Source: Rhizobium sp. CCGE531 (GTDB lineage Bacteria > Pseudomonadota > Alphaproteobacteria > Rhizobiales > Rhizobiaceae). Taken from it: a DNA stretch of 64,000 bases. Positions 1 to 64,000 of this stretch are shown here, piece by piece. Within the stretch, counting starts at the first letter, position 1. Every line of letters begins with the position of its first letter. The position numbers and the translations under genes were made by a program. Location: assembly GCF_003627795.1 (NCBI RefSeq), contig NZ_CP032685.1, positions 1,178,001 through 1,242,000 of the forward strand, read 5' to 3'. The notes under the pieces are model-generated. The model saw nothing but the letters and a program-made list of their open reading frames with translations. It made no database searches and had not been told where the DNA came from.

Positions 1-1
1 A

Positions 2-700
2 TCCATGCCCGACACGGTACCGGACGCCGTGACGACCGCGATCCGCAAAGCGGCGGATACGACCAAAGTGTCTCTGGTCGCCCTGTCTGGAACCTATAAT
101 ATGGCCCATCCCGACATGACAGTGCGGCAAACGGGCCTGCGCCAGCTCGCCGTGGTGATCGAGACGGCGGCGACACTCTCCATTCCGCTCGTCACGCTTT
201 GCACGGGCACGCGCGACGCCGATGACCAATGGGCCTATCATCCCAGGAATGCCGACCCCTCGGCCTGGGCCGACATGGCGGCGGAAATGTCGAAGGCCTT
301 GGCGCTGGCGGAAAAGCATGGGGTCGATCTCGGTATCGAACCCGAACAAGCCAACATCGTCACCTCGGCTACGGATGCCAAGCGGCTGATCGCCGAGATG
401 GGGTCGGCGCGACTGCGCATCATCCTGGATCCGGCCAATCTTTTCGAGAAGGCAACGCCAACCGAGGCGCGGGCCGTTGTCGAACGGGCAGTCGAGACCG
501 CGGCCGGGCACATCGCAATGGCGCATGCCAAGGATCGTTATGCCGACGGACGGTTTGCGACCGCCGGTCGGGGCGTCGTCAATTTCCCCGATTTCATCGC
601 CCGGCTGAGATCGACCGGCTTCGATGGTGCGCTTGTCACCCATGGCCTGTCGGCAAAAGAGGCCCCGGACGTTGCCGGCTTTCTGCGGGAGCTGGTTTAG
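2..700 (+). CDS. Sugar phosphate isomerase/epimerase, 5' end outside the window
   Basis: A TIM-barrel protein of the xylose-isomerase-like AP-endonuclease-2 superfamily, which interconverts sugars or sugar phosphates in the cytoplasm using a divalent metal. The visible part has the family pattern TLCTGTRD, then GIEPEQ with a candidate metal-ligand Glu, ILDPANLF, and HAKD near the C-terminus. Relatives are about 260-280 residues long and start with one more strand and helix, so the ATG at position 5 is probably internal and about 50 N-terminal residues lie upstream. The stop codon overlaps the GTG start of the next gene (TAGTG), so translation is probably coupled. It heads a run of sugar-metabolism genes. 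The exact substrate cannot be read from the sequence. Confidence 0.8.
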   Translation, partial: SMPDTVPDAVTTAIRKAADTTKVSLVALSGTYNMAHPDMTVRQTGLRQLAVVIETAATLSIPLVTLCTGTRDADDQWAYHPRNADPSAWADMAAEMSKALALAEKHGVDLGIEPEQANIVTSATDAKRLIAEMGSARLRIILDPANLFEKATPTEARAVVERAVETAAGHIAMAHAKDRYADGRFATAGRGVVNFPDFIARLRSTGFDGALVTHGLSAKEAPDVAGFLRELV

Positions 701-1530
701 TGGACGCAACGGCATTTCATGCGCGTGATGATGCAAATCTCGCCGTCTTCGACAACGGACAGGGATTGCCGGTGCTCTTCCAGCATGGCTTGGGCGGTGA
801 CGAGGCTCAAGTTGCGCAGACTTTCCCTGAGATGGGAGAGACGCGGCGGATCACGGTTGAGTGCCGTGGACATGGAATGTCGTCGCTTGGCAGCGCGCGA
901 CCCTTTTCCATCAGGATGTTTGCCGAGGATGTCATGGCTGCTGCCGCCGAACGCGGGCCTGAGCGCCTCGTCGTCGGAGGCATTTCGATGGGCGCGGCAC
1001 TTGCCCTGCATCTCGCCCATCATCATCCGAGCCGCGTCGCGGCGCTCATTCTCGTTCGCCCCGCCTGGACTTTCGAAGCGGCACCGGACAACCTGGCGCC
1101 GATCCGCGCGATAGCAGCCTTGATCCGCTCGCATCCGATCGAAAAGGCCCGCGATCTGTTTGCCCGTTCTGAGATCGGCCGGGACATTCAGGTGAACGCC
1201 CCCGACAATTTCGCTTCCCTGCTCGGCTATTTCGATCGGCCGGACGCCGTCTCTTTCGCGTCGGTGCTGGCCGACATCGCCGCTGACGGGCCGGGAGTAT
1301 CGCAGGCCGCTGCCGCCGCCCTTGCCGTTCCCACACTCATTATCGGCAACCGGCGTGACGCGATCCATCCGCTCGCCTGCGCGCAGACGCTCGCCAGCAT
1401 CATTCCGGGCGCAGAATTTGTCGAAGTCACCCCCAAGGCTAGCGACAAGCAACGACATTTTGCCGAAGTCCAGGCCGCGATCGCGCATTTCCTTCTATCC
1501 AAAACAATCCGGAGCCTCGTTCCATCATGA
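700..1530 (+). CDS. Alpha/beta hydrolase (lactonase or esterase type)
   Basis: A 276-residue alpha/beta hydrolase. The oxyanion-hole HG lies in FQHGLGGDE, the nucleophile elbow is GISMG, and the catalytic His is probably in DKQRHFAE near the C-terminus. The start is the GTG overlapping the stop of the preceding gene; the longer frame upstream is only the shadow of that gene. The next gene starts inside its stop (ATGA). The sequence resembles enol-lactonase-like hydrolases. Among an isomerase, an epimerase and a kinase, cleavage of a sugar lactone or ester is a reasonable inference, but the substrate is unknown. Confidence 0.8.
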   Translation: MDATAFHARDDANLAVFDNGQGLPVLFQHGLGGDEAQVAQTFPEMGETRRITVECRGHGMSSLGSARPFSIRMFAEDVMAAAAERGPERLVVGGISMGAALALHLAHHHPSRVAALILVRPAWTFEAAPDNLAPIRAIAALIRSHPIEKARDLFARSEIGRDIQVNAPDNFASLLGYFDRPDAVSFASVLADIAADGPGVSQAAAAALAVPTLIIGNRRDAIHPLACAQTLASIIPGAEFVEVTPKASDKQRHFAEVQAAIAHFLLSKTIRSLVPS

Positions 1531-2252
1531 CATCCAAACCCCTTTCCGGCCCGGCGGCCATCGCGGCGCTTCCCCGCAACCGGCTCCTGGGCGAATTCTC
1601 GCTCTGGTCGGCCGATCTTGCCAACATGGAAACCGACCTCAAGCGCATAGAACCCTATGTCGACCTGCATCACATCGATGTCGCCGATGCCCGCTTCACG
1701 CCGGGGTTCCTGTTCTTTCCGGATTTTGTCGCGCGCATCGCCAAGTCCACGACAAAGCCCATGCATGTCCATCTCATGGTCGAGGCTGAAATCGTCGAGG
1801 AGCAGACGCGCCAATTCATAGAGGCGGGCGCAGATCTGATCAGCGTCCATGCCGAAAACGGCGCTGCCGGCTTGCGGGCAATTGCGCTCGCCAAGGAGCT
1901 GGGTGCCGAAGCCGGCGTGGTGCTGCGGCTCGAAACGCCCGTTTCGGCGATCGAACCCTTCATCGAGCACGTCGCATTCGTGACACTGCTCGGCACCTCG
2001 ATCGGCGTCAAGGGACAAAGCCTTTCCGAAAAAGCATGCGACCGGCTGATCGACGCGCGCTCGCTGCTCAAAAAGGCGGGCCGCGAGGATCAGATCATAC
2101 TCGCCGCCGATGGCGGCATTCGCGAGCAGACCGTGCCGCTTCTGCGCGCGGCCGGAGCGCAGACGGTGGTTCTCGGATCGCTGGCATTCGGCGACAAGAA
2201 CCTCGGCGACCGGATCGCCTGGCTGCATGGACTGGAGAGCCGGGTTTCGTGA
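1527..2252 (+). CDS. Ribulose-phosphate 3-epimerase family protein
   Basis: A 241-residue TIM-barrel epimerase of the ribulose-phosphate 3-epimerase family. Family marks are HHIDVADARFTPGF (metal His and Asp), MHVHLMVE, and the phosphate-binding AADGGI stretch near residue 195. The family interconverts the C3 epimers of ketopentose or ketohexose phosphates. This copy is a pathway-specific paralogue inside a catabolic operon, with ATGA and GTGA overlaps on either side. It probably acts on the phosphorylated sugar made by the downstream ROK kinase. It could equally be an allulose- or erythrulose-phosphate epimerase. Confidence 0.82.
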   Translation: MTSKPLSGPAAIAALPRNRLLGEFSLWSADLANMETDLKRIEPYVDLHHIDVADARFTPGFLFFPDFVARIAKSTTKPMHVHLMVEAEIVEEQTRQFIEAGADLISVHAENGAAGLRAIALAKELGAEAGVVLRLETPVSAIEPFIEHVAFVTLLGTSIGVKGQSLSEKACDRLIDARSLLKKAGREDQIILAADGGIREQTVPLLRAAGAQTVVLGSLAFGDKNLGDRIAWLHGLESRVS

Positions 2253-3278
2253 AAAAGGTCGCTCTTGCATTCGATCTCGGGGGAACGGAGCTTCGTGCCG
2301 CGCTTGTCGATGACGAGGGATGTCTTCTGTCGTTCTCGGCGGTGTCGACGCATGCGGCTGGAGGGCCTACCGCCGTCATCCAGCAGATCGAGCTGCTGGC
2401 AGCCACGGTGCTGGCGCAAACGCCCGATCTTTCCCCGATCGGGATCGGCATCGGCGCACCTGGCCCGCTCGATCCGGAAGCCGGCATCGTCATTGCGGCG
2501 CCGACCTTGGTCGGATGGCACGAAGTTCCTCTGGCGGACATTCTCTCCAGCCGCCTCCAGCTGCCGGTACGGCTCGAAAACGATGCGAACGCGGCAGCCC
2601 TCGGAGAATGGCGATACGGCGCCGGGCGCGGCGCAGGCTCGATGGTGTTCGTCACCGTATCGACGGGTATCGGCGGCGGCGTGATTGCCGATGGCCGGAT
2701 TCTGCATGGCAGACGCGGTCTGGCTGCGGAGATCGGCCACATGACGATCACGAATGAAGGTGAGCGGTGTTTTTGTGGCGCAATCGGCTGCTTTGAAGCC
2801 GTCGCCTCGGGAACAGCGCTTGGCAGACGGGCGACCGCGCGCACCCGCCCGTCCGACGGCTCGATGCTGCGGCAGTTGTCGAACGACGACGAGGTCACCG
2901 GACGACATGTCGTCGAGGCTGCGCGGAAAGGCGACGCGGCGGCGCTGGAACTGCTTGATATCGAGGCGCGGTGGCTGGGGATCGGCTTCACCAACCTGCT
3001 TCATCTCTACTCTCCCGACGTGCTCGTCATGGGCGGAGGAATTTCGCATGGCTTCGACCTTCTGCATGATCAAATCGTGGCGACGGTTCGCGAGCGCGCC
3101 ATGCCCGCCTATCGCGACGTGCCGATTGTTGCCGCACGGCTCGGACGCCATGCCGGTCTGATCGGCGCTGCCAGCCTTATCTTCGGTAGCGAAGGACGGG
3201 GCGACCCTGCGCCTACGGGCAAGGAAAACATGGACAATCCTGGCGCGGATACACCCCCCGACAAAAAGGAGGCCAGCA

Positions 3279-3286
<8 letters not shown>
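2249..3286 (+). CDS. ROK family sugar kinase (glucokinase-like)
   Basis: A 345-residue ROK-family kinase that phosphorylates a sugar with ATP. The N-terminal phosphate-binding loop is [14 protein letters not shown], a second glycine-rich segment is [10 protein letters not shown], and the zinc-binding signature is [10 protein letters not shown] followed by EAVASG. No N-terminal helix-turn-helix is present, so this is a kinase rather than a ROK repressor. I chose the GTG at 2249 because it overlaps the preceding stop (GTGA) and puts the ATP loop at the N-terminus; an upstream open frame exists but is a shadow of the epimerase gene. The end overlaps the following ATPase gene by 8 bases. Confidence 0.88.
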
Positions 3287-4364
<1,078 letters not shown>

Positions 4365-4702
4365 CGGCCGGGCGACCCCACCTTCGCACGCCACCACGAG
4401 CCCGCCGCTGACCTCGAACTGATTGACCAGGAGGCTGTTGTCGCTGATCGAGACGACGTTGAAGGCAAGCGGCGCGTCATCGACGAAGTGTGCGTCGCGC
4501 TACGGCTCGCGCTGAACGGCTCGCCTTGCAATGTGCCGCCGGCGTCGACATGACTGCAGAAGATGCGCCGGACGCTTCTGCCGCTTCGAAAAGCGAAGCG
4601 ATTTTGGGATTTCTAGTTGAGATTGCAGCTGGATGATGATCCTATGCTGCCCGCATATCTGACTTCTTTTTCGCCTTCCTGATTCCATCACGCGAGTGGC
4701 GC
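4365..4702. other. Intergenic 338 bases with a possible minus-strand coding remnant
   Basis: No convincing gene. On the minus strand, between about 4500 and 4370, an open stretch without a start reads like part of a beta-rich protein (for example LAFNVVSISDNSLLVNQF and then VSGGLVVACEG). This suggests the decayed tail of a lost gene, but I cannot name its family. No terminator with a T-run was seen. Confidence 0.3.
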
Positions 4703-6556
4703 ATGTCTATTTCAGATACGATCTACCGTCCCTTCGAAAGGCTGATCCAGCCGCTCGATATCCCCTATCGGCCCCTGCCGTCGAAGGGGCCTGTCACCGT
4801 TCTCTGGCATTTCATCTCGATGTTCCGCGGCGTCCTCATCGCGCTCGCTCTATCTTCCATGGCAATCGAGGCCATCAATCTGACAATCGTCTGGGGGCTT
4901 TCGATCATCGTCGATGGCGTAACGCAGCAGGGCGCATCCGCCTTCCTGCATAAGGAATGGCCATTGCTGACCTTCCTGGGTCTGCTGATCTTTCCAGCGA
5001 TGCCCATCGCCTCATTTCTCCTCAACACTCTCAACTCGCACACGCTCGGGGTCGGCATGCCGGCCGCCATCCAGTGGCAGGGACACTTGGCGGTGGAGCG
5101 GCAGGATCTCGCCTTTTTCCAGGATCTGTTTGCCGGACAGGTGGCCTCGCGCCTGCAGCAGGTCTCATCCGCCGTCCAGCAGCAGATCATTGCGGCCTTC
5201 CAGTCGATTCCACGCTTCCTGTTGCAGATGATCGGCTCGGTCATCCTGCTGTCGAGCCTGTCCTGGCAGCTCGCCGTGCCCGTGGTGGTCTGGATCGCCC
5301 TTAATGTGCTTCTCGCGTGGAGAATGGCGCCGATCTTCACCGAACGGTCGCGCAACACCGCCAAGCAGCGCAGTCTGGTGGCGGGCGCCATCACCGACCT
5401 CTATACCAATATTCACATGATCAAGCAGTTTGCCGCCGAAGATACCGAGGCTGGCGCCATCCGCCGCATCATACAGAAGTCCATACAGACGCAGCACAGG
5501 GAGCAACGCATCTACCGCACGTCGGAACTTACCGTCGTTGCGCTCAATATGGCGCTCTGGCTTGCAATGTTATCCATCGGCTTTTCGGGCCTCGTCAACG
5601 ACTTCATCACGGTCGGCGAATTTGTCGGCGCCGTCTATATCCTCAACCGCCTGTCCGGGCACACATTCACTTTCCTGCAGATGGGCCAACAGATCTTCCA
5701 GGCGATCGGTACCATCAAGGACGCCATGCCTGTCATGACGACGCCGCCGACCATCATCGACCAGTCCGACGCGGCAGACCTGGTGGTCGATCGCGGCGAG
5801 ATCCGCTTTGAAAAAGTTCGTTTCGCCTACAAGTCCGGCAAGCCTGTCATCAACGACCTGTCGCTGACGGTTCGGCCGGGCGAGAAGGTCGGACTTGTCG
5901 GTCTGTCGGGTGCCGGCAAGACGACGCTCGCAAATCTTTTGCTGCGCTTCTACGACATTGCCGACGGCAGGATTAAGATCGACGGGCAGGACATTCGCGC
6001 CGTGACACAGGCAAGCCTTCGCCGCGCCATCGGCGTCATCGCGCAGGATGTGGCGCTGTTGCACCGTTCGGTCGGCGACAATATCCGTTATGGGCGACCG
6101 GAGGCGACGCAGGACGAGATCCAACACATATCCCAGATCGCGAGCGCCGACGCCTTCATCGCCGACCTCACGGATAGCGAAGGTCGCAAGGGCTTCGAGG
6201 CTTTCGTCGGCGACCGCGGCATCAAGCTGTCAGGCGGTCAGCGCCAACGCGTCGCAATCGCGCGCGTCCTGTTGAAGGATGCGCCAATCCTGGTGCTGGA
6301 CGAGGCGACCTCGGCCCTCGATAGCGAATCCGAGGCCGCCATACAGGAAAAGCTCGCCCTTGTGATGGAGGGAAAAACCGTCATTGCCATTGCGCATCGC
6401 CTTTCAACCATCGCCAGAATGGACCGGATCGTCGTGCTCGATGGCGGGCGAATTGTGGAAGAAGGCAGGCCGGAAGAATTGGCGCAGCAGGAGGGTCTGT
6501 TTGCGCGGCTATGGAGACGCCAGACCGGCGGTTTCATCGCCGAGGAAATCAATTAG
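4703..6556 (+). CDS. ABC exporter, fused permease and ATPase
   Basis: A 617-residue half-transporter of the MsbA/LipA type. An N-terminal type-1 exporter membrane domain has about six helices up to roughly residue 350. The nucleotide-binding domain follows, with Walker A GLSGAGKTT, signature [16 protein letters not shown], Walker B ILVLDEATSALDSE and H-loop IAHRLSTI. It would act as a homodimer in the inner membrane. Rhizobial relatives are annotated as multidrug or lipid exporters. It stands alone, with non-coding sequence on both sides and no adjacent substrate-synthesis gene, so the cargo is unknown. The ribosome site is weak. Confidence 0.9.
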   Translation: MSISDTIYRPFERLIQPLDIPYRPLPSKGPVTVLWHFISMFRGVLIALALSSMAIEAINLTIVWGLSIIVDGVTQQGASAFLHKEWPLLTFLGLLIFPAMPIASFLLNTLNSHTLGVGMPAAIQWQGHLAVERQDLAFFQDLFAGQVASRLQQVSSAVQQQIIAAFQSIPRFLLQMIGSVILLSSLSWQLAVPVVVWIALNVLLAWRMAPIFTERSRNTAKQRSLVAGAITDLYTNIHMIKQFAAEDTEAGAIRRIIQKSIQTQHREQRIYRTSELTVVALNMALWLAMLSIGFSGLVNDFITVGEFVGAVYILNRLSGHTFTFLQMGQQIFQAIGTIKDAMPVMTTPPTIIDQSDAADLVVDRGEIRFEKVRFAYKSGKPVINDLSLTVRPGEKVGLVGLSGAGKTTLANLLLRFYDIADGRIKIDGQDIRAVTQASLRRAIGVIAQDVALLHRSVGDNIRYGRPEATQDEIQHISQIASADAFIADLTDSEGRKGFEAFVGDRGIKLSGGQRQRVAIARVLLKDAPILVLDEATSALDSESEAAIQEKLALVMEGKTVIAIAHRLSTIARMDRIVVLDGGRIVEEGRPEELAQQEGLFARLWRRQTGGFIAEEIN

Positions 6557-7251
6557 GTGGACCGGGGGGAGAGAGGCATCTCGTCACGCTGGCCGAATGG
6601 CGGATCTCGCATTTCGAAGCAAGGCCGCATCGTCTCCGGCCACACAATCTGTCAAAACGTTCCTGCCGGAAGGATTTCCCAGCGCGACAGGCTCGGGTTT
6701 GCGATCGCAACGGCCGAGACTAATTAAATGCCAGACCAAGGCGAGACGGCCGCATTCTCGCATTTATCCGCCAAGCGACACTCCTCGTTTCGTTTTTGAC
6801 CCTCTCTGAGGGAGCTTAAAATTAATACTTCAAGGTAGACCTCACGGACTGGTCGGTCTACTATCCTCTCGTCAGGGTTGGATTTCTTATCTGCTGGGGG
6901 AGATAGATGCTGTTCGGCAGCAGCTTGGTTCTACCGCTTTTATTGCTCGTAATGACGTCATTTGGAAACTGGCCATCAAGCCGCAACAGTCGTGACGGTG
7001 CCTAACGTTCACCGCGCGCTGATCGCGGTATTTTGGTTGCGAGCAAGCAATGCGGTTGCCATGGCCTTCTGAACCCCGCCTCGCAGGAAAGCGCAAGACC
7101 GCCCCCTTCTTCCGGGCGGACTTCCATTGGCTGGATGCGCGCGAAGGCAGTTTGCGTGCGTTCAACGACTGAAATGGCAGGGAAGTCACCATCGCAATCC
7201 AGATGGGTGTCACAGAAGTCATTTAATATCTGATCTCCTTACTTTGTCGCG
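6557..7251. other. Intergenic 695 bases, no supported gene
   Basis: Short frames here have no recognisable families or ribosome sites. There is a small inverted repeat (GTAGACC at 6835-6841 with GGTCTAC at 6855-6861) but no T-run, so it is not a clear terminator. A sigma-54-like element faces the minus strand at 7046-7061 with nothing coding downstream. Degraded coding remnants are possible. The promoter of the 7252 regulator gene must lie here, but I cannot place it. Confidence 0.35.
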
Positions 7252-8760
7252 ATGACGTATTTTGTTTCTGGGAAGGGGTTGTCTCACTTCGAAGGTCGGC
7301 AGTTATTCATCCAACATAGAGGCCAATATTCGAGAATTTCCATCCACGCTCGTGCGGGAGCAATAGCCATGGAAGCGAATTGCTGGGTGCAGTACTCGGG
7401 AGAGGTTGCCGAAAATCTGAAAGAGGAGATCGCGGTTGCACTGGCAAGGGAAGGGATCGCGATCGTGCCACCCGGTGACAGCGATACTGGGTGTTTGGGG
7501 ATATTTTTCATAGCCTTTCCCACGGAGGGCGCGAAATTTCCATTTCGCGCCAATGAAGACCATGTGATCGCCGTTGTCATGGCATCGAGCGGTTCCTCAC
7601 AACTGGAAGGCTGGGATCTGCTGTTGGCGGGAGCCGCCGACGTGCTCTACTGGACTGACCTTGACAAGGTCGCTGTACAGATAAAGGCGCGTTTCCAACG
7701 GAAGTTGTTCGTCGATCAGCTCTTCGAGACGTCCGGTTTGGGCGACGTTGTGGTGGGAATTAGCCGAACGTGGCGCAGCCTTCTGCGGGACATCGCTGAA
7801 ACCGCCCATTTTGGCGACACGCCGATCCTGTTGATGGGAGAAAGCGGCACGGGTAAGGAAGTCACGGCCCGGCTTATTCACGAGCTGGATCCTCGCCCTC
7901 AAAAGCGCGATATGGTGATCCTCGATTGCTCGACCGTCGTTCCCGAATTGTCGGGAAGTGAATTTTTCGGCCATGAGCGTGGCGCCTTCACCGGCGCGCT
8001 GAACGAACGTCATGGTGCATTCGCCTTGGCGGATGAAGGTACCCTGTTTCTCGACGAGGTCGGCGAACTTCCTCTTACGCTGCAAGCTCAACTCCTGCGT
8101 GTAGTCCAGGAGCGCAGCTATAAGCGGGTGGGCGGCAGCACCTGGCACCGCACGCGCTTCAGGCTGATATGCGCGACCAATCGCGATCTTGCCGACATGG
8201 TCCAGAAAGGGACCTTCCGCGCTGATCTGTATTTTCGCATTGCGGGCTTTGTGACCCGCCTCCCCCCGCTTCGTGAGCGGACCGAAGACATTATCCCCCT
8301 CGCGCGTTACTTCATTCGCAGGATGTCTGGTTCAAAGCGTCCGCCGGTGCTCGACGATGCCGTTTGCCGTTACCTCATGGAGCGGAGCTATCCGGGCAAT
8401 ATTCGTGACCTGCAGCAGGTCATCGCGCGCCTGCTTTATCGTTGTGCCGAAGACGGCATGATCAGCATCGGCTATATCCCGCGCAACGAGCGCCCGGCCG
8501 ATTTCTCCAAACTCCAGGATTGGCTGGATGATAATTTCGAGACCCTGATCCAGCGGGCGGTGCTGCTTGGTGTCGGGCTCAAGGAAATCGGGCGTGCCGC
8601 CGAAGATTGCGCCATTCGCTGTGCGACGCGCCTTGAGAATGGCAGCCTGCAGAAAGCGGCGCAACGGCTTGGCGTCACGGATCGAGCCTTGCAGATCCGG
8701 CGAGCCAATTCGCGCGACCTCACGGATCGCCGAATTGGCGAGGTCCGGCCGCTCAACTAA
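7252..8760 (+). CDS. Sigma-54-dependent transcriptional activator with pseudo-receiver N-terminus
   Basis: A 502-residue bacterial enhancer-binding protein. The AAA+ domain (about 165-400) has Walker A GESGTGKE (196-203), the sigma-54 contact loop GAFTGA (244-249), Walker B GTLFLDEVGE and RADLYFRI. A C-terminal Fis-type helix-turn-helix covers about 475-495 (LQKAAQRLGVTDRALQIRR). The first 160 residues look like a receiver-type fold (AVVMASS, then LLLAGAADVLYW) but lack an obvious phospho-acceptor Asp, so activation may not be by phosphorylation. It lies convergent to a six-gene operon whose promoter, like that of the divergent 18153 gene, is a near-perfect sigma-54 element, so it is the likely cluster-specific activator. 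The start codon is uncertain because the ribosome site is weak. Confidence 0.92.
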   Translation: MTYFVSGKGLSHFEGRQLFIQHRGQYSRISIHARAGAIAMEANCWVQYSGEVAENLKEEIAVALAREGIAIVPPGDSDTGCLGIFFIAFPTEGAKFPFRANEDHVIAVVMASSGSSQLEGWDLLLAGAADVLYWTDLDKVAVQIKARFQRKLFVDQLFETSGLGDVVVGISRTWRSLLRDIAETAHFGDTPILLMGESGTGKEVTARLIHELDPRPQKRDMVILDCSTVVPELSGSEFFGHERGAFTGALNERHGAFALADEGTLFLDEVGELPLTLQAQLLRVVQERSYKRVGGSTWHRTRFRLICATNRDLADMVQKGTFRADLYFRIAGFVTRLPPLRERTEDIIPLARYFIRRMSGSKRPPVLDDAVCRYLMERSYPGNIRDLQQVIARLLYRCAEDGMISIGYIPRNERPADFSKLQDWLDDNFETLIQRAVLLGVGLKEIGRAAEDCAIRCATRLENGSLQKAAQRLGVTDRALQIRRANSRDLTDRRIGEVRPLN

Positions 8761-8848
8761 GTGTTTCCCAGGGGCATTACGCCGATCACCAAGCATCGGC
8801 GTTGCAGCTGCCGAACGGCCAGGGCAATGTCGTCGATTCTGAACGAAC

Positions 8849-8881
8849 CCGGATAGCGGCAGGCCCCTCACCGCTATCCGG
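8849..8881. terminator. Bidirectional stem-loop between convergent genes
   Basis: CCGGATAGCGG (8849-8859) pairs perfectly with CCGCTATCCGG (8871-8881) across an 11-base loop. It sits between the stop at 8760 of the plus-strand activator and the stop at 8900 of the minus-strand operon, where a shared terminator is expected. The T-tract is poor (AATTTGAG), so termination may need Rho or be partial. Confidence 0.65.
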
Positions 8882-8899
8882 AATTTGAGCAGCGTCCTT

Positions 8900-11695
8900 C
8901 TACTGCAAGCTATCGAAGCGACGCAGGTTGTTCTGGCGCATGACCTTGATCAACATTGTGGCGTAGTCGGGACCCGTCGCATATCCCGCCTTGTGGATTT
9001 CGCGTGCGAACGCTTCCGCATCATCTTTGACGCTGAGCGCCTTGGCATACCGCTTGTTGCGCAGGAAGAAGCGCGCATGTTCGGTGATGCTCTCCTCGAA
9101 GCTGTTATATTTGGCGAAGGCAGCCTGGATGGTGATCCATTGACCATTGACATATTCCTTGGTCGGCACGGTTACGCTGCCAGCCGGGCCTTTGCCCTTG
9201 ATGCCGAAGAGATTTTTGGCCGAGCCGATCGTATGTTTACCCCAACCCGTCTCGACGATCGCCTGAGCTACCGTGACGGACGCCGGCACTCCGGTAGCGG
9301 CCATCGCCTTGCGAGCCCTTTCCCCTACAAACTCTATGAACTCGGCATGGCTGAGCGATTTCAGGTCGCTGGGTTCGCCTGACGGCACCGGTTGAGGCGA
9401 TGGCCCCGGGCCGGACGAACCGTGCGCCTGCAGGAAGCTAGCCCCTTGAAGACGCTCCTTCCAATGCGTGATGGGTACATAGTTGTGGCGACCATCCTTG
9501 GAGGGCTGGACGACGGCGTTGGCAACATGTTTGTTCCGCAACGATTCCGCAAGCTTGGCCGTCGGCGACCCCTTGATGTAGTAGATGTAGCAACGCGCGC
9601 CCGCACGCGCTCTGGCCCAATCGGCCCAGAAACTGTCGTCGCCGCTATTATATGTGCAGTCGAACCCCCAGCATTCGCGCAGATTCGCCAGGGCCTTGTC
9701 ATTCCCGCCGGCGATGCGGCGCATCGGCGAGCCGCCACCGCTATGACAGGCGAGGATCAGATTGCCGAGCGCCGACGGCACGCCCTGCCCCAATACTCCC
9801 AGTACTTGGGCAAGGAACTTGTCCAATCCGCCTGCCTTGACAAGAGTTCCGGCCTCCGACCGCGCACCCAGCGTCGGGGCGACCAGCACGATATTGCGAC
9901 CGCTCTCGTTCACGCCTTCGCGGAAGGCGCCATAGGGGACGCGAGCTGCATTCCAGTACCGGTCGATGGCGAGCCGACGGCTGTTGTCGCCCTTATGTCC
10001 ATGTAGCCACAGGACGATGTCCGTGCTGCGGCCGCTGACGAAGCCGTTGGGAACGAAGATGCCGGTCATCGGCTCGGCCTTGATGCCGAACTTGTCGACG
10101 ATGGAAAGATCGATCCTGGCATAAAGCGTTGTGCGTGGCGGCGCGCGCTCGGTCTTGATCACCGAGGGCACGGCGACGTGAGGCAGCGGCACGACGGAGG
10201 GAACGGGGCCTGGAGAAGGCTGAGGTTGGGGTTGGGGTTGGGGCTGCGGCTTGATGGATCCGCCCACGTCTTCGGCGCGGATGATGCCATAGAACTTGGC
10301 CCCTTTGAGCCGGCCCTTTGCATCAATCGGCACTTTGACCATCAGCACGGTGCCGTTGCTGCCTTTATTGCCGCCGATCGCCAGCAGATGATCTGACCTG
10401 ACGGCCACAACCACATCGCAATGGCCGGGGTCGCCAGGCTTGACGCTGTCATAGGTGACCGGCTTGTCACGCCAATTGCAGATCAGGTCGCCCACGCGCG
10501 GCGCGATCTCGGTGGGGCGGTAGGCCTTGAAGGGATTGGCGTTGTTTTCGGCGCGGTTCTTGCGCGCGGCAGCAAAATAGATCGAATGGGAGGCCGCATA
10601 TTTAAAGGCGCCGCCAGCGCCAGCCTTGCGCATTACCCAGCTGATGAATGCCGCGCTCCAGTAATGCGCCTTCTGGAAGGCCGGCGAGGCCAACTGGGCG
10701 GTGGTGTAGCTGATGCCAAGCCCGGTCTTCCAGTAGTCCTGAAGCATGGGCAGCGCCCGGGGCTCCGTCTCGGAGAGCTTGCCCTTGTTCCAGAGGGAGT
10801 ACTGCTTTCGGGCGATGCTTGCCGCATTGGCCGCAATTGTAGCGGCCGGCAGCGGGGCTGGACCGGGAGCAGGCGCGGGTTTCCTCCTTCTCGGCGCCGG
10901 TCGGCTGCGGCGCCTTAGTGGATGATAGGCTTCGATGTCGAATTCCAGTTCGCCCGCTGCCGCGCCGTCAGCAGGCCCTGCCGTGGCGTCCGCCGGAGGT
11001 GCGTCAGGCGGCGACGGAGCTGGTTCCGCGCCGGGCGCTGCCGCCGGGGCGGGTGGTCCCATGGCGCCGGCGCTTCCCGCACCCTGTCTAAGCGCAGCCT
11101 GCGTCTCTGGTCCGACCAGGCCGGTGACGGGCAGGCCTTGCCGCTCCTGGAAGGTGCGGACGGCGCTGCGCGTGGCCGCCGACATGTTGCCGTCGACAGG
11201 AAGGCGCAGGCCGAGCTGATCGTTGAGGCTGGACTGGATCCAGCTCACGAAATCAGAGGGCATGCCGCCATCATAGGCTGTTGCCGGGTCGAGGGCCGCT
11301 CCGCTCCACGGATTGCGCCAGCCGCCATGGCCGCGACCGAAGTAGCGTTTGCCGTAGCGTCCCGTCCAAGGATGGCCCTGCTGTCCATCGGTCGTCGGGA
11401 ATGGCCGCATGCTGCCTCCGAATGAGCGGAACGATGAGGGAGCCTGATCACCGAAACGCCCCTGTGCCGTCCGGAACGGCGGACGCGAAGCGGATCCGCG
11501 AAGGGACGTGCGGGATGGCATGCGATAGCGTGGGAAAAGTGTCGCTGCGCGGCCGGCGCGCGCCGAGCGTGTCATTCCACCGCGGCGGCGGAACTCCTCC
11601 TCCATTTCTGCTTCGTTCTCGAACGCATGCTCGAAAGTTTCGAATTCCAGTTCCGAGCCGAAAGGCTCGGGATTGAACCGCAACAATTTTTCCAT
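8900..11695 (-). CDS. Four-domain peptidoglycan-targeting protein (PG-binding, DUF2272, hydrolase-like, glucosaminidase)
   Basis: A 931-residue protein, last gene of the sigma-54 operon. In order: an acidic aromatic-Glu N-terminus (EFETFEHAFENEAEMEEEF); an Arg/Gly-rich linker; a PG_binding_1 domain at about 155-200 (SLNDQLGLRLPVDGNMSAAT); a second acidic patch; a DUF2272 domain at about 288-475 (YWSAAFISWVMRKAG, then GHCDVVVAV); a Pro-Gln repeat near 485; an alpha/beta-hydrolase-like domain at about 520-745 (WLHGHKGD, CHSGGG near 649, GRHNYVP); and a C-terminal FlgJ-type glucosaminidase from about 780 (VTVAQAIVETGWGKH). No classical signal peptide is visible. The ATG at 11695 has AGGAG eight bases upstream and is preferred to the GTG at 11704. 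It probably binds and cuts cell wall; its export route is unknown. Confidence 0.85.
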   Translation of the reverse strand: MEKLLRFNPEPFGSELEFETFEHAFENEAEMEEEFRRRGGMTRSARAGRAATLFPRYRMPSRTSLRGSASRPPFRTAQGRFGDQAPSSFRSFGGSMRPFPTTDGQQGHPWTGRYGKRYFGRGHGGWRNPWSGAALDPATAYDGGMPSDFVSWIQSSLNDQLGLRLPVDGNMSAATRSAVRTFQERQGLPVTGLVGPETQAALRQGAGSAGAMGPPAPAAAPGAEPAPSPPDAPPADATAGPADGAAAGELEFDIEAYHPLRRRSRPAPRRRKPAPAPGPAPLPAATIAANAASIARKQYSLWNKGKLSETEPRALPMLQDYWKTGLGISYTTAQLASPAFQKAHYWSAAFISWVMRKAGAGGAFKYAASHSIYFAAARKNRAENNANPFKAYRPTEIAPRVGDLICNWRDKPVTYDSVKPGDPGHCDVVVAVRSDHLLAIGGNKGSNGTVLMVKVPIDAKGRLKGAKFYGIIRAEDVGGSIKPQPQPQPQPQPSPGPVPSVVPLPHVAVPSVIKTERAPPRTTLYARIDLSIVDKFGIKAEPMTGIFVPNGFVSGRSTDIVLWLHGHKGDNSRRLAIDRYWNAARVPYGAFREGVNESGRNIVLVAPTLGARSEAGTLVKAGGLDKFLAQVLGVLGQGVPSALGNLILACHSGGGSPMRRIAGGNDKALANLRECWGFDCTYNSGDDSFWADWARARAGARCYIYYIKGSPTAKLAESLRNKHVANAVVQPSKDGRHNYVPITHWKERLQGASFLQAHGSSGPGPSPQPVPSGEPSDLKSLSHAEFIEFVGERARKAMAATGVPASVTVAQAIVETGWGKHTIGSAKNLFGIKGKGPAGSVTVPTKEYVNGQWITIQAAFAKYNSFEESITEHARFFLRNKRYAKALSVKDDAEAFAREIHKAGYATGPDYATMLIKVMRQNNLRRFDSLQ

Positions 11696-11706
11696 GGCTG
11701 TCACTC

Positions 11707-12804
11707 CTAGATTAGTAAGGTTGATTGCTGGATTTCATGTCGTGTGCGAGCTGTGACGAGCAGACGGAGCGCATCGAGCCCCACTTCGATGTCTGTCGGG
11801 GTATGGCTCGCGTTCAAAAGGAAGCTGATAAGCATTTCGCCGCCACGATGCGCACGATGAAGCACCGTGGCCACGCCCGACCATTCGAGCGCTGCATGCA
11901 GTCCGGCGGCCGACACCTGCGCCGGCAGGACCAGGGTCTGGATCGGAAAGCAGCCGCCTTGGGCTGTAAGGCCGATCGTCCGCAACCCCTGCCGAAATAG
12001 ACGAACCAAGTGGAGCAGGCGTTTGCGAAGCGATTCACCGCGCCGTGAATTGACCGCCAGCGCCAGGCGCGCCGCCGCGATGTCCGCTTCCGAGGGCGGG
12101 CTGCAATGGACGCGCGTCTTGCTGACCGCCTTGAAGCGTTCGATGATCGGCCGGCTGCCGCCGATCAAGGCCATGGGCACTCCAAAGCCCTTGGCGAGCG
12201 ACGCTACGCGTATGAGGTGGGTATCGGGCAATCCGAACCAGGCCGGCACGCCCGCGCCACCGAGACCCAAAGGGCGGGCGGGGCTGGGATATTCGCCCAG
12301 GATGCCCAATGCCTGCGTATCGTCGAGAATCAGCCATCCTCCGCCCTGCCGGACCAGACCGAGATAGTCAGGCAAGGGAGCGGGCTTTCCGTTAAGGGGG
12401 TTCAAACCATCGGCAACCACGAGCGGCACGCGCTTCACCGGCCGCCGAGCGAGCGACGCTCGAAGGGCGCCGACGTCATGGGAGCAAAACGTCCGTACCG
12501 GTACGCCGCGCCCGGCAACGCGCTCGACGCCCCAGCGGGCGATGGCATAGGCGCCGCTATCGATATGCACCGTGATGTCATCGTCAGCGAACATGTCGAA
12601 CAGGTCCCAGAACAAGTGAAGGGTCGAAGGCCCGACGGCGACGGCCCCGCAGCCCAGAAAGCGAGCGAGGGCGCGTTCGAGTTCGTCGGTCTCCGGGGAT
12701 GGACCGAGCGCCGCTGGGCGCCCGGTCGTCAATTGTCGCCATGGCCGGAGCGAGGCATGTTCATGGCGCAGGCCCAGATAGAGGGCCGAAGTGAAGTCGG
12801 GCAT
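11707..12804 (-). CDS. PLP-dependent AONS/KBL-like enzyme
   Basis: A 365-residue fold-type I PLP enzyme closest in pattern to the alpha-oxoamine synthase group (AONS, KBL, CqsA) or class I/II aminotransferases. Visible marks are VVADGLNPLNGKPAPL, WLILDDTQALGILGE with the PLP-contacting Asp, and the Schiff-base Lys in VASLAKGFGVPMALIGGS. The bio operon has its own bioF further right, so this copy is not needed for biotin. It lies in the sigma-54 operon, 9 bases after the 12814 gene and 11 bases before the peptidoglycan-hydrolase gene. It may make a small amino-ketone product or modify a component of the system; the substrate is unknown. Confidence 0.75.
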   Translation of the reverse strand: MPDFTSALYLGLRHEHASLRPWRQLTTGRPAALGPSPETDELERALARFLGCGAVAVGPSTLHLFWDLFDMFADDDITVHIDSGAYAIARWGVERVAGRGVPVRTFCSHDVGALRASLARRPVKRVPLVVADGLNPLNGKPAPLPDYLGLVRQGGGWLILDDTQALGILGEYPSPARPLGLGGAGVPAWFGLPDTHLIRVASLAKGFGVPMALIGGSRPIIERFKAVSKTRVHCSPPSEADIAAARLALAVNSRRGESLRKRLLHLVRLFRQGLRTIGLTAQGGCFPIQTLVLPAQVSAAGLHAALEWSGVATVLHRAHRGGEMLISFLLNASHTPTDIEVGLDALRLLVTARTRHEIQQSTLLI

Positions 12805-12813
12805 GACCCTGCT

Positions 12814-14790
12814 CTACTTATCGGCGAGATATTTCTGGGCGGGCCGCACCGGCGGCAATTCCTCCATCGCGCTGGTGGTAGGCGTCCCGATGGCACGCAT
12901 GCCTCCGTGCCGCCGGCCGAGAGAGGCACTGCGCTGGGCCACGAGGCGCCGCTGCAGCAGCTTGGACGGCTGAGTGAGCCTGCCCATGCCGTCCTGTGCC
13001 TCGGTGGACTCGGCAGCAAGATCGACACCTGTAACCGCCTGATAGCCATGCAGGTAACGCTGGATCTCGGGCTTGCAGCTCCGGGCCCAGTTCTTGGCCT
13101 GCTCCTCGATATTATTGATGTCGACCCAGTCCCCGTAACGGATGGAGAGCAGGATGCGCTCGCCCGTCACCGCCAGTTCGTGGAAATGGGTGATCGAAGT
13201 ATCGGACCAGCCCTGGAGCTTCTTCATGCAGTCGACCGCACCCATCCATCCTTCCTGGTAGGGCACCATGTAGCGGCCACGCAGAAACTCGCGCATCTCT
13301 GGCCGTGCCAGCATCCACTGGTTGATCAGCATCTCGCCGCGCGCCGTCCAGGTGAGGTCACCGAACTGGTTATGCGCACCTTCCGCCAGGATGAGATGGA
13401 CTTCTCTCAACGCATTCAGGAGCGGGAACGCGTCGGCGATGACGGTGGTGTCGCGATCCTCCCGGTAGAACATGCTGGTGCGATAGAGCAGGTTGTGGAA
13501 GGCCTCGATGAATTTCGAGCGGGTATCCGCGGGCGCCATGCCGCTTACCGCCTTACCCTGCAGGACAAGGCCATAGTGGTGCTGGTATTCATAAGCGCGG
13601 CGCGAAACCGTGAGCCGGTTATGCTCGTCCTGGATATAGCCCCAGAGAAGATTGTTGAGCGGACGCAGCGGATCGAATTCGAGCTCGCCGAGCGGGTCAT
13701 GCGGCGAACTGCGGCGGTTCTGGAAGCGCAGAGCGATGGCATTGATCGTCTGCACAAGCATGCCTTCCTCCAGCCAATAGGACCAGATCAGCTCCAGCAT
13801 GCTGGGGGCAGTGAAACGATGCCCGAGAATACCCTCGCTGAAAGGCGACGTTTCCGGCTTCGCAACTTCATCTTTCTTCAGGCTGATAAAGGCGCGTACA
13901 ATTCGCTTGAGATAAGGCAGAGCGACGGGCTGCCCATCGGAGGTCCTAAGATAGCTGCGAAGGCGCTTTTCCAGGTCACGGGCGGTGATACCTTCCTGAT
14001 CGTTGCGCATCTCCTCATGTTCGGCGGTAAAGAGATCATCCCTTTCGCCGAAAGCATCGTGCTCGCGGATCGTCGCACCACATTCCAAAGTAAGAAAAGC
14101 CTGGGTGGCGAGCTTGAGAACGCCGTAGGCGTGCGGGCCGAACACGCCGAGCGGCCGCTGTTTTTCTTCGACATGGACATCCAGACTGCGGAGCTCATGG
14201 TCCACTTTCTGCACCACCTTGTCGAAGCCTCCCTTGTCGACCAGCAACGTGTTGATGAAACGCTGATAGCGGGGAAAGCTCATTGCGGATGTGCGATTGC
14301 GGATCGCCGCCCAGAGGGCCTGATCGAGCGTCGACGAAGAGGCCGTCCGCTGCAACGCCACCTTCACCGTCTCAGGCCTGGCCGAGATCTCGATGTTACT
14401 GCCGCCCCTCAAGGCACGGGGAACCTGAACCCCACCGAATTGGTCGTCGCAGTCGTCCTTGAGTGTCATCTTGACGGCAAGAACATACGGCCCTTCCGAA
14501 AGATAGGAAGGCAATCTGAACCGATCCGGGTTTTCGAAAGCTTTCAATCCCAATTCATCCAGGGGACGATCACCTTCGCCAAGGTTGTACTCATAGTCAA
14601 AACGACCATAAAATTCAGGATGTTTGCTTAGATCTACAAATCCTCCTTGGCCGATATCCGGGTGGTGCCGAAATTGCGGATGATGCAGCAAGACGTAAAC
14701 ATCAACCTCCGAACCCTCATGGAGTTTCGTGGGTGAATAGTAGATATGGCAGGTCCATTCGTCCTGTATTTTAGAAACCGCGGGTGTCAT
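12814..14790 (-). CDS. Large protein of unknown function in the sigma-54 operon
   Basis: A 658-residue soluble protein that I do not recognise. The N-terminal 100 or so residues look beta-rich (TCHIYYSPTKLHEGSEVDVY, then GPYVLAVKMTL) and may form an immunoglobulin-like or C2-like domain. The remainder is largely helical, with many aromatic and charged residues, and ends in a basic tail. No signal peptide, membrane segment or nucleotide loop is seen. The ATG at 14790 is preceded by GGAG and follows the upstream stop by 16 bases; a longer frame to 14868 would overlap that gene and is less likely. Its position between a metalloprotease-like and a PLP-enzyme gene suggests a structural or effector role in the same pathway, which is inference only. 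Confidence 0.7.
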   Translation of the reverse strand: MTPAVSKIQDEWTCHIYYSPTKLHEGSEVDVYVLLHHPQFRHHPDIGQGGFVDLSKHPEFYGRFDYEYNLGEGDRPLDELGLKAFENPDRFRLPSYLSEGPYVLAVKMTLKDDCDDQFGGVQVPRALRGGSNIEISARPETVKVALQRTASSSTLDQALWAAIRNRTSAMSFPRYQRFINTLLVDKGGFDKVVQKVDHELRSLDVHVEEKQRPLGVFGPHAYGVLKLATQAFLTLECGATIREHDAFGERDDLFTAEHEEMRNDQEGITARDLEKRLRSYLRTSDGQPVALPYLKRIVRAFISLKKDEVAKPETSPFSEGILGHRFTAPSMLELIWSYWLEEGMLVQTINAIALRFQNRRSSPHDPLGELEFDPLRPLNNLLWGYIQDEHNRLTVSRRAYEYQHHYGLVLQGKAVSGMAPADTRSKFIEAFHNLLYRTSMFYREDRDTTVIADAFPLLNALREVHLILAEGAHNQFGDLTWTARGEMLINQWMLARPEMREFLRGRYMVPYQEGWMGAVDCMKKLQGWSDTSITHFHELAVTGERILLSIRYGDWVDINNIEEQAKNWARSCKPEIQRYLHGYQAVTGVDLAAESTEAQDGMGRLTQPSKLLQRRLVAQRSASLGRRHGGMRAIGTPTTSAMEELPPVRPAQKYLADK

Positions 14791-14806
14791 GCTCGTTACT
14801 CCAGCG

Positions 14807-16114
14807 TCAGATTGCAGGGATGGGTTGTAGTTGTCGGCCGGGCAAGGCTGTCCAGACCGGGACGACATTCAATGTGCTGCCGATGGCCCAATGGGTCAGC
14901 AGCCGCGCCAGGAGCTCGCTCTCGTCCTCCGGGCCGAGATGTCCGTCCGCCTTGGCCTGGCCGATCACCGCGAAGACGAGCGAGGGCGGTGCCCGGTACA
15001 TCTGGGCCGGCTCACGCCGCCACGCCTCGAACAGAGCGCCGAGCCGTTCGGGACGGCGGTCTCGCGCCTCCAGCGCCTCGGCGAGCGAACGTCCTTTGAG
15101 CGAAGGCGGCCGGTGACCGGCAAGGAGTGCGGCGAAAGCAGGTAGGCTTTGCTCCAGCCGTACGATCAGTTCTCGCTGGGAGGCCGAGAGCCTGTCGAGC
15201 GGATAGTAGCTTTCCCAGACACGAGCCACGCGCTGCCATTGCGGGTGGGGGTTGAGCGCGTCGCCGATCGCACAGCTCAGCTTGACCCGTATCCAGGGCA
15301 TCGGGTGCGGATCGTCGACATTCAGCCGGAACACGAAGGGCCGCGGCAGCCCGACCACGCCGATCAGGCCCAGTGTCGAGACAACGCCGAGGCGGGCGAT
15401 CGACCAGAAATCCGAGATCACCTCGGAGATCCAGCGCTCCCACAGGTTCCAGACCAGCGGATCGTGGGATTTCGAGCGCCTTTCGCGTATCGCCGGCCTG
15501 AGCGAGGCGACGAGGCCGAGAAGTTCGGCACCCTGATGCCCGACCTCGTGGATCAGCGAGGAGGAGATGCCGCTGCTGATCATGCGCTCACGCGGAATGC
15601 GGATGATCGAGACCGGGTTCTCACCGCCACCAGGAAGGCGCGTGCGTGCCCGCCTGATGGCTGCCCCCACGCCGCGATCGAGATAGCAGATCACCGGCGG
15701 CGCCTGGTAATAGCCCGGCAGCGCCAAGGCGTCGGAAGACACAGCGTCGAGGCCCGAAAGCCAGACGCCAAGCTCGTTCTGTCCGCGCTGCGCGAGCACA
15801 TGGTCGAACAGATCGAGCTGCGAGAGCACTGCGTTGAAGCGCAGCCTGAGAAAGACGAAACGTTGCTGTGCGTCGGCCGCCGGGACTTGCCTGCCCGGGC
15901 CATTGACCCAGGCGATGAATTGGCGAATGCGGCGCTTCAGCTCGCTGCGCCCCTTGGCGAGGAAGCGTTCGATTGCGAGCTGCGCAGTGGGCAGGAAGCT
16001 TGCCGCCGGCACCATCGGCTGGTTGAGCACGAAGGGCTTGAGCCGGGCCAGGCGCGTGAGCAGGGCTCTCGCCTCTTGTTCCAGCATCCAATGCGCAAGT
16101 GGAGCGGCGGACAT
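14807..16114 (-). CDS. Zincin-like putative metallopeptidase
   Basis: A 435-residue protein with a HEVGH zinc-binding motif at residues 189-193 (SSSLIHEVGHQ) and, about 38 residues later, EVISDF (Glu231, Asp235). This spacing fits a gluzincin third ligand. I know of no named family that matches. There is no signal peptide; a moderately hydrophobic stretch after the active site (VVSTLGLIGVVGL) may be buried. I chose the ATG at 16114 because it follows the upstream stop by five bases. It may process the glycine-rich proteins encoded next to it or be an exported effector. The fold and catalytic activity are inferred from the motif only. Confidence 0.7.
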   Translation of the reverse strand: MSAAPLAHWMLEQEARALLTRLARLKPFVLNQPMVPAASFLPTAQLAIERFLAKGRSELKRRIRQFIAWVNGPGRQVPAADAQQRFVFLRLRFNAVLSQLDLFDHVLAQRGQNELGVWLSGLDAVSSDALALPGYYQAPPVICYLDRGVGAAIRRARTRLPGGGENPVSIIRIPRERMISSGISSSLIHEVGHQGAELLGLVASLRPAIRERRSKSHDPLVWNLWERWISEVISDFWSIARLGVVSTLGLIGVVGLPRPFVFRLNVDDPHPMPWIRVKLSCAIGDALNPHPQWQRVARVWESYYPLDRLSASQRELIVRLEQSLPAFAALLAGHRPPSLKGRSLAEALEARDRRPERLGALFEAWRREPAQMYRAPPSLVFAVIGQAKADGHLGPEDESELLARLLTHWAIGSTLNVVPVWTALPGRQLQPIPAI

Positions 16115-16119
16115 GGCTC

Positions 16120-16947
16120 TCACACTCCAACGAGAATGATCGTGTGGCCGTGCCGGACCCACTTGCCGCTTCTCGCAGGCCTGCGGACCGGCGCGCCGCC
16201 CATTGCTGGGACGAGACCTGGTGCCTTGGCCTGGACTGCGGCCGCAAGGGCTGCGGTGACGCCGCTGCCGTTAACCCGCCCCGGCGATGCTTGCACGAGG
16301 TTCTTGACCGCCTCGCCTGAAAGGTCGACGAAGCGCCGCGCCACCTCGAATTCACGGTCCTCATTGCTCAATCCCTCCAGTTCCAGCCCGAAAGCGCGGC
16401 CCGCAAGCGACGCGGCCTGACTGCCGAGGCGCGAGCCCTCGGGACCACCGAGTGCACCGCCCAGGGCCGCGCCGGCCTGAGGCAGAAGCTTACGCGCCGC
16501 GCCCTTGAGCATGCTGACCAGCGCCTGGCCGTCACTCGACTTGATGAAACCGCCCAGTGCGTGGCCGGCCTTCTTGATCAGCCCGCCGAGGAAATATTCG
16601 AGCTCGGCCTCGCTGCCGATCTCGAGCAATTCGCTGGCGAGTTCCATATTCTCCATCTCGGTGAAGACCCCCTCGGCTTCGCCGCTCAACGTCTCCATCT
16701 CGCCGAATTCGAACTGTTCGGCTTCAAGCTGCCGTTCCTGCGAGCCGAGCTCGAGGCGCACGCGGTCCAAGTCATGCATTGAATTTCTCCATAGGTTTCC
16801 GCCTGGTTGGCTGGAGGCCGGCGACCCGCAGTGACACTGCCCCAGGGGCTCGCCACACTCATCGCAGAGCACGCTCCCGCCACCCGACAACCTTGCCCTG
16901 CGGCGGGCACGGAAATTGCCATCACGAGGATTTCGCGGCGTGACCAT
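16120..16947 (-). CDS. Glycine-zipper protein with Cys4 zinc-ribbon-like N-terminus
   Basis: A 275-residue paralogue of the 16979-17758 protein. It has a basic N-terminus, a Cys-rich knuckle CDECGEPLGQCHCG (four Cys), an acidic stretch around QFEFGEMETL, and then the shared core: ELEYFLGGLIKKAGHALGG, a run of small residues (GAALGGALGGPEGSRLG), NEDREFEVARRFV, and the C-terminal signature SGKWVRHGHTIILVGV. The ATG at 16947 has a strong AAGGAGG ribosome site; a second in-frame ATG (Met-His-Asp-Leu, near 16779) also has GGAG upstream, so a shorter form without the Cys knuckle is possible. It is the second gene of the operon, 31 bases after the first. No characterised function. Confidence 0.75.
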   Translation of the reverse strand: MVTPRNPRDGNFRARRRARLSGGGSVLCDECGEPLGQCHCGSPASSQPGGNLWRNSMHDLDRVRLELGSQERQLEAEQFEFGEMETLSGEAEGVFTEMENMELASELLEIGSEAELEYFLGGLIKKAGHALGGFIKSSDGQALVSMLKGAARKLLPQAGAALGGALGGPEGSRLGSQAASLAGRAFGLELEGLSNEDREFEVARRFVDLSGEAVKNLVQASPGRVNGSGVTAALAAAVQAKAPGLVPAMGGAPVRRPARSGKWVRHGHTIILVGV

Positions 16948-16978
16948 CACAGCCTCCTTTTTTGAATGCTTCGGGACC

Positions 16979-17758
16979 TCAGATACCGACGATGACGATG
17001 TTCTGGCCTTGGCGATGCCAACGCCCGCTAAGCGGACGATGATGACGGGCGCCGCCGGGCAGCAGACCCGGGGCAAACCTGCCTGCGGCTTCGGTGACAG
17101 CGGCCTTGGCGGCCGCAGCGGGATCGCCGCTCAGGGGCGAGGTGAGCACTTTGTTCACCGCGTCGCCGGCCATTCGCACGAAGTTCTTGGCGCCCTCGAA
17201 TTCGCGATCCTCATCCTCCATCTCGGCCTCCAGGCCGAGCGCGTTGCCGGCCGCCGAAGCAAGGCCGCTGCCGATCTGCGCGCCAAGCGGTCCGCCGACA
17301 AGACCGCCGAGCGCCCCGCCAGCAAGCGGAAGCGCTTTTTTTGCCGCGCTCTTCAGAAAGCCCCCGATGGCCTGGCCGACCGGCGACTTCACCACCTGGC
17401 CGATGGCGTGGCCGGCATTCCTAATGAGATTACCGAGAAAGAGATCGAGCTCGGCCTCATTGGTGACTTCGAGCAGTTCGCCTGCGAGTTCCATCACCTC
17501 GGCTTCGCCGAGAGCCTCGGATTCGGCTTCCCACTCGTATTCGGCCCCCCACTCGGCTTCCGACTCGCGCTCTCCCTCAGCCTCCCATTCGTTTTCCGCC
17601 TCGTTTCCCCATTCCGCCTCTGCTTCATGGCCCCACTCAGCCTCAGCCTCCGCCTCACCGCCCCATTCGAACTGCTCGCTCTCGAAAGCTTCGTTCTGCG
17701 GGCTCAACTCGAATGCATCCCTTTCGAATGCTTCCTTCTCGAAACCGTTCATCGTCAT
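16979..17758 (-). CDS. Glycine-zipper protein with acidic aromatic-Glu repeats
   Basis: A 259-residue protein, first gene of the minus-strand operon. The N-terminal 80 or so residues are a low-complexity acidic region of Phe-Glu and Glu-Trp repeats (AEAEWGHEAEAEWGNEAE and similar). The core follows: ELLEVTNEAELDLFLGNLI, a Gly/Ala-rich zipper-like run (LAGGALGGLVGGPLG) that could pack or insert in membranes, and EDREFEGAKNFVRMAG. It ends in SGRWHRQGQNIVIVGI. The start at 17758 lies about 50 bases downstream of the predicted sigma-54 transcription start and has a GGAG site; a longer frame to 17875 would begin upstream of the promoter and is rejected. The family resemblance to the next gene and to 18153 is clear. 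The function is unknown. Confidence 0.78.
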   Translation of the reverse strand: MTMNGFEKEAFERDAFELSPQNEAFESEQFEWGGEAEAEAEWGHEAEAEWGNEAENEWEAEGERESEAEWGAEYEWEAESEALGEAEVMELAGELLEVTNEAELDLFLGNLIRNAGHAIGQVVKSPVGQAIGGFLKSAAKKALPLAGGALGGLVGGPLGAQIGSGLASAAGNALGLEAEMEDEDREFEGAKNFVRMAGDAVNKVLTSPLSGDPAAAAKAAVTEAAGRFAPGLLPGGARHHRPLSGRWHRQGQNIVIVGI

Positions 17759-17818
17759 GCTCTCCAGTTTTGAAACTCGATCTCGCCGGCGCGACGCCTG
17801 CGATTGCAAGGAGAGCTT

Positions 17819-17834
17819 CGCAATCTCCGTGCCA
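17819..17834 (-). promoter_or_regulatory. Sigma-54 (-24/-12) promoter of the six-gene operon
   Basis: The minus strand reads TGGCACGGAGATTGCG, matching the sigma-54 consensus TGGCACG-N4-TTGC at every fixed base, with the required ten bases between GG and GC. Transcription would start near 17808, about 50 bases before the ATG at 17758. Confidence 0.88.
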
Positions 17835-17877
17835 GATCTAACTACTTGATTTTCTTGATTCCGATTTCCGACCACAC

Positions 17878-17923
17878 CGAAACCGCTTTCGCTACCGGTG
17901 AAAATCAGCGGAATTTCGCGAAA
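17878..17923. promoter_or_regulatory. Candidate enhancer sites for the sigma-54 activator
   Basis: Two inverted repeats with the same half-site lie between the divergent promoters: CGAAA-N4-TTTCG at 17878-17891 and the perfect palindrome TTTCGCGAAA at 17914-17923. They are about 45-100 bases from the minus-strand -24 element and about 170-215 from the plus-strand one, a usual range for activator binding. That the 7252 protein binds here is inference. Confidence 0.5.
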
Positions 17924-18091
17924 GTATTTTCGGCCAAGAAGAGGAGAGGAGCGGATCTACAACGACGACAGGTGAGTCTTCGTTCATCGCAGGGGCATCA
18001 GCCGAAGGAACTGATTTTTATGACTGATTTCAGGAGAGCGGCTGATCCTACGCCCCCTTCTTTCACCGTCATGCGGTTCAGCCCCTTCGGT

Positions 18092-18107
18092 TGGCACTGG
18101 GCTTGCA
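18092..18107 (+). promoter_or_regulatory. Sigma-54 (-24/-12) promoter of the divergent gene
   Basis: TGGCACTGGGCTTGCA matches the consensus except for one weakly conserved base (T for G after TGGCAC) and has correct GG-to-GC spacing. The predicted start is near 18118, about 35 bases before the ATG at 18153. Confidence 0.85.
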
Positions 18108-18152
18108 CGAGGGATTGCGGCCCGCAACGCATCCAACCACGGAGAAACTGAG

Positions 18153-19460
18153 ATGACGATCGCATTAGAGCCGTCCTATGGAAGCCACTCCTTGCGCCAC
18201 CCGCGGATCCGTGTGATCGACGAGGCGCTGAGTGAAGCGGAGGTGTTCGAACTCGGCATTCGCCTTTCGCGCAGCGGATCGGAGGATGCGTTTGATCATC
18301 TCCTCGGCGCCACGCTCGCTCATGCCGCCGCCGGCTCCGGCGGGATGCTCAGCCCGCGGCTCGGTGCGGCGATGGGCGGACTTCTCAAGAATATTGCCCG
18401 CCGCCGCCTGCTGAGTGGCAGCCCGGACAGCGAGTTCGACATGGAATTCGGCGAGACCGACCGCCGCCGCCGCGCATTGGCCGAAAGCCGCCGTTTCGTA
18501 CGGCTAGCAGGCGAGGCCGCCCGCCACGCGATTGAGGAATTCGGTGGACAGGGCGGCCACCGCGAAGCGCTCGGCGCCCTTGCGGCGGCGGCGGAGCTCT
18601 ATGCGCCGGCCCTTGCAGCGGAACTCGAATCTGAAGGCGAATGGGAAAACGGACGGATGCCCTCGTTCGACCCTTTCGAATATGATCCGCAGATGGAGTA
18701 CTTCCTTGGCGGCCTGGTGCGCAGCGTCGGCAAAGTGGTCAAGAAGGTATCCAACGTCGCCAGCGGCGTAGCCAAAACTGTCGGCCGCATCCCCGTGGTC
18801 GGCGATATCGCCCGCATGGGCGCCAATGCGGTCCGGCTCACGGCCGGCCCGGCAGCCATTGCGCTTGACGCCGGTGTGAGGCTGGCGAAGGGTCAGCGCC
18901 TCGACCGTGCCCTGACTGCAGCGGTCAAGGGCCAGATCAATGCGGCACGCGATCAGCTTAGACTCGCCGAGATGGTTGCCCCCTTCGTGCCAGGCATCGG
19001 CACCGGCGTTGCGGCCGCTCTTGGTGCTGCCAACGCACTTGCCGCCGGCAAGCCTATAACGCAGGTAGTATTAGCCGCGGCGCGCAGCGCTGTTCCCGGA
19101 GGGGCCATCGCCCAGGCCGCCTTCGACGTCGCGCTCAACCTCGCTGGCGGCAAGAACATTGAACAATCACTGCTGGCCGCAGCACGCGAGCGCCTGCCCG
19201 GCGGCCCCGCGGCAAAGGCTGCGTTTGACGGAGCCTTGGCTCTCGCGCAAGGCAAGAAGCTGCAGGACGCGGCTTTCGTTGCCGCCGGCCGCGTTTTGCC
19301 GCCATCGCCATATGCGGCCGATGCCCTTGCTTTCGTCAAGGGCGTTGCCAATGGCCAGAATATTCAGAACGCCGCCCTTTCGGTTGTTGGAAAGCGCGCG
19401 CTTGGCAGCATTCGGAGTCAGGCAGCACGTGTCAATCCCACTCTGAGACGCTTTGGCTAG
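18153..19460 (+). CDS. Two-module glycine/alanine-rich protein with tandem C-terminal repeats
   Basis: A 435-residue relative of the two small proteins of the divergent operon. Module 1 (about 25-150) carries LSEAEVFELGI, AFDHLLGATLA, a Gly-rich run, and RRRALAESRRFVRLAGEAA. A short acidic linker with DPFEYDPQMEYFLGGLV starts a second copy of the core. From about residue 270, four imperfect repeats of roughly 34 residues follow, with patterns like VPGGAIAQAAFDVALNLAGG and LPGGPAAKAAFDGALALAQG. The shared C-terminal W-R-G-I-VG signature is absent. GGAG lies eight bases before the ATG, and the gene has its own sigma-54 promoter. It may be a membrane-active or scaffold component; the function is unknown. 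Confidence 0.72.
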   Translation: MTIALEPSYGSHSLRHPRIRVIDEALSEAEVFELGIRLSRSGSEDAFDHLLGATLAHAAAGSGGMLSPRLGAAMGGLLKNIARRRLLSGSPDSEFDMEFGETDRRRRALAESRRFVRLAGEAARHAIEEFGGQGGHREALGALAAAAELYAPALAAELESEGEWENGRMPSFDPFEYDPQMEYFLGGLVRSVGKVVKKVSNVASGVAKTVGRIPVVGDIARMGANAVRLTAGPAAIALDAGVRLAKGQRLDRALTAAVKGQINAARDQLRLAEMVAPFVPGIGTGVAAALGAANALAAGKPITQVVLAAARSAVPGGAIAQAAFDVALNLAGGKNIEQSLLAAARERLPGGPAAKAAFDGALALAQGKKLQDAAFVAAGRVLPPSPYAADALAFVKGVANGQNIQNAALSVVGKRALGSIRSQAARVNPTLRRFG

Positions 19461-19593
19461 ATGGTCTGTTCGAATTGAGACAGTGGCGCGTCGAGGAAGC
19501 GTTGATCCTGCGGAAACTCTCTAAGCCGTGCGGTGCTAAACGCTTCTACGATTTCTTTCGCGCTGGTTGTCTTTACTGACGGTATATTGTGTT

Positions 19594-20412
19594 GGGCACT
19601 GTAAACTTAACGCTCTGAAAACAAGATCTGGGAGTGAGGCTTTGGTCATGCGGTGTGAAGACGTGTGATTTGGCACCAAGTATCCAAGGCTGCTGCTCGC
19701 AGTTCGCAATGGTGAGCGGATGGAATATCGTGGCGGGGAACGTGAAAGAGGTTGGCAATCGAGTCGTGGATGGAAACGAAACGCTGAAGCTGTCGCGCTG
19801 ACTTGAAGCGCTTCATGATCCTCTCCTGTCGTCGGACGGGTTGATGAGAATTCTCCGCCCGATTGTTCAGGCCCTTGTGCGAGCGATGCTCGACACCTGG
19901 CATGATCTCCCGCTTCGCTGCGCCATAAGACCGGAGCTTGTCGGTGATCATCACACGCGGCGTGTGGCCTTGCCCTTTCAGAAGCTTTCGCATCAAGCGC
20001 TTGGCCGCCTTGGCATTGCGACGGCTTTGCACCAACACGTCGAGAACTAAGCCGTCCTGATCAACGGCGCGCCAAAGCCAGTGTTTCTTCCCACCGATGG
20101 TGATGCCGACCTCATCAAGGTGCCATTTGTCACCGAGCCTGCCGGCCGATCGCTTCCGAATATCGTTGGCAAAGTGTCTGCCGAATTTCTCAGCCCACAA
20201 TCACACGGTCTGGTGAGAGACGATGACGCCACGAGCTGCCAGCATATCCTCGACCATCCGCAGGCTGAGCGGAAACCGGAAATAGAGCCAAACAGCATGG
20301 GCAATCACCTCCGCCGGAAATCGGTGGCGACGATAAAGAGGATCACGGGTAAATCTGGTCATCCCACCAGATCCCATATTTTGATCGATGCTCGGTTAAC
20401 GTTACGGTGCCC
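19594..20412. mobile_element. IS6-family insertion sequence, about 819 bases
   Basis: The ends carry imperfect inverted repeats: left GGGCACTGTAAACTTAAC from 19594, and right, read inward on the minus strand from 20412, GGGCACCGTAACGTTAAC. The length and single DDE transposase fit IS6. The eight bases outside each end differ (ATTGTGTT and TTGGACCT), so no target duplication remains and the copy is probably old or rearranged. It separates the sigma-54 cluster from the redox cluster. Confidence 0.75.
19646..20362 (-). pseudogene. IS6-family transposase interrupted by an in-frame TGA
   Basis: Read from the ATG at 20362, the frame runs through the usual N-terminus (FPAEVIAHAVWLYFRFPLSL, then DMLAARGVIVSHQTV) and meets TGA at 20201-20203, where relatives have Arg (CGA to TGA). 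It then continues in the same frame through the DDE domain: WHLDEV, MITDKL and NNRAEN provide the catalytic Asp, Asp and Glu. The total would be 238 codons. The downstream part could restart at a TTG, but it would lack the DNA-binding N-terminus, so I treat it as inactive. Confidence 0.82.
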
Positions 20413-20643
20413 TTGGACCTGCTGAGAGGCGTCCAACTGGACACGCTCGAAAGCCGTCGAGTGACAGATCATCTATTCCCGTGAACCGGCATGCGGTTAG
20501 GGTTGCGATCCATATTATAAGCCATTGAAATTTCAGTGGTGGTCACATAGCAACACCGATTTTTGCTTGGCTACCGCTGCCAAAATCGGGTCACAAAAAT
20601 GGAGCCCGCTTCGTGCTTCAGCATCGAAACCCTCGGGTGACGG

Positions 20644-21528
20644 TCAGTCAGTTTTGCTTTGCGACAGCGATATCGGGCGCTGCCGGACAAACCACGGTAT
20701 GATCTTAGAACGAGTCTTCACATACTCAGCGTAGTCTGGCCCCCACAGCTTGATGAGATTGCGCTCCAGGAAATAGATCCCGATCATGATGTAGATCGTG
20801 AGGCCGATGGCGAACACGAGATGTCCGACGGTCATGGCGGGCGTCACCCAGAAGGCGACGATGAAGCCGAGGAAATCGGGGTGACGGGAATAATACCAGA
20901 GCCCCTTGATGGTGATTGGCCAACCAACCTTGTAGTATTCCGGCGTCGTCTGAGGTGCCTTGGTATAGGGTCGGTCTTCGAGGAAATCGATCACCTGGTC
21001 GACTCCAAAAACCTTCCAATGGCCGACGAGGATCGTCGCATAGAGGACCGTCAACCAACCGCCAAACGAAATCCACGCCAGAGCGGGTCGCCAGAAGGGG
21101 TCCTCAACATTCCAGATAACGTTCGGTATCGGCCGCCATTGCCATTGCAGCAATGCGAGGGCGGCGATTGCGACGACGATGTAAGTGGATCTTTCCAGAT
21201 GTTTCGGGACGATTTTCGTCCACCAGTTCTTGAACGTGGGCCTGGCCATTCCCGAATGCTGCAAACCGAGAATGAACAATAGGCCGACGTTGATCGCCAA
21301 CGCGGTCCAGAAAGGCTCGACCGTTCCCATGTCGATCGATTTCCAGGGAAAGACATTCCCGAACCTGCTGTTGATAATCGGTCCGAAGTAGTTGCCAACG
21401 AAGCCGACAGTGTAAAGCAGGATACCCCAGACGCCGATGATGTAGATGAAGCTTCCATAGAGGAAGGCAAAAATCTTTCGGCGCCTAAGCTTGATGTCAT
21501 CTACGCTTGGTTCCAGAAGCTGGCTCAT
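20644..21528 (-). CDS. mddA: MddA-like membrane methyltransferase (isoprenylcysteine methyltransferase fold)
   Basis: A 294-residue integral membrane protein with about six or seven helices. The C-terminal ICMT/NnrU-type motif is YYSRHPDFLGFI, then YFLERNLIKLWGPDYAEY. The central HSGMARPTFKNWWTK and ERSTYIVV segments resemble methanethiol S-methyltransferase MddA, which makes dimethyl sulfide with S-adenosylmethionine. The ATG at 21528 has a GGGGGAAA site; the longer frame to 21585 is not needed. It is the last gene of an apparent operon, 69 bases after the GMC-patatin gene. Assignment to MddA rather than a general isoprenylcysteine-type methyltransferase is probable but not certain. Confidence 0.72.
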   Translation of the reverse strand: MSQLLEPSVDDIKLRRRKIFAFLYGSFIYIIGVWGILLYTVGFVGNYFGPIINSRFGNVFPWKSIDMGTVEPFWTALAINVGLLFILGLQHSGMARPTFKNWWTKIVPKHLERSTYIVVAIAALALLQWQWRPIPNVIWNVEDPFWRPALAWISFGGWLTVLYATILVGHWKVFGVDQVIDFLEDRPYTKAPQTTPEYYKVGWPITIKGLWYYSRHPDFLGFIVAFWVTPAMTVGHLVFAIGLTIYIMIGIYFLERNLIKLWGPDYAEYVKTRSKIIPWFVRQRPISLSQSKTD

Positions 21529-21597
21529 TTCCCATTTCCCCCTGTGCGGTGAGACTAAAACTCCACAAATTGCAGGCCGACTCAAAACGCCGCGGCC

Positions 21598-24500
21598 TCA
21601 AGCCTCGAAGATCGCCCTGCCGGCGCTTTGGCCGAGCGATCGGTAACTTTCCCATTGATCGTCGTCGAAGAACTGGTCGATGGTCCCCTGGTTGGGAAAG
21701 CTTGGATGCGTCGCGGCGTAGTTCTGGACATCGGCAGGGATTGCCGGCGCCAGATTGGCCTTGATCAGCAGGACCCAGGTGTTCCTGTCAGGCTCGTCGC
21801 GATAGCGGATGCATGCCAGCGCCCCACAGGCCGGGCCATTTCTCTTGAGCTGATCGAGGCTGCCAAGCCTTTCCGGATGGGCAACAAGGCTTTTGATCCA
21901 GGCAGGGATGACCGTCGGCGCGGCGGCATCGTCCAAGCCTTGCCAGGGATTTGCCACAGATGCGCCAGCACCGGGATCGAGCCAGACAAGCTCGGCATCA
22001 AAGTCGAGGCGCACCTGCCGCATCAGAATGGCGAGCTCACCCATCTCATACTGCGCGTCTTCAGATGCATCGACGGCGATGATGAACGGCAGCCGTCGCC
22101 TGATGAGCTCATAAAGGCCTGTCGTATCAAAATGTCCGCCGTCGCTGAGGTACCAGCGTCTGGCGGACGGACCTTCGAAATAGGCGCGCCATTCGTTGAG
22201 CAGCATGGCCTGGACGGCGAGGATGGTTGATGGCAGCGACTTTATTCTTTGCCACAGATTGGGAGGATATCGCCCGGGACGCCCGCCGGCATTGATGCCG
22301 CTATTCCACCAGTATCCGAGGCGCACATTGAGCAATCCGAGCAGGAGCGACATCGACAGGCTGCTGCTGCGCCCGGCGCCGGTCGAGACTGCGGCAGCCG
22401 AGATCGCCAGCCAGCGCCCGAGCGTCAGCTGCTCGACGGTCGCCGTATCGGCAGACCATTGGCCAAGCACATGGAACTTGTGCGGATCCGGCGCCACGGG
22501 CAGTGCCCGGACAATGGCCTTGTTGGCTGCGAGACGATCGCCGCGGGCCTCCCAGACGGCATGGTATTGCTGGCCGACGCTGATGCCGCCCGGACCGAGG
22601 CACATGGGCAGGCCCTTGTTCTGACGGAGCTGTCGGCCCGAGATGTGATCGACCGTCTGATTGATACAGACATTGATGAGATGCAGCGGCCCGCCATTGT
22701 CCTCCGGGTGGTAATCATCAAGTGACAGGTCGTCATTGTCGTCGGACACCTGGATCGGAACCGGCGCATCCGTGCCAGTCGGGTGGACACGCCAGCCGTT
22801 CGATGCGCCGAGAAAGGTGCGTGTCAGCTTCTGCGTCAGCGACTGCTGCAGGGACGACAGATTGAGGAAATTGATCGCCCGTCCGGCCGCAACGGAAACG
22901 GCAAGCGCCGCAAGCGTCATCCATATGCCGGTCGAAAGCCCCGGCTTGAAGGCACTATGCGCCAGGATATCCGCCCCAAGAAACAACAAGGCCGCAAAGG
23001 AAAACGCCAGAACCCCGATCAGAAGCTTGCTGCCGGTCTTCCCCCCCAGTTGGGCATCATCGCGCGGAATGAGGCCGATGACGATCTTGCGCAGCAAGAG
23101 AAGCAGCGGCGAGGCGGCCAGCATCGATCCCGCCATGATCGGACTGTAGTCCTTCGCCGCAAGGCTGCGGGCAATGCTGTCGATGAATACGAAGCCCACC
23201 GTTGCAACGAATATCAAGAGAGCGCTGCCGAGCGCGCGCGACAACCTGTTGCGGTAGAGCGTGGCAAAGCCGCCGCCAGGCAGAACATTCCAGCGCACGC
23301 CTTCTTGCCAGAACCAAGCCAGCATCAGGACAGCCGTCGCGATGAGGGCTATGCCGCTAAGAGTGCCAACGTCGATCGCTGTGATCGCGCAGCCGAGAAG
23401 TACCGCCCAGCCGAGGACGCCGAATCGCGAATAGGGTCGTCTCGAGCCTTCATTGGGGGTTAGCCAGTAGCCGATGGATATCGGCAGTACGGCGAGAAGC
23501 AGCACTGCCGCCGACGCCAGCCACCAGGGCGAGACGGGGACGCCGGCGATGCGCCAGCCGCTGGCTGCGACGACCGGCGCCGCCACTTCCGATATCCATC
23601 TGAGCGCGCCAAGACCGCCGAGCAGCAGCACGCCGACGCAGAAGAGCACCGCCGCCAGGTTTCTGGCGATGATCGCAAGGTCCGTTTCAACGTCGGAACG
23701 GCCGCCACCGATGAGATAGTCGGCATGGCGGCGCAGCCACCAGATTTCCGAGGAATTGGGATCGGTCAGCGTCGCCTCGATGCGATCGACCTTGTCGGGA
23801 GTATCGTCAGTCATCCGCGTATAGAGCCGCCCGAGGAAACCGCCGATATAACCGCCGCCCGATGCCGAGGACATGAAATCGACGCGTCGCAGGATTTTCG
23901 CGGCAGCCAGCGCCTGCAGAACGCCAAGCGCATAGGTGGCGCTGCGGATACCGCCACCGGACAGAGCCAAGCCGATGGTGTCTTTCGGGAGCGAGGTCGG
24001 CGCCAGCACGTTTCGATCTCTTGTCTCATCGAGCTGGCCGCGGCGCCGATGGATTGCGGCAGCTTCACGCTGCTCCATTTCGCTGGGATAGGCCGAAGAG
24101 TCCGCCACAATCACGTCGGCGGCCTTCTCAGCGATCATGAATACCGGCGTGACGAGAAAATAGCCCGGAATTCGCGGAAACACCGACGCGTCGACAACGC
24201 GCAGGTTGCGAACACCATGAACCCGAAAGCTGCTGTCGAGCACCGCGCCCTTGTCACGCAGGGCCTTGACGCTCGGTTGCCAACGGTCCGAACCCATCCG
24301 GCAGGTGCCGCAGGCGTGATGTCCCCAGGCCTCGTCTTGCACCCATTGCCTAAGCGCCGATGGACTATCCGCCACCCCCCTGCCCGGCTGGATCTCTGCC
24401 TTCATGCCGGTAATCTTGCCGTTGATCTCGCGCACACGCCCCACGGTCTCGCTGACCGCATCGAGGTCTAAGCGATATCCGGAAGGTCCTTCGGAAAAGG

Positions 24501-26211
24501 AATGGAAATTGATGTCGGGCACGTCGAAGGCATTGCGCGTGCGAAGGCTGACCGTGCCGCCATTGTTGTTGGTATAGGCCTTCAAGATCACCCATGTCCA
24601 AAGATTGCGCTGGTCCCGCGGTGCGCCCTTGGTAGGCCGCAGGAGCTCCCTGGACCAATTCCAGTAGTAGCCACGGAAGGCGACCGGAACGCCGAAGACG
24701 AAAAAATCGGGGTCATCTCTGCTCTTGTTGACCGACGACGACATCATCATGGCAAGGGCGCCGCCATTGGTGCCGTAAAGTCCCGTCTTGTCGGCCAGCC
24801 ATTGAGCCCGCAGCGGATCCTTGGCATCGCCGGGCCGAAAGGTCGCTCCCTTCAGCGTCGCAAATTCCCTGCGCATTTCGGAAACGACGCTCACCTCGTA
24901 GCGATCCTGAAGGTTCGATCCGACACCCGGCAGATTGATCACCGGGGCAACCGCGGCCCCGCCTTTGTCGCACGGTCCAGTGATGTCGAGCGCTTTGAGC
25001 CTCCTCGCATCGCCGATGCCGCTCAGCATCAGGAGTTGCGGGGTATTGAATGATCCTCCGCAGACGATGACTTCCCGGTTGGCGAAATATTGTACGGTTT
25101 CGCCGGCTGCCGCCTCGTTGTTGCGCTTGCTCGCCCGATAGAGATATTTGCCGAGCACCACCTCGACGCCAATAGCACGCGGGGTCGCACTGCTTGCGTC
25201 TTTTTCAAAAATGAGGCGCGTCGCATGGGCTCCGGTTTTCAGGATGAGCCGATCCGGATATCTGGAAGCGACATCAAGCAGCCATTCGCGCAAGCCATAG
25301 CGCGTCTTGCCATTGGTTCCGATTGAAATCAGCGAGAGGCGGGCGCGACTGTCAATGTCGGCCGCCCGCACGTTGGGGTCGAGGAATTGGATGATCTGCA
25401 AATGCGCGAGCGCACGCCTGAAGATCGATCGTTCGCCTTTGCCCGCAAGCGCGGACCATATGACATTGAAGATGAGACAGAGGAACGTGCGATCGCGGCG
25501 GGCGACGCCGGCAATCACCAGGGGATCGATGAAGCTCGTGGGTTGCCAGCCCCTGAAGCCGTGGCCGTTCGGATCGAGGTGGCGACGCGGATTGACGAAG
25601 GAGGCGAGTGCCTGCACCAGGCTTAGAAGACCGCCCAGAATGTTGCCGAGAAAGCCCTTGTAGACCTTGTAGTACAGACACTGCTCGATCTTCGGAAAAT
25701 AACCCTGCATGTTTTCAGAGCGCCAGCTATCGTCGCCGGTCAGCCGCGCAATGTCGTCCCAGTCGGAATCGTTGGGACGAATGATGATCATGGCATGATG
25801 TGAAGTACAGCCGCCGAGCGCGGCGGCACGCGGATAGAAGATGCCGCCCTTGCCGGTCTCACCATGCTGCGAGGGATCCATGGCCGGATCGTATTTGCTA
25901 TCGGCCCGCTGCTTGGCATCGCTGGCATAGTGGCGGACCGAAAAATCCCAGCTCGTCGCCTCGTCTTCCGTCGCCGCGCCGTTATAGGCGGGAACCTCGT
26001 AGACTTCTCTCGGCTTGCCGCTGTCGTCGATGGCGGAATCGGTGCCGGCTTCGATCACCAATACGCGCCGGCCGCTGAGCGCCAGGCGCGCGGCCAATGG
26101 GCCGCCGCCCGCTCCGGATCCGATAATGATGTAGTCGAACGGTGTGGCCGTGGCGTCGCTTGCTGCGGCGACGATTGTATCTCTTGCGGCTTGCTGCGAT
26201 TCCGTTGCCAT
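21598..26211 (-). CDS. GMC oxidoreductase-patatin fusion protein with membrane segments
   Basis: A 1537-residue fusion. Residues 1-710 are a GMC flavoenzyme: FAD loop YIIIGSGAGGGPLAARLA near residue 25, and the C-terminal domain with HHACGTCRMGSD and ASVFPRIPGYFLVTPVFM. Residues 735-1537 are a patatin-like phospholipase: oxyanion loop ALSGGGIRSA near 745, nucleophile Ser in SSASGGG near 780, and the Asp of the dyad in YLSDGGHFDTTG near 1355. A block of about six to eight hydrophobic segments (about 850-1110) interrupts the patatin part. It presumably oxidises an alcohol or aldehyde and hydrolyses a lipid ester at the membrane, passing electrons to the cytochrome encoded 30 bases upstream. The substrate is unknown. 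The frame is continuous and no frameshift is seen. Confidence 0.85.
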   Translation of the reverse strand: MATESQQAARDTIVAAASDATATPFDYIIIGSGAGGGPLAARLALSGRRVLVIEAGTDSAIDDSGKPREVYEVPAYNGAATEDEATSWDFSVRHYASDAKQRADSKYDPAMDPSQHGETGKGGIFYPRAAALGGCTSHHAMIIIRPNDSDWDDIARLTGDDSWRSENMQGYFPKIEQCLYYKVYKGFLGNILGGLLSLVQALASFVNPRRHLDPNGHGFRGWQPTSFIDPLVIAGVARRDRTFLCLIFNVIWSALAGKGERSIFRRALAHLQIIQFLDPNVRAADIDSRARLSLISIGTNGKTRYGLREWLLDVASRYPDRLILKTGAHATRLIFEKDASSATPRAIGVEVVLGKYLYRASKRNNEAAAGETVQYFANREVIVCGGSFNTPQLLMLSGIGDARRLKALDITGPCDKGGAAVAPVINLPGVGSNLQDRYEVSVVSEMRREFATLKGATFRPGDAKDPLRAQWLADKTGLYGTNGGALAMMMSSSVNKSRDDPDFFVFGVPVAFRGYYWNWSRELLRPTKGAPRDQRNLWTWVILKAYTNNNGGTVSLRTRNAFDVPDINFHSFSEGPSGYRLDLDAVSETVGRVREINGKITGMKAEIQPGRGVADSPSALRQWVQDEAWGHHACGTCRMGSDRWQPSVKALRDKGAVLDSSFRVHGVRNLRVVDASVFPRIPGYFLVTPVFMIAEKAADVIVADSSAYPSEMEQREAAAIHRRRGQLDETRDRNVLAPTSLPKDTIGLALSGGGIRSATYALGVLQALAAAKILRRVDFMSSASGGGYIGGFLGRLYTRMTDDTPDKVDRIEATLTDPNSSEIWWLRRHADYLIGGGRSDVETDLAIIARNLAAVLFCVGVLLLGGLGALRWISEVAAPVVAASGWRIAGVPVSPWWLASAAVLLLAVLPISIGYWLTPNEGSRRPYSRFGVLGWAVLLGCAITAIDVGTLSGIALIATAVLMLAWFWQEGVRWNVLPGGGFATLYRNRLSRALGSALLIFVATVGFVFIDSIARSLAAKDYSPIMAGSMLAASPLLLLLRKIVIGLIPRDDAQLGGKTGSKLLIGVLAFSFAALLFLGADILAHSAFKPGLSTGIWMTLAALAVSVAAGRAINFLNLSSLQQSLTQKLTRTFLGASNGWRVHPTGTDAPVPIQVSDDNDDLSLDDYHPEDNGGPLHLINVCINQTVDHISGRQLRQNKGLPMCLGPGGISVGQQYHAVWEARGDRLAANKAIVRALPVAPDPHKFHVLGQWSADTATVEQLTLGRWLAISAAAVSTGAGRSSSLSMSLLLGLLNVRLGYWWNSGINAGGRPGRYPPNLWQRIKSLPSTILAVQAMLLNEWRAYFEGPSARRWYLSDGGHFDTTGLYELIRRRLPFIIAVDASEDAQYEMGELAILMRQVRLDFDAELVWLDPGAGASVANPWQGLDDAAAPTVIPAWIKSLVAHPERLGSLDQLKRNGPACGALACIRYRDEPDRNTWVLLIKANLAPAIPADVQNYAATHPSFPNQGTIDQFFDDDQWESYRSLGQSAGRAIFEA

Positions 26212-26241
26212 GGTCTGGATCGGTCTCCGCTTTTAAGGACA

Positions 26242-29200
26242 TCAGAGTGTTTTCAGGAACGCCTTGAGCTGCTGCTTGTTTTCATCCGGCAATGCGTCGG
26301 CGAACCAGTGCCCACGATCGACCACGAAGTCCGGGCATTTGCTGACCCGCATCAAAGGCGCGGCGGCCTCTGTCCTGAAGGCGTCCCACGCGGGTCCGTC
26401 GGCAAGGGAATCCTTACGGATGCGCAGAATGCCGCGAGACAAGCCGAAGACCGCTTGCAGTAGATCGCCCGTCGAAGCCTCAGGGTTTATATTCATAAGG
26501 AGACTGACGGGCGTGCCGGTCGGGATCGGACCGATCCGTAGATCGCCCTTTCCACCGCTGACAAACGCGGTCGCTTGCTCGCTCGCAAACAGGCTGATCA
26601 GCGCAAGCGCGACGAAGATCGCTCTTGCGATCCAAAGGCGCCGCGTGACAAACCACAGGAGCGCGGCGATTGCGGCCGATACGGCCGGCACGAGCCACAG
26701 TATCGGATAGATCGTGTCGATGCGGCTCGCGCGCAGTGCTACCGCCACCAATATGGCAATCAGCGCGAAGACGAAACCCGCATGCCTCGGACGCCCGAAA
26801 AACGCCAGAACCAGGGCCACGGCCGCGAGCCCGACCCACACATAGGTCGTCAGGAAAGATATCCAGAAGGGGCCGATCACGCCGCTGATGAGCGGCCGGA
26901 TGAAGCGGGAGGGAAAGTCGATCCATGTCGGCTGCGTCGTCCGGTAGATGAAGCCGCTGTCTCCATCGGCAAGCGCCATCTTGCCGCGCAGATCGCCAAG
27001 GTGGCGAACGCCGCTCGTCTGGCGTTTCGCGCTCCAGAGAACCTTGTCGATGCCATCGTCGAAAGCCTTCAGTCGACCTTTGACGGACGGGTCGCCCGTA
27101 TATTCGCCCAGCGTGTTGTTGTGCAGGAAGGGAGCGGTCGCCCACAGGCTTATGAGCGAAGCCGGCCGGTAGTATCCGGGTCCTCTCGCGGGAGGGGCGT
27201 AGGTGTCATTGTTGCCCCAGCGGTCGACCGGCTTGCCTGAGAACGGGTTGAAGAAGTGGACCTCGCCAACGGCCGCAAGCGATTTATAGGTTTCCGAGGA
27301 GAAATTGTCCCAGACCTGGCCGCGCATCGCATTGGTGCCGACGGCGCGAGCCGAATTCGTGCCGACGAGCGTTATCGGCACCCGAATATCGGTCGAGAGA
27401 TAATTGTCCTTCAAAAAAACATCCTGCTGACCCGCAGGCTCCCCGGCGAGAGTGCCGATTTGCTTGACGTATTCGCCATAGTCCTTGCTCTTGATGAAAT
27501 CCTGCCAATCGGCGAAATCCATCGGTAGGGTCAGGGTCGCCGAGCTGTCGAAACTGGGTATGTCCTTCTTGGACCAGTCGCGCGAGAACTGCAGCGTGAA
27601 ACCGGCGGGCTGCTTGCTCGAATGACAGACGGCGCAGTTTTCGACGAACACCTTGCGGCCATTGGCGGCATCATTGTGCTCGGCCTCGATAATCGGCTTG
27701 CCGTCGGGCGTATCGGCAAGATGCATCGGGCGAGTGACGCTTTCACCGTCCTGTTTGCTGCGATAGGTGAAGAAGGCGGCGAGATAGGGAATGCGATATT
27801 TGTCGGCTACCCGCCAATAGACCGAGTTCTTCAGCGCGGTCGCCACTGCAAAGGGGCGTTGAGCGGTAAAGCCGACGATCGTGTTCTGGACCCGTTTCCA
27901 TTCCTCGGAATAGGCACCGATGTTCAGATAGACGCGCGATAGGGCGCCGAAGATGCCGACGCTATCGGAGCCGTCCAGGAGGACGCGCGGCGTGTGCCTG
28001 GGATTGGCGCCAGGTTGTGGGTCTTCGATCTGCGGAATGAGCAGATTAGCCGCATTCTGATTTTCAGGTGGGTTCTTTTGGGCGCGATCAAGCCGCGCCG
28101 GCACGTCGAAGATTGCAGTGATCGTATTGGGGTTGTTGATGTGATCGGTGCTGACGAGCGAGGTATCGATCGTGCCGGGCTGCTGACTGACGAGGAACTG
28201 ATAGAGAAAACTATTCGGCTTCTTCAGGTTGGCAAAGGTCGACACCGGATTCCAGTATTGATCCCCGACTGTCGTGGACAGGTTGGACCATTGCGGCCTT
28301 TCGACATCGGCCGGCGGATTGAGCGGATGTGGGGAGATATGACAGAAGCCACAGGACATGCTGACGCGGAAGGGGCGAACCAGCGTCGGATCGGCATTGA
28401 CCGAGGTATCCGTATAATACGGATCGCCCGGCGCATCTTCGACGCGTGATTTCCAGTATTGCCGGGCCTTCCGCGCGCTGTTGGTCTTGGCGAAGAAATC
28501 CGGATTCGGCATGAACCGCAGGCCGACGATACCGCTCGGATAGCCATATACGTTCGGATCGAGCCCGTCGTCGGGAAGCTCGGCCAATACCTTGCGGTAC
28601 TGATCGCGATCCCACGGCTCGAAGGCTTCGCATTCCGTTCGTGATACGGGACGCGCCACCAGCGCCTGTGTCTTCGGATCGATATCGGTTCCCGGTTGTT
28701 TCAGTTTGACCAGGTCGCCATCGGGCTGGTCGATATAGAGACCGAGGAGCCGCTTGGTTCTGTCGGTTTGCGCCTTCATCCCCGGTTGATTGATGAGGCC
28801 GAACTTTGCAAATCTTGCGTCGCGATTTCTCGAATCCGTCAGCACGAGAAAATCGGTGAGCCCGTAGCCGTGCTGCTGTATCCAGTTCCAGAACACGTCA
28901 TTGCCTTCTCCCCAAAGGATCCAGGTGTTCTTTCCCTTGATCGCGCTGCGTGCATCGGGCGTGATGACGCCATTGGCTTGATAGTCGAACGGACGCAGCT
29001 TGCCGTCAGCGCCGGCGACCATATCGACATCGCTGAAGAGATCGCGCTGTTCGGTCGCAAAGCATTCTTCGCCACGCTTGTTCACCGGCGTGCCGGCTTC
29101 TGTCGCGCCACCCTGCGGCTCATCGGCAGGCGCCGACGGATCGATGCCGTTCGGCGTTGCATCCCATCCCGGCTGCGATCGCGGCGTGAGGGACGCTGCG

Positions 29201-29325
29201 GGATAATCGCTCGGTTGCGACTGCGCCGCCTGAAGGGGAACCGCGAGCATGGCTGCGGCCAAGGCGACTGTCCGTAGTGTGCTTGCATAGCGTGTGAAAT
29301 TGGATATCGCCAGACCGCCCACCAT
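26242..29325 (-). CDS. Diheme cytochrome c with C-terminal membrane domain
   Basis: A 1027-residue exported protein. An N-terminal signal or anchor (TVALAAAMLAVPLQAAQS) is followed by a large periplasmic region with two heme-c motifs, CGFCH near residue 325 and CAVCH near 565. The SLWATAPFLHNNTLGEY segment is typical of diheme peroxidase/RoxA-like cytochromes. Four or five hydrophobic helices follow from about 840 to 970, so the protein is membrane-anchored at its C-terminus. The ATG at 29325 has a GGGGGA site. As first gene of the cluster it is the likely electron acceptor for the GMC flavoenzyme. A RoxA-like oxygenase activity is an alternative. Confidence 0.8.
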   Translation of the reverse strand: MVGGLAISNFTRYASTLRTVALAAAMLAVPLQAAQSQPSDYPAASLTPRSQPGWDATPNGIDPSAPADEPQGGATEAGTPVNKRGEECFATEQRDLFSDVDMVAGADGKLRPFDYQANGVITPDARSAIKGKNTWILWGEGNDVFWNWIQQHGYGLTDFLVLTDSRNRDARFAKFGLINQPGMKAQTDRTKRLLGLYIDQPDGDLVKLKQPGTDIDPKTQALVARPVSRTECEAFEPWDRDQYRKVLAELPDDGLDPNVYGYPSGIVGLRFMPNPDFFAKTNSARKARQYWKSRVEDAPGDPYYTDTSVNADPTLVRPFRVSMSCGFCHISPHPLNPPADVERPQWSNLSTTVGDQYWNPVSTFANLKKPNSFLYQFLVSQQPGTIDTSLVSTDHINNPNTITAIFDVPARLDRAQKNPPENQNAANLLIPQIEDPQPGANPRHTPRVLLDGSDSVGIFGALSRVYLNIGAYSEEWKRVQNTIVGFTAQRPFAVATALKNSVYWRVADKYRIPYLAAFFTYRSKQDGESVTRPMHLADTPDGKPIIEAEHNDAANGRKVFVENCAVCHSSKQPAGFTLQFSRDWSKKDIPSFDSSATLTLPMDFADWQDFIKSKDYGEYVKQIGTLAGEPAGQQDVFLKDNYLSTDIRVPITLVGTNSARAVGTNAMRGQVWDNFSSETYKSLAAVGEVHFFNPFSGKPVDRWGNNDTYAPPARGPGYYRPASLISLWATAPFLHNNTLGEYTGDPSVKGRLKAFDDGIDKVLWSAKRQTSGVRHLGDLRGKMALADGDSGFIYRTTQPTWIDFPSRFIRPLISGVIGPFWISFLTTYVWVGLAAVALVLAFFGRPRHAGFVFALIAILVAVALRASRIDTIYPILWLVPAVSAAIAALLWFVTRRLWIARAIFVALALISLFASEQATAFVSGGKGDLRIGPIPTGTPVSLLMNINPEASTGDLLQAVFGLSRGILRIRKDSLADGPAWDAFRTEAAAPLMRVSKCPDFVVDRGHWFADALPDENKQQLKAFLKTL

Positions 29326-29987
29326 CGATCCCCCGTGTGGAAATTGCCTGCTTTGCGAATTATTGATTGGCAATGATGCCCTTCATCGCCGATTTCACGT
29401 CATGCTGAATGTGGTCATGTCATGCTGTACGGCAGGGCCATCCATGATCAGGTCCGGTCGCACGAGGGCAAATCTCTTCATACGATATCCGTCAGCCGCT
29501 CAATGCGCCGAGATGAATATCTTGCCCTGGAAAATTGCAATGTATGCGATCATTCTAAAGTATTGATTGTCCCCAGCCGTTTGGCAAGGGGATTCTTATT
29601 AAACCCCGATTTGATTTCGTGATTTCGTGGAACAATTTAAGGATGATGTTCCATTCTCGACCGGGCTTTATGATTGGGCGATGGAGGAGTGTGGGCTGTG
29701 CCTCGATCATTCCATGAGCCACCGCCGGGTCTTCCATTTCTTGCCGCGCTCTTGAGATCCCATCGGGGTGGATAGCTGCCTGTGTCATAGCAGAGTGAGT
29801 GCGGCAGCTCCACCGATCAAAGCGGATTTAGATGGTCTGTTCCGTCAGCTCACGTCGCCGATATGACCTTGACTTCCGTCAGATCGTTGCCGCAAAAGTG
29901 TGGCGAGTCCTCAATCAATCGCAGGAATCAACATAAGGCCATTGGCTGGACGATCTCGTCACTCTTACGCCGGACCGGAACAATCTT
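29326..29987. other. Intergenic 662 bases, no supported gene
   Basis: Two minus-strand transcription units meet here: one begins at 29325, the other ends at 29988. The sequence is more AT-rich than its surroundings around 29500-29640, where the promoter of the cytochrome-GMC operon is expected. No sigma-54 element, terminator with T-run, or RNA gene was recognised. Short frames have no family features. Confidence 0.4.
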
Positions 29988-30977
29988 TTAGTTCGGTGGC
30001 GGATAGGCAGGAATTGCGGTTACGTGACATGCCTTCTGGTCAGGCTTCTGACAGCACGATCTGATCTGATCCACAGAGGACTTATAGATCGCATTCCAAC
30101 TGGTCTGCGTGATGCCGATATCCGGCGGCATTGCATGTGAGCCCGGGAAACGGCGCGCCCAATCATCCGCCCCCTCGGGAAAACGCCCAGTCATCTCGTC
30201 CGTCAGCTGTCGGCACGTCTCCGCGATACCGATTCGGTGACAGCCGAGGCACGTATTGTCGGTCGGATTGAGTGCTTGGGTCGGCCAACTGCTGAAACCG
30301 ATGCGATGAGGCGAAGGAAGATCCACGTGATAATATGGGCCGAAGGGGTTCACGGGCATGTGGTTCCAGACCTGGCCCACAAACGGCGAGAACATGAAGG
30401 GGTCGTTGTCGTGACAGGTTCCACAGCCGTTACTGAGCGTGGTCTCCGGTGTGTTCCAAAATTCGTTCGAAGGTTGGGATGTCGGGGACGGTACCTTCTC
30501 ACCGCTCACAGGCTGGTTGGGTTTTCCTTCCGCCTGGAACCAGCAAGTCGCACCCGTCTTCGGGTTGTGAGCCACAATATCGATTTCATCGAACTCCATT
30601 TTGTCCGCCGGCCGGATGATCTTTTGCCGACACATGACGGCGATCTGCATGGTCTTCGTCGATAGGGACAAGATGCGGGAGTTCGGTACGCATTGCCCGT
30701 CAGACTCCGCGCCGTTTGGAAGCAAGGCGGGCCGATCGCACGTCATGTTCTTCGTTGCCGGTACGCTCTTCCCATCGACGGTAATCGGCACCGGGACCCC
30801 ATCGCTGCAGGAGAATTCAGGAATGTCGCCCACCTGCTTGCGGCATTCCGCACCATAAAGTTCCCTGGTCGAACCCGCATCGATCTGATCGGCCCGCGCA
30901 TGGCCTGCCAGCAACTGCCCGGCTGACACCAGCAATAGAAGGGCTAGACATTGGCGATTGAAAGGGTGGCTAGCCAT
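29988..30977 (-). CDS. Periplasmic cytochrome c of a molybdenum hydroxylase complex
   Basis: A 329-residue exported protein with a signal peptide (CLALLLLVSAGQLLAGHARA) and two heme-c motifs, CGTCH near residue 186 and CLGCH near 243, plus several extra Cys pairs. The start at 30977 overlaps the end of the 2Fe-2S subunit gene by eight bases, so all three genes form one unit. In membrane-linked aldehyde or isoquinoline-type dehydrogenases, a cytochrome c subunit takes electrons from the iron-sulfur subunit to the respiratory chain, and this protein fits that role. The longer frame to 31133 is a shadow of the upstream gene. Confidence 0.82.
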   Translation of the reverse strand: MASHPFNRQCLALLLLVSAGQLLAGHARADQIDAGSTRELYGAECRKQVGDIPEFSCSDGVPVPITVDGKSVPATKNMTCDRPALLPNGAESDGQCVPNSRILSLSTKTMQIAVMCRQKIIRPADKMEFDEIDIVAHNPKTGATCWFQAEGKPNQPVSGEKVPSPTSQPSNEFWNTPETTLSNGCGTCHDNDPFMFSPFVGQVWNHMPVNPFGPYYHVDLPSPHRIGFSSWPTQALNPTDNTCLGCHRIGIAETCRQLTDEMTGRFPEGADDWARRFPGSHAMPPDIGITQTSWNAIYKSSVDQIRSCCQKPDQKACHVTAIPAYPPPN

Positions 30978-31494
30978 TGTGCGATCCTTCCTTTGCGAAC
31001 ATCGCTTCGGCTGTCTTGCGGATGGCATCGTAGTAGCGGACATAGCCGGTGCAGCGACAGATATGGGAACCGACGGCCTGTTCGATCGCCGCGTCGAGAT
31101 CGCTTGGCAGACTGCCCAACTGCCGCAGCCCATCCAGAAAGATTTGGGATGCTATGACAAAGCCAGGAGCGCAGTAGCCGCATTGAAACGAGAACTCCTG
31201 CAGAAAGGCTTCCTGGATTGGAAGCAATCCTTCGCTTGGCGTGACGCCTTCGATCGTGGTGATCTCCGTGCCATCGACCATCGCCAGTGCGGTGGAGCAG
31301 CTGATGACCGGTGCGGCCGTTTCGTTGGGCGAGCGGATGGAGGCGACTGTGCAGGCACGACAGATTCCGATCCCGCAACAGAATTTGGTTCCGGTTAGAC
31401 CGAGATCATCGTGAAGGAAGTCGATCAGCCGATCGTCCGCGCGAGCAGAATCCACCTCGTGAGCGATGCCGTTGACTTTGAAGGAAATCGTCAT
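30970..31494 (-). CDS. 2Fe-2S subunit of a molybdenum hydroxylase (IorA-like)
   Basis: A 174-residue small subunit with two [2Fe-2S] clusters. The plant-ferredoxin-type cluster is in CCGIGICRACT plus a later Cys (VISCSTAL). The second is in the helical domain, CGYCAPG and ICRCTGY. The ATG at 31494 overlaps the stop of the large-subunit gene (ATGA). It carries electrons from the molybdenum site to the cytochrome encoded next. Family members include isoquinoline 1-oxidoreductase and nicotinate or aldehyde dehydrogenases. Confidence 0.92.
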   Translation of the reverse strand: MTISFKVNGIAHEVDSARADDRLIDFLHDDLGLTGTKFCCGIGICRACTVASIRSPNETAAPVISCSTALAMVDGTEITTIEGVTPSEGLLPIQEAFLQEFSFQCGYCAPGFVIASQIFLDGLRQLGSLPSDLDAAIEQAVGSHICRCTGYVRYYDAIRKTAEAMFAKEGSHNG

Positions 31495-34361
31495 GCTCGC
31501 AGTCCCTCCAGGATTTTCGCCGGCGTAATCGGCAGGGATGTGTAGCGACGGCCCAATGCATCGTGCAGAGCATTGGAAATCGCTGGCGCAACGGAGCACA
31601 TCACTGCCTCGGCAATACCGCGGCCTGCCCCACGGTCACCTGCGCTTTCCGGCAATGTCACCAGCTCCTGCGCACGCTTGCCTGGTTGATAGGCGGTGTT
31701 CAACGGCACGTCGCTCCAACGGGGCACATGATAGCGGTTCAGGTTCCAGGTTCCGTCAGCGGGTCCCGCCATGCCGTTCGGCATGTCTTCCATCAAGGCA
31801 TAGCCGATCGCCATCGCGATCCCCCCTTGGCTTTGTCCGGAAACAAGCTGCGGCACAAGCAATCTGCCGGCGTTGAGGATGGAAAGAACATTTTCGATCT
31901 TTACCGAGCCATTGCCCTTGTCCACCGTCAGCCCGATGACGTTTGCGCAGGGTGCCCAGACATAACGCGAGTAGCGTTGGGCTATCGCGGGCGGCGGCTT
32001 CGTGTTCGTTCGACCGACAAACGTCGGATCCTTGGCGTTTGGCAAATAGAAGGACAAGCCGTCGAGCTGCAAATGCATGTTGCCGTCCGGCCCTGCAAAG
32101 TCAGCCTCGACCCAACTTCCCTGAATGAACGCATGGCCGAGCGCTCCTTTCGGCAGTCCTTTGCTGTAGATCACTTTTGCAAGATCAGCCCACGTTATCG
32201 GCTCGGTCCCACCATTGACGAAAACCAACCGCCCATCGGTCCATTTGACATCGTCGAGACTAAGGTCCTGCAGCTCCCAGATTGCTGCAGCTGCCGGCAG
32301 AATACTGGCCTGCATCAAGGCAAGCGCCGTCTGTTGTACGGTATGAACCTGATGGAGACCCGTGAGACAGGCGGAAGAGGAGCCAACGCCCTTGGCCGTC
32401 CAGCGGGGATTATTCCAATCACTTCCATTGCCGCCAGTGGTCAATCCGGTTTGACCGAACAGCAGATAGCCGCCCATATCAACAGCAGACGCATTCGCGC
32501 CGAGAATTGGCCCGATGACCACGCCCAATGTAGTTGCCGAACCATTTCCCATGTCGACGGCATCGGACTGGACCGTCAACTTGCCGTCGGGATCGATCAG
32601 GACGGCTGCGACCATTCCGTCGCCGGAAGTTCCGTAAGCCTGCATGGACAGCGCTATACCGGTGCCGTAAGTCAACCCGCGAGCCGCATAATCGGCCTTG
32701 ATTTTCTTCCGATCTGCCCAGAGGGCATGAGCCTCCGCTTGATCGAGTATTTCTCCGAGACGCAATTCCTGATCGATCGGACCGCCGACGACGGTTCGGC
32801 CTCCAGTGTCAGTGATATTAGCGCGCCGCAGCGCGATCGGATCCCAGCCTTTGGATGCCGCGATATCGTCGAGTGCCGTCTCGATCGCGAGAAAGGCCTC
32901 CGGTCCACCAAATCCGCGCTGAGACCCGCCGGTAATATCCTGAGTGTGCTTCGACTGTGCGAAAACATTTGCCATCGGCAGTTCATAAGATCCACCTACG
33001 CAGAGCGCCGCGAGATTAGCAACGTAAGGGGAGAGGTTGCGCAGTCCTCCTCCGTTGAAATTCATTGTCGCTTCGACCAAGCGCAACTTCATGTCGGGTC
33101 CGGCAACCAACTCGCCTTTGATCGCAGCGCCGGGGCGCTTCAAGCCGTAGCGAAACTGTTCGAACCGATCATGGGCGAGCTTAACGGGAGCTCCATCGGA
33201 AAATGCGGCGGTTAAAGCCAGCAGTTGGGAAAAGGGCGAGCTGTCCCGGCCGCCAAAACCACCGCCAGGGTAGCAACTGTGGAGTACGACCTCCTTGACG
33301 ACAATGGGCGAGTCAGCGCCGCTGAACATGGATGCCGCGCTTGAGACATCGCCGTCCGGCGACTGTGTCCCGAGGACCAGAGACAGGCTTTGAGACTTGC
33401 TGTCATAATAGGCAAGCCCACTTTCCGGCTCCATAAACATCGGATCCATGGCTTGCGTGTCAACGCTAAACGGCTGGCGGATCAGATCCGGATTCTGTGC
33501 CAGATATTGGTTGATCTTGTCGCGATAAGAGGGAACGTTCTGCTGATAGGTTGTCGGATCGGCTGTGGCGTAGCTGAAGGCTTCGCTATTCTCGAAGTAT
33601 TTTACATAGGTTGTTTGAGGCGACCACGGCGCGCCCATGCCCTGTGAGGAAGCATCATCCAACGCATACACCTGAAAGCTGGCGTCGTTGAATTGCATGT
33701 AGCGTTTTGCCGCCCGATAAGTCTCCCGCTTGTCGAACATGAGCAAAGCGACAGCCTGCCCGAGGTAATTCGGAACATTGCCGGGCTTAACAATGATATC
33801 GAATTCTACCGACGAGGATCCCTTTGAGGCAAAGGCCTGGGCAGACGCCGCAAGCGGCGTTTTGAACAGTTCCACGAACCCCTTTTCGTGTTGTTCGATC
33901 GCGTTCGCCTCGACTTCAAGATCGCGATATCGGGCCAACGGAGCAGCCCGGACTGCCGATTTCAGGTGATTGCCGAGCACGACCCGTTTTGGCTTTGCGT
34001 CATCAGGCAGGTAACTCAAATCCACATTCAGGAATTTGTGCTCGGTCGTCAGAGCCGGCAGATAGAGCGCGTACCACTGATCCCCACCCCACCCCATATC
34101 CGTGGAACTGAAGTCTCGGGCAAACACCTTCTGGCCAGTCACCTTCGCGCGGCCGTCGATCCGCTCAGTCGCCACGCCGGGGACGGGTGCCTGCACGCTT
34201 GTCGAATTGCCTGATGACTGGCTCGCGGATGACTGGTTCGCGTTGGCCCTCATTGGCGGCCCAAGGACGGTAACCGCGATCAAGCCTGCCGCACCTTGCA
34301 GGAAACAGCGCCGCTTGATGGATGAACTCGTATGAATGTTTTGGAAAGTCGTATCGTTCAT
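31491..34361 (-). CDS. Molybdopterin-binding large subunit of an isoquinoline-oxidoreductase-type dehydrogenase (IorB-like)
   Basis: A 956-residue xanthine-oxidase-family subunit. The N-terminus carries a twin-arginine-type signal (KRRCFLQGAAGLIAV), so it is exported folded with its cofactor. Cofactor-binding regions include GGGFGGRD near residue 370, GSQRGFGGPEAF and the C-terminal GRGIAEAVM with the catalytic-Glu region. It hydroxylates or dehydrogenates an N-heterocycle or aldehyde; the substrate cannot be read. I chose the ATG at 34361 because GAGGGG precedes it; a longer frame exists. No cofactor-insertion gene (XdhC type) is present nearby. Confidence 0.88.
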   Translation of the reverse strand: MNDTTFQNIHTSSSIKRRCFLQGAAGLIAVTVLGPPMRANANQSSASQSSGNSTSVQAPVPGVATERIDGRAKVTGQKVFARDFSSTDMGWGGDQWYALYLPALTTEHKFLNVDLSYLPDDAKPKRVVLGNHLKSAVRAAPLARYRDLEVEANAIEQHEKGFVELFKTPLAASAQAFASKGSSSVEFDIIVKPGNVPNYLGQAVALLMFDKRETYRAAKRYMQFNDASFQVYALDDASSQGMGAPWSPQTTYVKYFENSEAFSYATADPTTYQQNVPSYRDKINQYLAQNPDLIRQPFSVDTQAMDPMFMEPESGLAYYDSKSQSLSLVLGTQSPDGDVSSAASMFSGADSPIVVKEVVLHSCYPGGGFGGRDSSPFSQLLALTAAFSDGAPVKLAHDRFEQFRYGLKRPGAAIKGELVAGPDMKLRLVEATMNFNGGGLRNLSPYVANLAALCVGGSYELPMANVFAQSKHTQDITGGSQRGFGGPEAFLAIETALDDIAASKGWDPIALRRANITDTGGRTVVGGPIDQELRLGEILDQAEAHALWADRKKIKADYAARGLTYGTGIALSMQAYGTSGDGMVAAVLIDPDGKLTVQSDAVDMGNGSATTLGVVIGPILGANASAVDMGGYLLFGQTGLTTGGNGSDWNNPRWTAKGVGSSSACLTGLHQVHTVQQTALALMQASILPAAAAIWELQDLSLDDVKWTDGRLVFVNGGTEPITWADLAKVIYSKGLPKGALGHAFIQGSWVEADFAGPDGNMHLQLDGLSFYLPNAKDPTFVGRTNTKPPPAIAQRYSRYVWAPCANVIGLTVDKGNGSVKIENVLSILNAGRLLVPQLVSGQSQGGIAMAIGYALMEDMPNGMAGPADGTWNLNRYHVPRWSDVPLNTAYQPGKRAQELVTLPESAGDRGAGRGIAEAVMCSVAPAISNALHDALGRRYTSLPITPAKILEGLRA

Positions 34362-34649
34362 CGCGCACCCCTCGCCAATAAAGTGAAGAGACTTTGAGCA
34401 ACTCAGTCGATTGGAATGCACGAAGACGAGGTATCGAACCTACATATGCAGGCGACGAAGGCCACTCACATATGTCTCCCTTGGAAGCACTCAAACTGTA
34501 GGAATTTGTACCCGGCAGGCGTGCAATCGAACTCGCATCAACACCATAGTTGCACTTATTAGTAAGTCAAGATGAATTGCGACATAAGCTTTCAGACGAA
34601 ACCGCGCACGTCATGCACATGTGAGTCCGCGCGGTACCCCCAGGACACG

Positions 34650-34790
34650 GGCTGGCTCAGCGCATTGACCGACGCGCCGATAAGCCGCGCACTCGAGGCT
34701 ATTCGTGACGAGCCGTTCCGGCGTCGCAGCGTTGCCGAGCTCGCTGGCGTAGCGGGGTGTCGCGATCTAGCTTTGCAGAGTGCCTCTCGG
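34650..34790 (+). pseudogene. Remnant of an AraC-family regulator
   Basis: One frame reads GWLSALTDAPISRALEAIRD, then RSVAELAGVAG, the first helix-turn-helix region of AraC/XylS regulators. Near 34757 the expected continuation (VSRSSFAECLSA) is found in a different frame, so a frameshift separates them. Neither the N-terminal sensor nor the second helix-turn-helix was found. It is a decayed copy. Confidence 0.6.
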
Positions 34791-34992
34791 CATAGGCATC
34801 ACGGCGCGCGACGCCCTGTTCTTATCCGCCTGTTTGGAAGACCACTTTTCCAGTCATCCGACGTACGTTTGATGCAAATGCATTTCGCCACATGCCCGAA
34901 GACAAGCAGCAAAACGTTGGGCTTTCATCGTCCGGAAGACGCAATTTGCAATTCGGAATTTACCCTTGCCAAATTATCACCAAGATGCAAAT

Positions 34993-35002
34993 TTATCTAT
35001 AA
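34993..35002 (+). promoter_or_regulatory. BioR box upstream of bioB
   Basis: TTATCTATAA matches the alphaproteobacterial BioR operator exactly. It lies 24 bases before the proposed bioB start. A close variant, CTATCTATAA, occurs at 35108-35117 inside bioB and may be a second site or chance. BioR would repress the operon when biotin is plentiful. Confidence 0.85.
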
Positions 35003-35025
35003 TTCCATCATGGAGCTTTATCATC

Positions 35026-36027
35026 GTGAAGAAATTGAATGCATCCCACCCATTTCTCGCCAAAGATGAATATAAACAGCCGCCAATTTCAATATTTGAA
35101 GCAAAAACTATCTATAATTTGCCATTCAATGATCTGCTCTTCCAGGCCCAGACCGTGCATCGCGCACATTTCGATCCGAACGCCGTGCAGATGAGCCGGC
35201 TTCTGTCGATCAAGACAGGCGGATGCGCAGAGGATTGCGGCTACTGCAGCCAGTCCGCACATTATCCGACCGGCCTGAAAGCCTCGAAGCTTATGGAAGT
35301 CGAACGCGTTCTGACAGAGGCGCGCAAGGCCAAGGATGCAGGTGCGACGCGCTATTGCATGGGCGCGGCATGGCGCAGCCCGAAAGACCGCGATATGGAC
35401 ACGCTGGTCGCCATGGTCGAGGGTGTAAAGGCGCTCGGCATGGAAACCTGCATGACGCTCGGCATGCTGACCGAGACACAGGCGGACGCGTTCGCGCAAG
35501 CTGGCCTCGACTACTACAACCACAATATCGACACGTCCGAGCGCTTCTATTCCGAAATCATCACCACGCGCAGATTCGAAGACCGGCTCGATACGCTGGA
35601 GACCGTGCGCATGGCCGGCATCAAGGTGTGCGCCGGCGGAATCCTCGGCATGGGTGAGACGGTCGATGACCGGATCTCGATGCTGTTGACGCTGGCGAAC
35701 TTGCCCGTACCCCCGGAAAGCGTGCCGATCAACCAGCTCATCCCCATCCCCGGCTCGAAGCTGGCGGAGGCGGCATCTGTCGATCCGATCGATTTCGTCC
35801 GCACGATCGCGCTGGCGCGCATCCTGATGCCGACCTCGCATCTGCGCTTGTCGGCCGGACGCACCGAGATGAGCGACGAGATGCAGGCACTCTGTTTCTT
35901 CGCGGGCGCCAACTCCATCTTCGTCGGCGACACGCTGCTGACGGCAGACAATCCCGGTGAGGATCATGATACAACGCTCTTCCGCCGCCTCGGTCTTTCT
36001 CCCATGCCGCTGGAGCCGGCGGTGTGA
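35026..36027 (+). CDS. bioB: Biotin synthase
   Basis: A 333-residue radical SAM enzyme that inserts sulfur into dethiobiotin, the last step of biotin synthesis. The radical-SAM cluster motif is CAEDCGYC, followed by SQSAHYPTG. Conserved segments [17 protein letters not shown] and the C-terminal [19 protein letters not shown] are typical. The start is uncertain: GTG at 35026 has GGAG ten bases upstream, lies just after the BioR box and gives normal length; a TTG at 34966 would place the operator inside the gene. It is the first gene of bioBFDAZ and overlaps bioF. Confidence 0.95.
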
Positions 36028-37166
36028 CGGCGGTACTTTCGGATTATGCCGCGACGCTTGAGGGCTTGCGGCGCAAAGCGCGGCTGCGCAGCCTTGTGCC
36101 GCAGCGTGGTGTAGACTTTACCTCCAACGATTTTCTCGCTCTTGCGGGCGCGCCGCGCATCAAGGCGGCGATCATGGCGGCGATGGAAAGCGGCGTTCCG
36201 GCAGGGGCGGGCGGCTCGCGCCTGCTGCGCGGCAACCATCCCGAACATGAGGCGCTGGAGGCGGAAGCCGCTCAATTTTTCGGCGCGGAACGCGTGCTCT
36301 ATTTCGGTAGCGGCTATGCCGCCAATTCCGCGCTTTTCTCGACCTTGCCACGGCGAGACGATCTGATCGTCTCCGACGCGCTCATCCATGCCAGCGCGCA
36401 TGAGGGCATTGCAGCCAGCAAGGCAGTGGCCGTCAGCGTCGGCCACAACGACCTGAACGCGTTCGAGGAGGCGATCGGAAACTGGCGCGGGAATGGCGGC
36501 AGAGGCCGCCCCTGGATTGCGGTCGAGAGCCTCTATTCCATGGACGGCGATAGAGCGCCGCTTGCCGCCCTCGTCGACATTGCCGACCGTCACGACGGCT
36601 TTCTGGTGATTGACGAAGCCCATGCCACCGGCGTTTTCGGCACAGGGGGGAGAGGCTTGGCCGCGGGGTTGGAAGGCCGCGAAAACGTCCTTGCCCTACA
36701 TACTTGCGGCAAGGCGCTGGGCGTGTCGGGAGCTTTGCTTGCGGCCCCCCGTGTGCTCGCCGATTATCTGGTCAACCGTGCCCGCGCCTTCATCTATTCC
36801 ACCGCACCTTCTCCTCTTATGGCGGCGGGCGTGCGCGAGGCCTTGCGCATGGTGGATGACGAGCCTGAGCGCCGCGAGGCCCTGGAACGTCTGGTCGCCT
36901 TTCTCGGTGACGAATTGAAGAGCCGGTTCGGCCTGGAGCCGAGCGGATCGCAGATCCAGCCGGTTGTCATCGGCAATAATGCCTGTGCGGTCCGAATTGC
37001 CGAGGCTCTTCAGGCACAAGGCTTCGATATCCGCGCGATCCGCCCACCGACCGTGCCGGAAGGCACCGCACGCCTACGGCTGTCCATCACACTCAACGTC
37101 GATTCAGAACAGATCGCTCGCATGCTGGATTGCCTTGCCGCCGCCATGGAGGAACACAGGAGATGA
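36024..37166 (+). CDS. bioF: 8-amino-7-oxononanoate synthase
   Basis: A 380-residue PLP enzyme that condenses pimeloyl thioester with alanine. Marks are [12 protein letters not shown], the glycine loop [32 protein letters not shown], and the Schiff-base Lys in [13 protein letters not shown]. It starts with GTG overlapping the bioB stop (GTGA), and its end overlaps bioD (ATGA), so the operon is translationally coupled. Confidence 0.95.
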
Positions 37167-37801
37167 CCGCCCGTTTCGTGGTGTCAGGCACGGATACCGG
37201 CATCGGCAAAACCGTATTTGCCGCGGCGCTGGCGGGCGCGCTTAACGCCCGATACTGGAAACCCGTGCAATCCGGATTGGAAGATGAGACAGACGGCGAA
37301 GCTGTCGCCCGACTGAGCGGGCTGCCGGCTGAGCATATCCTGCCTGAAGCCTATCGCCTTTCCGCTCCGCTCTCGCCGCATCTTTCGGCACATCTCGATG
37401 GCGTGGAAATTGACCCGACCCGGCTTGAACCGCCAGCCTGCGCCGGGCCGCTGGTCATCGAAGGAGCCGGCGGCCTGATGGTTCCGCTTACGAAAAGCAT
37501 GGTCTTTGCCGATGTCTTCGCACGATGGCGGATTCCCGTCGTTCTCTGTGCCCGAACGTCGCTCGGCACCATCAATCACACGCTGCTGTCCATCGAGGCG
37601 CTGCGCCGTCGCGACATTCCCATCTGCGGCGTCGCCTTCATCGGCGCTGAAAATGCCGACACCCAGGCGACCATCGCCGCTATAGGGCGAGTGAAGGTAT
37701 TGGGGCGGTTGCCCCTGCTGGAAAGCCTGACGAGTGAAACCCTACGCTGCGCCTTCCGCGAAAACTTCGACGCGGCTTCCCTGACGGAGGCACGCGCGTG
37801 A
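37163..37801 (+). CDS. bioD: Dethiobiotin synthetase
   Basis: A 212-residue ATP-dependent ligase that closes the ureido ring of dethiobiotin. The P-loop is [15 protein letters not shown], the Lys and Ser of [12 protein letters not shown] bind substrate, and [10 protein letters not shown] is the second conserved loop. The ATG at 37163 follows AGGAG and overlaps the bioF stop; a longer frame to 37130 is not needed. Confidence 0.95.
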
Positions 37802-39069
37802 CGCTCTCACCCGTTTGGCACCCCTTCACACAGCATGCCCTCGAACCGCCGATGAAGCGCATCGTTGCGACCGAAGGCGCATATCTGTTCGACGAGGATG
37901 GCAATCGCATCCTCGACGCAATCTCGTCATGGTGGGTAATCACCCATGGCCACCGCCATCCCGGCATCATGGCGGCAATCCGCGGGGCAACGGAGGCCTA
38001 CGACCAGATCATCTTCGCCGAATTTACCCATGAACCCGCAGAAGTCCTCGCTGAACGCCTGCTCGCCTTTGCGCCCTCCGGACTGAAACACGTCTTCTAT
38101 TCGGATAGCGGATCGACGGCGGTCGAGGTGGCGATCAAGATGGCGCTCGGCACCTTCCACAATCGCGGTGTCGCTCGTGACCGCATCGTCGTGATGGATC
38201 ACGGCTATCATGGCGACACGATCGGCGCCATGTCCGTGGGCGCGCGTGGCGTGTTCAACGCGCCCTTCGAGCCGCTGCTCTTCGGCGTCGACCGCCTTCC
38301 CTTCCCCGAAACCGGTCGGGAGCAGAAGACACTCGATGTATTCGAAGCCATTTGCCGTTCAGGAAAGGTCGCCGCCATTCTAATCGAACCGCTGGTGCTT
38401 GGCGCCGGCGGCATGAAGTTCTACGGCAGCACGGTGCTTTCCGCTCTCAAGGAAATCGCCGGTCGATACGGCTGCCTGTTTATCGCCGATGAGGTGATGA
38501 CCGGCTGGGGTCGCACCGGAACGCGCTTTGCCTGCGAACAGGCGGGCGTGGTGCCCGATATTCTCTGCACCTCGAAAGGCCTGACCGGGGGCGCCTTGCC
38601 GCTGGCGGCAACCCTTTGCACGGCAGAGATTTTCGAGGCCCATCTGTCTCGCGACCGGCGCACGACCTTTTTCCATTCGAGCTCCTATACCGCCAATGCA
38701 ATGGCCTGCGCGGCGGCCGTCGCCAATCTGCAAATTTGGCAGGACGAACCGGTGGAGAGCCGGATTGCCGAACTTGCAGCGCGGCACACCCAGCATCTCC
38801 GGCGCTTCGAGGGCGATGCGAGGTTTGTAAACGTCAGGCAATGCGGGACGATCGCCGCCCTCGATCTTGCCGTGCCCTCCGGCGGCTACCTCGCTGAAGC
38901 GGGACCGCGCATGCGCAAGCTGTTTCGCGAACGCGGGCTGCTTGTGCGCCCACTCGGAAATGTCATCTACCTGATGCCACCCTATTGCACGAGCGCCGGG
39001 GACATCGCCGCCGCCTATGACGCGATCGACGAAGTTGCCTCACTCGTTCTGGAGGAGACTCCATCTTGA
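37798..39069 (+). CDS. bioA: Adenosylmethionine-8-amino-7-oxononanoate aminotransferase
   Basis: A 423-residue class III aminotransferase that makes 7,8-diaminononanoate. Marks include the BioA-type N-terminus [19 protein letters not shown] (with the Trp-Trp), [28 protein letters not shown], and the PLP Lys in [16 protein letters not shown] start overlapping bioD; end overlaps bioZ. Confidence 0.95.
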
Positions 39070-40052
39070 CACCCCTCTCCTCCCGTCTCGCCGGTTTCGG
39101 TCATGCCGTTCCATCCCGCATCGTCCATAATGCGGAAATCGAAGGCCGGCTCGGCATCGAGGCGGGCTGGATCGAAAGGCGCACCGGCATCCGGTCCCGC
39201 CATTGGGCAACCGAGGGGGATACGTTGAGCGGCCTTGCGGCCGAGGCCGGGAAAATGGCCCTTGAGGATGCCGGGATTGCACCAGGCGAGATCGCCATGA
39301 CATTGCTTGCCACCTCGACGCCGGATCATCTCCTGCCGCCCTCGGCACCGCTTCTGGCGCACAAGCTCGGCTTGCGAAATTCCGGAGCCATCGATCTTGC
39401 CGGAGCTTGCTCGGGCTTCCTCTATGCACTGACGCTGGCGGACGGTTTCGTGCGTGCGCATGGCCGATCCGTGCTCGTCGTTGCCGCCAATATTCTCAGC
39501 CGCCGCATCAACCCCGCCGAGCGTGCCAGCGCCGTTCTCTTTGCAGACGGCGCAGGCGCGGTCGTGCTTGCACCGTGCGGCGATGGTCAAAGCGGCCTCA
39601 AGGCAGCCGTGCTGGCTTCCGATGGGAGTGGCTACGATCTGATTGCCATCCCATCCGGCGGCAGCAATAGACCTTTCTCTCCCGAAACCGCGGCAGAGCA
39701 GGTACTGATGACGATGCGAGATGGGCGCGAGGTCTTCTCGCGCGCTGTCGATCTGATGACACGCACCTCGCGTCAGGCGATGGACGAGGCAACCGTAACG
39801 GTCTCCGCCATTGACCGCTTCGTTCCGCATCAGGCGAACCTCCGTCTTTGCGACGCGGTTCGCCACAATCTTGAATTGGAGGAAAGCAAGCTTGTCAGCA
39901 CGATCGCGGAATTTGGCAATTCGTCGGCCGCGACCATTCCGCTGTCTCTTTCCGTCGAAAACCGCCTCAAGCCGTTCAAATCCGGAGAGCGCCTTCTCAT
40001 GGCCGCAGCCGGTGCGGGGTTGGCGGGCGGGGCTGTCGTCATGACAATCTAA
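39066..40052 (+). CDS. bioZ: BioZ, KAS III-like pimeloyl-precursor synthase
   Basis: A 328-residue FabH-type condensing enzyme. The catalytic triad is visible: Cys in [12 protein letters not shown], His in VPHQANLRL and Asn in [12 protein letters not shown]. In rhizobial bioBFDAZ operons this protein supplies the pimeloyl moiety from a short acyl-CoA and malonyl-ACP, replacing BioC/BioH, and neither of those is present here. It starts with TTG inside the bioA stop. Confidence 0.93.
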
Positions 40053-40134
40053 GCTAGTGCGATCGAACAGCTACAATTCTATGAAGAATATGGAGAATCA
40101 ATGCAGAGGCAGTTAAGCTTAGGGCGTTGAGTCG

Positions 40135-40803
40135 ATGCGCACCCATTCTCAAACCGATGATAATTCAATGAGCGTTGCAAAAGATGATCCTATCGCCGTG
40201 CGGATAAGCCGGACACTTGCGGATCGTATTATTTCAGGGGAGATCGACGCCGGCGCCAAGCTTAGGCAGGACCACATTGCCGAGGAGTTTGGCACCAGCC
40301 ATGTGCCGGTGCGCGAGGCCTTCCGTCGCCTTGAATCCCAGGGACTGGTGATCAGCCAGCCGCGCAAGGGCGTGCGTGTGGCCGGCTTTAGCCTCGAAGA
40401 AGTTCGTGAAGTCGCTGAAATGCGTGCCGCCCTCGAGGTGTTGGCGCTCCGCAACGCCGCGCCTCATATGACCACGGCCATTCTAGACCAGGCCGAAGAG
40501 GCCACCCACGCCGGCGAGCGCGCGGTTGACGTGCAGGCGTGGGAGGAGGCGAACCGGACATTCCATCGCATCATTCTGTCTCCCTGCAACATGCCCCGCT
40601 TGCTGAAAACAATCGATGACCTGCACGCCGTCAGCGCGCGCTTCCTGTTTTCCGGCTGGCGAACCGAATGGGAGGCACCCACCGACCGCGATCATCGCGC
40701 GATCCTTGCGGCGTTGCGTGGCGGAAACCTGGAGGTCGCCACAGCTGTCCTTTCGCGCCATGTACAGTGGGTGGGCCAGAAACCCTCGTCACGGCCGGGC
40801 TAA
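40135..40803 (+). CDS. bioR: GntR-family regulator, probable BioR
   Basis: A 222-residue GntR/FadR-type regulator: winged helix with LRQDHIAEEFGTSHVPVREAFRRLESQGL (given as positions about 42-70), then an all-helical FCD ligand domain (EMRAALEVLALR, then RTFHRIIL, then RDHRAILAALRGG). BioR is a GntR regulator commonly adjacent to biotin genes in this class, and a perfect BioR box precedes bioB, so this is the likely repressor. No BioR box was found in front of this gene itself. An internal ATG at 40168 is an alternative start. Confidence 0.8.
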   Translation: MRTHSQTDDNSMSVAKDDPIAVRISRTLADRIISGEIDAGAKLRQDHIAEEFGTSHVPVREAFRRLESQGLVISQPRKGVRVAGFSLEEVREVAEMRAALEVLALRNAAPHMTTAILDQAEEATHAGERAVDVQAWEEANRTFHRIILSPCNMPRLLKTIDDLHAVSARFLFSGWRTEWEAPTDRDHRAILAALRGGNLEVATAVLSRHVQWVGQKPSSRPG

Positions 40804-41383
40804 CGGAACGTTGGTAGAAATCAGGTTGCCGCGAAACTACCCGTCGTGACCCCGCGTAAAGCTAGACGGATGGGCCAGGGATCGCGGCAGAATGCGGCCA
40901 TTGTCGAGAAATGAACACTGCCAGCCCACGGCCTCGCCAATGAGGCTTCTTTGCTCTTGAAGGGATTGGAACTGTTGCTCCGGTCCAATGAATATCTATA
41001 GGTTTCTAAGTATTCGAATTACCAGGAAATATCCAAACGATAGGTCCGATTAGGCCGCATGTTGCGCATAACCACCATTGGCGACGAAAAGTCGGTTTGC
41101 GTCATTTGCACGTTGGTTTGGGAGCGTTACCTTTTCAGGCAATAACAATCTCAAAATTTGTTGCGAGAGCAGGAGCGATATCTCCTTGAGAATTGCCCCG
41201 CTATTTCTGTTTGAAAGGCAGAACCAATCGTTTCTGCCCGAGCGGGTTAGCTGAGCGTTTCCATATGCCGATCGGCCACCTCAAGCAAAGGATGACTCCT
41301 TCAGCCATTTGCAGCGACAGATGCATTCTGGCGTAACGACAGTGACGCGGCCATTGTCTGCGGATCGATACGCACTGAGAAAA

Positions 41384-41410
41384 CTATTTCTACAAATTCC
41401 ATAGAAATAG
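41384..41410. promoter_or_regulatory. Perfect inverted repeat upstream of the SsuABC-like operon
   Basis: CTATTTCTA (41384-41392) and TAGAAATAG (41402-41410) form 9-base arms around a 9-base spacer, about 85 bases before the proposed start of the binding-protein gene. This is a likely operator. The rest of 40804-41383 holds no supported gene, RNA or sigma-54 element. No regulator gene lies next to it apart from bioR. Confidence 0.5.
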
Positions 41411-41494
41411 ACGTTATAGCTTTCACGCGTCACCACCCGATCCGTAGGCTATCCTCATATGTCAATTGGCAATGCCAAAGAGCTGGGGATCGTT

Positions 41495-42463
41495 ATGGGC
41501 TTGTTTCGTTCGGCGATGATAGGTGTCGCCGTCGCCTTTGGGGTAGGATTGGCATCGGCCCAGGCGGCCGATCTTTCGGAGATCCGGATCGACTGGGCGA
41601 CCTATAATCCGGTCGGCCTTCTTCTGAAGAAGGAAGGTCTCCTGGAAAAGGAATTCGCCAAGGATAAGATCGGCATTCGCTGGGTCCAGTCCACCGGCTC
41701 GAACAAGGCACTGGAATTTCTGAATGCCGGCTCGATCGATTTCGGCTCGACGGCGGGCGCGGCGGCGCTGATCGCTCGGGTCAACGGCAATCCGGTCAAG
41801 TCGATCTACGTTTATTCGCGGCCTGAATGGACGGCTCTGGTCACCCGCGCCGACAGCCCTATTTCCACCGTCCAGGATCTGAAGGGCAAGACGATCGCGG
41901 TCACGCGCGGCACCGATCCGCATATCTTTCTCGTCCGCGCACTGGCGGACGCCGGACTGAAACAGTCGGATGTGAAACTGGTTCTGTTGCAGCATGCCGA
42001 CGGCAAGCTGGCGCTTCTGCGCGGCGATGTCGACGCCTGGGCCGGGCTCGATCCGCTGATGGCGGCGGCGGAAGTGGAAGACAAGGCGAAGCTCTTCTAC
42101 CGCAAGCCTGAAAACAATACATGGGGCGTGCTCAACACCACCGAGACGTTCGTGACCGAGCATCCCGACATCGTCAAGCGCGTCATCGCTACCTACGAGA
42201 AGGCGCGCGCCGATGCGATCGCCAATCCCGCGGCGCTGAAGGCGGCCCTGGTGGACGCGGCCAAGTTGCCGGACGATGTCATCGCCAAGCAGCTGGAGCG
42301 CACGGACATCTCCCAACCCACTATCGGCGAGCAGCAGCGCGACACGATTTCCAAAGCAGGCCTTGCGCTGCAAAGCGCCGGCGTCCTGCCTGCCGACATT
42401 GATATCCGGAAAGTCACCAACGAGCTGATCGACGATCGTTTTGCGGTTAGCAAAACGCAGTAA
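41495..42463 (+). CDS. ABC transporter substrate-binding protein (SsuA/TauA type)
   Basis: A 322-residue periplasmic binding protein of the aliphatic sulfonate/nitrate/taurine class. It has a signal peptide (FRSAMIGVAVAFGVGLASAQA), IRIDWATYNPVGLLLKKEGLLE, NAGSIDFGSTAGAAAL and LKGKTIAVTRGTDPH. The ATG at 41495 has a GGGGAT site; the ATG at 41459 would give an odd extra N-terminus. It is followed by its permease and ATPase. Sulfonate is the family-level guess, but no desulfonation gene is present. Confidence 0.85.
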   Translation: MGLFRSAMIGVAVAFGVGLASAQAADLSEIRIDWATYNPVGLLLKKEGLLEKEFAKDKIGIRWVQSTGSNKALEFLNAGSIDFGSTAGAAALIARVNGNPVKSIYVYSRPEWTALVTRADSPISTVQDLKGKTIAVTRGTDPHIFLVRALADAGLKQSDVKLVLLQHADGKLALLRGDVDAWAGLDPLMAAAEVEDKAKLFYRKPENNTWGVLNTTETFVTEHPDIVKRVIATYEKARADAIANPAALKAALVDAAKLPDDVIAKQLERTDISQPTIGEQQRDTISKAGLALQSAGVLPADIDIRKVTNELIDDRFAVSKTQ

Positions 42464-42482
42464 GAAAGCACGTATCATCGCC

Positions 42483-43325
42483 ATGACGGACTTGGCCGAG
42501 ACCGGCATCAAGACGGAAACGGGAACGCCGCGCTCGGTCGCGGCGTCGACCTTTTATGGAGTGGCTGGCAAGGCTGTCGTGGCCATCTTGCTGCCGGCAC
42601 TCGGACTGCTGTTCTGGGAAATCGCCGTTGCGGCGGGCTGGTTTTCCGGCCGTCTCATGCCGCCGCCATCCAAGGTTGCGGCGACACTTTGGTCGCTCTG
42701 GGAATCCGGCGAGTTGCCCAATCATATCGCCATCACCAGCTTGCGGGTCCTGCTCGGGTTTGTCCTCGGCGCCGGCACCGCGACGGTTGCCGGGGCCGTG
42801 ACCGGATATTTCGGGCTCGCACGACGGCTGGTCGATCCCTCTCTGCAGGCGTTGCGTTCGATCCCGTCGATCGCCTGGGTGCCGCTCTTTATTCTCTGGT
42901 TCGGGATTTTCGAGGCTTCGAAAGTGGCTCTGATCGCGGTCGGCGTCTTCTTTCCGGTCTATCTCGGCGTGTCCAGCGCCATCCTGTCGGTCGATCGCAA
43001 GATCGTCGAGGTCGGGCGCATCTTCCGCCTGTCCGGCTTCGCGCTGGTGCGACGGGTCATGCTGCCCGCAGTCTTGCCGGCCTATGTGACCGCGTTGCGG
43101 TCCGGTCTCGGTCTTGGCTGGATGTTCGTCGTGGCGGCGGAATTCATGGGCGCTTCGGAAGGACTCGGTTATCTTCTTGTGGACGGCCAGCAGCTTGGCA
43201 AGCCGGACCAGATCATGGCCGCCATCATCACCTTCGCCGTCATCGGCAAGTTGACGGACAGCCTGCTGCTCGCGGCAACGACCCCTTTCCTGACCTGGCA
43301 GGACAGTTATAGGCGCGAGGGATGA
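42483..43325 (+). CDS. ABC transporter permease (SsuC type)
   Basis: A 280-residue inner-membrane permease with about six helices and the conserved SIPSIAWVPLFILWFGI region, followed by the EAA-type coupling loop around IFRLSGFALVRRVMLPAVLPAY. The ATG at 42483 is 19 bases after the binding-protein stop; the frame open to 42441 overlaps that gene and is not used. It forms the channel for the preceding binding protein. Confidence 0.87.
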   Translation: MTDLAETGIKTETGTPRSVAASTFYGVAGKAVVAILLPALGLLFWEIAVAAGWFSGRLMPPPSKVAATLWSLWESGELPNHIAITSLRVLLGFVLGAGTATVAGAVTGYFGLARRLVDPSLQALRSIPSIAWVPLFILWFGIFEASKVALIAVGVFFPVYLGVSSAILSVDRKIVEVGRIFRLSGFALVRRVMLPAVLPAYVTALRSGLGLGWMFVVAAEFMGASEGLGYLLVDGQQLGKPDQIMAAIITFAVIGKLTDSLLLAATTPFLTWQDSYRREG

Positions 43326-43329
43326 GCCG

Positions 43330-44067
43330 ATGCTGACGCTGCGAAACCTGGGAAAGACCTATGCAAACGGCGTGCGCGCGCTAGATGGCTTTTCGCTCGG
43401 CCTCGCTCCGGGCGAGATCGTTGCCGTGATCGGCGGGTCGGGCTGTGGCAAGAGCACGCTGCTGCGGCTGATCAGCGGCTTGGAACCGCCCACGCATGGA
43501 GCAGTCGAGCTCAACGGCGAGCCGGTCACCAAGCCGCATCCGTTGATCAATCTGATCTTTCAGGAGCCCCGCCTGCTTCCCTGGCTGAGCGTTGCCAACA
43601 ATGTCGGCTTCGGCCTTGCCGAACTCGAAGGCGATGATCGTAGGCAGCGGGTAGAGGCGGCGCTGGAAAAGGTCGGCCTCGGAAAATTCGGTGGACGGTG
43701 GCCGAAGGAGTTGTCAGGAGGCCAGGCCCAGCGGGTAGCAATCGCTCGCGCGCTCGTCACCCGGCCGGCGGTGCTGCTGCTGGATGAACCTTTTTCGGCG
43801 CTCGATGCCTTCACGCGCGCCGATCTGCAGGATCACCTCCTCGACATCTGGTCGGAAACGCGTCCGACGCTCGTGCTGGTGACGCATGATATCGAAGAGG
43901 CGCTGGTGCTGGCGGACCGGATCGTCGTCATGCGGCCGTGGCCAGGCCGTGTTCTCGAGGAAATCAGGATCGACCTGCCAAGGAGACGTGACCGGGCGTC
44001 GGTATCATTCGAAACCGCCAAACGGCAGTTACTGTCGTTGCTCAATCGGTCGCTGCAGCCACCCTGA
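43330..44067 (+). CDS. ABC transporter ATP-binding protein (SsuB type)
   Basis: A 245-residue ATPase: Walker A GGSGCGKST, Q-loop IFQEPRLLPWLSV, signature LSGGQAQRVAIARAL, Walker B VLLLDEPFSALDAFT and H-loop VTHDIEEAL. It starts four bases after the permease and completes the importer. The next 393 bases (44068-44460) hold no supported gene and no clear terminator. Confidence 0.9.
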   Translation: MLTLRNLGKTYANGVRALDGFSLGLAPGEIVAVIGGSGCGKSTLLRLISGLEPPTHGAVELNGEPVTKPHPLINLIFQEPRLLPWLSVANNVGFGLAELEGDDRRQRVEAALEKVGLGKFGGRWPKELSGGQAQRVAIARALVTRPAVLLLDEPFSALDAFTRADLQDHLLDIWSETRPTLVLVTHDIEEALVLADRIVVMRPWPGRVLEEIRIDLPRRRDRASVSFETAKRQLLSLLNRSLQPP

Positions 44068-44460
44068 CAGGACAAGGCAGATCGATTGCGGTCCCGGCTG
44101 GACCCAATCCGGCGCCGATCTCGACGAGACGATCCGCATCAGGATGGCTTTCCTGGGGATAGCCCGCCTCCAGGAAGTACCGGAATATTCCGAAATCGGT
44201 TCAGCATAGGAGTAGGTTGCCCATGGAAAAAGCTTGGTCATGCCCCATTGAAAACGTTCCGCCCCGCGGTCTTGAAGGGGCAAAAGGTTGGCTCACCGGC
44301 AATAGCAAGAGCTTAAACCAAATGGCCTCCGGCAAACGGCAACATCAAAGCCAAAGCGACTTACAAAGGCATGCCAAGTCACGCTCCCGCCGATCGCATG
44401 ATTGATCGGCAGGCCAAACACAGCAATAAATGGCGGCGCGCTGTCTCAATCGAGACGGTG

Positions 44461-44691
44461 TTAGCTGGCAGCAGCTCTTTCAACATAGCGCAAAATTCTA
44501 ATCACCGTCGATCGACTGACGCCAGCTTCTCTTGCGATATCATCGGCTGATCTGCCATCAGCCTTTAAACGCATTACGTTTTCGGATTTGTGTCTCGTCG
44601 CGACGGCGGATGGATGGTCTAAAGGGATAATACCAAAAGAGCCCGCATGTTTCCCGGCCGCCGTTTCGAAAAGCTCCCCATTAACAGGCAT
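44461..44691 (-). CDS. Small helix-turn-helix protein
   Basis: A 76-residue protein. Its C-terminal half is a resolvase/Hin-like helix-turn-helix: RLKADGRSADDIAREAGVSR and then STVIRILRYVE. The strong ribosome site AAAGGAGGG eight bases before the ATG argues that it is a real gene. The N-terminal half has no recognisable catalytic domain, so it is either a small DNA-binding protein or the tail of a lost recombinase. It stands alone between two transporter operons. Upstream, 44692-45105 contains no other supported gene. Confidence 0.6.
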   Translation of the reverse strand: MPVNGELFETAAGKHAGSFGIIPLDHPSAVATRHKSENVMRLKADGRSADDIAREAGVSRSTVIRILRYVERAAAS

Positions 44692-45105
44692 CGTGACACC
44701 CTCCTTTAGATCGCTATTGACGAAAAGAATGGCGTTCGCCTTGGAGTAAGTAAATTCCCATATAAGCAGTATGAGAGCTAAGCAATTTTACGACGCCAGA
44801 CCGCCAATAGGCAGAACCATGCGCCAATTGTCGGCGGTTCTTTCTACGACTGCTTCCCCATTGGCATCTCGCATGCTCCCACGGACCATGACTGCCTGAG
44901 TAAACAAGCTCGATCAGGAGCTTTCCACCATTCACGAGATGCGATTCCACAGGCCTGTTCCGAGAACTGTCACCGCCACCTGTCGCCTAATGAAAGCCCG
45001 GCGCGCCGCGCAAAATCGTACATTTTTCGGGCATATTTTTGAATTGCTGAATTTTTCATCAACGGGGTTTTGCCTTCTACAAACAAAATCAACGACTTAC
45101 AAAAC

Positions 45106-45121
45106 TGGCACGCGCCTTGCG
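45106..45121 (+). promoter_or_regulatory. Sigma-54 promoter of the guanidine operon
   Basis: TGGCACGCGCCTTGCG matches TGGCACG-N4-TTGC at every fixed base with correct spacing. The predicted start near 45132 lies just before the riboswitch aptamer. This suggests nitrogen control by NtrC, although I could not point to a convincing NtrC site upstream. Confidence 0.88.
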
Positions 45122-45138
45122 TATTAAAATCCGAGTTG

Positions 45139-45250
45139 GTGGCTAGGGTTCCGGCGCTTGGATAAGCGTGCTGGTCCGAGAGCTGCCGTCGGTGGGGGAG
45201 AAATCCCCACCGTATGCACGGCGGGATAAAAGCCCGGGAGACCTCGTAAG
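45139..45250 (+). promoter_or_regulatory. Guanidine-I riboswitch (ykkC/yxkD class)
   Basis: The conserved ykkC blocks occur in order: CTAGGGTTCCG (45143-45153), TGGTCCGAGAG (from about 45172), and ACGGCGGGATAAAAGCCCGG (about 45218-45237) followed by GAGA. Between them a GC stem (GTGGGG with CCCCAC) is visible. The class binds guanidinium and turns on downstream genes. All genes behind it fit guanidine uptake and breakdown. Confidence 0.95.
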
Positions 45251-45253
45251 CCA

Positions 45254-45292
45254 AGGGATTGGCGGCGCGATGGTCTATGCCGATCCCTTTTT
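45254..45292 (+). terminator. Riboswitch-controlled intrinsic terminator
   Basis: AGGGATTGGC (45254-45263) pairs with GCCGATCCCT (45279-45288), with one G-T wobble, followed by a short T-run (45288-45292). Placed between aptamer and first gene, it is the expression platform: guanidine binding should prevent this hairpin and allow read-through. Confidence 0.85.
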
Positions 45293-45316
45293 GAAAAAAG
45301 CAAAAGGGGAATTTCT

Positions 45317-46390
45317 ATGCAGACTTTTTCGAAGATCCTTTCCGTAACGGCCCTTTCGGTATCGCTGGCTTTAGGGCTTGGCTCCGCTGCAAGCGCCGCG
45401 CCGAAAACCAGTTTCAAGGTCGCCTGGTCCATCTATGTCGGCTGGATGCCCTGGGGCTACGCCGCAGATCACGGCATCGTCAAGAAATGGGCCGACAAAT
45501 ACGGCATCAACATCGAAGTCACCCAGTTCAACGACTACGTCGAGTCGATGAACCAGTACACGGCCGGCGCCTTCGATGCCGTGACGCTCACCAACATGGA
45601 CGGCCTTTCGATCCCCGCCGCCGGCGGCGTCGACACGACGGCCGTCATCGTCGGTGACTTTTCGAACGGCAATGACGCCGTCATTCTCAAGGACAAGGCG
45701 AACCTTGCCGACATCAAGGGCCAGAACGTCAATCTCGTCGAATATTCCGTTTCGCACTACTTGCTTGCCCGCGCGCTCGACAGCATCAAGCTCACCGAAC
45801 GCGACGTGAAGGTGGTCAACACTTCCGACGCCGACATGGTCGCGGCCTACAAGACGCCCGACGTCTCAGCCGTCGTCACCTGGAATCCGCTGGTCTCGAC
45901 CGTTCTCGAGGACCCCTCAGCCAAGAAGGTCTTCGACAGTTCGCAGGTGCCGGGCGAGATCATCGACCTGATGGTCGCCAACAGCAATGTGCTGAAGGAC
46001 AACCCGAATTTCGGCAAGGCGCTGGCCGGCATCTGGTATGAAACAGCGGCACTGATGAAAGCCGATACGCCCGAAGGCAAGGCCGCCCGCGAGGCGATGG
46101 GGGCAGCCTCGGGCACGGACCTGAAGGGCTTCGAGGCGCAGCTCGCCGCAACCAAGCTCTTCGACAAGCCCGCCGATGCGGTTGCCTTCACCACCTCGCC
46201 GACCCTGCCGAAGACGATGGATCTGGTGCGCAGCTTCCTGTTCCAGAAAGGCCTGCTCGGCAATGGCGCGCCGTCCGCCGATGTCATCGGCATCGAAATG
46301 CCCGACGGCAAGGTTCTCGGTGACAGCGCGAACGTCAAGCTGCGCTTCACGGAAACCTACATGAAGGCAGCCGCCGACGCCGCGCTCTGA
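45317..46390 (+). CDS. Guanidine-operon ABC transporter substrate-binding protein
   Basis: A 357-residue periplasmic binding protein of the NitT/TauT type. A signal peptide (LSVSLALGLGSAASA) is followed by KVAWSIYVGWMPWGYAADHG and FDAVTLTNMDGLSIPAAGG. The AAAAGGGGAA site is directly behind the riboswitch terminator. In operons of this layout the protein is annotated as a urea, nitrate or sulfonate binder; behind a guanidine riboswitch, guanidine or a guanidinium compound is the likely ligand. Confidence 0.88.
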   Translation: MQTFSKILSVTALSVSLALGLGSAASAAPKTSFKVAWSIYVGWMPWGYAADHGIVKKWADKYGINIEVTQFNDYVESMNQYTAGAFDAVTLTNMDGLSIPAAGGVDTTAVIVGDFSNGNDAVILKDKANLADIKGQNVNLVEYSVSHYLLARALDSIKLTERDVKVVNTSDADMVAAYKTPDVSAVVTWNPLVSTVLEDPSAKKVFDSSQVPGEIIDLMVANSNVLKDNPNFGKALAGIWYETAALMKADTPEGKAAREAMGAASGTDLKGFEAQLAATKLFDKPADAVAFTTSPTLPKTMDLVRSFLFQKGLLGNGAPSADVIGIEMPDGKVLGDSANVKLRFTETYMKAAADAAL

Positions 46391-46404
46391 GCGAGACCTT
46401 CACC

Positions 46405-46424
46405 GGCGGCGCTGGAGCGCCGCC
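46405..46424 (+). promoter_or_regulatory. Intercistronic stem-loop after the binding-protein gene
   Basis: GGCGGCGC (46405-46412) and GCGCCGCC (46417-46424) form a perfect 8-base stem with loop TGGA, between the binding-protein stop and permease start. It lacks a T-run, so it probably protects the upstream mRNA or attenuates read-through rather than terminating fully. Confidence 0.6.
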
Positions 46425-46450
46425 CGTTCCCTTCATCCGCGGAGGTCCCC

Positions 46451-47269
46451 ATGCGTTGGATCAATACCAGGCCCAGCCCCGGCGCGCAGCTTGCCCTGAC
46501 GCTCTTGCCTTTTGCTCTGCTGATCGTCGCCTATGGCGCCGGTTCGGCGGCGCGACTTGCCGAAAACGCCAATGACAAGCTGCTGCCCAGCCTTGCCGGC
46601 TTTGCCGACGCCATCAATCGCATGGCCTTCATCGCCGATCCGCGCACGGGAGAATATCTGCTCTGGTCGGATAGCTGGGCAAGCCTGATCCGGCTTTTTG
46701 CCGGCCTCGGCATCTCCACGATGACAGCGCTGCTGATTGGCATGCTGATCGGCATGCTGCCTTATCTGCGGGCGCTGCTCTCTCCCTTCGTCGCCGTTGT
46801 CTCGATGGTGCCGCCGCTGGCGCTGTTGCCGATCCTCTTCATCGTCATGGGTCTCGGCGAGACCTCGAAGATTGCTCTCATCGTGATCGGCGTTGCGCCG
46901 ACAATGATCCGCGACCTGGCGCTGAAGGCGCTGGAATTGCCGCGCGAGCAGATCGTCAAGGCCGAGACGCTCGGCGGTTCCTCCTGGCAGATCGCGCTTC
47001 GCGTGGTGCTGCCGCAGATCCTGCCGCGGCTGATCACCTGCCTTCGATTGCAGCTCGGGCCGGCCTGGCTGTTCCTGATCGCGGCGGAAGCGATCTCGTC
47101 CGATTCAGGCCTCGGCTACCGCATTTTCCTCGTCCGCCGATATCTGTCGATGGATGTGATCTTTCCCTATGTCGTCTGGATCACGCTGCTTGCCGTGCTC
47201 ATGAACTATCTTCTCGATCGTCTCCGCATCGCCGTCTTCCCCTGGTCCGAACTGGAGAAGCAGGCATGA
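46451..47269 (+). CDS. Guanidine-operon ABC transporter permease
   Basis: A 272-residue inner-membrane permease with about six helices and the NitT/TauT-type region VSMVPPLALLPILFIVMGLGE, given here across positions about 116-137, and the coupling loop AETLGGSSWQIALRVVLPQI. GGAGG precedes the ATG. Its last four bases overlap the ATPase gene (ATGA). Confidence 0.87.
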   Translation: MRWINTRPSPGAQLALTLLPFALLIVAYGAGSAARLAENANDKLLPSLAGFADAINRMAFIADPRTGEYLLWSDSWASLIRLFAGLGISTMTALLIGMLIGMLPYLRALLSPFVAVVSMVPPLALLPILFIVMGLGETSKIALIVIGVAPTMIRDLALKALELPREQIVKAETLGGSSWQIALRVVLPQILPRLITCLRLQLGPAWLFLIAAEAISSDSGLGYRIFLVRRYLSMDVIFPYVVWITLLAVLMNYLLDRLRIAVFPWSELEKQA

Positions 47270-48093
47270 GCGATCTCAAAATAGAAAAGGTCTGGAAAGA
47301 ATACGGCGACCAGATCGTGCTCGAAGACGTCTCCCTGACGGTCGCCTCCCGCGCCTTTGTCGCACTCGTCGGCCCGTCCGGCTGCGGCAAGTCGACCTTC
47401 CTGCGCATGCTTTTGGGACAGGAACAGCCCACCAAAGGCACGATCTCTCTCGATGGCGCGGCGCTGCCCGCCGAGCCGGGCGCGGACCGCGGCGTGGTCT
47501 TCCAGCGCTATTCTGTCTTTCCGCATCTGACCGCGCTCGGCAACGTGCTGCTCGGCAAGGAACTCGCCGCCTCGCGCTACAAGGCCAAACTCTTCGGTGC
47601 GGCGCGCCGCGATGCGATCGAGGAGGCGCGCCAGCTCATCGCCGAAGTCGGCCTTGCCGGCGCCGAGGACAAATATCCGGCCCAGCTTTCCGGCGGCATG
47701 CAGCAGCGACTGGCGCTCGCCCAGGCGCTCATCATGCGCCCCAAGGTGCTGCTGCTCGACGAGCCCTTCGGCGCGCTCGACCCCGGCATCCGTGCCGAGA
47801 TCCACACGCTGATGAAGCGGCTGTGGCATGAAACGCAGATGACCGTCGTCATGGTCACCCACGACATGCGCGAAGCCTTCACGCTCGCCACCCGCGTCGT
47901 CGCCTTCGAGCGTCGCCGCGACCGGCCGGAAGAGAAGGAACGCTACGGCGCGACCATCACCAAGGACATTTCCATCTGGCCGCCGCGCATCGCTGGCACG
48001 CCATCGATCTTCAGCTCCGACCGGGACGGCCCGGTCACTTCCCTGGGGCATCGCCGGGACGACCTGGCTTCGTCGGGAGAAATCAAGCCATGA
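47266..48093 (+). CDS. Guanidine-operon ABC transporter ATP-binding protein
   Basis: A 275-residue ATPase with Walker [10 protein letters not shown], signature LSGGMQQRLALAQALI, Walker B VLLLDEPFGALDPG and H-loop VTHDMREAF. The C-terminal tail beyond residue 215 is longer than in SsuB and typical of urea/guanidine carboxylase operons. Overlaps both neighbours by four bases (ATGA), completing the importer. Confidence 0.9.
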   Translation: MSDLKIEKVWKEYGDQIVLEDVSLTVASRAFVALVGPSGCGKSTFLRMLLGQEQPTKGTISLDGAALPAEPGADRGVVFQRYSVFPHLTALGNVLLGKELAASRYKAKLFGAARRDAIEEARQLIAEVGLAGAEDKYPAQLSGGMQQRLALAQALIMRPKVLLLDEPFGALDPGIRAEIHTLMKRLWHETQMTVVMVTHDMREAFTLATRVVAFERRRDRPEEKERYGATITKDISIWPPRIAGTPSIFSSDRDGPVTSLGHRRDDLASSGEIKP

Positions 48094-48908
48094 CACATGT
48101 CAGACGTCCGCCGGAAGAAATAGCCGCCAACCGCGCGCGCTACGAAGAGCATCAAAGAAAGGGCCTGGAATTCGCGCCAAAGGCCCTGCCTGGGGCAAGT
48201 CCCTTACCTGCGCCCGAAATCGCCTATGACAAGGTCGTCCACCGCGAGGTAATCCCCGGCGGCTGGTACTGGTCGACCCATCTCGGGAAGAACGAAACGT
48301 TGCGCATCAGCCTCGATCATGGCTTCTCGACGATCTCCCTCGTCGCCTGGAGCGCCGCCGACACCAGCGAGCGGCTGAACTTGCCCGATACCGTGAAGAT
48401 GCAGTGGACGACGGCGCTCGGCAAAGGCCGGGTGATCTTCTCCGACATGGGCCGAGTAATGTTTTCCGTCACCGAGGATTCCTCTGGCGCACATGACTGC
48501 CTGATGGGCAGCTCAACCGCCGCCTCAAACCTGGCCAAATACGTGGAAGGCAAACGCAACACCCGTGACAACCTCGTCCTGCTCGCTACCAAGGCCGGGC
48601 TCGACAAGCGGGATATTCCCTCGGTGCTGGCGCTCTTCGCCCCCGTCCGTGTCGATGAGGACGGCGCGTTCCTATGGAAGCCGGACCTTTTGCGCGACGG
48701 CGATTATGTCGAGCTGCGCGCCGAGATGGACCTGATCGTCGGCTTTTCCAACTGCCCGCATCCGCTTAATCCCGATCCCAGCTACCAGCCGAACCCGGTG
48801 ACTGTCACCCGCATCGCAGCAGTGGGGCCATCGGCCGACGACCTTTGCCGGACCGCGACCGCCGAGGCCATGCGCGGCTTTGAAAACAACACGCTGGCGG
48901 CGATCTGA
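48090..48908 (+). CDS. Urea carboxylase-associated protein 1 (DUF1989), probable carboxyguanidine deiminase subunit
   Basis: A 272-residue DUF1989 protein. Visible marks are GWYWSTHLGKNETLRI, a Cys/His site DSSGAHDCLMGSS and FSNCPHPLNP. Members of this pair, long called urea amidolyase-associated proteins, were shown in other bacteria to act together as carboxyguanidine deiminase (CgdAB), converting carboxyguanidine to allophanate with release of ammonia. The riboswitch and operon order support that role here. I leave the symbol blank because I cannot say which subunit letter applies. Confidence 0.88.
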   Translation: MTHVRRPPEEIAANRARYEEHQRKGLEFAPKALPGASPLPAPEIAYDKVVHREVIPGGWYWSTHLGKNETLRISLDHGFSTISLVAWSAADTSERLNLPDTVKMQWTTALGKGRVIFSDMGRVMFSVTEDSSGAHDCLMGSSTAASNLAKYVEGKRNTRDNLVLLATKAGLDKRDIPSVLALFAPVRVDEDGAFLWKPDLLRDGDYVELRAEMDLIVGFSNCPHPLNPDPSYQPNPVTVTRIAAVGPSADDLCRTATAEAMRGFENNTLAAI

Positions 48909-48922
48909 GGAGGAGCGAAACC

Positions 48923-49573
48923 ATGACCGATTTCATCCAGACAGCGCTGGGCCGCACGCTCGAAAACGTCGTGCAGGATCACTTCATTGCCGCGGAAGCT
49001 CCGTTCTCGACGGTGGTGCGAAAAGGCCAGACGTTGCGCATCGAGGATAGTTACGGCCAGCAGGCGATCGACACGCTGTTCTACAATGCCGCAGATTTCT
49101 CCGAGCGCTATTCCAACCAGGATACGATGCGCGAACAGGGTGCCGCCTATATCTCCACGAATACGAAGATTATCTCGAATGAAGGCCGGGTCATGCTGAC
49201 CATGACGGCCGACAGTTGCGGTCGTCACGACACGTCGGCCGGCGCCTGCTCCTGCGAAAGCAACACGGTGCGCTTCGGCCACGGCACAAAATATCTCCAT
49301 GCCTGCCGCGACAATTTCGTTCTGGAAGTCTCCAAGCACGGCATGAGCAAGCGCGATGTCGTTCCCAACATCAATTTCTTCATGAACGTGCCGATCGAGC
49401 CCGGCGGCGAGATGACGATCGTCGACGGGATCTCCGCCCCGGGCGATTATGTCGAATTGAGAGCGGAAATGGACGTGCTGCTCGTCATCTCCAATTGCCC
49501 GCAGATCAACAATCCCTGCAACGGTTTCGATCCGACACCGATCCGTGTGCTGGTCTGGGACAGCGAGGCCTGA
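48923..49573 (+). CDS. Urea carboxylase-associated protein 2 (DUF1989), probable carboxyguanidine deiminase subunit
   Basis: A 216-residue DUF1989 protein paralogous to the preceding one: GQTLRIEDSYGQQAIDTLFY, DSCGRHDTSAGACSCES and SNCPQINNPCNGF with conserved Cys and His likely to bind metal. GGAGGAG lies just upstream. It probably pairs with the 48090 product to deiminate carboxyguanidine between the carboxylase and allophanate hydrolase steps. Confidence 0.88.
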   Translation: MTDFIQTALGRTLENVVQDHFIAAEAPFSTVVRKGQTLRIEDSYGQQAIDTLFYNAADFSERYSNQDTMREQGAAYISTNTKIISNEGRVMLTMTADSCGRHDTSAGACSCESNTVRFGHGTKYLHACRDNFVLEVSKHGMSKRDVVPNINFFMNVPIEPGGEMTIVDGISAPGDYVELRAEMDVLLVISNCPQINNPCNGFDPTPIRVLVWDSEA

Positions 49574-49574
49574 C

Positions 49575-52500
49575 ATGTTCAACAAGGTTCTGATCGCAAA
49601 CCGGGGCGAAATCGCCGTCCGGATTATCAAGACATTGCGGCGCATGGCGATTGCTTCCGTTGCCGTCTATTCCGATGCCGACCGCTTTTCCAAGGCGGTG
49701 CGGATGGCCGACGAGGCAATAAGGCTCGGCCCGGCGCCGGCATCCGAAAGCTATCTCGACATCGACGCCGTTATAGCCGCCTGCAAGGCGACCGGCGCCG
49801 AGGCCGTGCATCCGGGCTATGGCTTCCTTTCGGAAAATATCGGCTTTGCCGAACGGCTGGCCAGAGAAGGTATCGCCTTCATCGGACCGACGCCCGACAA
49901 CATCGCCGCCTTCGGGCTGAAGCATAGGGCCCGCGAACTGGCGCGTGAAAGCGGCGTGCCGCTGCTGCCCGGCAGCGGCCTCTTGGAAACGAGTGATGAA
50001 GCACTGAAGGCTGCCACCGAGATCGGCTATCCGGTGATGCTGAAATCGACCGCCGGCGGCGGTGGCATCGGCATGCAGCTTTGCCATGACCCGGAAAGCC
50101 TGAGTGCTGCCTTCGAGAGCGTCCAGCGCACCGCGCGCGCAAGCTTCGGCGACGCGCGTGTCTACCTGGAGCGTTTCGTCGCCAAGGCCCGCCATGTCGA
50201 GGTGCAAATTTTCGGCGACGGCGATGGCTGGGTGATCGCGCTCGGCGAGCGCGACTGTTCCTTGCAGCGCCGGAACCAGAAGGTGATCGAGGAGACCCCG
50301 GCGCCGGGATTGTCCGATGCGGTTCGGATCCGCCTGCATGCGGCGGCCGTCGCGCTCGGTATGTCCGTCCGCTACCGATCGGCGGGAACGGTCGAATTCA
50401 TCTACGACCCGGCACGCGAGGAATTCTATTTCCTCGAGGTCAACACCCGCCTGCAGGTCGAGCATCCCGTGACAGAAGCGGTCTTCGGCATCGATCTCGT
50501 CGAATGGATGATCCGTCAAGCGGCCGACGAAGACGTGCTGACCGGAAAGGAAAATCTCGTTCCCAAGGGTGCGGCGATCGAAGCGCGCATCTATGCCGAG
50601 ATGCCGCATGCCGGGTTCAGGCCGAGCGCCGGGCTGCTGACCGAGGTCATCTTTCCGGACAAGATACGCGTCGACGGCTGGATAGAAACGGGCACGGAGG
50701 TCAGCTCCTATTATGATCCCATGCTCGCCAAGGTGATCGTGACGGCCGAGGATCGCGCAAGCGCGATTAAAGCGCTCGGCAAGGCGCTCGAAGACAGCAC
50801 GATTTCCGGTATCGAGACCAATCTCGATTATCTGAAATCGATCGCGGCCTCCGATCTTCTGGCGAGCGGCCATGTGGCGACGACAGCGCTCAAGGATTTT
50901 ATCTTCTTGCCCGATGTGGTCGAGGTGGTTTCGCCGGGCGCCCAGTCGAGCCTGCAGGAGCTACCGGGGCGGCTGGGTCTCTGGCATGTCGGCGTGCCGC
51001 CAAGCGGGCCGATGGACGAGCGATCCTTTCGCCATGCCAACCGGCTGGTCGGAAATGCCGACGAGACGGCGGCGCTGGAGCTGACCGTCTCCGGGCCGGT
51101 GCTGAAATTCTTCTCAGATGTCACGGTCGCGCTGGCCGGCGCGCAAATGCCGATGACGCTGAACGGCATGCCGGCTCAACATGATGCGGCAATCCTCGTC
51201 AAGGCGGGTCAGACGCTTTCGATCGGTGCGATCGCGGATGCCGGCCAGCGTGCCTATCTCGCCGTTGCCGGCGGTTTCGCGGCCCCGGAGGTGCTTGGTT
51301 CGCGCGCGACCTTTGGTCTCGGCCAGTTTGGAGGCCATGCGACTGGAACACTTCGCGCCGGCCATGTGCTGCGGCTCGCCCGCGCTTCGCAGCCTGCACC
51401 GAAGCCGGCCAATGAACCGGCCGAACTCACGCGCAGCTGGGAAGTCGGCGTGCTCTACGGCCCGCACGGCGCTCCCGACTTCTTCCTGGAGGAGGATATC
51501 GAAACGCTGTTTTCAACCGAATATGAAGTTCATTTCAACAGCGCCCGCACCGGCGTGCGCCTGATCGGCCCCGCGCCGAAATGGGCGCGCACGGACGGCG
51601 GCGAAGCCGGGCTTCATCCTTCCAACCTGCACGACAATGCCTATGCGGTCGGCGCAATCGACTTTACCGGCGACATGCCGATCATTCTCGGTCCAGATGG
51701 CCCGAGCCTCGGCGGCTTCGTTTGCCCGGCGGTGATCGCGCGCGACGAGCAGTGGAAGATGGGCCAGTTCAAACCGGGCGACAAGATCCGCTTCCATGCG
51801 GTGAAGCGCGCCGAGGACCCGATCGCCGGACCGGTCGTGAAGCGCATCGGCGTTGACGCCGGCGCCTCGATCATCGGAAGCAGTGAGGTGGGACCGGTTC
51901 CTGTGGTCTATCGCCGCCAAGGAGACGACAATCTGCTGGTCGAATATGGGCCGATGCAGCTCGACATCGCGCTGCGCCTGCGCGTGCATCTTCTGATGCA
52001 GGCGATCAAGGAGGCGAAGCTTCCGGGGCTCATCGACCTTACGCCCGGCATACGGTCGCTGCAGATCCACTATGACGGAACCGGCCTTGCCCGCACGCGC
52101 CTTCTCGGCCTCCTGACCGAGATAGAGGCCTCCCTGCCCCCGGCGCAAGCGGTGAAGGTCCCAAGCCGGATCGTGCATCTGCCGCTCTCCTGGAACGATC
52201 CCGATGCCGAACTTGCGATGCGCAAATATCAGGAGCTCGTCCGCCCGAATGCGCCCTGGTGCCCGTCGAATATCGAGTTCATCCGCCGCATTAATGGCCT
52301 CGCCGACGAACAGGCGGTGCGCGACATCGTCTTTGATGCCAGCTATCTCGTGCTAGGGCTTGGCGACGTCTATCTCGGCGCGCCGGTCGCCACGCCGATG
52401 GACCCGCGCCATCGGCTTGTCACGACGAAGTACAATCCCGCCCGGACTTGGACGCCGGAAAACGCCGTCGGCATCGGCGGCGCCTATATGTGCATCTACG

Positions 52501-53111
52501 GCATGGAAGGCCCCGGCGGCTATCAGCTCTTCGGCCGGACGATCCAGGTCTGGAACACCTGGCGCCAGACGAAGGTCTTTTCCAAAGAAAAGCCATGGCT
52601 GCTCGACTTCTTCGACCAGATCCGCTTCTTCCCGGTGAGTCATGAGGAACTGACCGAAGCGCGCGCCGCTTTCCCGCATGGCGGCTATCCGATCCGCATC
52701 GAGGAGAGCGAATTCTCCTATGCGGCCTATGAGGCGGAGCTTGCCGCCAATGCGCAGGCGATCGGCGCTTTCAAAGCTCGCCAGCAATCGGCCTTCGAGG
52801 CCGAACGGCAGCGCTGGAAAGATCTCGGCCTCGACAGTTTCTCCGTCGACGAGGGCAGCGGTCCCGGGCTCAGCGGCGATATTCCCACAGGCTGCTTCGG
52901 CGTCGAAAGTGCCGTGCCCGGCAACGTCTGGAAGGTCCTCGTCGAGGAGGGCCAGCCGGTCGTCGCCGGCGAGACGCTCGCCATCATCGAATCCATGAAA
53001 ATGGAAATCAACGTCACCGCTCATGCCGCGGGCCGCGTCCGCGATCTGCGCGCAGGTCCCGGCCGCAACGTCAAAGCCGGCGATATCCTCGTCGTGCTGG
53101 AGGAAATCTGA
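49575..53111 (+). CDS. Biotin-dependent guanidine/urea carboxylase
   Basis: A 1178-residue multidomain enzyme. Biotin carboxylase occupies about 1-450 (KVLIANRGEIAVRIIKTLRR, the ATP loop GGGGIGM, EVNTRLQVEHPVTE). The carboxyltransferase AHS2 and AHS1 (KipA/KipI-like) domains cover about 465-1000. The C-terminal biotinyl domain has ESMKM, with the biotin Lys at about residue 1142. It carboxylates guanidine or urea with ATP and bicarbonate. Behind a guanidine riboswitch with two DUF1989 proteins, guanidine is the likelier physiological substrate. It needs biotin, whose synthesis operon lies 10 kb upstream. Confidence 0.93.
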   Translation: MFNKVLIANRGEIAVRIIKTLRRMAIASVAVYSDADRFSKAVRMADEAIRLGPAPASESYLDIDAVIAACKATGAEAVHPGYGFLSENIGFAERLAREGIAFIGPTPDNIAAFGLKHRARELARESGVPLLPGSGLLETSDEALKAATEIGYPVMLKSTAGGGGIGMQLCHDPESLSAAFESVQRTARASFGDARVYLERFVAKARHVEVQIFGDGDGWVIALGERDCSLQRRNQKVIEETPAPGLSDAVRIRLHAAAVALGMSVRYRSAGTVEFIYDPAREEFYFLEVNTRLQVEHPVTEAVFGIDLVEWMIRQAADEDVLTGKENLVPKGAAIEARIYAEMPHAGFRPSAGLLTEVIFPDKIRVDGWIETGTEVSSYYDPMLAKVIVTAEDRASAIKALGKALEDSTISGIETNLDYLKSIAASDLLASGHVATTALKDFIFLPDVVEVVSPGAQSSLQELPGRLGLWHVGVPPSGPMDERSFRHANRLVGNADETAALELTVSGPVLKFFSDVTVALAGAQMPMTLNGMPAQHDAAILVKAGQTLSIGAIADAGQRAYLAVAGGFAAPEVLGSRATFGLGQFGGHATGTLRAGHVLRLARASQPAPKPANEPAELTRSWEVGVLYGPHGAPDFFLEEDIETLFSTEYEVHFNSARTGVRLIGPAPKWARTDGGEAGLHPSNLHDNAYAVGAIDFTGDMPIILGPDGPSLGGFVCPAVIARDEQWKMGQFKPGDKIRFHAVKRAEDPIAGPVVKRIGVDAGASIIGSSEVGPVPVVYRRQGDDNLLVEYGPMQLDIALRLRVHLLMQAIKEAKLPGLIDLTPGIRSLQIHYDGTGLARTRLLGLLTEIEASLPPAQAVKVPSRIVHLPLSWNDPDAELAMRKYQELVRPNAPWCPSNIEFIRRINGLADEQAVRDIVFDASYLVLGLGDVYLGAPVATPMDPRHRLVTTKYNPARTWTPENAVGIGGAYMCIYGMEGPGGYQLFGRTIQVWNTWRQTKVFSKEKPWLLDFFDQIRFFPVSHEELTEARAAFPHGGYPIRIEESEFSYAAYEAELAANAQAIGAFKARQQSAFEAERQRWKDLGLDSFSVDEGSGPGLSGDIPTGCFGVESAVPGNVWKVLVEEGQPVVAGETLAIIESMKMEINVTAHAAGRVRDLRAGPGRNVKAGDILVVLEEI

Positions 53112-54922
53112 TGCTCCCCATCATTCTCGATCTCGCTTCGCTCAACTCCGCCTATGCAGCCGGATTATCGCCCGTTGATCTCGTCGAGGAGGTGATCCGC
53201 CGCCGCAAGGCGTCCGACGATCCGGCGATCTTCATCACGCCGACCCTGGACGATGACCTGCGCGCCGCCGCCAAGGTGCTGCTGGCCCGCGCGCCGAAAC
53301 CGAACAGCCTGCCGCTCTGGGGCATTCCCTTCGCGGTCAAGGACAATATCGATGTGGCGGGTCTTCCGACCACGGCCGCCTGCCCAGCCTTCGCCTATCA
53401 TCCTGACGAGGATGCGACGGTGGTTGCGCGGCTCCAGGCCGCCGGCGCGCTGGTGATCGGCAAGACCAATCTCGACCAGTTCGCGACCGGCCTCAACGGC
53501 ACGCGCTCGCCGCATGGAGCGCCGCGCTCGGTCTTCGACAGAGATTATGTGTCCGGCGGCTCGAGCTCCGGTTCGGCGGTTGCCGTCGCCTCAGGCCTTG
53601 CCAGTTTCGCGCTCGGCACCGACACGGCTGGTTCCGGTCGTGTGCCGGCGGCCTTCAACAATCTCGTCGGCATCAAGCCGACGCCGGGGCTGCTGCCGAA
53701 TGTCGGCGTGGTGCCGGCCTGCCGCAGCGTCGATGTCGTCACTATTTTTGCCGCGACGGTCGGCGACGGAGTTGCGATCCGCAAGGTAGTGGAGGGCTAT
53801 GACGCCGCCGACCCCTTCTCGCGCAAGGCTGCATCCGCCAGCCTGCCCGTCTCCGGCCTGCGGATCGGCGTGCTCGACGGGGCGGAGCGGGAATTCTTCG
53901 GCAACAGAGATGTGGAGACCCTTTATGACGCTGCGATCGAGAGGGCGCGCACCCTCGGCGCGACCATCGTTCCCTTCGATTACGCCCCCTTCCGGCAGGC
54001 GGCCGAGCTGCTCTATAACGGACCCTGGGTCGCCGAGCGGCTGGCGGCGGTGAAAGATTTTCTCGCCAGCAATGCCGCCGATTTCGACCCGACGGTGCGC
54101 ACCATCATCGAAGGTGCGAAAACCTACGACGCCGTTGCCGCATTCGAGGGCAGATACAAGCTCGAAGCGCTGCGCCAGAAGACCAGGCGGGAATGGGAGA
54201 AGGCGGATATCTTGATGCTGCCGACCTCGCCGACCACCTACACGGTTGAGGAGATGATGGCAGACCCGATCGTCAAGAATGGGCATTTCGGCCGATACAC
54301 CAACTTCGTCAATCTGCTCGATTGCGCGGCGATCGCCATTCCGGCCGGCTTCGACGCCACCGGCCACCTGCCGGCCGGCGTGACCCTGATCGGCCCGGCC
54401 TTCACCGACGAGGCGCTGGCCCCCTTCGCCGACGCCATGCACCGGAGCTTGAGCGCAGGGATGGGCAGGGATCGCGCAGCAACAATCCCCGAGGCAAGCC
54501 GCGTGCCGCCGGCAAATGACGGCTCTGTGCCGATCGTCGTCGTCGGGGCACATTTGAGCGGCATGCCGCTCAACCACGAGCTCACCTCCGCCGGTGGCTA
54601 TCGGCTGAAGACCTGCCGGACGGCCGGCGACTACCGTCTCTTCGCGCTGCCGGGAACCGTCCCGCCCAAGCCGGGGCTGGTGCGCGAACCCGGCTTTACA
54701 GGCGGCGGTATAGAGGTCGAGGTCTGGGCAGTGTCACCCGAAGCCTTCGGCTGTTTCGTCCAGAAAATCCCAGCACCGCTCGGCATCGGCAAGGTTACCC
54801 TCGACGACGGCACGGTGGTTTCTGGCTTTCTCTGCGAGAGCCACGCCACAACGGGAGCCAAAGACATCACCGCGTTTGGCGGCTGGCGAAATTTTATTCG
54901 CACCGCGGCTGCCACGGCTTGA
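53111..54922 (+). CDS. atzF: Allophanate hydrolase
   Basis: A 603-residue enzyme that hydrolyses allophanate to ammonia and carbon dioxide. An N-terminal amidase-signature domain (about 1-440) contains the Ser-cisSer-Lys triad: Lys77 in FAVKDNID, Ser151 in GGSSSGSA and Ser175 in DTAGSGRVPA. The C-terminal domain typical of AtzF follows (GAHLSGMPLNHELT to the end). It starts one base inside the carboxylase stop (TGATG). It is the last step of guanidine breakdown. No terminator hairpin with T-run was seen in the following 430 bases. Confidence 0.94.
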   Translation: MLPIILDLASLNSAYAAGLSPVDLVEEVIRRRKASDDPAIFITPTLDDDLRAAAKVLLARAPKPNSLPLWGIPFAVKDNIDVAGLPTTAACPAFAYHPDEDATVVARLQAAGALVIGKTNLDQFATGLNGTRSPHGAPRSVFDRDYVSGGSSSGSAVAVASGLASFALGTDTAGSGRVPAAFNNLVGIKPTPGLLPNVGVVPACRSVDVVTIFAATVGDGVAIRKVVEGYDAADPFSRKAASASLPVSGLRIGVLDGAEREFFGNRDVETLYDAAIERARTLGATIVPFDYAPFRQAAELLYNGPWVAERLAAVKDFLASNAADFDPTVRTIIEGAKTYDAVAAFEGRYKLEALRQKTRREWEKADILMLPTSPTTYTVEEMMADPIVKNGHFGRYTNFVNLLDCAAIAIPAGFDATGHLPAGVTLIGPAFTDEALAPFADAMHRSLSAGMGRDRAATIPEASRVPPANDGSVPIVVVGAHLSGMPLNHELTSAGGYRLKTCRTAGDYRLFALPGTVPPKPGLVREPGFTGGGIEVEVWAVSPEAFGCFVQKIPAPLGIGKVTLDDGTVVSGFLCESHATTGAKDITAFGGWRNFIRTAAATA

Positions 54923-55358
54923 ATGACGGAGAAACGAGATGAGAAAGCTCCTCCTACGGACAATGCAGATCATTCTCGACGGCCTGATCGCCAGAACCCT
55001 TGCGATTGATAGTCGTGATTTAACGCAATCCTCCCGGGGTTTGCGGCGAGGCATCCCGCGAGAGTGATCGATCGTGCTAACCGGAGCCCGGTGAACGGCC
55101 TATAATCGCGATCGTGGTCTCGCCATCGCTGTCTCAGAAACGCAAGAAAGCGGTTTTTATGAGCAATGGCCGCAAAAATCGAAGGCACAACCTTCCGCAT
55201 CTCGCTTTTCAGTCATGGCGCGGCCGGTGTCGAAACGTGCGGAGGGTGGCCGATGCATTTTTACATATGATTGCCGAGAACGCTTTGCTCTGATGGAATA
55301 CGAACCGCCCAGTCGTCCAGACGGGCAAGTCGACCGACAGAAGAGCTTATTATGGAAA
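54923..55358. other. Intergenic 436 bases, no supported gene
   Basis: The sequence after allophanate hydrolase contains only short frames with no family features. No terminator or repeat was recognised. Confidence 0.35.
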
Positions 55359-55634
55359 CTATTTTTCCATTTGAACTTCTTCGTCGGTCATATCGATGAC
55401 GGCTGACTTCGCGCTTTCGGATTGCCGGCTTGTTCTCAAATCATTCTCGTCGAAGGCGTATCGGCGCAAGAGAGCGAAAAGTGCTTCGTTCATATGAGCC
55501 CCATCCAAGAGCTCGGGATTATCACAGATAACGTTGATGGTCCGCCGCACAACGCGATCTGCCGCAGCCTCCGATTCGACGAATTTTTTTGCCCATTTCA
55601 GCAGGATGGGGCGAAGATCACGATTTAGCGACAT
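55359..55634 (-). CDS. Small helical protein of unknown function
   Basis: About 91 residues from the ATG at 55634 (a longer frame reaches 55709). The sequence LKWAKKFVESEAAADRVVRR and the following helical part resemble the first helices of sigma-70 region 2 or small rhizobial regulatory proteins, but no DNA-binding region follows. The ribosome site is weak (GACGGAA). It lies next to decayed genes, so it may itself be a remnant. Confidence 0.45.
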   Translation of the reverse strand: MSLNRDLRPILLKWAKKFVESEAAADRVVRRTINVICDNPELLDGAHMNEALFALLRRYAFDENDLRTSRQSESAKSAVIDMTDEEVQMEK

Positions 55635-55741
55635 TTCCGTCGATCTCGAAACGGGCATAGAGTCCCTCGTATTCCTGGGCGACCGGCTCACACATTGTCC
55701 TGCGATCACAAGTGCCTGAGGATTGATGGCGGTTGCTCATA

Positions 55742-56087
55742 CTATCCGTTAAAAGGCAGGTGTCCACTTGAGAGCCGCATTTTGTTGCGGCATCCATCTG
55801 GCTTGGAATGCTCGACGGAACAATAGAGTTGCAGTCCGTCGACATGGAGGGCAGCCTGATCGGTGAGGCCGTGGAATGCGAGAGCTGAAGCAAGGCAGAC
55901 AACGGCTTTCGGAACGCGCTTGGCGATCTCTGCCAGACTATGGTTGGCATCGAGCTCGGCATCGGGAAGTTGGTAGAGACCGCAAGCGAGGCGCGCCACC
56001 AGCATTCCGAAGCTCCGCCAGACGTGCTACGCCGCGCTCGATGAGCACGGTCCGGGCGATTTGGCGTTGAGTCGCGGAACCAGACAT
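55742..56087 (-). pseudogene. Decayed AbiEi-type antitoxin gene
   Basis: From the ATG at 56087 one frame reads RTVLIERGVARLAELRNAG, the N-terminal helix-turn-helix part of AbiEi-like antitoxins. The family continuation ARLACGLYQLPDAE, then SLAEIAKRVPKAVVCLASAL and FHGLTDQ, is in another frame from about 56005. So a frameshift or small deletion splits the gene, and its C-terminal half is lost or scrambled. No AbiEii-like toxin gene is nearby. Confidence 0.65.
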
Positions 56088-56202
56088 TGATACAAAAGCT
56101 CGGAATATAATAACTATTGTCCGAGGATTTGTGCCATCATCACGAGCTTGAGAAAGCCGCTGGTTAGCAAGGGTGGTTTCCACTTGCGCTGAGTCCAGAC
56201 CG

Positions 56203-56958
56203 CTACTGGACCTCGTGCACATATCGATGGCTTCTGGTGGTTGCACGATGTTTTGCAACTAGTACCGGAACCGCAGACTGATCATAGGCGACTTCATCGA
56301 TCGTCAGCACGGCACCGGGCAGATTCAATTGCAGCAAGCGGCCGTCCTCCTCCGTCGCCATGTCGGCCGCGATCTGCTCGCGCACAGCCGAAATACGAAT
56401 GCTGTAGCGATCGAGCAGATAAAGATAAAGCAGCGCCGGCACATCCCCCTTCTCTTCCGGGAAACCGGGCAATAGATGCGCCGGCAGGGCCATGACTTCG
56501 TGCATGACAGGCTTGCCACCGACGCTGCGCAGACGATGGACGGCGATGATTTCCGCCGGGCTTTCTAGCCGCAGGCCCGCGCATTCTTCCTCACTTGCCT
56601 GACGCCGCTCCAATGAAAGAACTTCAGAAGTAGAATTCTGCAGCGATCCGTCCAACCCGTGCAGCCGGAAATAATGGAAAAAGAAGCGCAGGCTGTGCTG
56701 GGGCGTGCGCCCGGTGACAACTGTGCCGGTTTTGCGACGGCGACTGAGCAGGCCCTCATTGGTCAAATCCATAAGAGCGCGCCTGATCGTACCAACTGCA
56801 ACGCCAAACATTTGCGACAATGCGATCTCGCTCGGCAACACAGTCCCAGCGGGCCATTTGCCCATCATGATCGCTTCCGTAACCTGCCGCTTCACGACCT
56901 CATAGAGAGGCGCGGAAAAATCCGTCGCACGGGACGTATCTGCTGAAAAATTGGGCAT
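56203..56958 (-). CDS. GntR-family regulator with UTRA domain (HutC subfamily)
   Basis: About 251 residues: N-terminal winged helix (LPSEIALSQMFGVAVGTIRR, then ALMDLTNEGLL) and a C-terminal UTRA ligand domain from about residue 90. It is divergent from the M20 hydrolase/peptide-transporter operon and probably controls it. The ATG at 56958 is preferred to a TTG at 56967. A 12-base palindrome GCAATTAATTGC (56964-56975) overlaps its start region and could serve in autoregulation. Confidence 0.85.
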   Translation of the reverse strand: MPNFSADTSRATDFSAPLYEVVKRQVTEAIMMGKWPAGTVLPSEIALSQMFGVAVGTIRRALMDLTNEGLLSRRRKTGTVVTGRTPQHSLRFFFHYFRLHGLDGSLQNSTSEVLSLERRQASEEECAGLRLESPAEIIAVHRLRSVGGKPVMHEVMALPAHLLPGFPEEKGDVPALLYLYLLDRYSIRISAVREQIAADMATEEDGRLLQLNLPGAVLTIDEVAYDQSAVPVLVAKHRATTRSHRYVHEVQ

Positions 56959-57018
56959 TTCACGCAATTAATTGCCTCTTATTTGGAGTTGACTCATGGA
57001 AAGCGTGGCAGCATCATT

Positions 57019-57028
57019 ACTATATAGT
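57019..57028. promoter_or_regulatory. Candidate GntR operator
   Basis: ACTATATAGT is a perfect 10-base palindrome between the divergent GntR gene and the M20 hydrolase gene. It is AT-rich and close to the start of the operon. Together with the palindrome at 56964-56975 it is a candidate binding site for the adjacent regulator. Confidence 0.45.
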
Positions 57029-57087
57029 TTATATGAATGAGAAAGCAGAGTCTTTCTTATTCTGTGCGTCCTTTTGCGGAACTCAAC

Positions 57088-58410
57088 ATGGCCGATCAAG
57101 ACTTATCACTCCGCTCAGTACCGTTGGCAAACGCCATGGGCGCCATCGAGCGCAATGTCGAGATCGCAGTCGCCGATCTGGCGCGGATGATCGCCATTGA
57201 CACGTCTTTTCCGCCGGGTCTGGGCTATCTCGCTTTCGCTGATCTGATGGAAGACCTGCTGACGCCTCTCGGCTTTCAAACCAGACGCGTGACCGTGCCG
57301 GACGCGCTGTGGCGTGTCGCCAATGGCCCGGCTTGCGGAGAGCGCGTCAATCTTGTCGCCGAGCGAGCAGCGAACAAACCGATCTGTGGCCTTTACTACC
57401 ATGTGGATACCGTTCCCGTGTCACCCGGCTGGCAGCGCGACCCGCTTTGCCTGACGCAAGAAGGAGACCAGCTTTTCGGACTAGGCGCCGCCGACATGAA
57501 GGGAACGATCGCCGCAACCCTGCTTGCGCTTTCCGCCGCCCGCGACCATGGCGTCGAGCTTGCGTATGATCCGATGCTGCTCTTGTGCACGGACGAGGAA
57601 GGCGGACTTTACCCCGGAATCCGCTATCTCGCCGAACAAGGCATGCTGAAGGGACATATCGTCAATTTCAATGGCTCGGCCGCACCGCGCATATGGGCCG
57701 GCTGTTTCGGTGTCTTTAACCTGCAGATCAGCCTTAGAGGGCACGCCGTTCATGCCGGCGAAGGCAACCGCTCCGGCTCGGGCGTCAATGCCATCGAGGG
57801 CGCCCTTCCCCTCCTCAATGCGCTTCATGCGCTGAAGCCGAAGATCGCCGCTTTCGAGTCTAAACTGCAGCCGCCGCCGCATGCGAGCGGCCCGCTACGG
57901 CCGCAGCTGTCCATATCCGCAGTCAATGGCGGCACGTCGGGCGGGCAGGTCGCGGCCGAGGTCAAGATCCTCATCAGCCGCCGTTACGCTCCCGAGGAAA
58001 GCTATGATGCGGCGCGCGCCACACTCGAGGATCTGGTGCGCGTATGCGTGGCGCAAACGCCCGGCCTTGAGTTCGACATCGATCTCGTCGGCCATCTGAT
58101 CCCGACGACGGACCCCGATGGTCCCCATTGGCCGCGCTGGCAGAGGGCATTGAGCCTCGGCTTCGGCTACCAGCCTTCTGACTTCAGCAAATGGGGTGCC
58201 GCGAGCTGCTCGGATTTCGGTTACGTACAACAGGCAGGCGTGATGCAGGAGATATTGCTCGGCGGGCTCGGACGCCCCGAAAGCTGCATCCACAGCCCGG
58301 AAGAACACACGACAACGACGGATATCATCGCCCTGGCGAAAAGCATTCTTGCTTATCTCGCGCATGATTTTTCCGCCGATCTCATTCCAGACAATTCCGC
58401 GTCAAAATAA
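57088..58410 (+). CDS. M20-family amidohydrolase (ArgE/DapE type)
   Basis: A 440-residue di-zinc hydrolase that removes acyl or peptidyl groups from amino acids. Metal and catalytic residues are visible in YYHVDTVPVSPGW (His, Asp), GLGAADMKGT (Asp), LLCTDEEGGL (Glu pair) and a C-terminal His in SPEEHTTTTDI. The dimerisation lid lies in between (LRGHAVHAGEG). I prefer the ATG at 57088; an ATG at 57037 gives 17 extra residues and would start next to the probable operator. It precedes a dipeptide-type ABC importer by 12 bases, so it probably processes the imported compound. Confidence 0.85.
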   Translation: MADQDLSLRSVPLANAMGAIERNVEIAVADLARMIAIDTSFPPGLGYLAFADLMEDLLTPLGFQTRRVTVPDALWRVANGPACGERVNLVAERAANKPICGLYYHVDTVPVSPGWQRDPLCLTQEGDQLFGLGAADMKGTIAATLLALSAARDHGVELAYDPMLLLCTDEEGGLYPGIRYLAEQGMLKGHIVNFNGSAAPRIWAGCFGVFNLQISLRGHAVHAGEGNRSGSGVNAIEGALPLLNALHALKPKIAAFESKLQPPPHASGPLRPQLSISAVNGGTSGGQVAAEVKILISRRYAPEESYDAARATLEDLVRVCVAQTPGLEFDIDLVGHLIPTTDPDGPHWPRWQRALSLGFGYQPSDFSKWGAASCSDFGYVQQAGVMQEILLGGLGRPESCIHSPEEHTTTTDIIALAKSILAYLAHDFSADLIPDNSASK

Positions 58411-58422
58411 GGGGAACACCAG

Positions 58423-59973
58423 ATGCTGAAGTTGAACCGACGTCATTTTCTGGCCGGAACGGCAGCGCTCCTGACAGCGCCATCTTTCGGCCTTGCTCAG
58501 ACTGCCGCGCCGGCAAAGGGCGGGATATTGCGGATCTCCGTCGATCAGGCGGCGAGCGTAATCCATCCGCTTCTGACCCGCGTCAATCCAGAATACATGG
58601 TCACAGAACTGCTCTATAGCAATTTGACGCGGCTGAAGGTCGACATGACAATCGAGCCGGACCTTGCCGAATCCTGGAGCGCCAACGATGCACTGACCGA
58701 ATGGACGTTCAAGCTTCGCAGCGGCGTGAAATTTCATGACGGCTCGCCTTTCACCGCGACGGATGTCGTCGAGACCTTCAAGGCGATCCTCAATCCGAAC
58801 AATGCGTCTCCGGCGCGCAACAACGTCGGTCCGATCGCCGATGTCACGGCTGCCGACTCCCTGACCGCCGTCTTCAAGCTCTCCGGCCCCTATGCCGACT
58901 TCCCGGTCGCCATGGCTTATACGGTGGCCCGCATTATCCCCGCCTCGATCGCGACCGGCGACTTCAAGAAGCTGTCGACGACGGCAAACGGCACCGGCCC
59001 CTTCAAGCTCGTATCCTATGAGCCCGACCGCCTAATCGTCTTCGAACGCAATCCGGACTATTACGATCCGAAGCGCCCTTATCTCGACCGCGTGGAAATC
59101 CAGGTTTTCCCGGATATCTCGGCACAAACCTCTGCCCTTCTGGCCGGTGACGTCGACATTGTCTCCACCGTCCAGCCCACCGAATACCTGCGCATGAAGG
59201 ACGCTCAGGGCGTCAACGCATTGCGCATTCCGTCGGGCCAGTTCTGCAACATCAATTTCGGCTGCGATACCAAGCCGTTCAACGACCCCCGCGTCCGGCG
59301 CGCCCTGGCGCTGACCGTCGACCGTCAGGCCATGGTCGATTTCGTGACCGAAGGCTTCGGAACACCGGGGAACGACACGCCGCTGAATTCCTCCTATCAC
59401 TTCTACACGGACCTGCCGCTGCGCCAGGCCAATATCGAGGAGGCGAAGAAGCTGCTCACCGAAGCGGGCTATCCCGACGGGTTCGAAGCCACTCTGATCG
59501 CTTCCGACAAGCCGAGCCAGCGGACACAGCTTGCCGTGGCGCTGCGTGAAATGGCCAAGGAAGCCGGCATCAGGATCAACGTCCAGACCATGCCGCACGC
59601 CACCTATCTCGATCAGGTCTGGAAGAAGGGCAGCTTCTATGTCGGCTTCTACAACATGCAGCCGACGGCCGACGCCATCTTCAAGCTTCTCTACACGTCC
59701 GACGCAGCCTGGAACGAAACGCGCTGGAACAACACGGCCTTCGACAAGGTCGTCAACGAAGCACGCGGGATCACCGATGAGACCAAGCGGTCGGCGCTCT
59801 ATGCGGAGGCGCAAAAGCTGATGAACGAGGAAGTCCCCTCGATCATCCCGGTCTTCTTCGATGTCCTAGCGGCCAAGCGCGACTGGGTCTCGGGCTTCGA
59901 AGTCCATCCGCGCGCATCTGTCTTCCGTCTCGATTTCACCGCCTTGACCGACAAGGCACCGAAGCGGAGTTGA
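58423..59973 (+). CDS. Peptide-type ABC transporter substrate-binding protein
   Basis: A 516-residue family-5 (DppA/OppA-like) binding protein. The N-terminus has a twin-arginine-like signal (NRRHFLAGTAALLTAPSFG). Family segments include EPDLAESWSANDALTEWTFK, LRSGVKFHDGSPFTATDVV and DPRVRRALALTVDRQAMV. AAGGGGAA precedes the ATG. It binds a peptide or other organic ligand in the periplasm for the permeases that follow. Confidence 0.92.
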   Translation: MLKLNRRHFLAGTAALLTAPSFGLAQTAAPAKGGILRISVDQAASVIHPLLTRVNPEYMVTELLYSNLTRLKVDMTIEPDLAESWSANDALTEWTFKLRSGVKFHDGSPFTATDVVETFKAILNPNNASPARNNVGPIADVTAADSLTAVFKLSGPYADFPVAMAYTVARIIPASIATGDFKKLSTTANGTGPFKLVSYEPDRLIVFERNPDYYDPKRPYLDRVEIQVFPDISAQTSALLAGDVDIVSTVQPTEYLRMKDAQGVNALRIPSGQFCNINFGCDTKPFNDPRVRRALALTVDRQAMVDFVTEGFGTPGNDTPLNSSYHFYTDLPLRQANIEEAKKLLTEAGYPDGFEATLIASDKPSQRTQLAVALREMAKEAGIRINVQTMPHATYLDQVWKKGSFYVGFYNMQPTADAIFKLLYTSDAAWNETRWNNTAFDKVVNEARGITDETKRSALYAEAQKLMNEEVPSIIPVFFDVLAAKRDWVSGFEVHPRASVFRLDFTALTDKAPKRS

Positions 59974-60000
59974 TCTCGCCCAGGCTCGAAGCCGACATAG

Positions 60001-60031
60001 GCGTTGCGCGTCGCCCTTGAACGCGCAACGC
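60001..60031 (+). promoter_or_regulatory. Intercistronic stem-loop after the binding-protein gene
   Basis: GCGTTGCGCGT (60001-60011) and ACGCGCAACGC (60021-60031) form a perfect 11-base stem with a 9-base loop, between the stop at 59973 and the permease start at 60091. No T-run follows. It probably stabilises the binding-protein mRNA or reduces read-through. Confidence 0.65.
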
Positions 60032-60090
60032 AGCCCAAAGGCCGGTCGCGCGATCCGCAGCCGGCCACAGGAACGCCAGGGAACAAGCCC

Positions 60091-61038
60091 TTGTCACCGC
60101 ACTATCTGATCAAGCGACTATTGATGATCGTCTACACGCTCTTCGTTGTGTCGCTCGTTGTCTTCGCCATTACCCAGATCCTGCCGGCCGATGCCGCGGT
60201 GATGATGCTGGGCGAAAACGCCACCTCCCAGGCGCTGGACGCCCTGCGCCAGCAGATGGGCCTCAACGACCCGGTCTGGCTGCAATATCTGCATTGGCTA
60301 GGCGGGCTCCTGCATGGCGATTTCGGCCAGTCGCTGCGCACCGGCCAGCCCATCGGTCCCGTCATGTTCGAAGCGCTGGGACGGTCCCTGCTGCTTGCCT
60401 GCCTGTCGATCGGCCTGATGCTGGTGCTCGCCATTCCGCTCGGTGTCATCGCCGCGATGCGGCGCGGCCGCCTGACCGATATGCTCGTCAGCCTTGTGTC
60501 CTACGCGGGCGTTTCCCTGCCTGAATTCGTGACGGCGACGGTTGCGGTACTGGTCGTCTCCGACTGGCTGAAATGGCTGCCCGCGACCGGCTACGTGCCA
60601 CTCACCGAAAATTTCCTCGATGGCATCGCGCATCTGGCGCTGCCCGTCTGCGTCATCTCCATCATCCTGATTGCGCACGTCTCGCGCATGGTGCGCTCTG
60701 AACTCGTCGATGTCCTGCACACCGACTATATCCGCGCGGCGCGGCTGAAGGGCCTTTCCGCTTCGAGGATCCTGTTCGGCCACGCCTTGCGCAACGCGCT
60801 GTTGCCGACCATCACCGTCGTTGCGCTGGATGTCGGCTATCTGCTCGGCGGCATCATCGTCGTCGAAGAGATCTTCGCCATTCCCGGTATCGGCCGGCAG
60901 TTGATCGTCGCCATCCAGACACGCGACCTGCCCTCTATCCAGGCCGGCGTGCTGCTCATGGCGGCAACCTACTCCATCGTCAATTTCGCAGCCGACCTTC
61001 TCTATGCCTGGCTCGACAAGAGGATCCAATATGGTTGA
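60091..61038 (+). CDS. Peptide-type ABC transporter permease (DppB type)
   Basis: A 315-residue permease with about six helices. Typical DppB features are an N-terminal helix (YTLFVVSLVVFAITQILPAD), DALRQQMGLNDPVWLQYLHW and the coupling loop DYIRAARLKGLSASRILFGH. I chose the TTG at 60091 because AGGGA precedes it and it puts the start just before the first helix; the frame open to 60004 would begin inside the stem-loop. It overlaps the next gene by eight bases. Confidence 0.88.
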   Translation: MSPHYLIKRLLMIVYTLFVVSLVVFAITQILPADAAVMMLGENATSQALDALRQQMGLNDPVWLQYLHWLGGLLHGDFGQSLRTGQPIGPVMFEALGRSLLLACLSIGLMLVLAIPLGVIAAMRRGRLTDMLVSLVSYAGVSLPEFVTATVAVLVVSDWLKWLPATGYVPLTENFLDGIAHLALPVCVISIILIAHVSRMVRSELVDVLHTDYIRAARLKGLSASRILFGHALRNALLPTITVVALDVGYLLGGIIVVEEIFAIPGIGRQLIVAIQTRDLPSIQAGVLLMAATYSIVNFAADLLYAWLDKRIQYG

Positions 61039-61861
61039 GCTTCTCAAGCGGCTGTTGCGCACGCCGCAAGGCGCCGCTGGCCTGATCCTCATCATTCTGG
61101 TGTTCATCGTCGTCGCATTCGGGCCGTGGCTCGCCCCCCGCGATCCCGAAGCCATGTCGATCCTTGCCCGCTACAAGGGGCCGAGCATGACCTTCCTGCT
61201 CGGAACGGATCAATATGGCCGCGATATTTTGAGCCGGCTTCTGATCGGCGCCCGTGCGACGGTGATCACGGCGGTCGTCGCCACGCTGGCCGGAACCCTT
61301 GCCGGCGCCCTCATCGGTACGGTGTCGGCCTATCTGGGAGGTCGCGCCGATGAGATGATCATGCGAACGATCGATGCCATCATGTCGATCCCGAACCTTC
61401 TGTTTGCGCTCTTGATCGTCAATCTGCTCGGCTCCGGCAGCGTCAATGCGCTGGTGGCCGTCGCCGTCGCCTTTGCGCCCGGCATGGCGCGCATTACCCG
61501 TAGCGTCGCCCTTTCCATCCGCAAGCAGGACTATGTCAATGCCGCCATCGCCCGCGGCGAAAGCTCGTTCTACATCATCCTGCGCGAAATGCTGCCCAAC
61601 GTCGTCGCCCCGATCATCGTTGAGACGACTATCCGCATTTCCTTCGCGGTGATGCTGTTTGCGACGCTGAGCTTTCTCGGGCTGGGCGCCCAGCCACCGG
61701 CGACGGAATGGGGACTGATGATCTCGGAAGCACGCCAGTACATGCATATCAGCGCCGGCATCCTGATCTGGCCAAGCCTTGCAATCGCGATCGTCGCCGT
61801 CGGCTTCAACCTGCTCGGCGACGGTCTGCGCGATGCTCTCAACCCGCGCACAGGAGGATGA
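61031..61861 (+). CDS. Peptide-type ABC transporter permease (DppC type)
   Basis: A 276-residue permease with about six helices. Marks are FLLGTDQYGRDILSRLLIGA, the coupling loop DYVNAAIARGESSFYIILRE, and SFLGLGAQPPATEWGLMI near the C-terminus. It pairs with the preceding permease. The ATG at 61031 overlaps that gene and is nearer the membrane segment than the frame start at 61004. Confidence 0.9.
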   Translation: MVELLKRLLRTPQGAAGLILIILVFIVVAFGPWLAPRDPEAMSILARYKGPSMTFLLGTDQYGRDILSRLLIGARATVITAVVATLAGTLAGALIGTVSAYLGGRADEMIMRTIDAIMSIPNLLFALLIVNLLGSGSVNALVAVAVAFAPGMARITRSVALSIRKQDYVNAAIARGESSFYIILREMLPNVVAPIIVETTIRISFAVMLFATLSFLGLGAQPPATEWGLMISEARQYMHISAGILIWPSLAIAIVAVGFNLLGDGLRDALNPRTGG

Positions 61862-61862
61862 G

Positions 61863-63500
61863 ATGAGCGAACCCGTACAAAACAGCGTTCTTCAGATCCG
61901 CAATTATTCGCTCGACTATCTCACGACGAACGGCGTCTTCCATGCATTGAAGAATATCGATCTGGAGATCGGCGCCGGGGAAATTCTCGGCCTTGTCGGC
62001 GAATCCGGCTCCGGAAAGACGTCGCTTGCCTGGTCGATCATGCGCTACCTGCCGGACAATGCCCGCGAAGTCGGCGGCGCCATCCGGCTGCGGGGCGAAG
62101 ATCTCGCGGCAAAATCACGGGCCGAAATCGGCCGCATGCGCGGCAAACACATCAGCATGGTCTTCCAGGACCCCGGCACCTCGCTCAACCCCACCCTTTC
62201 GCTCGGCACGCAGCTGACGGAGGCGCTGAGCCGTCATCGCGGACTTACGAAGAAGCAGGCATGGAGCGAGGGCGAGGCGATGCTTGCCCGCGTCGGCCTG
62301 AAGAGCCCGGCGCAGATGATGCAGCGCATGCCGCATGAGGCTTCGGGCGGCGAGAAACAGCGCGTCGTCATCGCGACGGCCTTTGCCTGTAATCCGCAAT
62401 GCATCATCTTCGACGAACCGACGACGGCACTGGACGTGATCACCTCACGGCAGATCCTCGACCTGTTTCTCGATCTTCAAGCCGAGACTGGCGTCGCCTC
62501 GCTTTATATCTCGCACGATCTGGCGCTGCTCTCCCGCACGGCTAGGCGCGTGGCGGTCATGCGGCGCGGCGAGATCGTCGAGCAGGGCGCCATCGATGAT
62601 ATCTTCAAGGCGCCACGCCAGGATTACACGAGAGAGCTGCTTGCCGCTGTACCTCGGCCGGCCAATCGGCTGATCGAGACGCGCCCGTCCTATGAGAGCA
62701 AACCGCTGATGGAGGTCGAGAATGTCAGCGTGCATTATGGCCGCAAGCCGTTTCTCTCGGCGCTGACGGGCCGCGCCGTCAAGCGTTTCACCGGCAATCG
62801 CGCCATCAGCCTTAATGTGCAGCCGGGCGAAATCCTCGGCATCGTCGGGGAATCCGGTTCAGGCAAATCGACGCTCGCCAAGGCGATGACCGGACTCAAT
62901 CCTTTCGAGGGAAGGATGACCTTCGCCGGACGGACGATCACCGGGCTTGCCGATATGAACAGGTCCTATCGCAAGGATGTCCAGCTGATCTTCCAGCATC
63001 CCGACGCCTCGCTCAATCCGCGGCAGAAGATCCATGAAATCCTGGCGCGACCATTGAAACTCTATGGCACGGGCGAAGGCGGTTCCCTGTTCCAGCAGAT
63101 CCGCGATCTGCTGGAACAGGTTCGCCTGCCGCGCAGCCATGCCGATCGCTATCCGCACCAGCTTTCGGGCGGGGAGAAGCAGCGCGTCGCCATCGCCCGC
63201 GCCTTCGCGTCGAAACCGAAGCTCGTCATCTGCGACGAGATCACTTCGGCGCTGGACGTTTCAGTGCAGGCCTCAATCGTGCAGCTGCTGCTGGAACTGC
63301 ACCGCAAGCACGACACGGCCTTTCTCTTCATCACCCATGACCTCAACCTCCTCCGCCAGATCGCTCATCGCATCGCCGTGATGTACCGCGGCGACCTTGT
63401 CGAGGTCGTACCGTCAGACGAAATCGTCAGCCCTGCCCGCGCCGACTATACCCGTCAGCTCATCGCGGCAGTTCCCGCGCTCGCGGGCACATCCATTTAG
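61863..63500 (+). CDS. Peptide-type ABC transporter, fused double ATPase (DppDF type)
   Basis: A 545-residue protein with two complete ATPase domains. The first has Walker A GESGSGKTS, signature ASGGEKQRVVIATAFA and Walker B CIIFDEPTTALDV. The second, from about residue 280, has GESGSGKST, LSGGEKQRVAIARAFA and LVICDEITSALDVS. Fusion of the D and F subunits is common in this class. The ATG is one base after the DppC-like stop (TGAGATG). It energises uptake by both permeases. Confidence 0.92.
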   Translation: MSEPVQNSVLQIRNYSLDYLTTNGVFHALKNIDLEIGAGEILGLVGESGSGKTSLAWSIMRYLPDNAREVGGAIRLRGEDLAAKSRAEIGRMRGKHISMVFQDPGTSLNPTLSLGTQLTEALSRHRGLTKKQAWSEGEAMLARVGLKSPAQMMQRMPHEASGGEKQRVVIATAFACNPQCIIFDEPTTALDVITSRQILDLFLDLQAETGVASLYISHDLALLSRTARRVAVMRRGEIVEQGAIDDIFKAPRQDYTRELLAAVPRPANRLIETRPSYESKPLMEVENVSVHYGRKPFLSALTGRAVKRFTGNRAISLNVQPGEILGIVGESGSGKSTLAKAMTGLNPFEGRMTFAGRTITGLADMNRSYRKDVQLIFQHPDASLNPRQKIHEILARPLKLYGTGEGGSLFQQIRDLLEQVRLPRSHADRYPHQLSGGEKQRVAIARAFASKPKLVICDEITSALDVSVQASIVQLLLELHRKHDTAFLFITHDLNLLRQIAHRIAVMYRGDLVEVVPSDEIVSPARADYTRQLIAAVPALAGTSI

Positions 63501-63523
63501 AATTGCAGATCAAGGAGCATACA

Positions 63524-64000
63524 ATGGACCCGAAATCGCTCGTCGGCAAAATCGACGAGAAGAGCTGCCTCGACTTCCTGTCGAACATGGTACGCCAGAA
63601 GAGCCATTCCCAGACCGACGGCGAGCGCGAGCTTGCCCGCATCATGGGGCGCGAAATGGAAGCGCTCGGCCTCCAGTCTGAGTTGCAGCCTTTCGAGGAC
63701 GGTCAGCGCTTCAATGCCATCGGGCGCCTGAAGGGATCGGGCGGCGGCAAGAGCCTGCTGTTCAACGGCCATCTCGATACCAATCCGGTGACCGAAGGCT
63801 GGACGGTTGACCCCTGGGGCGGCATCGTCGACGACAAGTTCATTTATGGCATCGGCGTGTCCAACATGAAGGCGGGCGACGCGGCCTATTTCTGCGCCGT
63901 CAAGACGCTGCTGGATGCCGGCGTGAAGCTCAAGGGCGATATCATCCTGACCTATGTGGTGGGTGAATTGCAGGGCGGCGTCGGCACGCTCGCGGCGATC
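63524..64000 (+). CDS. M20-family amidohydrolase, 3' end outside the window
   Basis: The first 159 codons of a second M20/ArgE/DapE-type enzyme. The metal-site start LLFNGHLDTNPVTEGW and the region GIGVSNMKAGDAAY are visible, as is the Glu region VVGELQGG, where most relatives have a Glu pair (EE); here it is Glu-Leu. AAGGAG lies upstream of the ATG. As last visible gene of the importer operon it probably deacylates or cleaves the imported substrate, alongside the 57088 enzyme. Confidence 0.82.
   Translation, partial: MDPKSLVGKIDEKSCLDFLSNMVRQKSHSQTDGERELARIMGREMEALGLQSELQPFEDGQRFNAIGRLKGSGGGKSLLFNGHLDTNPVTEGWTVDPWGGIVDDKFIYGIGVSNMKAGDAAYFCAVKTLLDAGVKLKGDIILTYVVGELQGGVGTLAAI

Follow-up and report, generated by a model that had tools for sequence, protein, structure and literature searches.

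A putative sigma-54-controlled island with a conserved core and exchangeable lytic enzymes in Rhizobium sp. CCGE531

In a window of 64,000 nucleotides (the whole stretch of DNA that was analysed) from Rhizobium sp. CCGE531, positions 7252 to 19460 hold a block of eight genes, six of which (B to G) lie on the minus strand, with the divergent gene H on one side and the activator gene A on the other. A first-pass annotation had described a seven-gene cluster; its six minus-strand genes stand, its ORF positions were confirmed by an ORF check in the window, and the total becomes eight once H and A are both counted. The divergent paralogue and the activator at the far end that it had listed correspond to H and to A, which carries GAFTGA. 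Likely gene starts were chosen by comparison with homologues: 17758 or 17752 for B, 16947 for C, 16114 for D (whose ORF extends to 16162), and 11695 or 11704 for G. For E, the start at 14790 was preferred to 14868, to which the ORF extends, because Met27 occupies an invariant column that lines up with the starts of other homologues. With these starts the intergenic gaps are about 2-31 nt, in keeping with the tightly spaced minus-strand operon described before.

The same block recurs in 80 fetched loci, 79 of which were assigned to nine phyla. The recurring set comprises glycine-zipper proteins, the zincin D, the orphan protein E, usually F, variable enzymes, and the convergent activator A; an amidohydrolase gene is often part of the core in other loci and was not called in the window. 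Two loci without D, L014 and L036, are sequences that end just upstream of E. The counts given here are not independent events, since near copies (Janthinobacterium, Massilia) make up many of the loci.

B (16979..17758, minus strand), the first gene of the operon, and C (16120..16947, minus strand) align as paralogous glycine-zipper proteins with a common conserved C-terminal tail, GxWxRxGxxI; C has an acidic N-terminus. The structure model of B (mean pLDDT 69) shows helices and, at its C-terminus, a hairpin, and transmembrane-level hydropathy is reached in 3 of 135 B/C proteins. H (18153..19460, plus strand) is a distant relative of B and C with two B/C profile matches (E-values 3.5e-5 and 3.6e-5), and a strong relative of H is divergent from the operon in five other loci (L008, L009, L012, L013, and L029). 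One source names some B/C relatives DUF697, but Pfam gave B and C no such assignment, and NolX and the other Pfam matches of H and C fell below threshold and were rejected. In D (14807..16114, minus strand), H189, E190, G192, H193, E231, and D235 are invariant among 49 aligned proteins. The combination of HExxH and ExxxD is the signature of gluzincin metalloproteases, and D, which carries it as HExGH and ExxxD and has no Pfam match, is by its sequence a predicted zincin.

Protein E (12814..14790, minus strand) contains an Ig-like domain and a large conserved helical domain. Its structure model has a pLDDT of 78.5; in the fold comparison with the PDB, Foldseek returned 0 matches at E<=1e-3, and the VIA rows span mainly residues 36-294. 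The protein has 3956 homologues at E<=1e-3 among 7998 scored and matches nothing in Pfam, NCBIfam, PADLOC, or PHROGs; for E, D, and B/C together there is no Pfam or NCBIfam family above cut-off and no PADLOC match. The median pI is 10.4 for D (calculated from the last 400 residues), 10.1 for F, and 5.9 for both E and B/C.

F (11707..12804, minus strand) matches PF00155 and resembles BioF/AONS-type enzymes in belonging to a PLP enzyme family and in having the PLP lysine, K205, which like D161 and Q164 is conserved in 66 of 66 proteins. It differs from them in having a glutamine, Gln164, where AONS enzymes carry an active-site histidine, and in scoring far below the family cut-offs (70 bits against 426 for the NCBIfam model bioF); membership of the AONS/BioF family was rejected on these two grounds. 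F also weakly resembles an alpha-hydroxyketone autoinducer synthase (46.5 bits against a cut-off of 428). It was found in 67 of the 80 loci, and those where it is missing include several, such as L018, L024, L073, and L082, that have long flanks; F is therefore not essential, and the constant genes are E and D.

The last gene of the operon, G (8900..11704, minus strand), encodes by its domain matches a cargo-type lytic enzyme with an N-terminal EPEPF/acidic stretch, PG_binding_1, DUF2272, an alpha/beta-hydrolase-like stretch (read by eye, with no database match), and a glucosaminidase; it also matches phage endolysin families in PHROGs. The corresponding enzymes of the other loci were scanned as 101 cargo ORFs, a set that leaves out the amidohydrolase, B/C-like, and short ORFs, was drawn up after removal of 15 near-copy loci, and includes some ORFs that are not cargo (e.g., L012:18392-19042, outside the block). 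Among the matches listed, which cover 25 of the 34 families, the commonest were PG_binding_1 (36), M20 peptidase (9), OmpA (8), trypsin-like (6), and amidase_2 (5), followed by M74 murein endopeptidase (4), glucosaminidase (3), DUF2272 (3), M23 (2), and GIY-YIG (2, weak), with one match each for GH25, muramidase, VanY, papain-type, and LCAT.

Signal-peptide-like starts, called by a simple rule on hydropathy, occur in 1 of 99 cargo ORFs as compared to 42 of 530 other neighbours. With crude ORF starts, 53 of 100 cargo ORFs have an acidic-aromatic stretch among their first 200 aa, as do 52 of 522 in the background (Fisher p 9e-21). Counting against our reading, the figures are only 30 of 100 and 33 of 522 for a narrower PEPF-type pattern, and 46 of 100 and 154 of 522 for a looser one. 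No common cargo was detectable in 56 of 100 locus pairs with 80-90% identity in E, as compared to 1 of 58 pairs at >=90%, a turnover that is overstated since the greedy gene call missed ORFs. M20 peptidases and amidohydrolases are untypical as weapons, which speaks against reading the cargo as an arsenal, as does the lack of any recognised secretion machine, holin, or immunity gene in the block; immunity genes were not recognised among the called neighbours (ORFs >=70 aa) either.

Activator A (7252..8760, plus strand) is a predicted sigma-54 activator with an AAA+ domain (PF00158, E-value 6e-55) and a C-terminal HTH region. It was found in 67 of the 80 loci, convergent and downstream of E in 66 of these and on the opposite side in L012; in 12 of the 13 loci where it was not found the available sequence reaches no more than about 7 kb downstream of E, the exception being L069. 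GAFTGA or GAYTGA is present in 62 of the 67 A proteins, including that of the window, and this loop was not found in A of L022, L028, L029, L031, and L071. The N-terminal 173 aa have no Pfam match at E<=1, and the first 160 aa or so belong to no known family. Assignment of A to the RtcR family, which has a CARF sensor domain, was rejected, as A scores 274.5 bits against a cut-off of 650, the match starts at residue 159, and the N-terminus is without a Pfam match. An rpoN gene is present in 40 of 41 cluster-bearing genomes examined (of the 80 loci); it is missing in L069 (Actinomadura), a locus that also lacks A and the dyads described below. In Palleronia and in one actinomycete, Rhizocola, the genome has its only rpoN match inside the cluster.

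The first pass had pointed to two near-perfect sigma-54 elements that face apart, and these score 10/11 upstream of the B-to-G operon (17819..17834, minus strand; conserved in L008 and L009) and 11/11 upstream of H (18092..18107, plus strand). The latter is the sole 11/11 match to TGGCACN5TTGCW in the 64 kb, and the former has one mismatch. With at most one mismatch the window holds 6 matches against 2.07 expected, a number reached in 0 of 100 shuffles, but with two mismatches allowed it is not enriched (38 against 30.6 expected), and a bare count of consensus sites was accordingly rejected as proof of sigma-54 control. Since the motif is weak on its own, position and conservation carry the case for the promoters. 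In the region upstream of the operon, the top-scoring site reaches at least 10/11 in 32 of 71 loci (0.32 expected from composition-keeping shuffles) and at least 9 in 48 of 71 (3.4 expected); the 71 loci used, of 81, include the window and have both D and enough DNA upstream. Leaders of about 35-56 nt would follow from the transcription starts that the first pass predicted near 17808 and 18118.

Between the two elements, a search for inverted-repeat pairs revealed a feature absent from the first-pass list: two candidate enhancer dyads of the form CGAAR-N4-YTTCG, at 17878..17891 (CGAAACCGCTTTCG) and 17919..17932 (CGAAAGTATTTTCG), 41 bp apart in the window and typically 42 bp apart. In the 7.14-Mb host genome there is one occurrence of the exact pair, which is likewise single-copy in 18 of 21 relatives' genomes searched (of 80); 19 of these 21 had been selected for holding the pair, so only its absence elsewhere in the genome is informative. 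When loci lacking D or enough upstream sequence are set aside, a tandem pair at 41-43 bp is present in 63 of 73 loci, with 68 such pairs in 183,595 upstream bases as compared to 2 in 1,288,488 other bases, and both of the latter turned out to be cluster sites too. The spacing is 40 bp in L010, L011, and L030 and 32 bp in L027; L035 has two imperfect dyads at 32 bp, detected only with looser criteria, L044, L065, and L071 have a single dyad, and none was found in the stretch examined of L069 or L038, the latter ending about 120 bases before the first gene. For 4 of the 63 pairs there is no -24/-12 site scoring >=9 within 260 bp. A loose pair test with the same exclusions was positive in 47 of 68 loci, shuffles also being positive at a rate of 0.196. 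The tandem repeats are probably the enhancer of A, and on sequence grounds the predicted regulation of the block by sigma-54 is well supported.

Activators of the RtcR, PspF, and NorR type, with which A has sequence matches, serve one neighbouring operon, and the block resembles these systems in its AAA+ protein with GAFTGA, its dyad enhancer near a -24/-12 promoter, and its adjacent target genes. Unlike them, it has an activator whose N-terminal sensor is without a Pfam match, tandem dyads whose spacing is nearly fixed at 42 bp, a new target operon, and, in two relatives, rpoN inside the cluster. The suggestion of a self-contained regulon is supported by the conservation of the promoter across phyla, the tandem enhancer, the convergent A, and the presence of rpoN in nearly all cluster-bearing genomes examined. 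The co-occurrence check proposed in the first pass was also run: of 398 Pseudomonadota genomes, 4 contain E, and the same 4, which include the host, contain D and B/C. The tree of E mixes phyla. Phylum labels are nevertheless clustered on it (13 changes against a shuffled mean of 16.9, with 0 of 200 shuffles as low), so descent has a part beside transfer, and mis-binned MAG contigs may lie behind some of the labels. Taken as a whole, the block appears to be a horizontally moving, self-contained sigma-54 island.

What we read from the sequence is a putative activator with a dedicated tandem enhancer, -24/-12 promoters, a conserved core, and an exchangeable cargo; the function of the block and the delivery of its cargo we infer. 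Activator A would sense a signal through its N-terminal domain, bind the tandem dyads, and open both divergent promoters. The cargo would be lytic enzymes without recognisable signal peptides, here G with its wall-binding and wall-cleaving modules, and the acidic-aromatic N-terminus that many of them carry may be the tag by which they dock on D or F, which are strongly basic, or on E. B, C, and H, as glycine-zipper proteins, could contact the membrane, so that the enzymes pass through or the membrane bursts, and the product would most likely target other cells. Our leading reading, which we give slightly less than an even chance, is thus an island of its own switch, conserved core, and exchangeable cargo, whose lytic arsenal is probably aimed at other cells in competition or predation. 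More tentatively, it may represent an unrecognised mobile effector class of at least nine phyla, in which the core of B/C, D, and E loads and delivers acidic-tagged lytic enzymes without a known secretion machine, and which brings its activator, a private tandem enhancer, and its own rpoN where the host lineage is without sigma-54. Polymorphic toxin and effector systems combine a recurrent N-terminal stretch and exchangeable enzyme domains beside a conserved core, and carry cognate immunity genes. The block may share with them the N-terminal stretch (seen in about half of the cargo, by a crude test) joined to variable enzyme domains, and differs in having no recognised immunity genes or secretion system and several full lytic enzymes per locus. 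The content of the cargo is compatible with the cell-envelope or toxin/effector system once suggested, short of proving it.

Phage holin-endolysin cassettes place wall hydrolases without signal peptides beside small zipper-rich proteins, and the block shows the same arrangement within one operon. Together with the endolysin matches of G and the lack of a recognised immunity gene, this would fit programmed self-lysis, in which B, C, and H act like holins and the cargo like endolysins, and a sigma-54 signal bursts part of the population to release its contents. We regard this as unlikely, as the block differs from such cassettes in its sigma-54 control and its conserved D/E core, a scan with E found no relatives in viral contigs, transmembrane-level hydropathy is rare in B/C, and proteases, M20, GIY-YIG, and an AONS-like enzyme would be superfluous for lysis. 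A phage lysis cassette within a phage or prophage was rejected as well, given the empty viral-contig scan with E. An envelope remodelling or dormancy programme, in which A senses a stress and the enzymes then remodel the wall of the producer itself, ranks below self-lysis and seems rather improbable. PG_binding_1 as the commonest cargo domain is consistent with it, and sigma-54 has been proposed to control the exterior of bacteria (PMC3162934); however, recognisable export signals are nearly absent, and the patchy distribution, the phylum mixing in the E tree, and the exchangeable cargo would be unusual for housekeeping.

Lower still we place a small-molecule or modified-peptide pathway, in which F acts with the amidohydrolase either to produce a signal or to alter the C-terminal end of B/C, the other enzymes being accessory. 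The invariant PLP lysine of F, its weak likeness to the autoinducer synthase, and the tail common to B/C point in this direction, but a pathway built on F is doubtful when F is dispensable and E and D are constant. A remnant of a phage tail, contractile injection system, or defence island is highly improbable, since against one weak PHROGs tape-measure match of B (E-value 3.5e-4) stand zero PHROGs matches of C, D, E, F, and H, the missing viral relatives of E, and a PADLOC result in which only A of 9 proteins matches, through its AAA+ region. That match is to RtcR-type models, and a PADLOC anti-phage defence system was rejected, as was identity with a secretion system or prophage, to which the viral-contig, PADLOC, and PHROGs scans lend no support.

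The block is unnamed by the family libraries used, as the first pass had supposed, and undescribed in the literature searched, and it joins a fixed set of uncharacterised proteins to changing wall- and protein-digesting enzymes. With D and B/C, protein E forms a cross-phylum module around a large unannotated family. If the cargo of the favoured arsenal does reach other cells, bacteria would have in the block a new means of antagonism, and multi-domain lysins could be obtained from it. Positions are known to single-base precision for the candidate enhancer, promoters, and activator, so the switch is directly testable. Actinomycetota are said to lack functional sigma-54 (PMC12316311), and the block suggests an explanation for their rare rpoN genes: in Rhizocola (one case), the sole rpoN match is divergent from the block's operon.

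The block comprises the sigma-54 activator gene A (7252-8760, plus strand), six minus-strand genes (G, F, E, D, C and B; 8900 to about 17758) and the plus-strand gene H (18153-19460), all found as open reading frames in the layout proposed by the first-pass annotation. B and C are glycine-zipper paralogues with H as a divergent, distant relative, D is zincin-like, E is an orphan core protein, F is an AONS/BioF-like PLP enzyme, and G belongs to the variable "cargo" enzymes; the minus-strand genes are separated by about 2-31 nt, with starts set from homologues. The two sigma-54 elements named in that annotation are real, scoring 11/11 and 10/11, and the window holds 6 sites at 10/11 or better versus 2.07 expected. 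Among relatives, the top site 5' of the operon reached at least 10/11 in 32 of 71 loci, versus 0.32 expected from shuffles preserving base composition only.

Alignment of the window's intergenic region with two related loci (L008 and L009) revealed two conserved inverted repeats, CGAAR-N4-YTTCG, a candidate enhancer for A. The 64-kb window has two copies of the exact form CGAAAN4TTTCG, both between the divergent promoters (0.13 expected; 0 of 100 shuffles gave two copies), and a tandem pair with 41-43 bp spacing lies 5' of D in 63 of 73 loci, the window counted. Within 183,595 upstream bases there are 68 pairs at any spacing of 30-54, with 42 bp the spacing in 56; the 1,288,488 bases outside upstream regions have 2, namely L010's own upstream pair, one base past the limit, and a second copy inside the L031 cluster. 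That single cluster has candidate tandem enhancers at 7211 and 16053, the second ending about 110 bases 5' of the called start of an extra, second B/C gene in the block. A promoter-like site scoring at least 9 accompanies 59 pairs, and in these the distance from pair end to -24 element was 30-34 bp in 24, 41-45 in 18, 52-56 in 6 and 88-167 in 11, the first three classes stepping by about one helical turn. The exact pair (spacing 36-48) occurs only once in the 7.14-Mb host genome, in this block (reversed control, 0); at 40-43 bp it occurs once in 18 of 21 relatives' genomes, twice in 1 (that of L031) and not in 2, with a reversed control of 0 in all 21. Because the pair is near-unique in these genomes, A seems to be dedicated to this block. 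The self-contained regulon inferred in the first-pass annotation is supported by the promoters, the candidate enhancer and the single exact pair in the host, and we regard this sigma-54 part as highly probable; observation and inference were both correct, and the case was understated.

RpoN was found in 40 of the 41 cluster-bearing genomes examined. The exception, Actinomadura KC216, gave no rpoN match and also no A, good promoter or dyads; its core copy (L069, 1970-6200) is presumably under another promoter. In another actinomycete, Rhizocola hellebori, the genome's only rpoN match lies within the locus, divergent from the operon (L035, 5093 to about 6400, minus strand); its protein matches the core-binding and DNA-binding domains, with no Pfam call for the activator-interacting domain, and a later, looser examination of the locus found two imperfect dyads 32 bp apart. 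Likewise, the only rpoN match of Palleronia pelagia adjoins A (L026, 16548-17822, minus strand). A 2025 survey describes functional RpoN as effectively absent from Actinomycetota (PMC12316311), and an earlier survey describes Actinobacteria as without a sigma-54 system (PMC3162934). Sigma-54 appears to travel with the block, two actinomycetes having been tested.

When genomes were scanned with an alignment of E, 179 relatives were confirmed and the best 80 loci retained; 79 of the 80 are assigned to nine phyla. A profile-free protein search of all their open reading frames (E-value ≤1e-6) found E in all 80, D in 78, relatives of B/C in 74, and F and A in 67 each; an amidohydrolase gene clusters in 46 of the 80 and was not called in the window. 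With b for B/C copies and A' for a convergent A, the commonest gene orders were b-D-E-F-b-amidohydrolase-A' (21 loci), b-D-E-F-b-A' (10) and b-D-E-F-amidohydrolase-A' (8). At L012 (2344-3708, minus strand), A sits upstream by H rather than at the operon's distal end. Co-occurrence was also seen independently of the E-based selection: among 398 Pseudomonadota genomes, E, D and B/C were each found in 4, the identical four, host included. Therefore, the island is patchy in distribution and, in that sample, its core genes always occur together. Phyla are intermixed in the tree of E, with 8 changes for Pseudomonadota, of which starred branches force at least 6, and Nitrosomonas appears at several points, which is consistent with transfer; phylum labels are nevertheless clustered. 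Over 684 aa, the host's E is 100% identical to a copy on a record for a 1.46-Mb plasmid from Rhizobium sp. CCGE532.

The switch of this block is of a known kind, whereas the system beneath it matches none that could be named by the family-library and literature searches made, in agreement with the earlier remark that it has no recognised name. For B, C, D and E, neither NCBIfam (above cut-off) nor PADLOC gave a match; in PHROGs, E, D and C were unmatched and B gave only a weak tape-measure match. E consists of an Ig-like domain (about 39-162) and a very highly conserved helical domain (about 183-650), and its structure model (pLDDT 78.5) found no convincing match in structure searches. In D, HExGH and ExxxD are invariant across 49 sequences; the N-terminus of B/C is acidic, their helices are rich in glycine, and their C-terminal hairpin reads GxWxRxGxxI. 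In F the PLP lysine is retained, but Gln stands where AONS enzymes carry His. Median pI is basic for D (10.4) and F (10.1), and acidic for E and B/C (both 5.9).

The variable genes occupy the interval between E/F and A. In a scan of 101 open reading frames, a few of which are not cargo, PG_binding_1 was found in 36; among the 25 of 34 matched families that were listed, others have wall amidases, endopeptidases, glycosidases, serine, M20 and papain-type peptidases, OmpA, LCAT and weak GIY-YIG domains; G itself combines wall binding, DUF2272 and glucosaminidase. By a simple hydropathy rule, signal-peptide-like starts occur in 1 of 99 cargo proteins versus 42 of 530 neighbours. About half of the cargo carries an acidic-aromatic N-terminal stretch, five times background, in some cases with a PEPF-like motif. 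Locus pairs with E 80-90% identical share no detectable cargo in 56 of 100 cases, a figure inflated by missed genes, compared with 1 of 58 at 90% or above.

At the level of sequence, then, the block presents as an operon with promoters, a candidate enhancer, a conserved core and variable, predicted lytic enzymes with no recognisable export signals. A lytic arsenal could be built from these parts: A would sense a signal, the N-terminal tag would dock cargo onto the core, B/C/H would breach a membrane, and the enzymes would act on other cells. We put this reading as a whole tentatively, at slightly below an even chance. Self-lysis and envelope remodelling, each less probable, are plausible alternatives because no immunity gene or secretion machine was recognised in the block.

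An IS6-family transposase gene (184 aa; 19646-20200, minus strand) adjoins the 3' end of H and is possibly a trace of the block's movement. Beyond it lie, both on the minus strand, a relative of the methanethiol S-methyltransferase MddA (20644-21585; NCBIfam NF045656, 216 bits, below the cut-off of 270) and a 1537-aa protein (21598-26211) that fuses a GMC oxidoreductase with the beginning of a patatin-like phospholipase domain.
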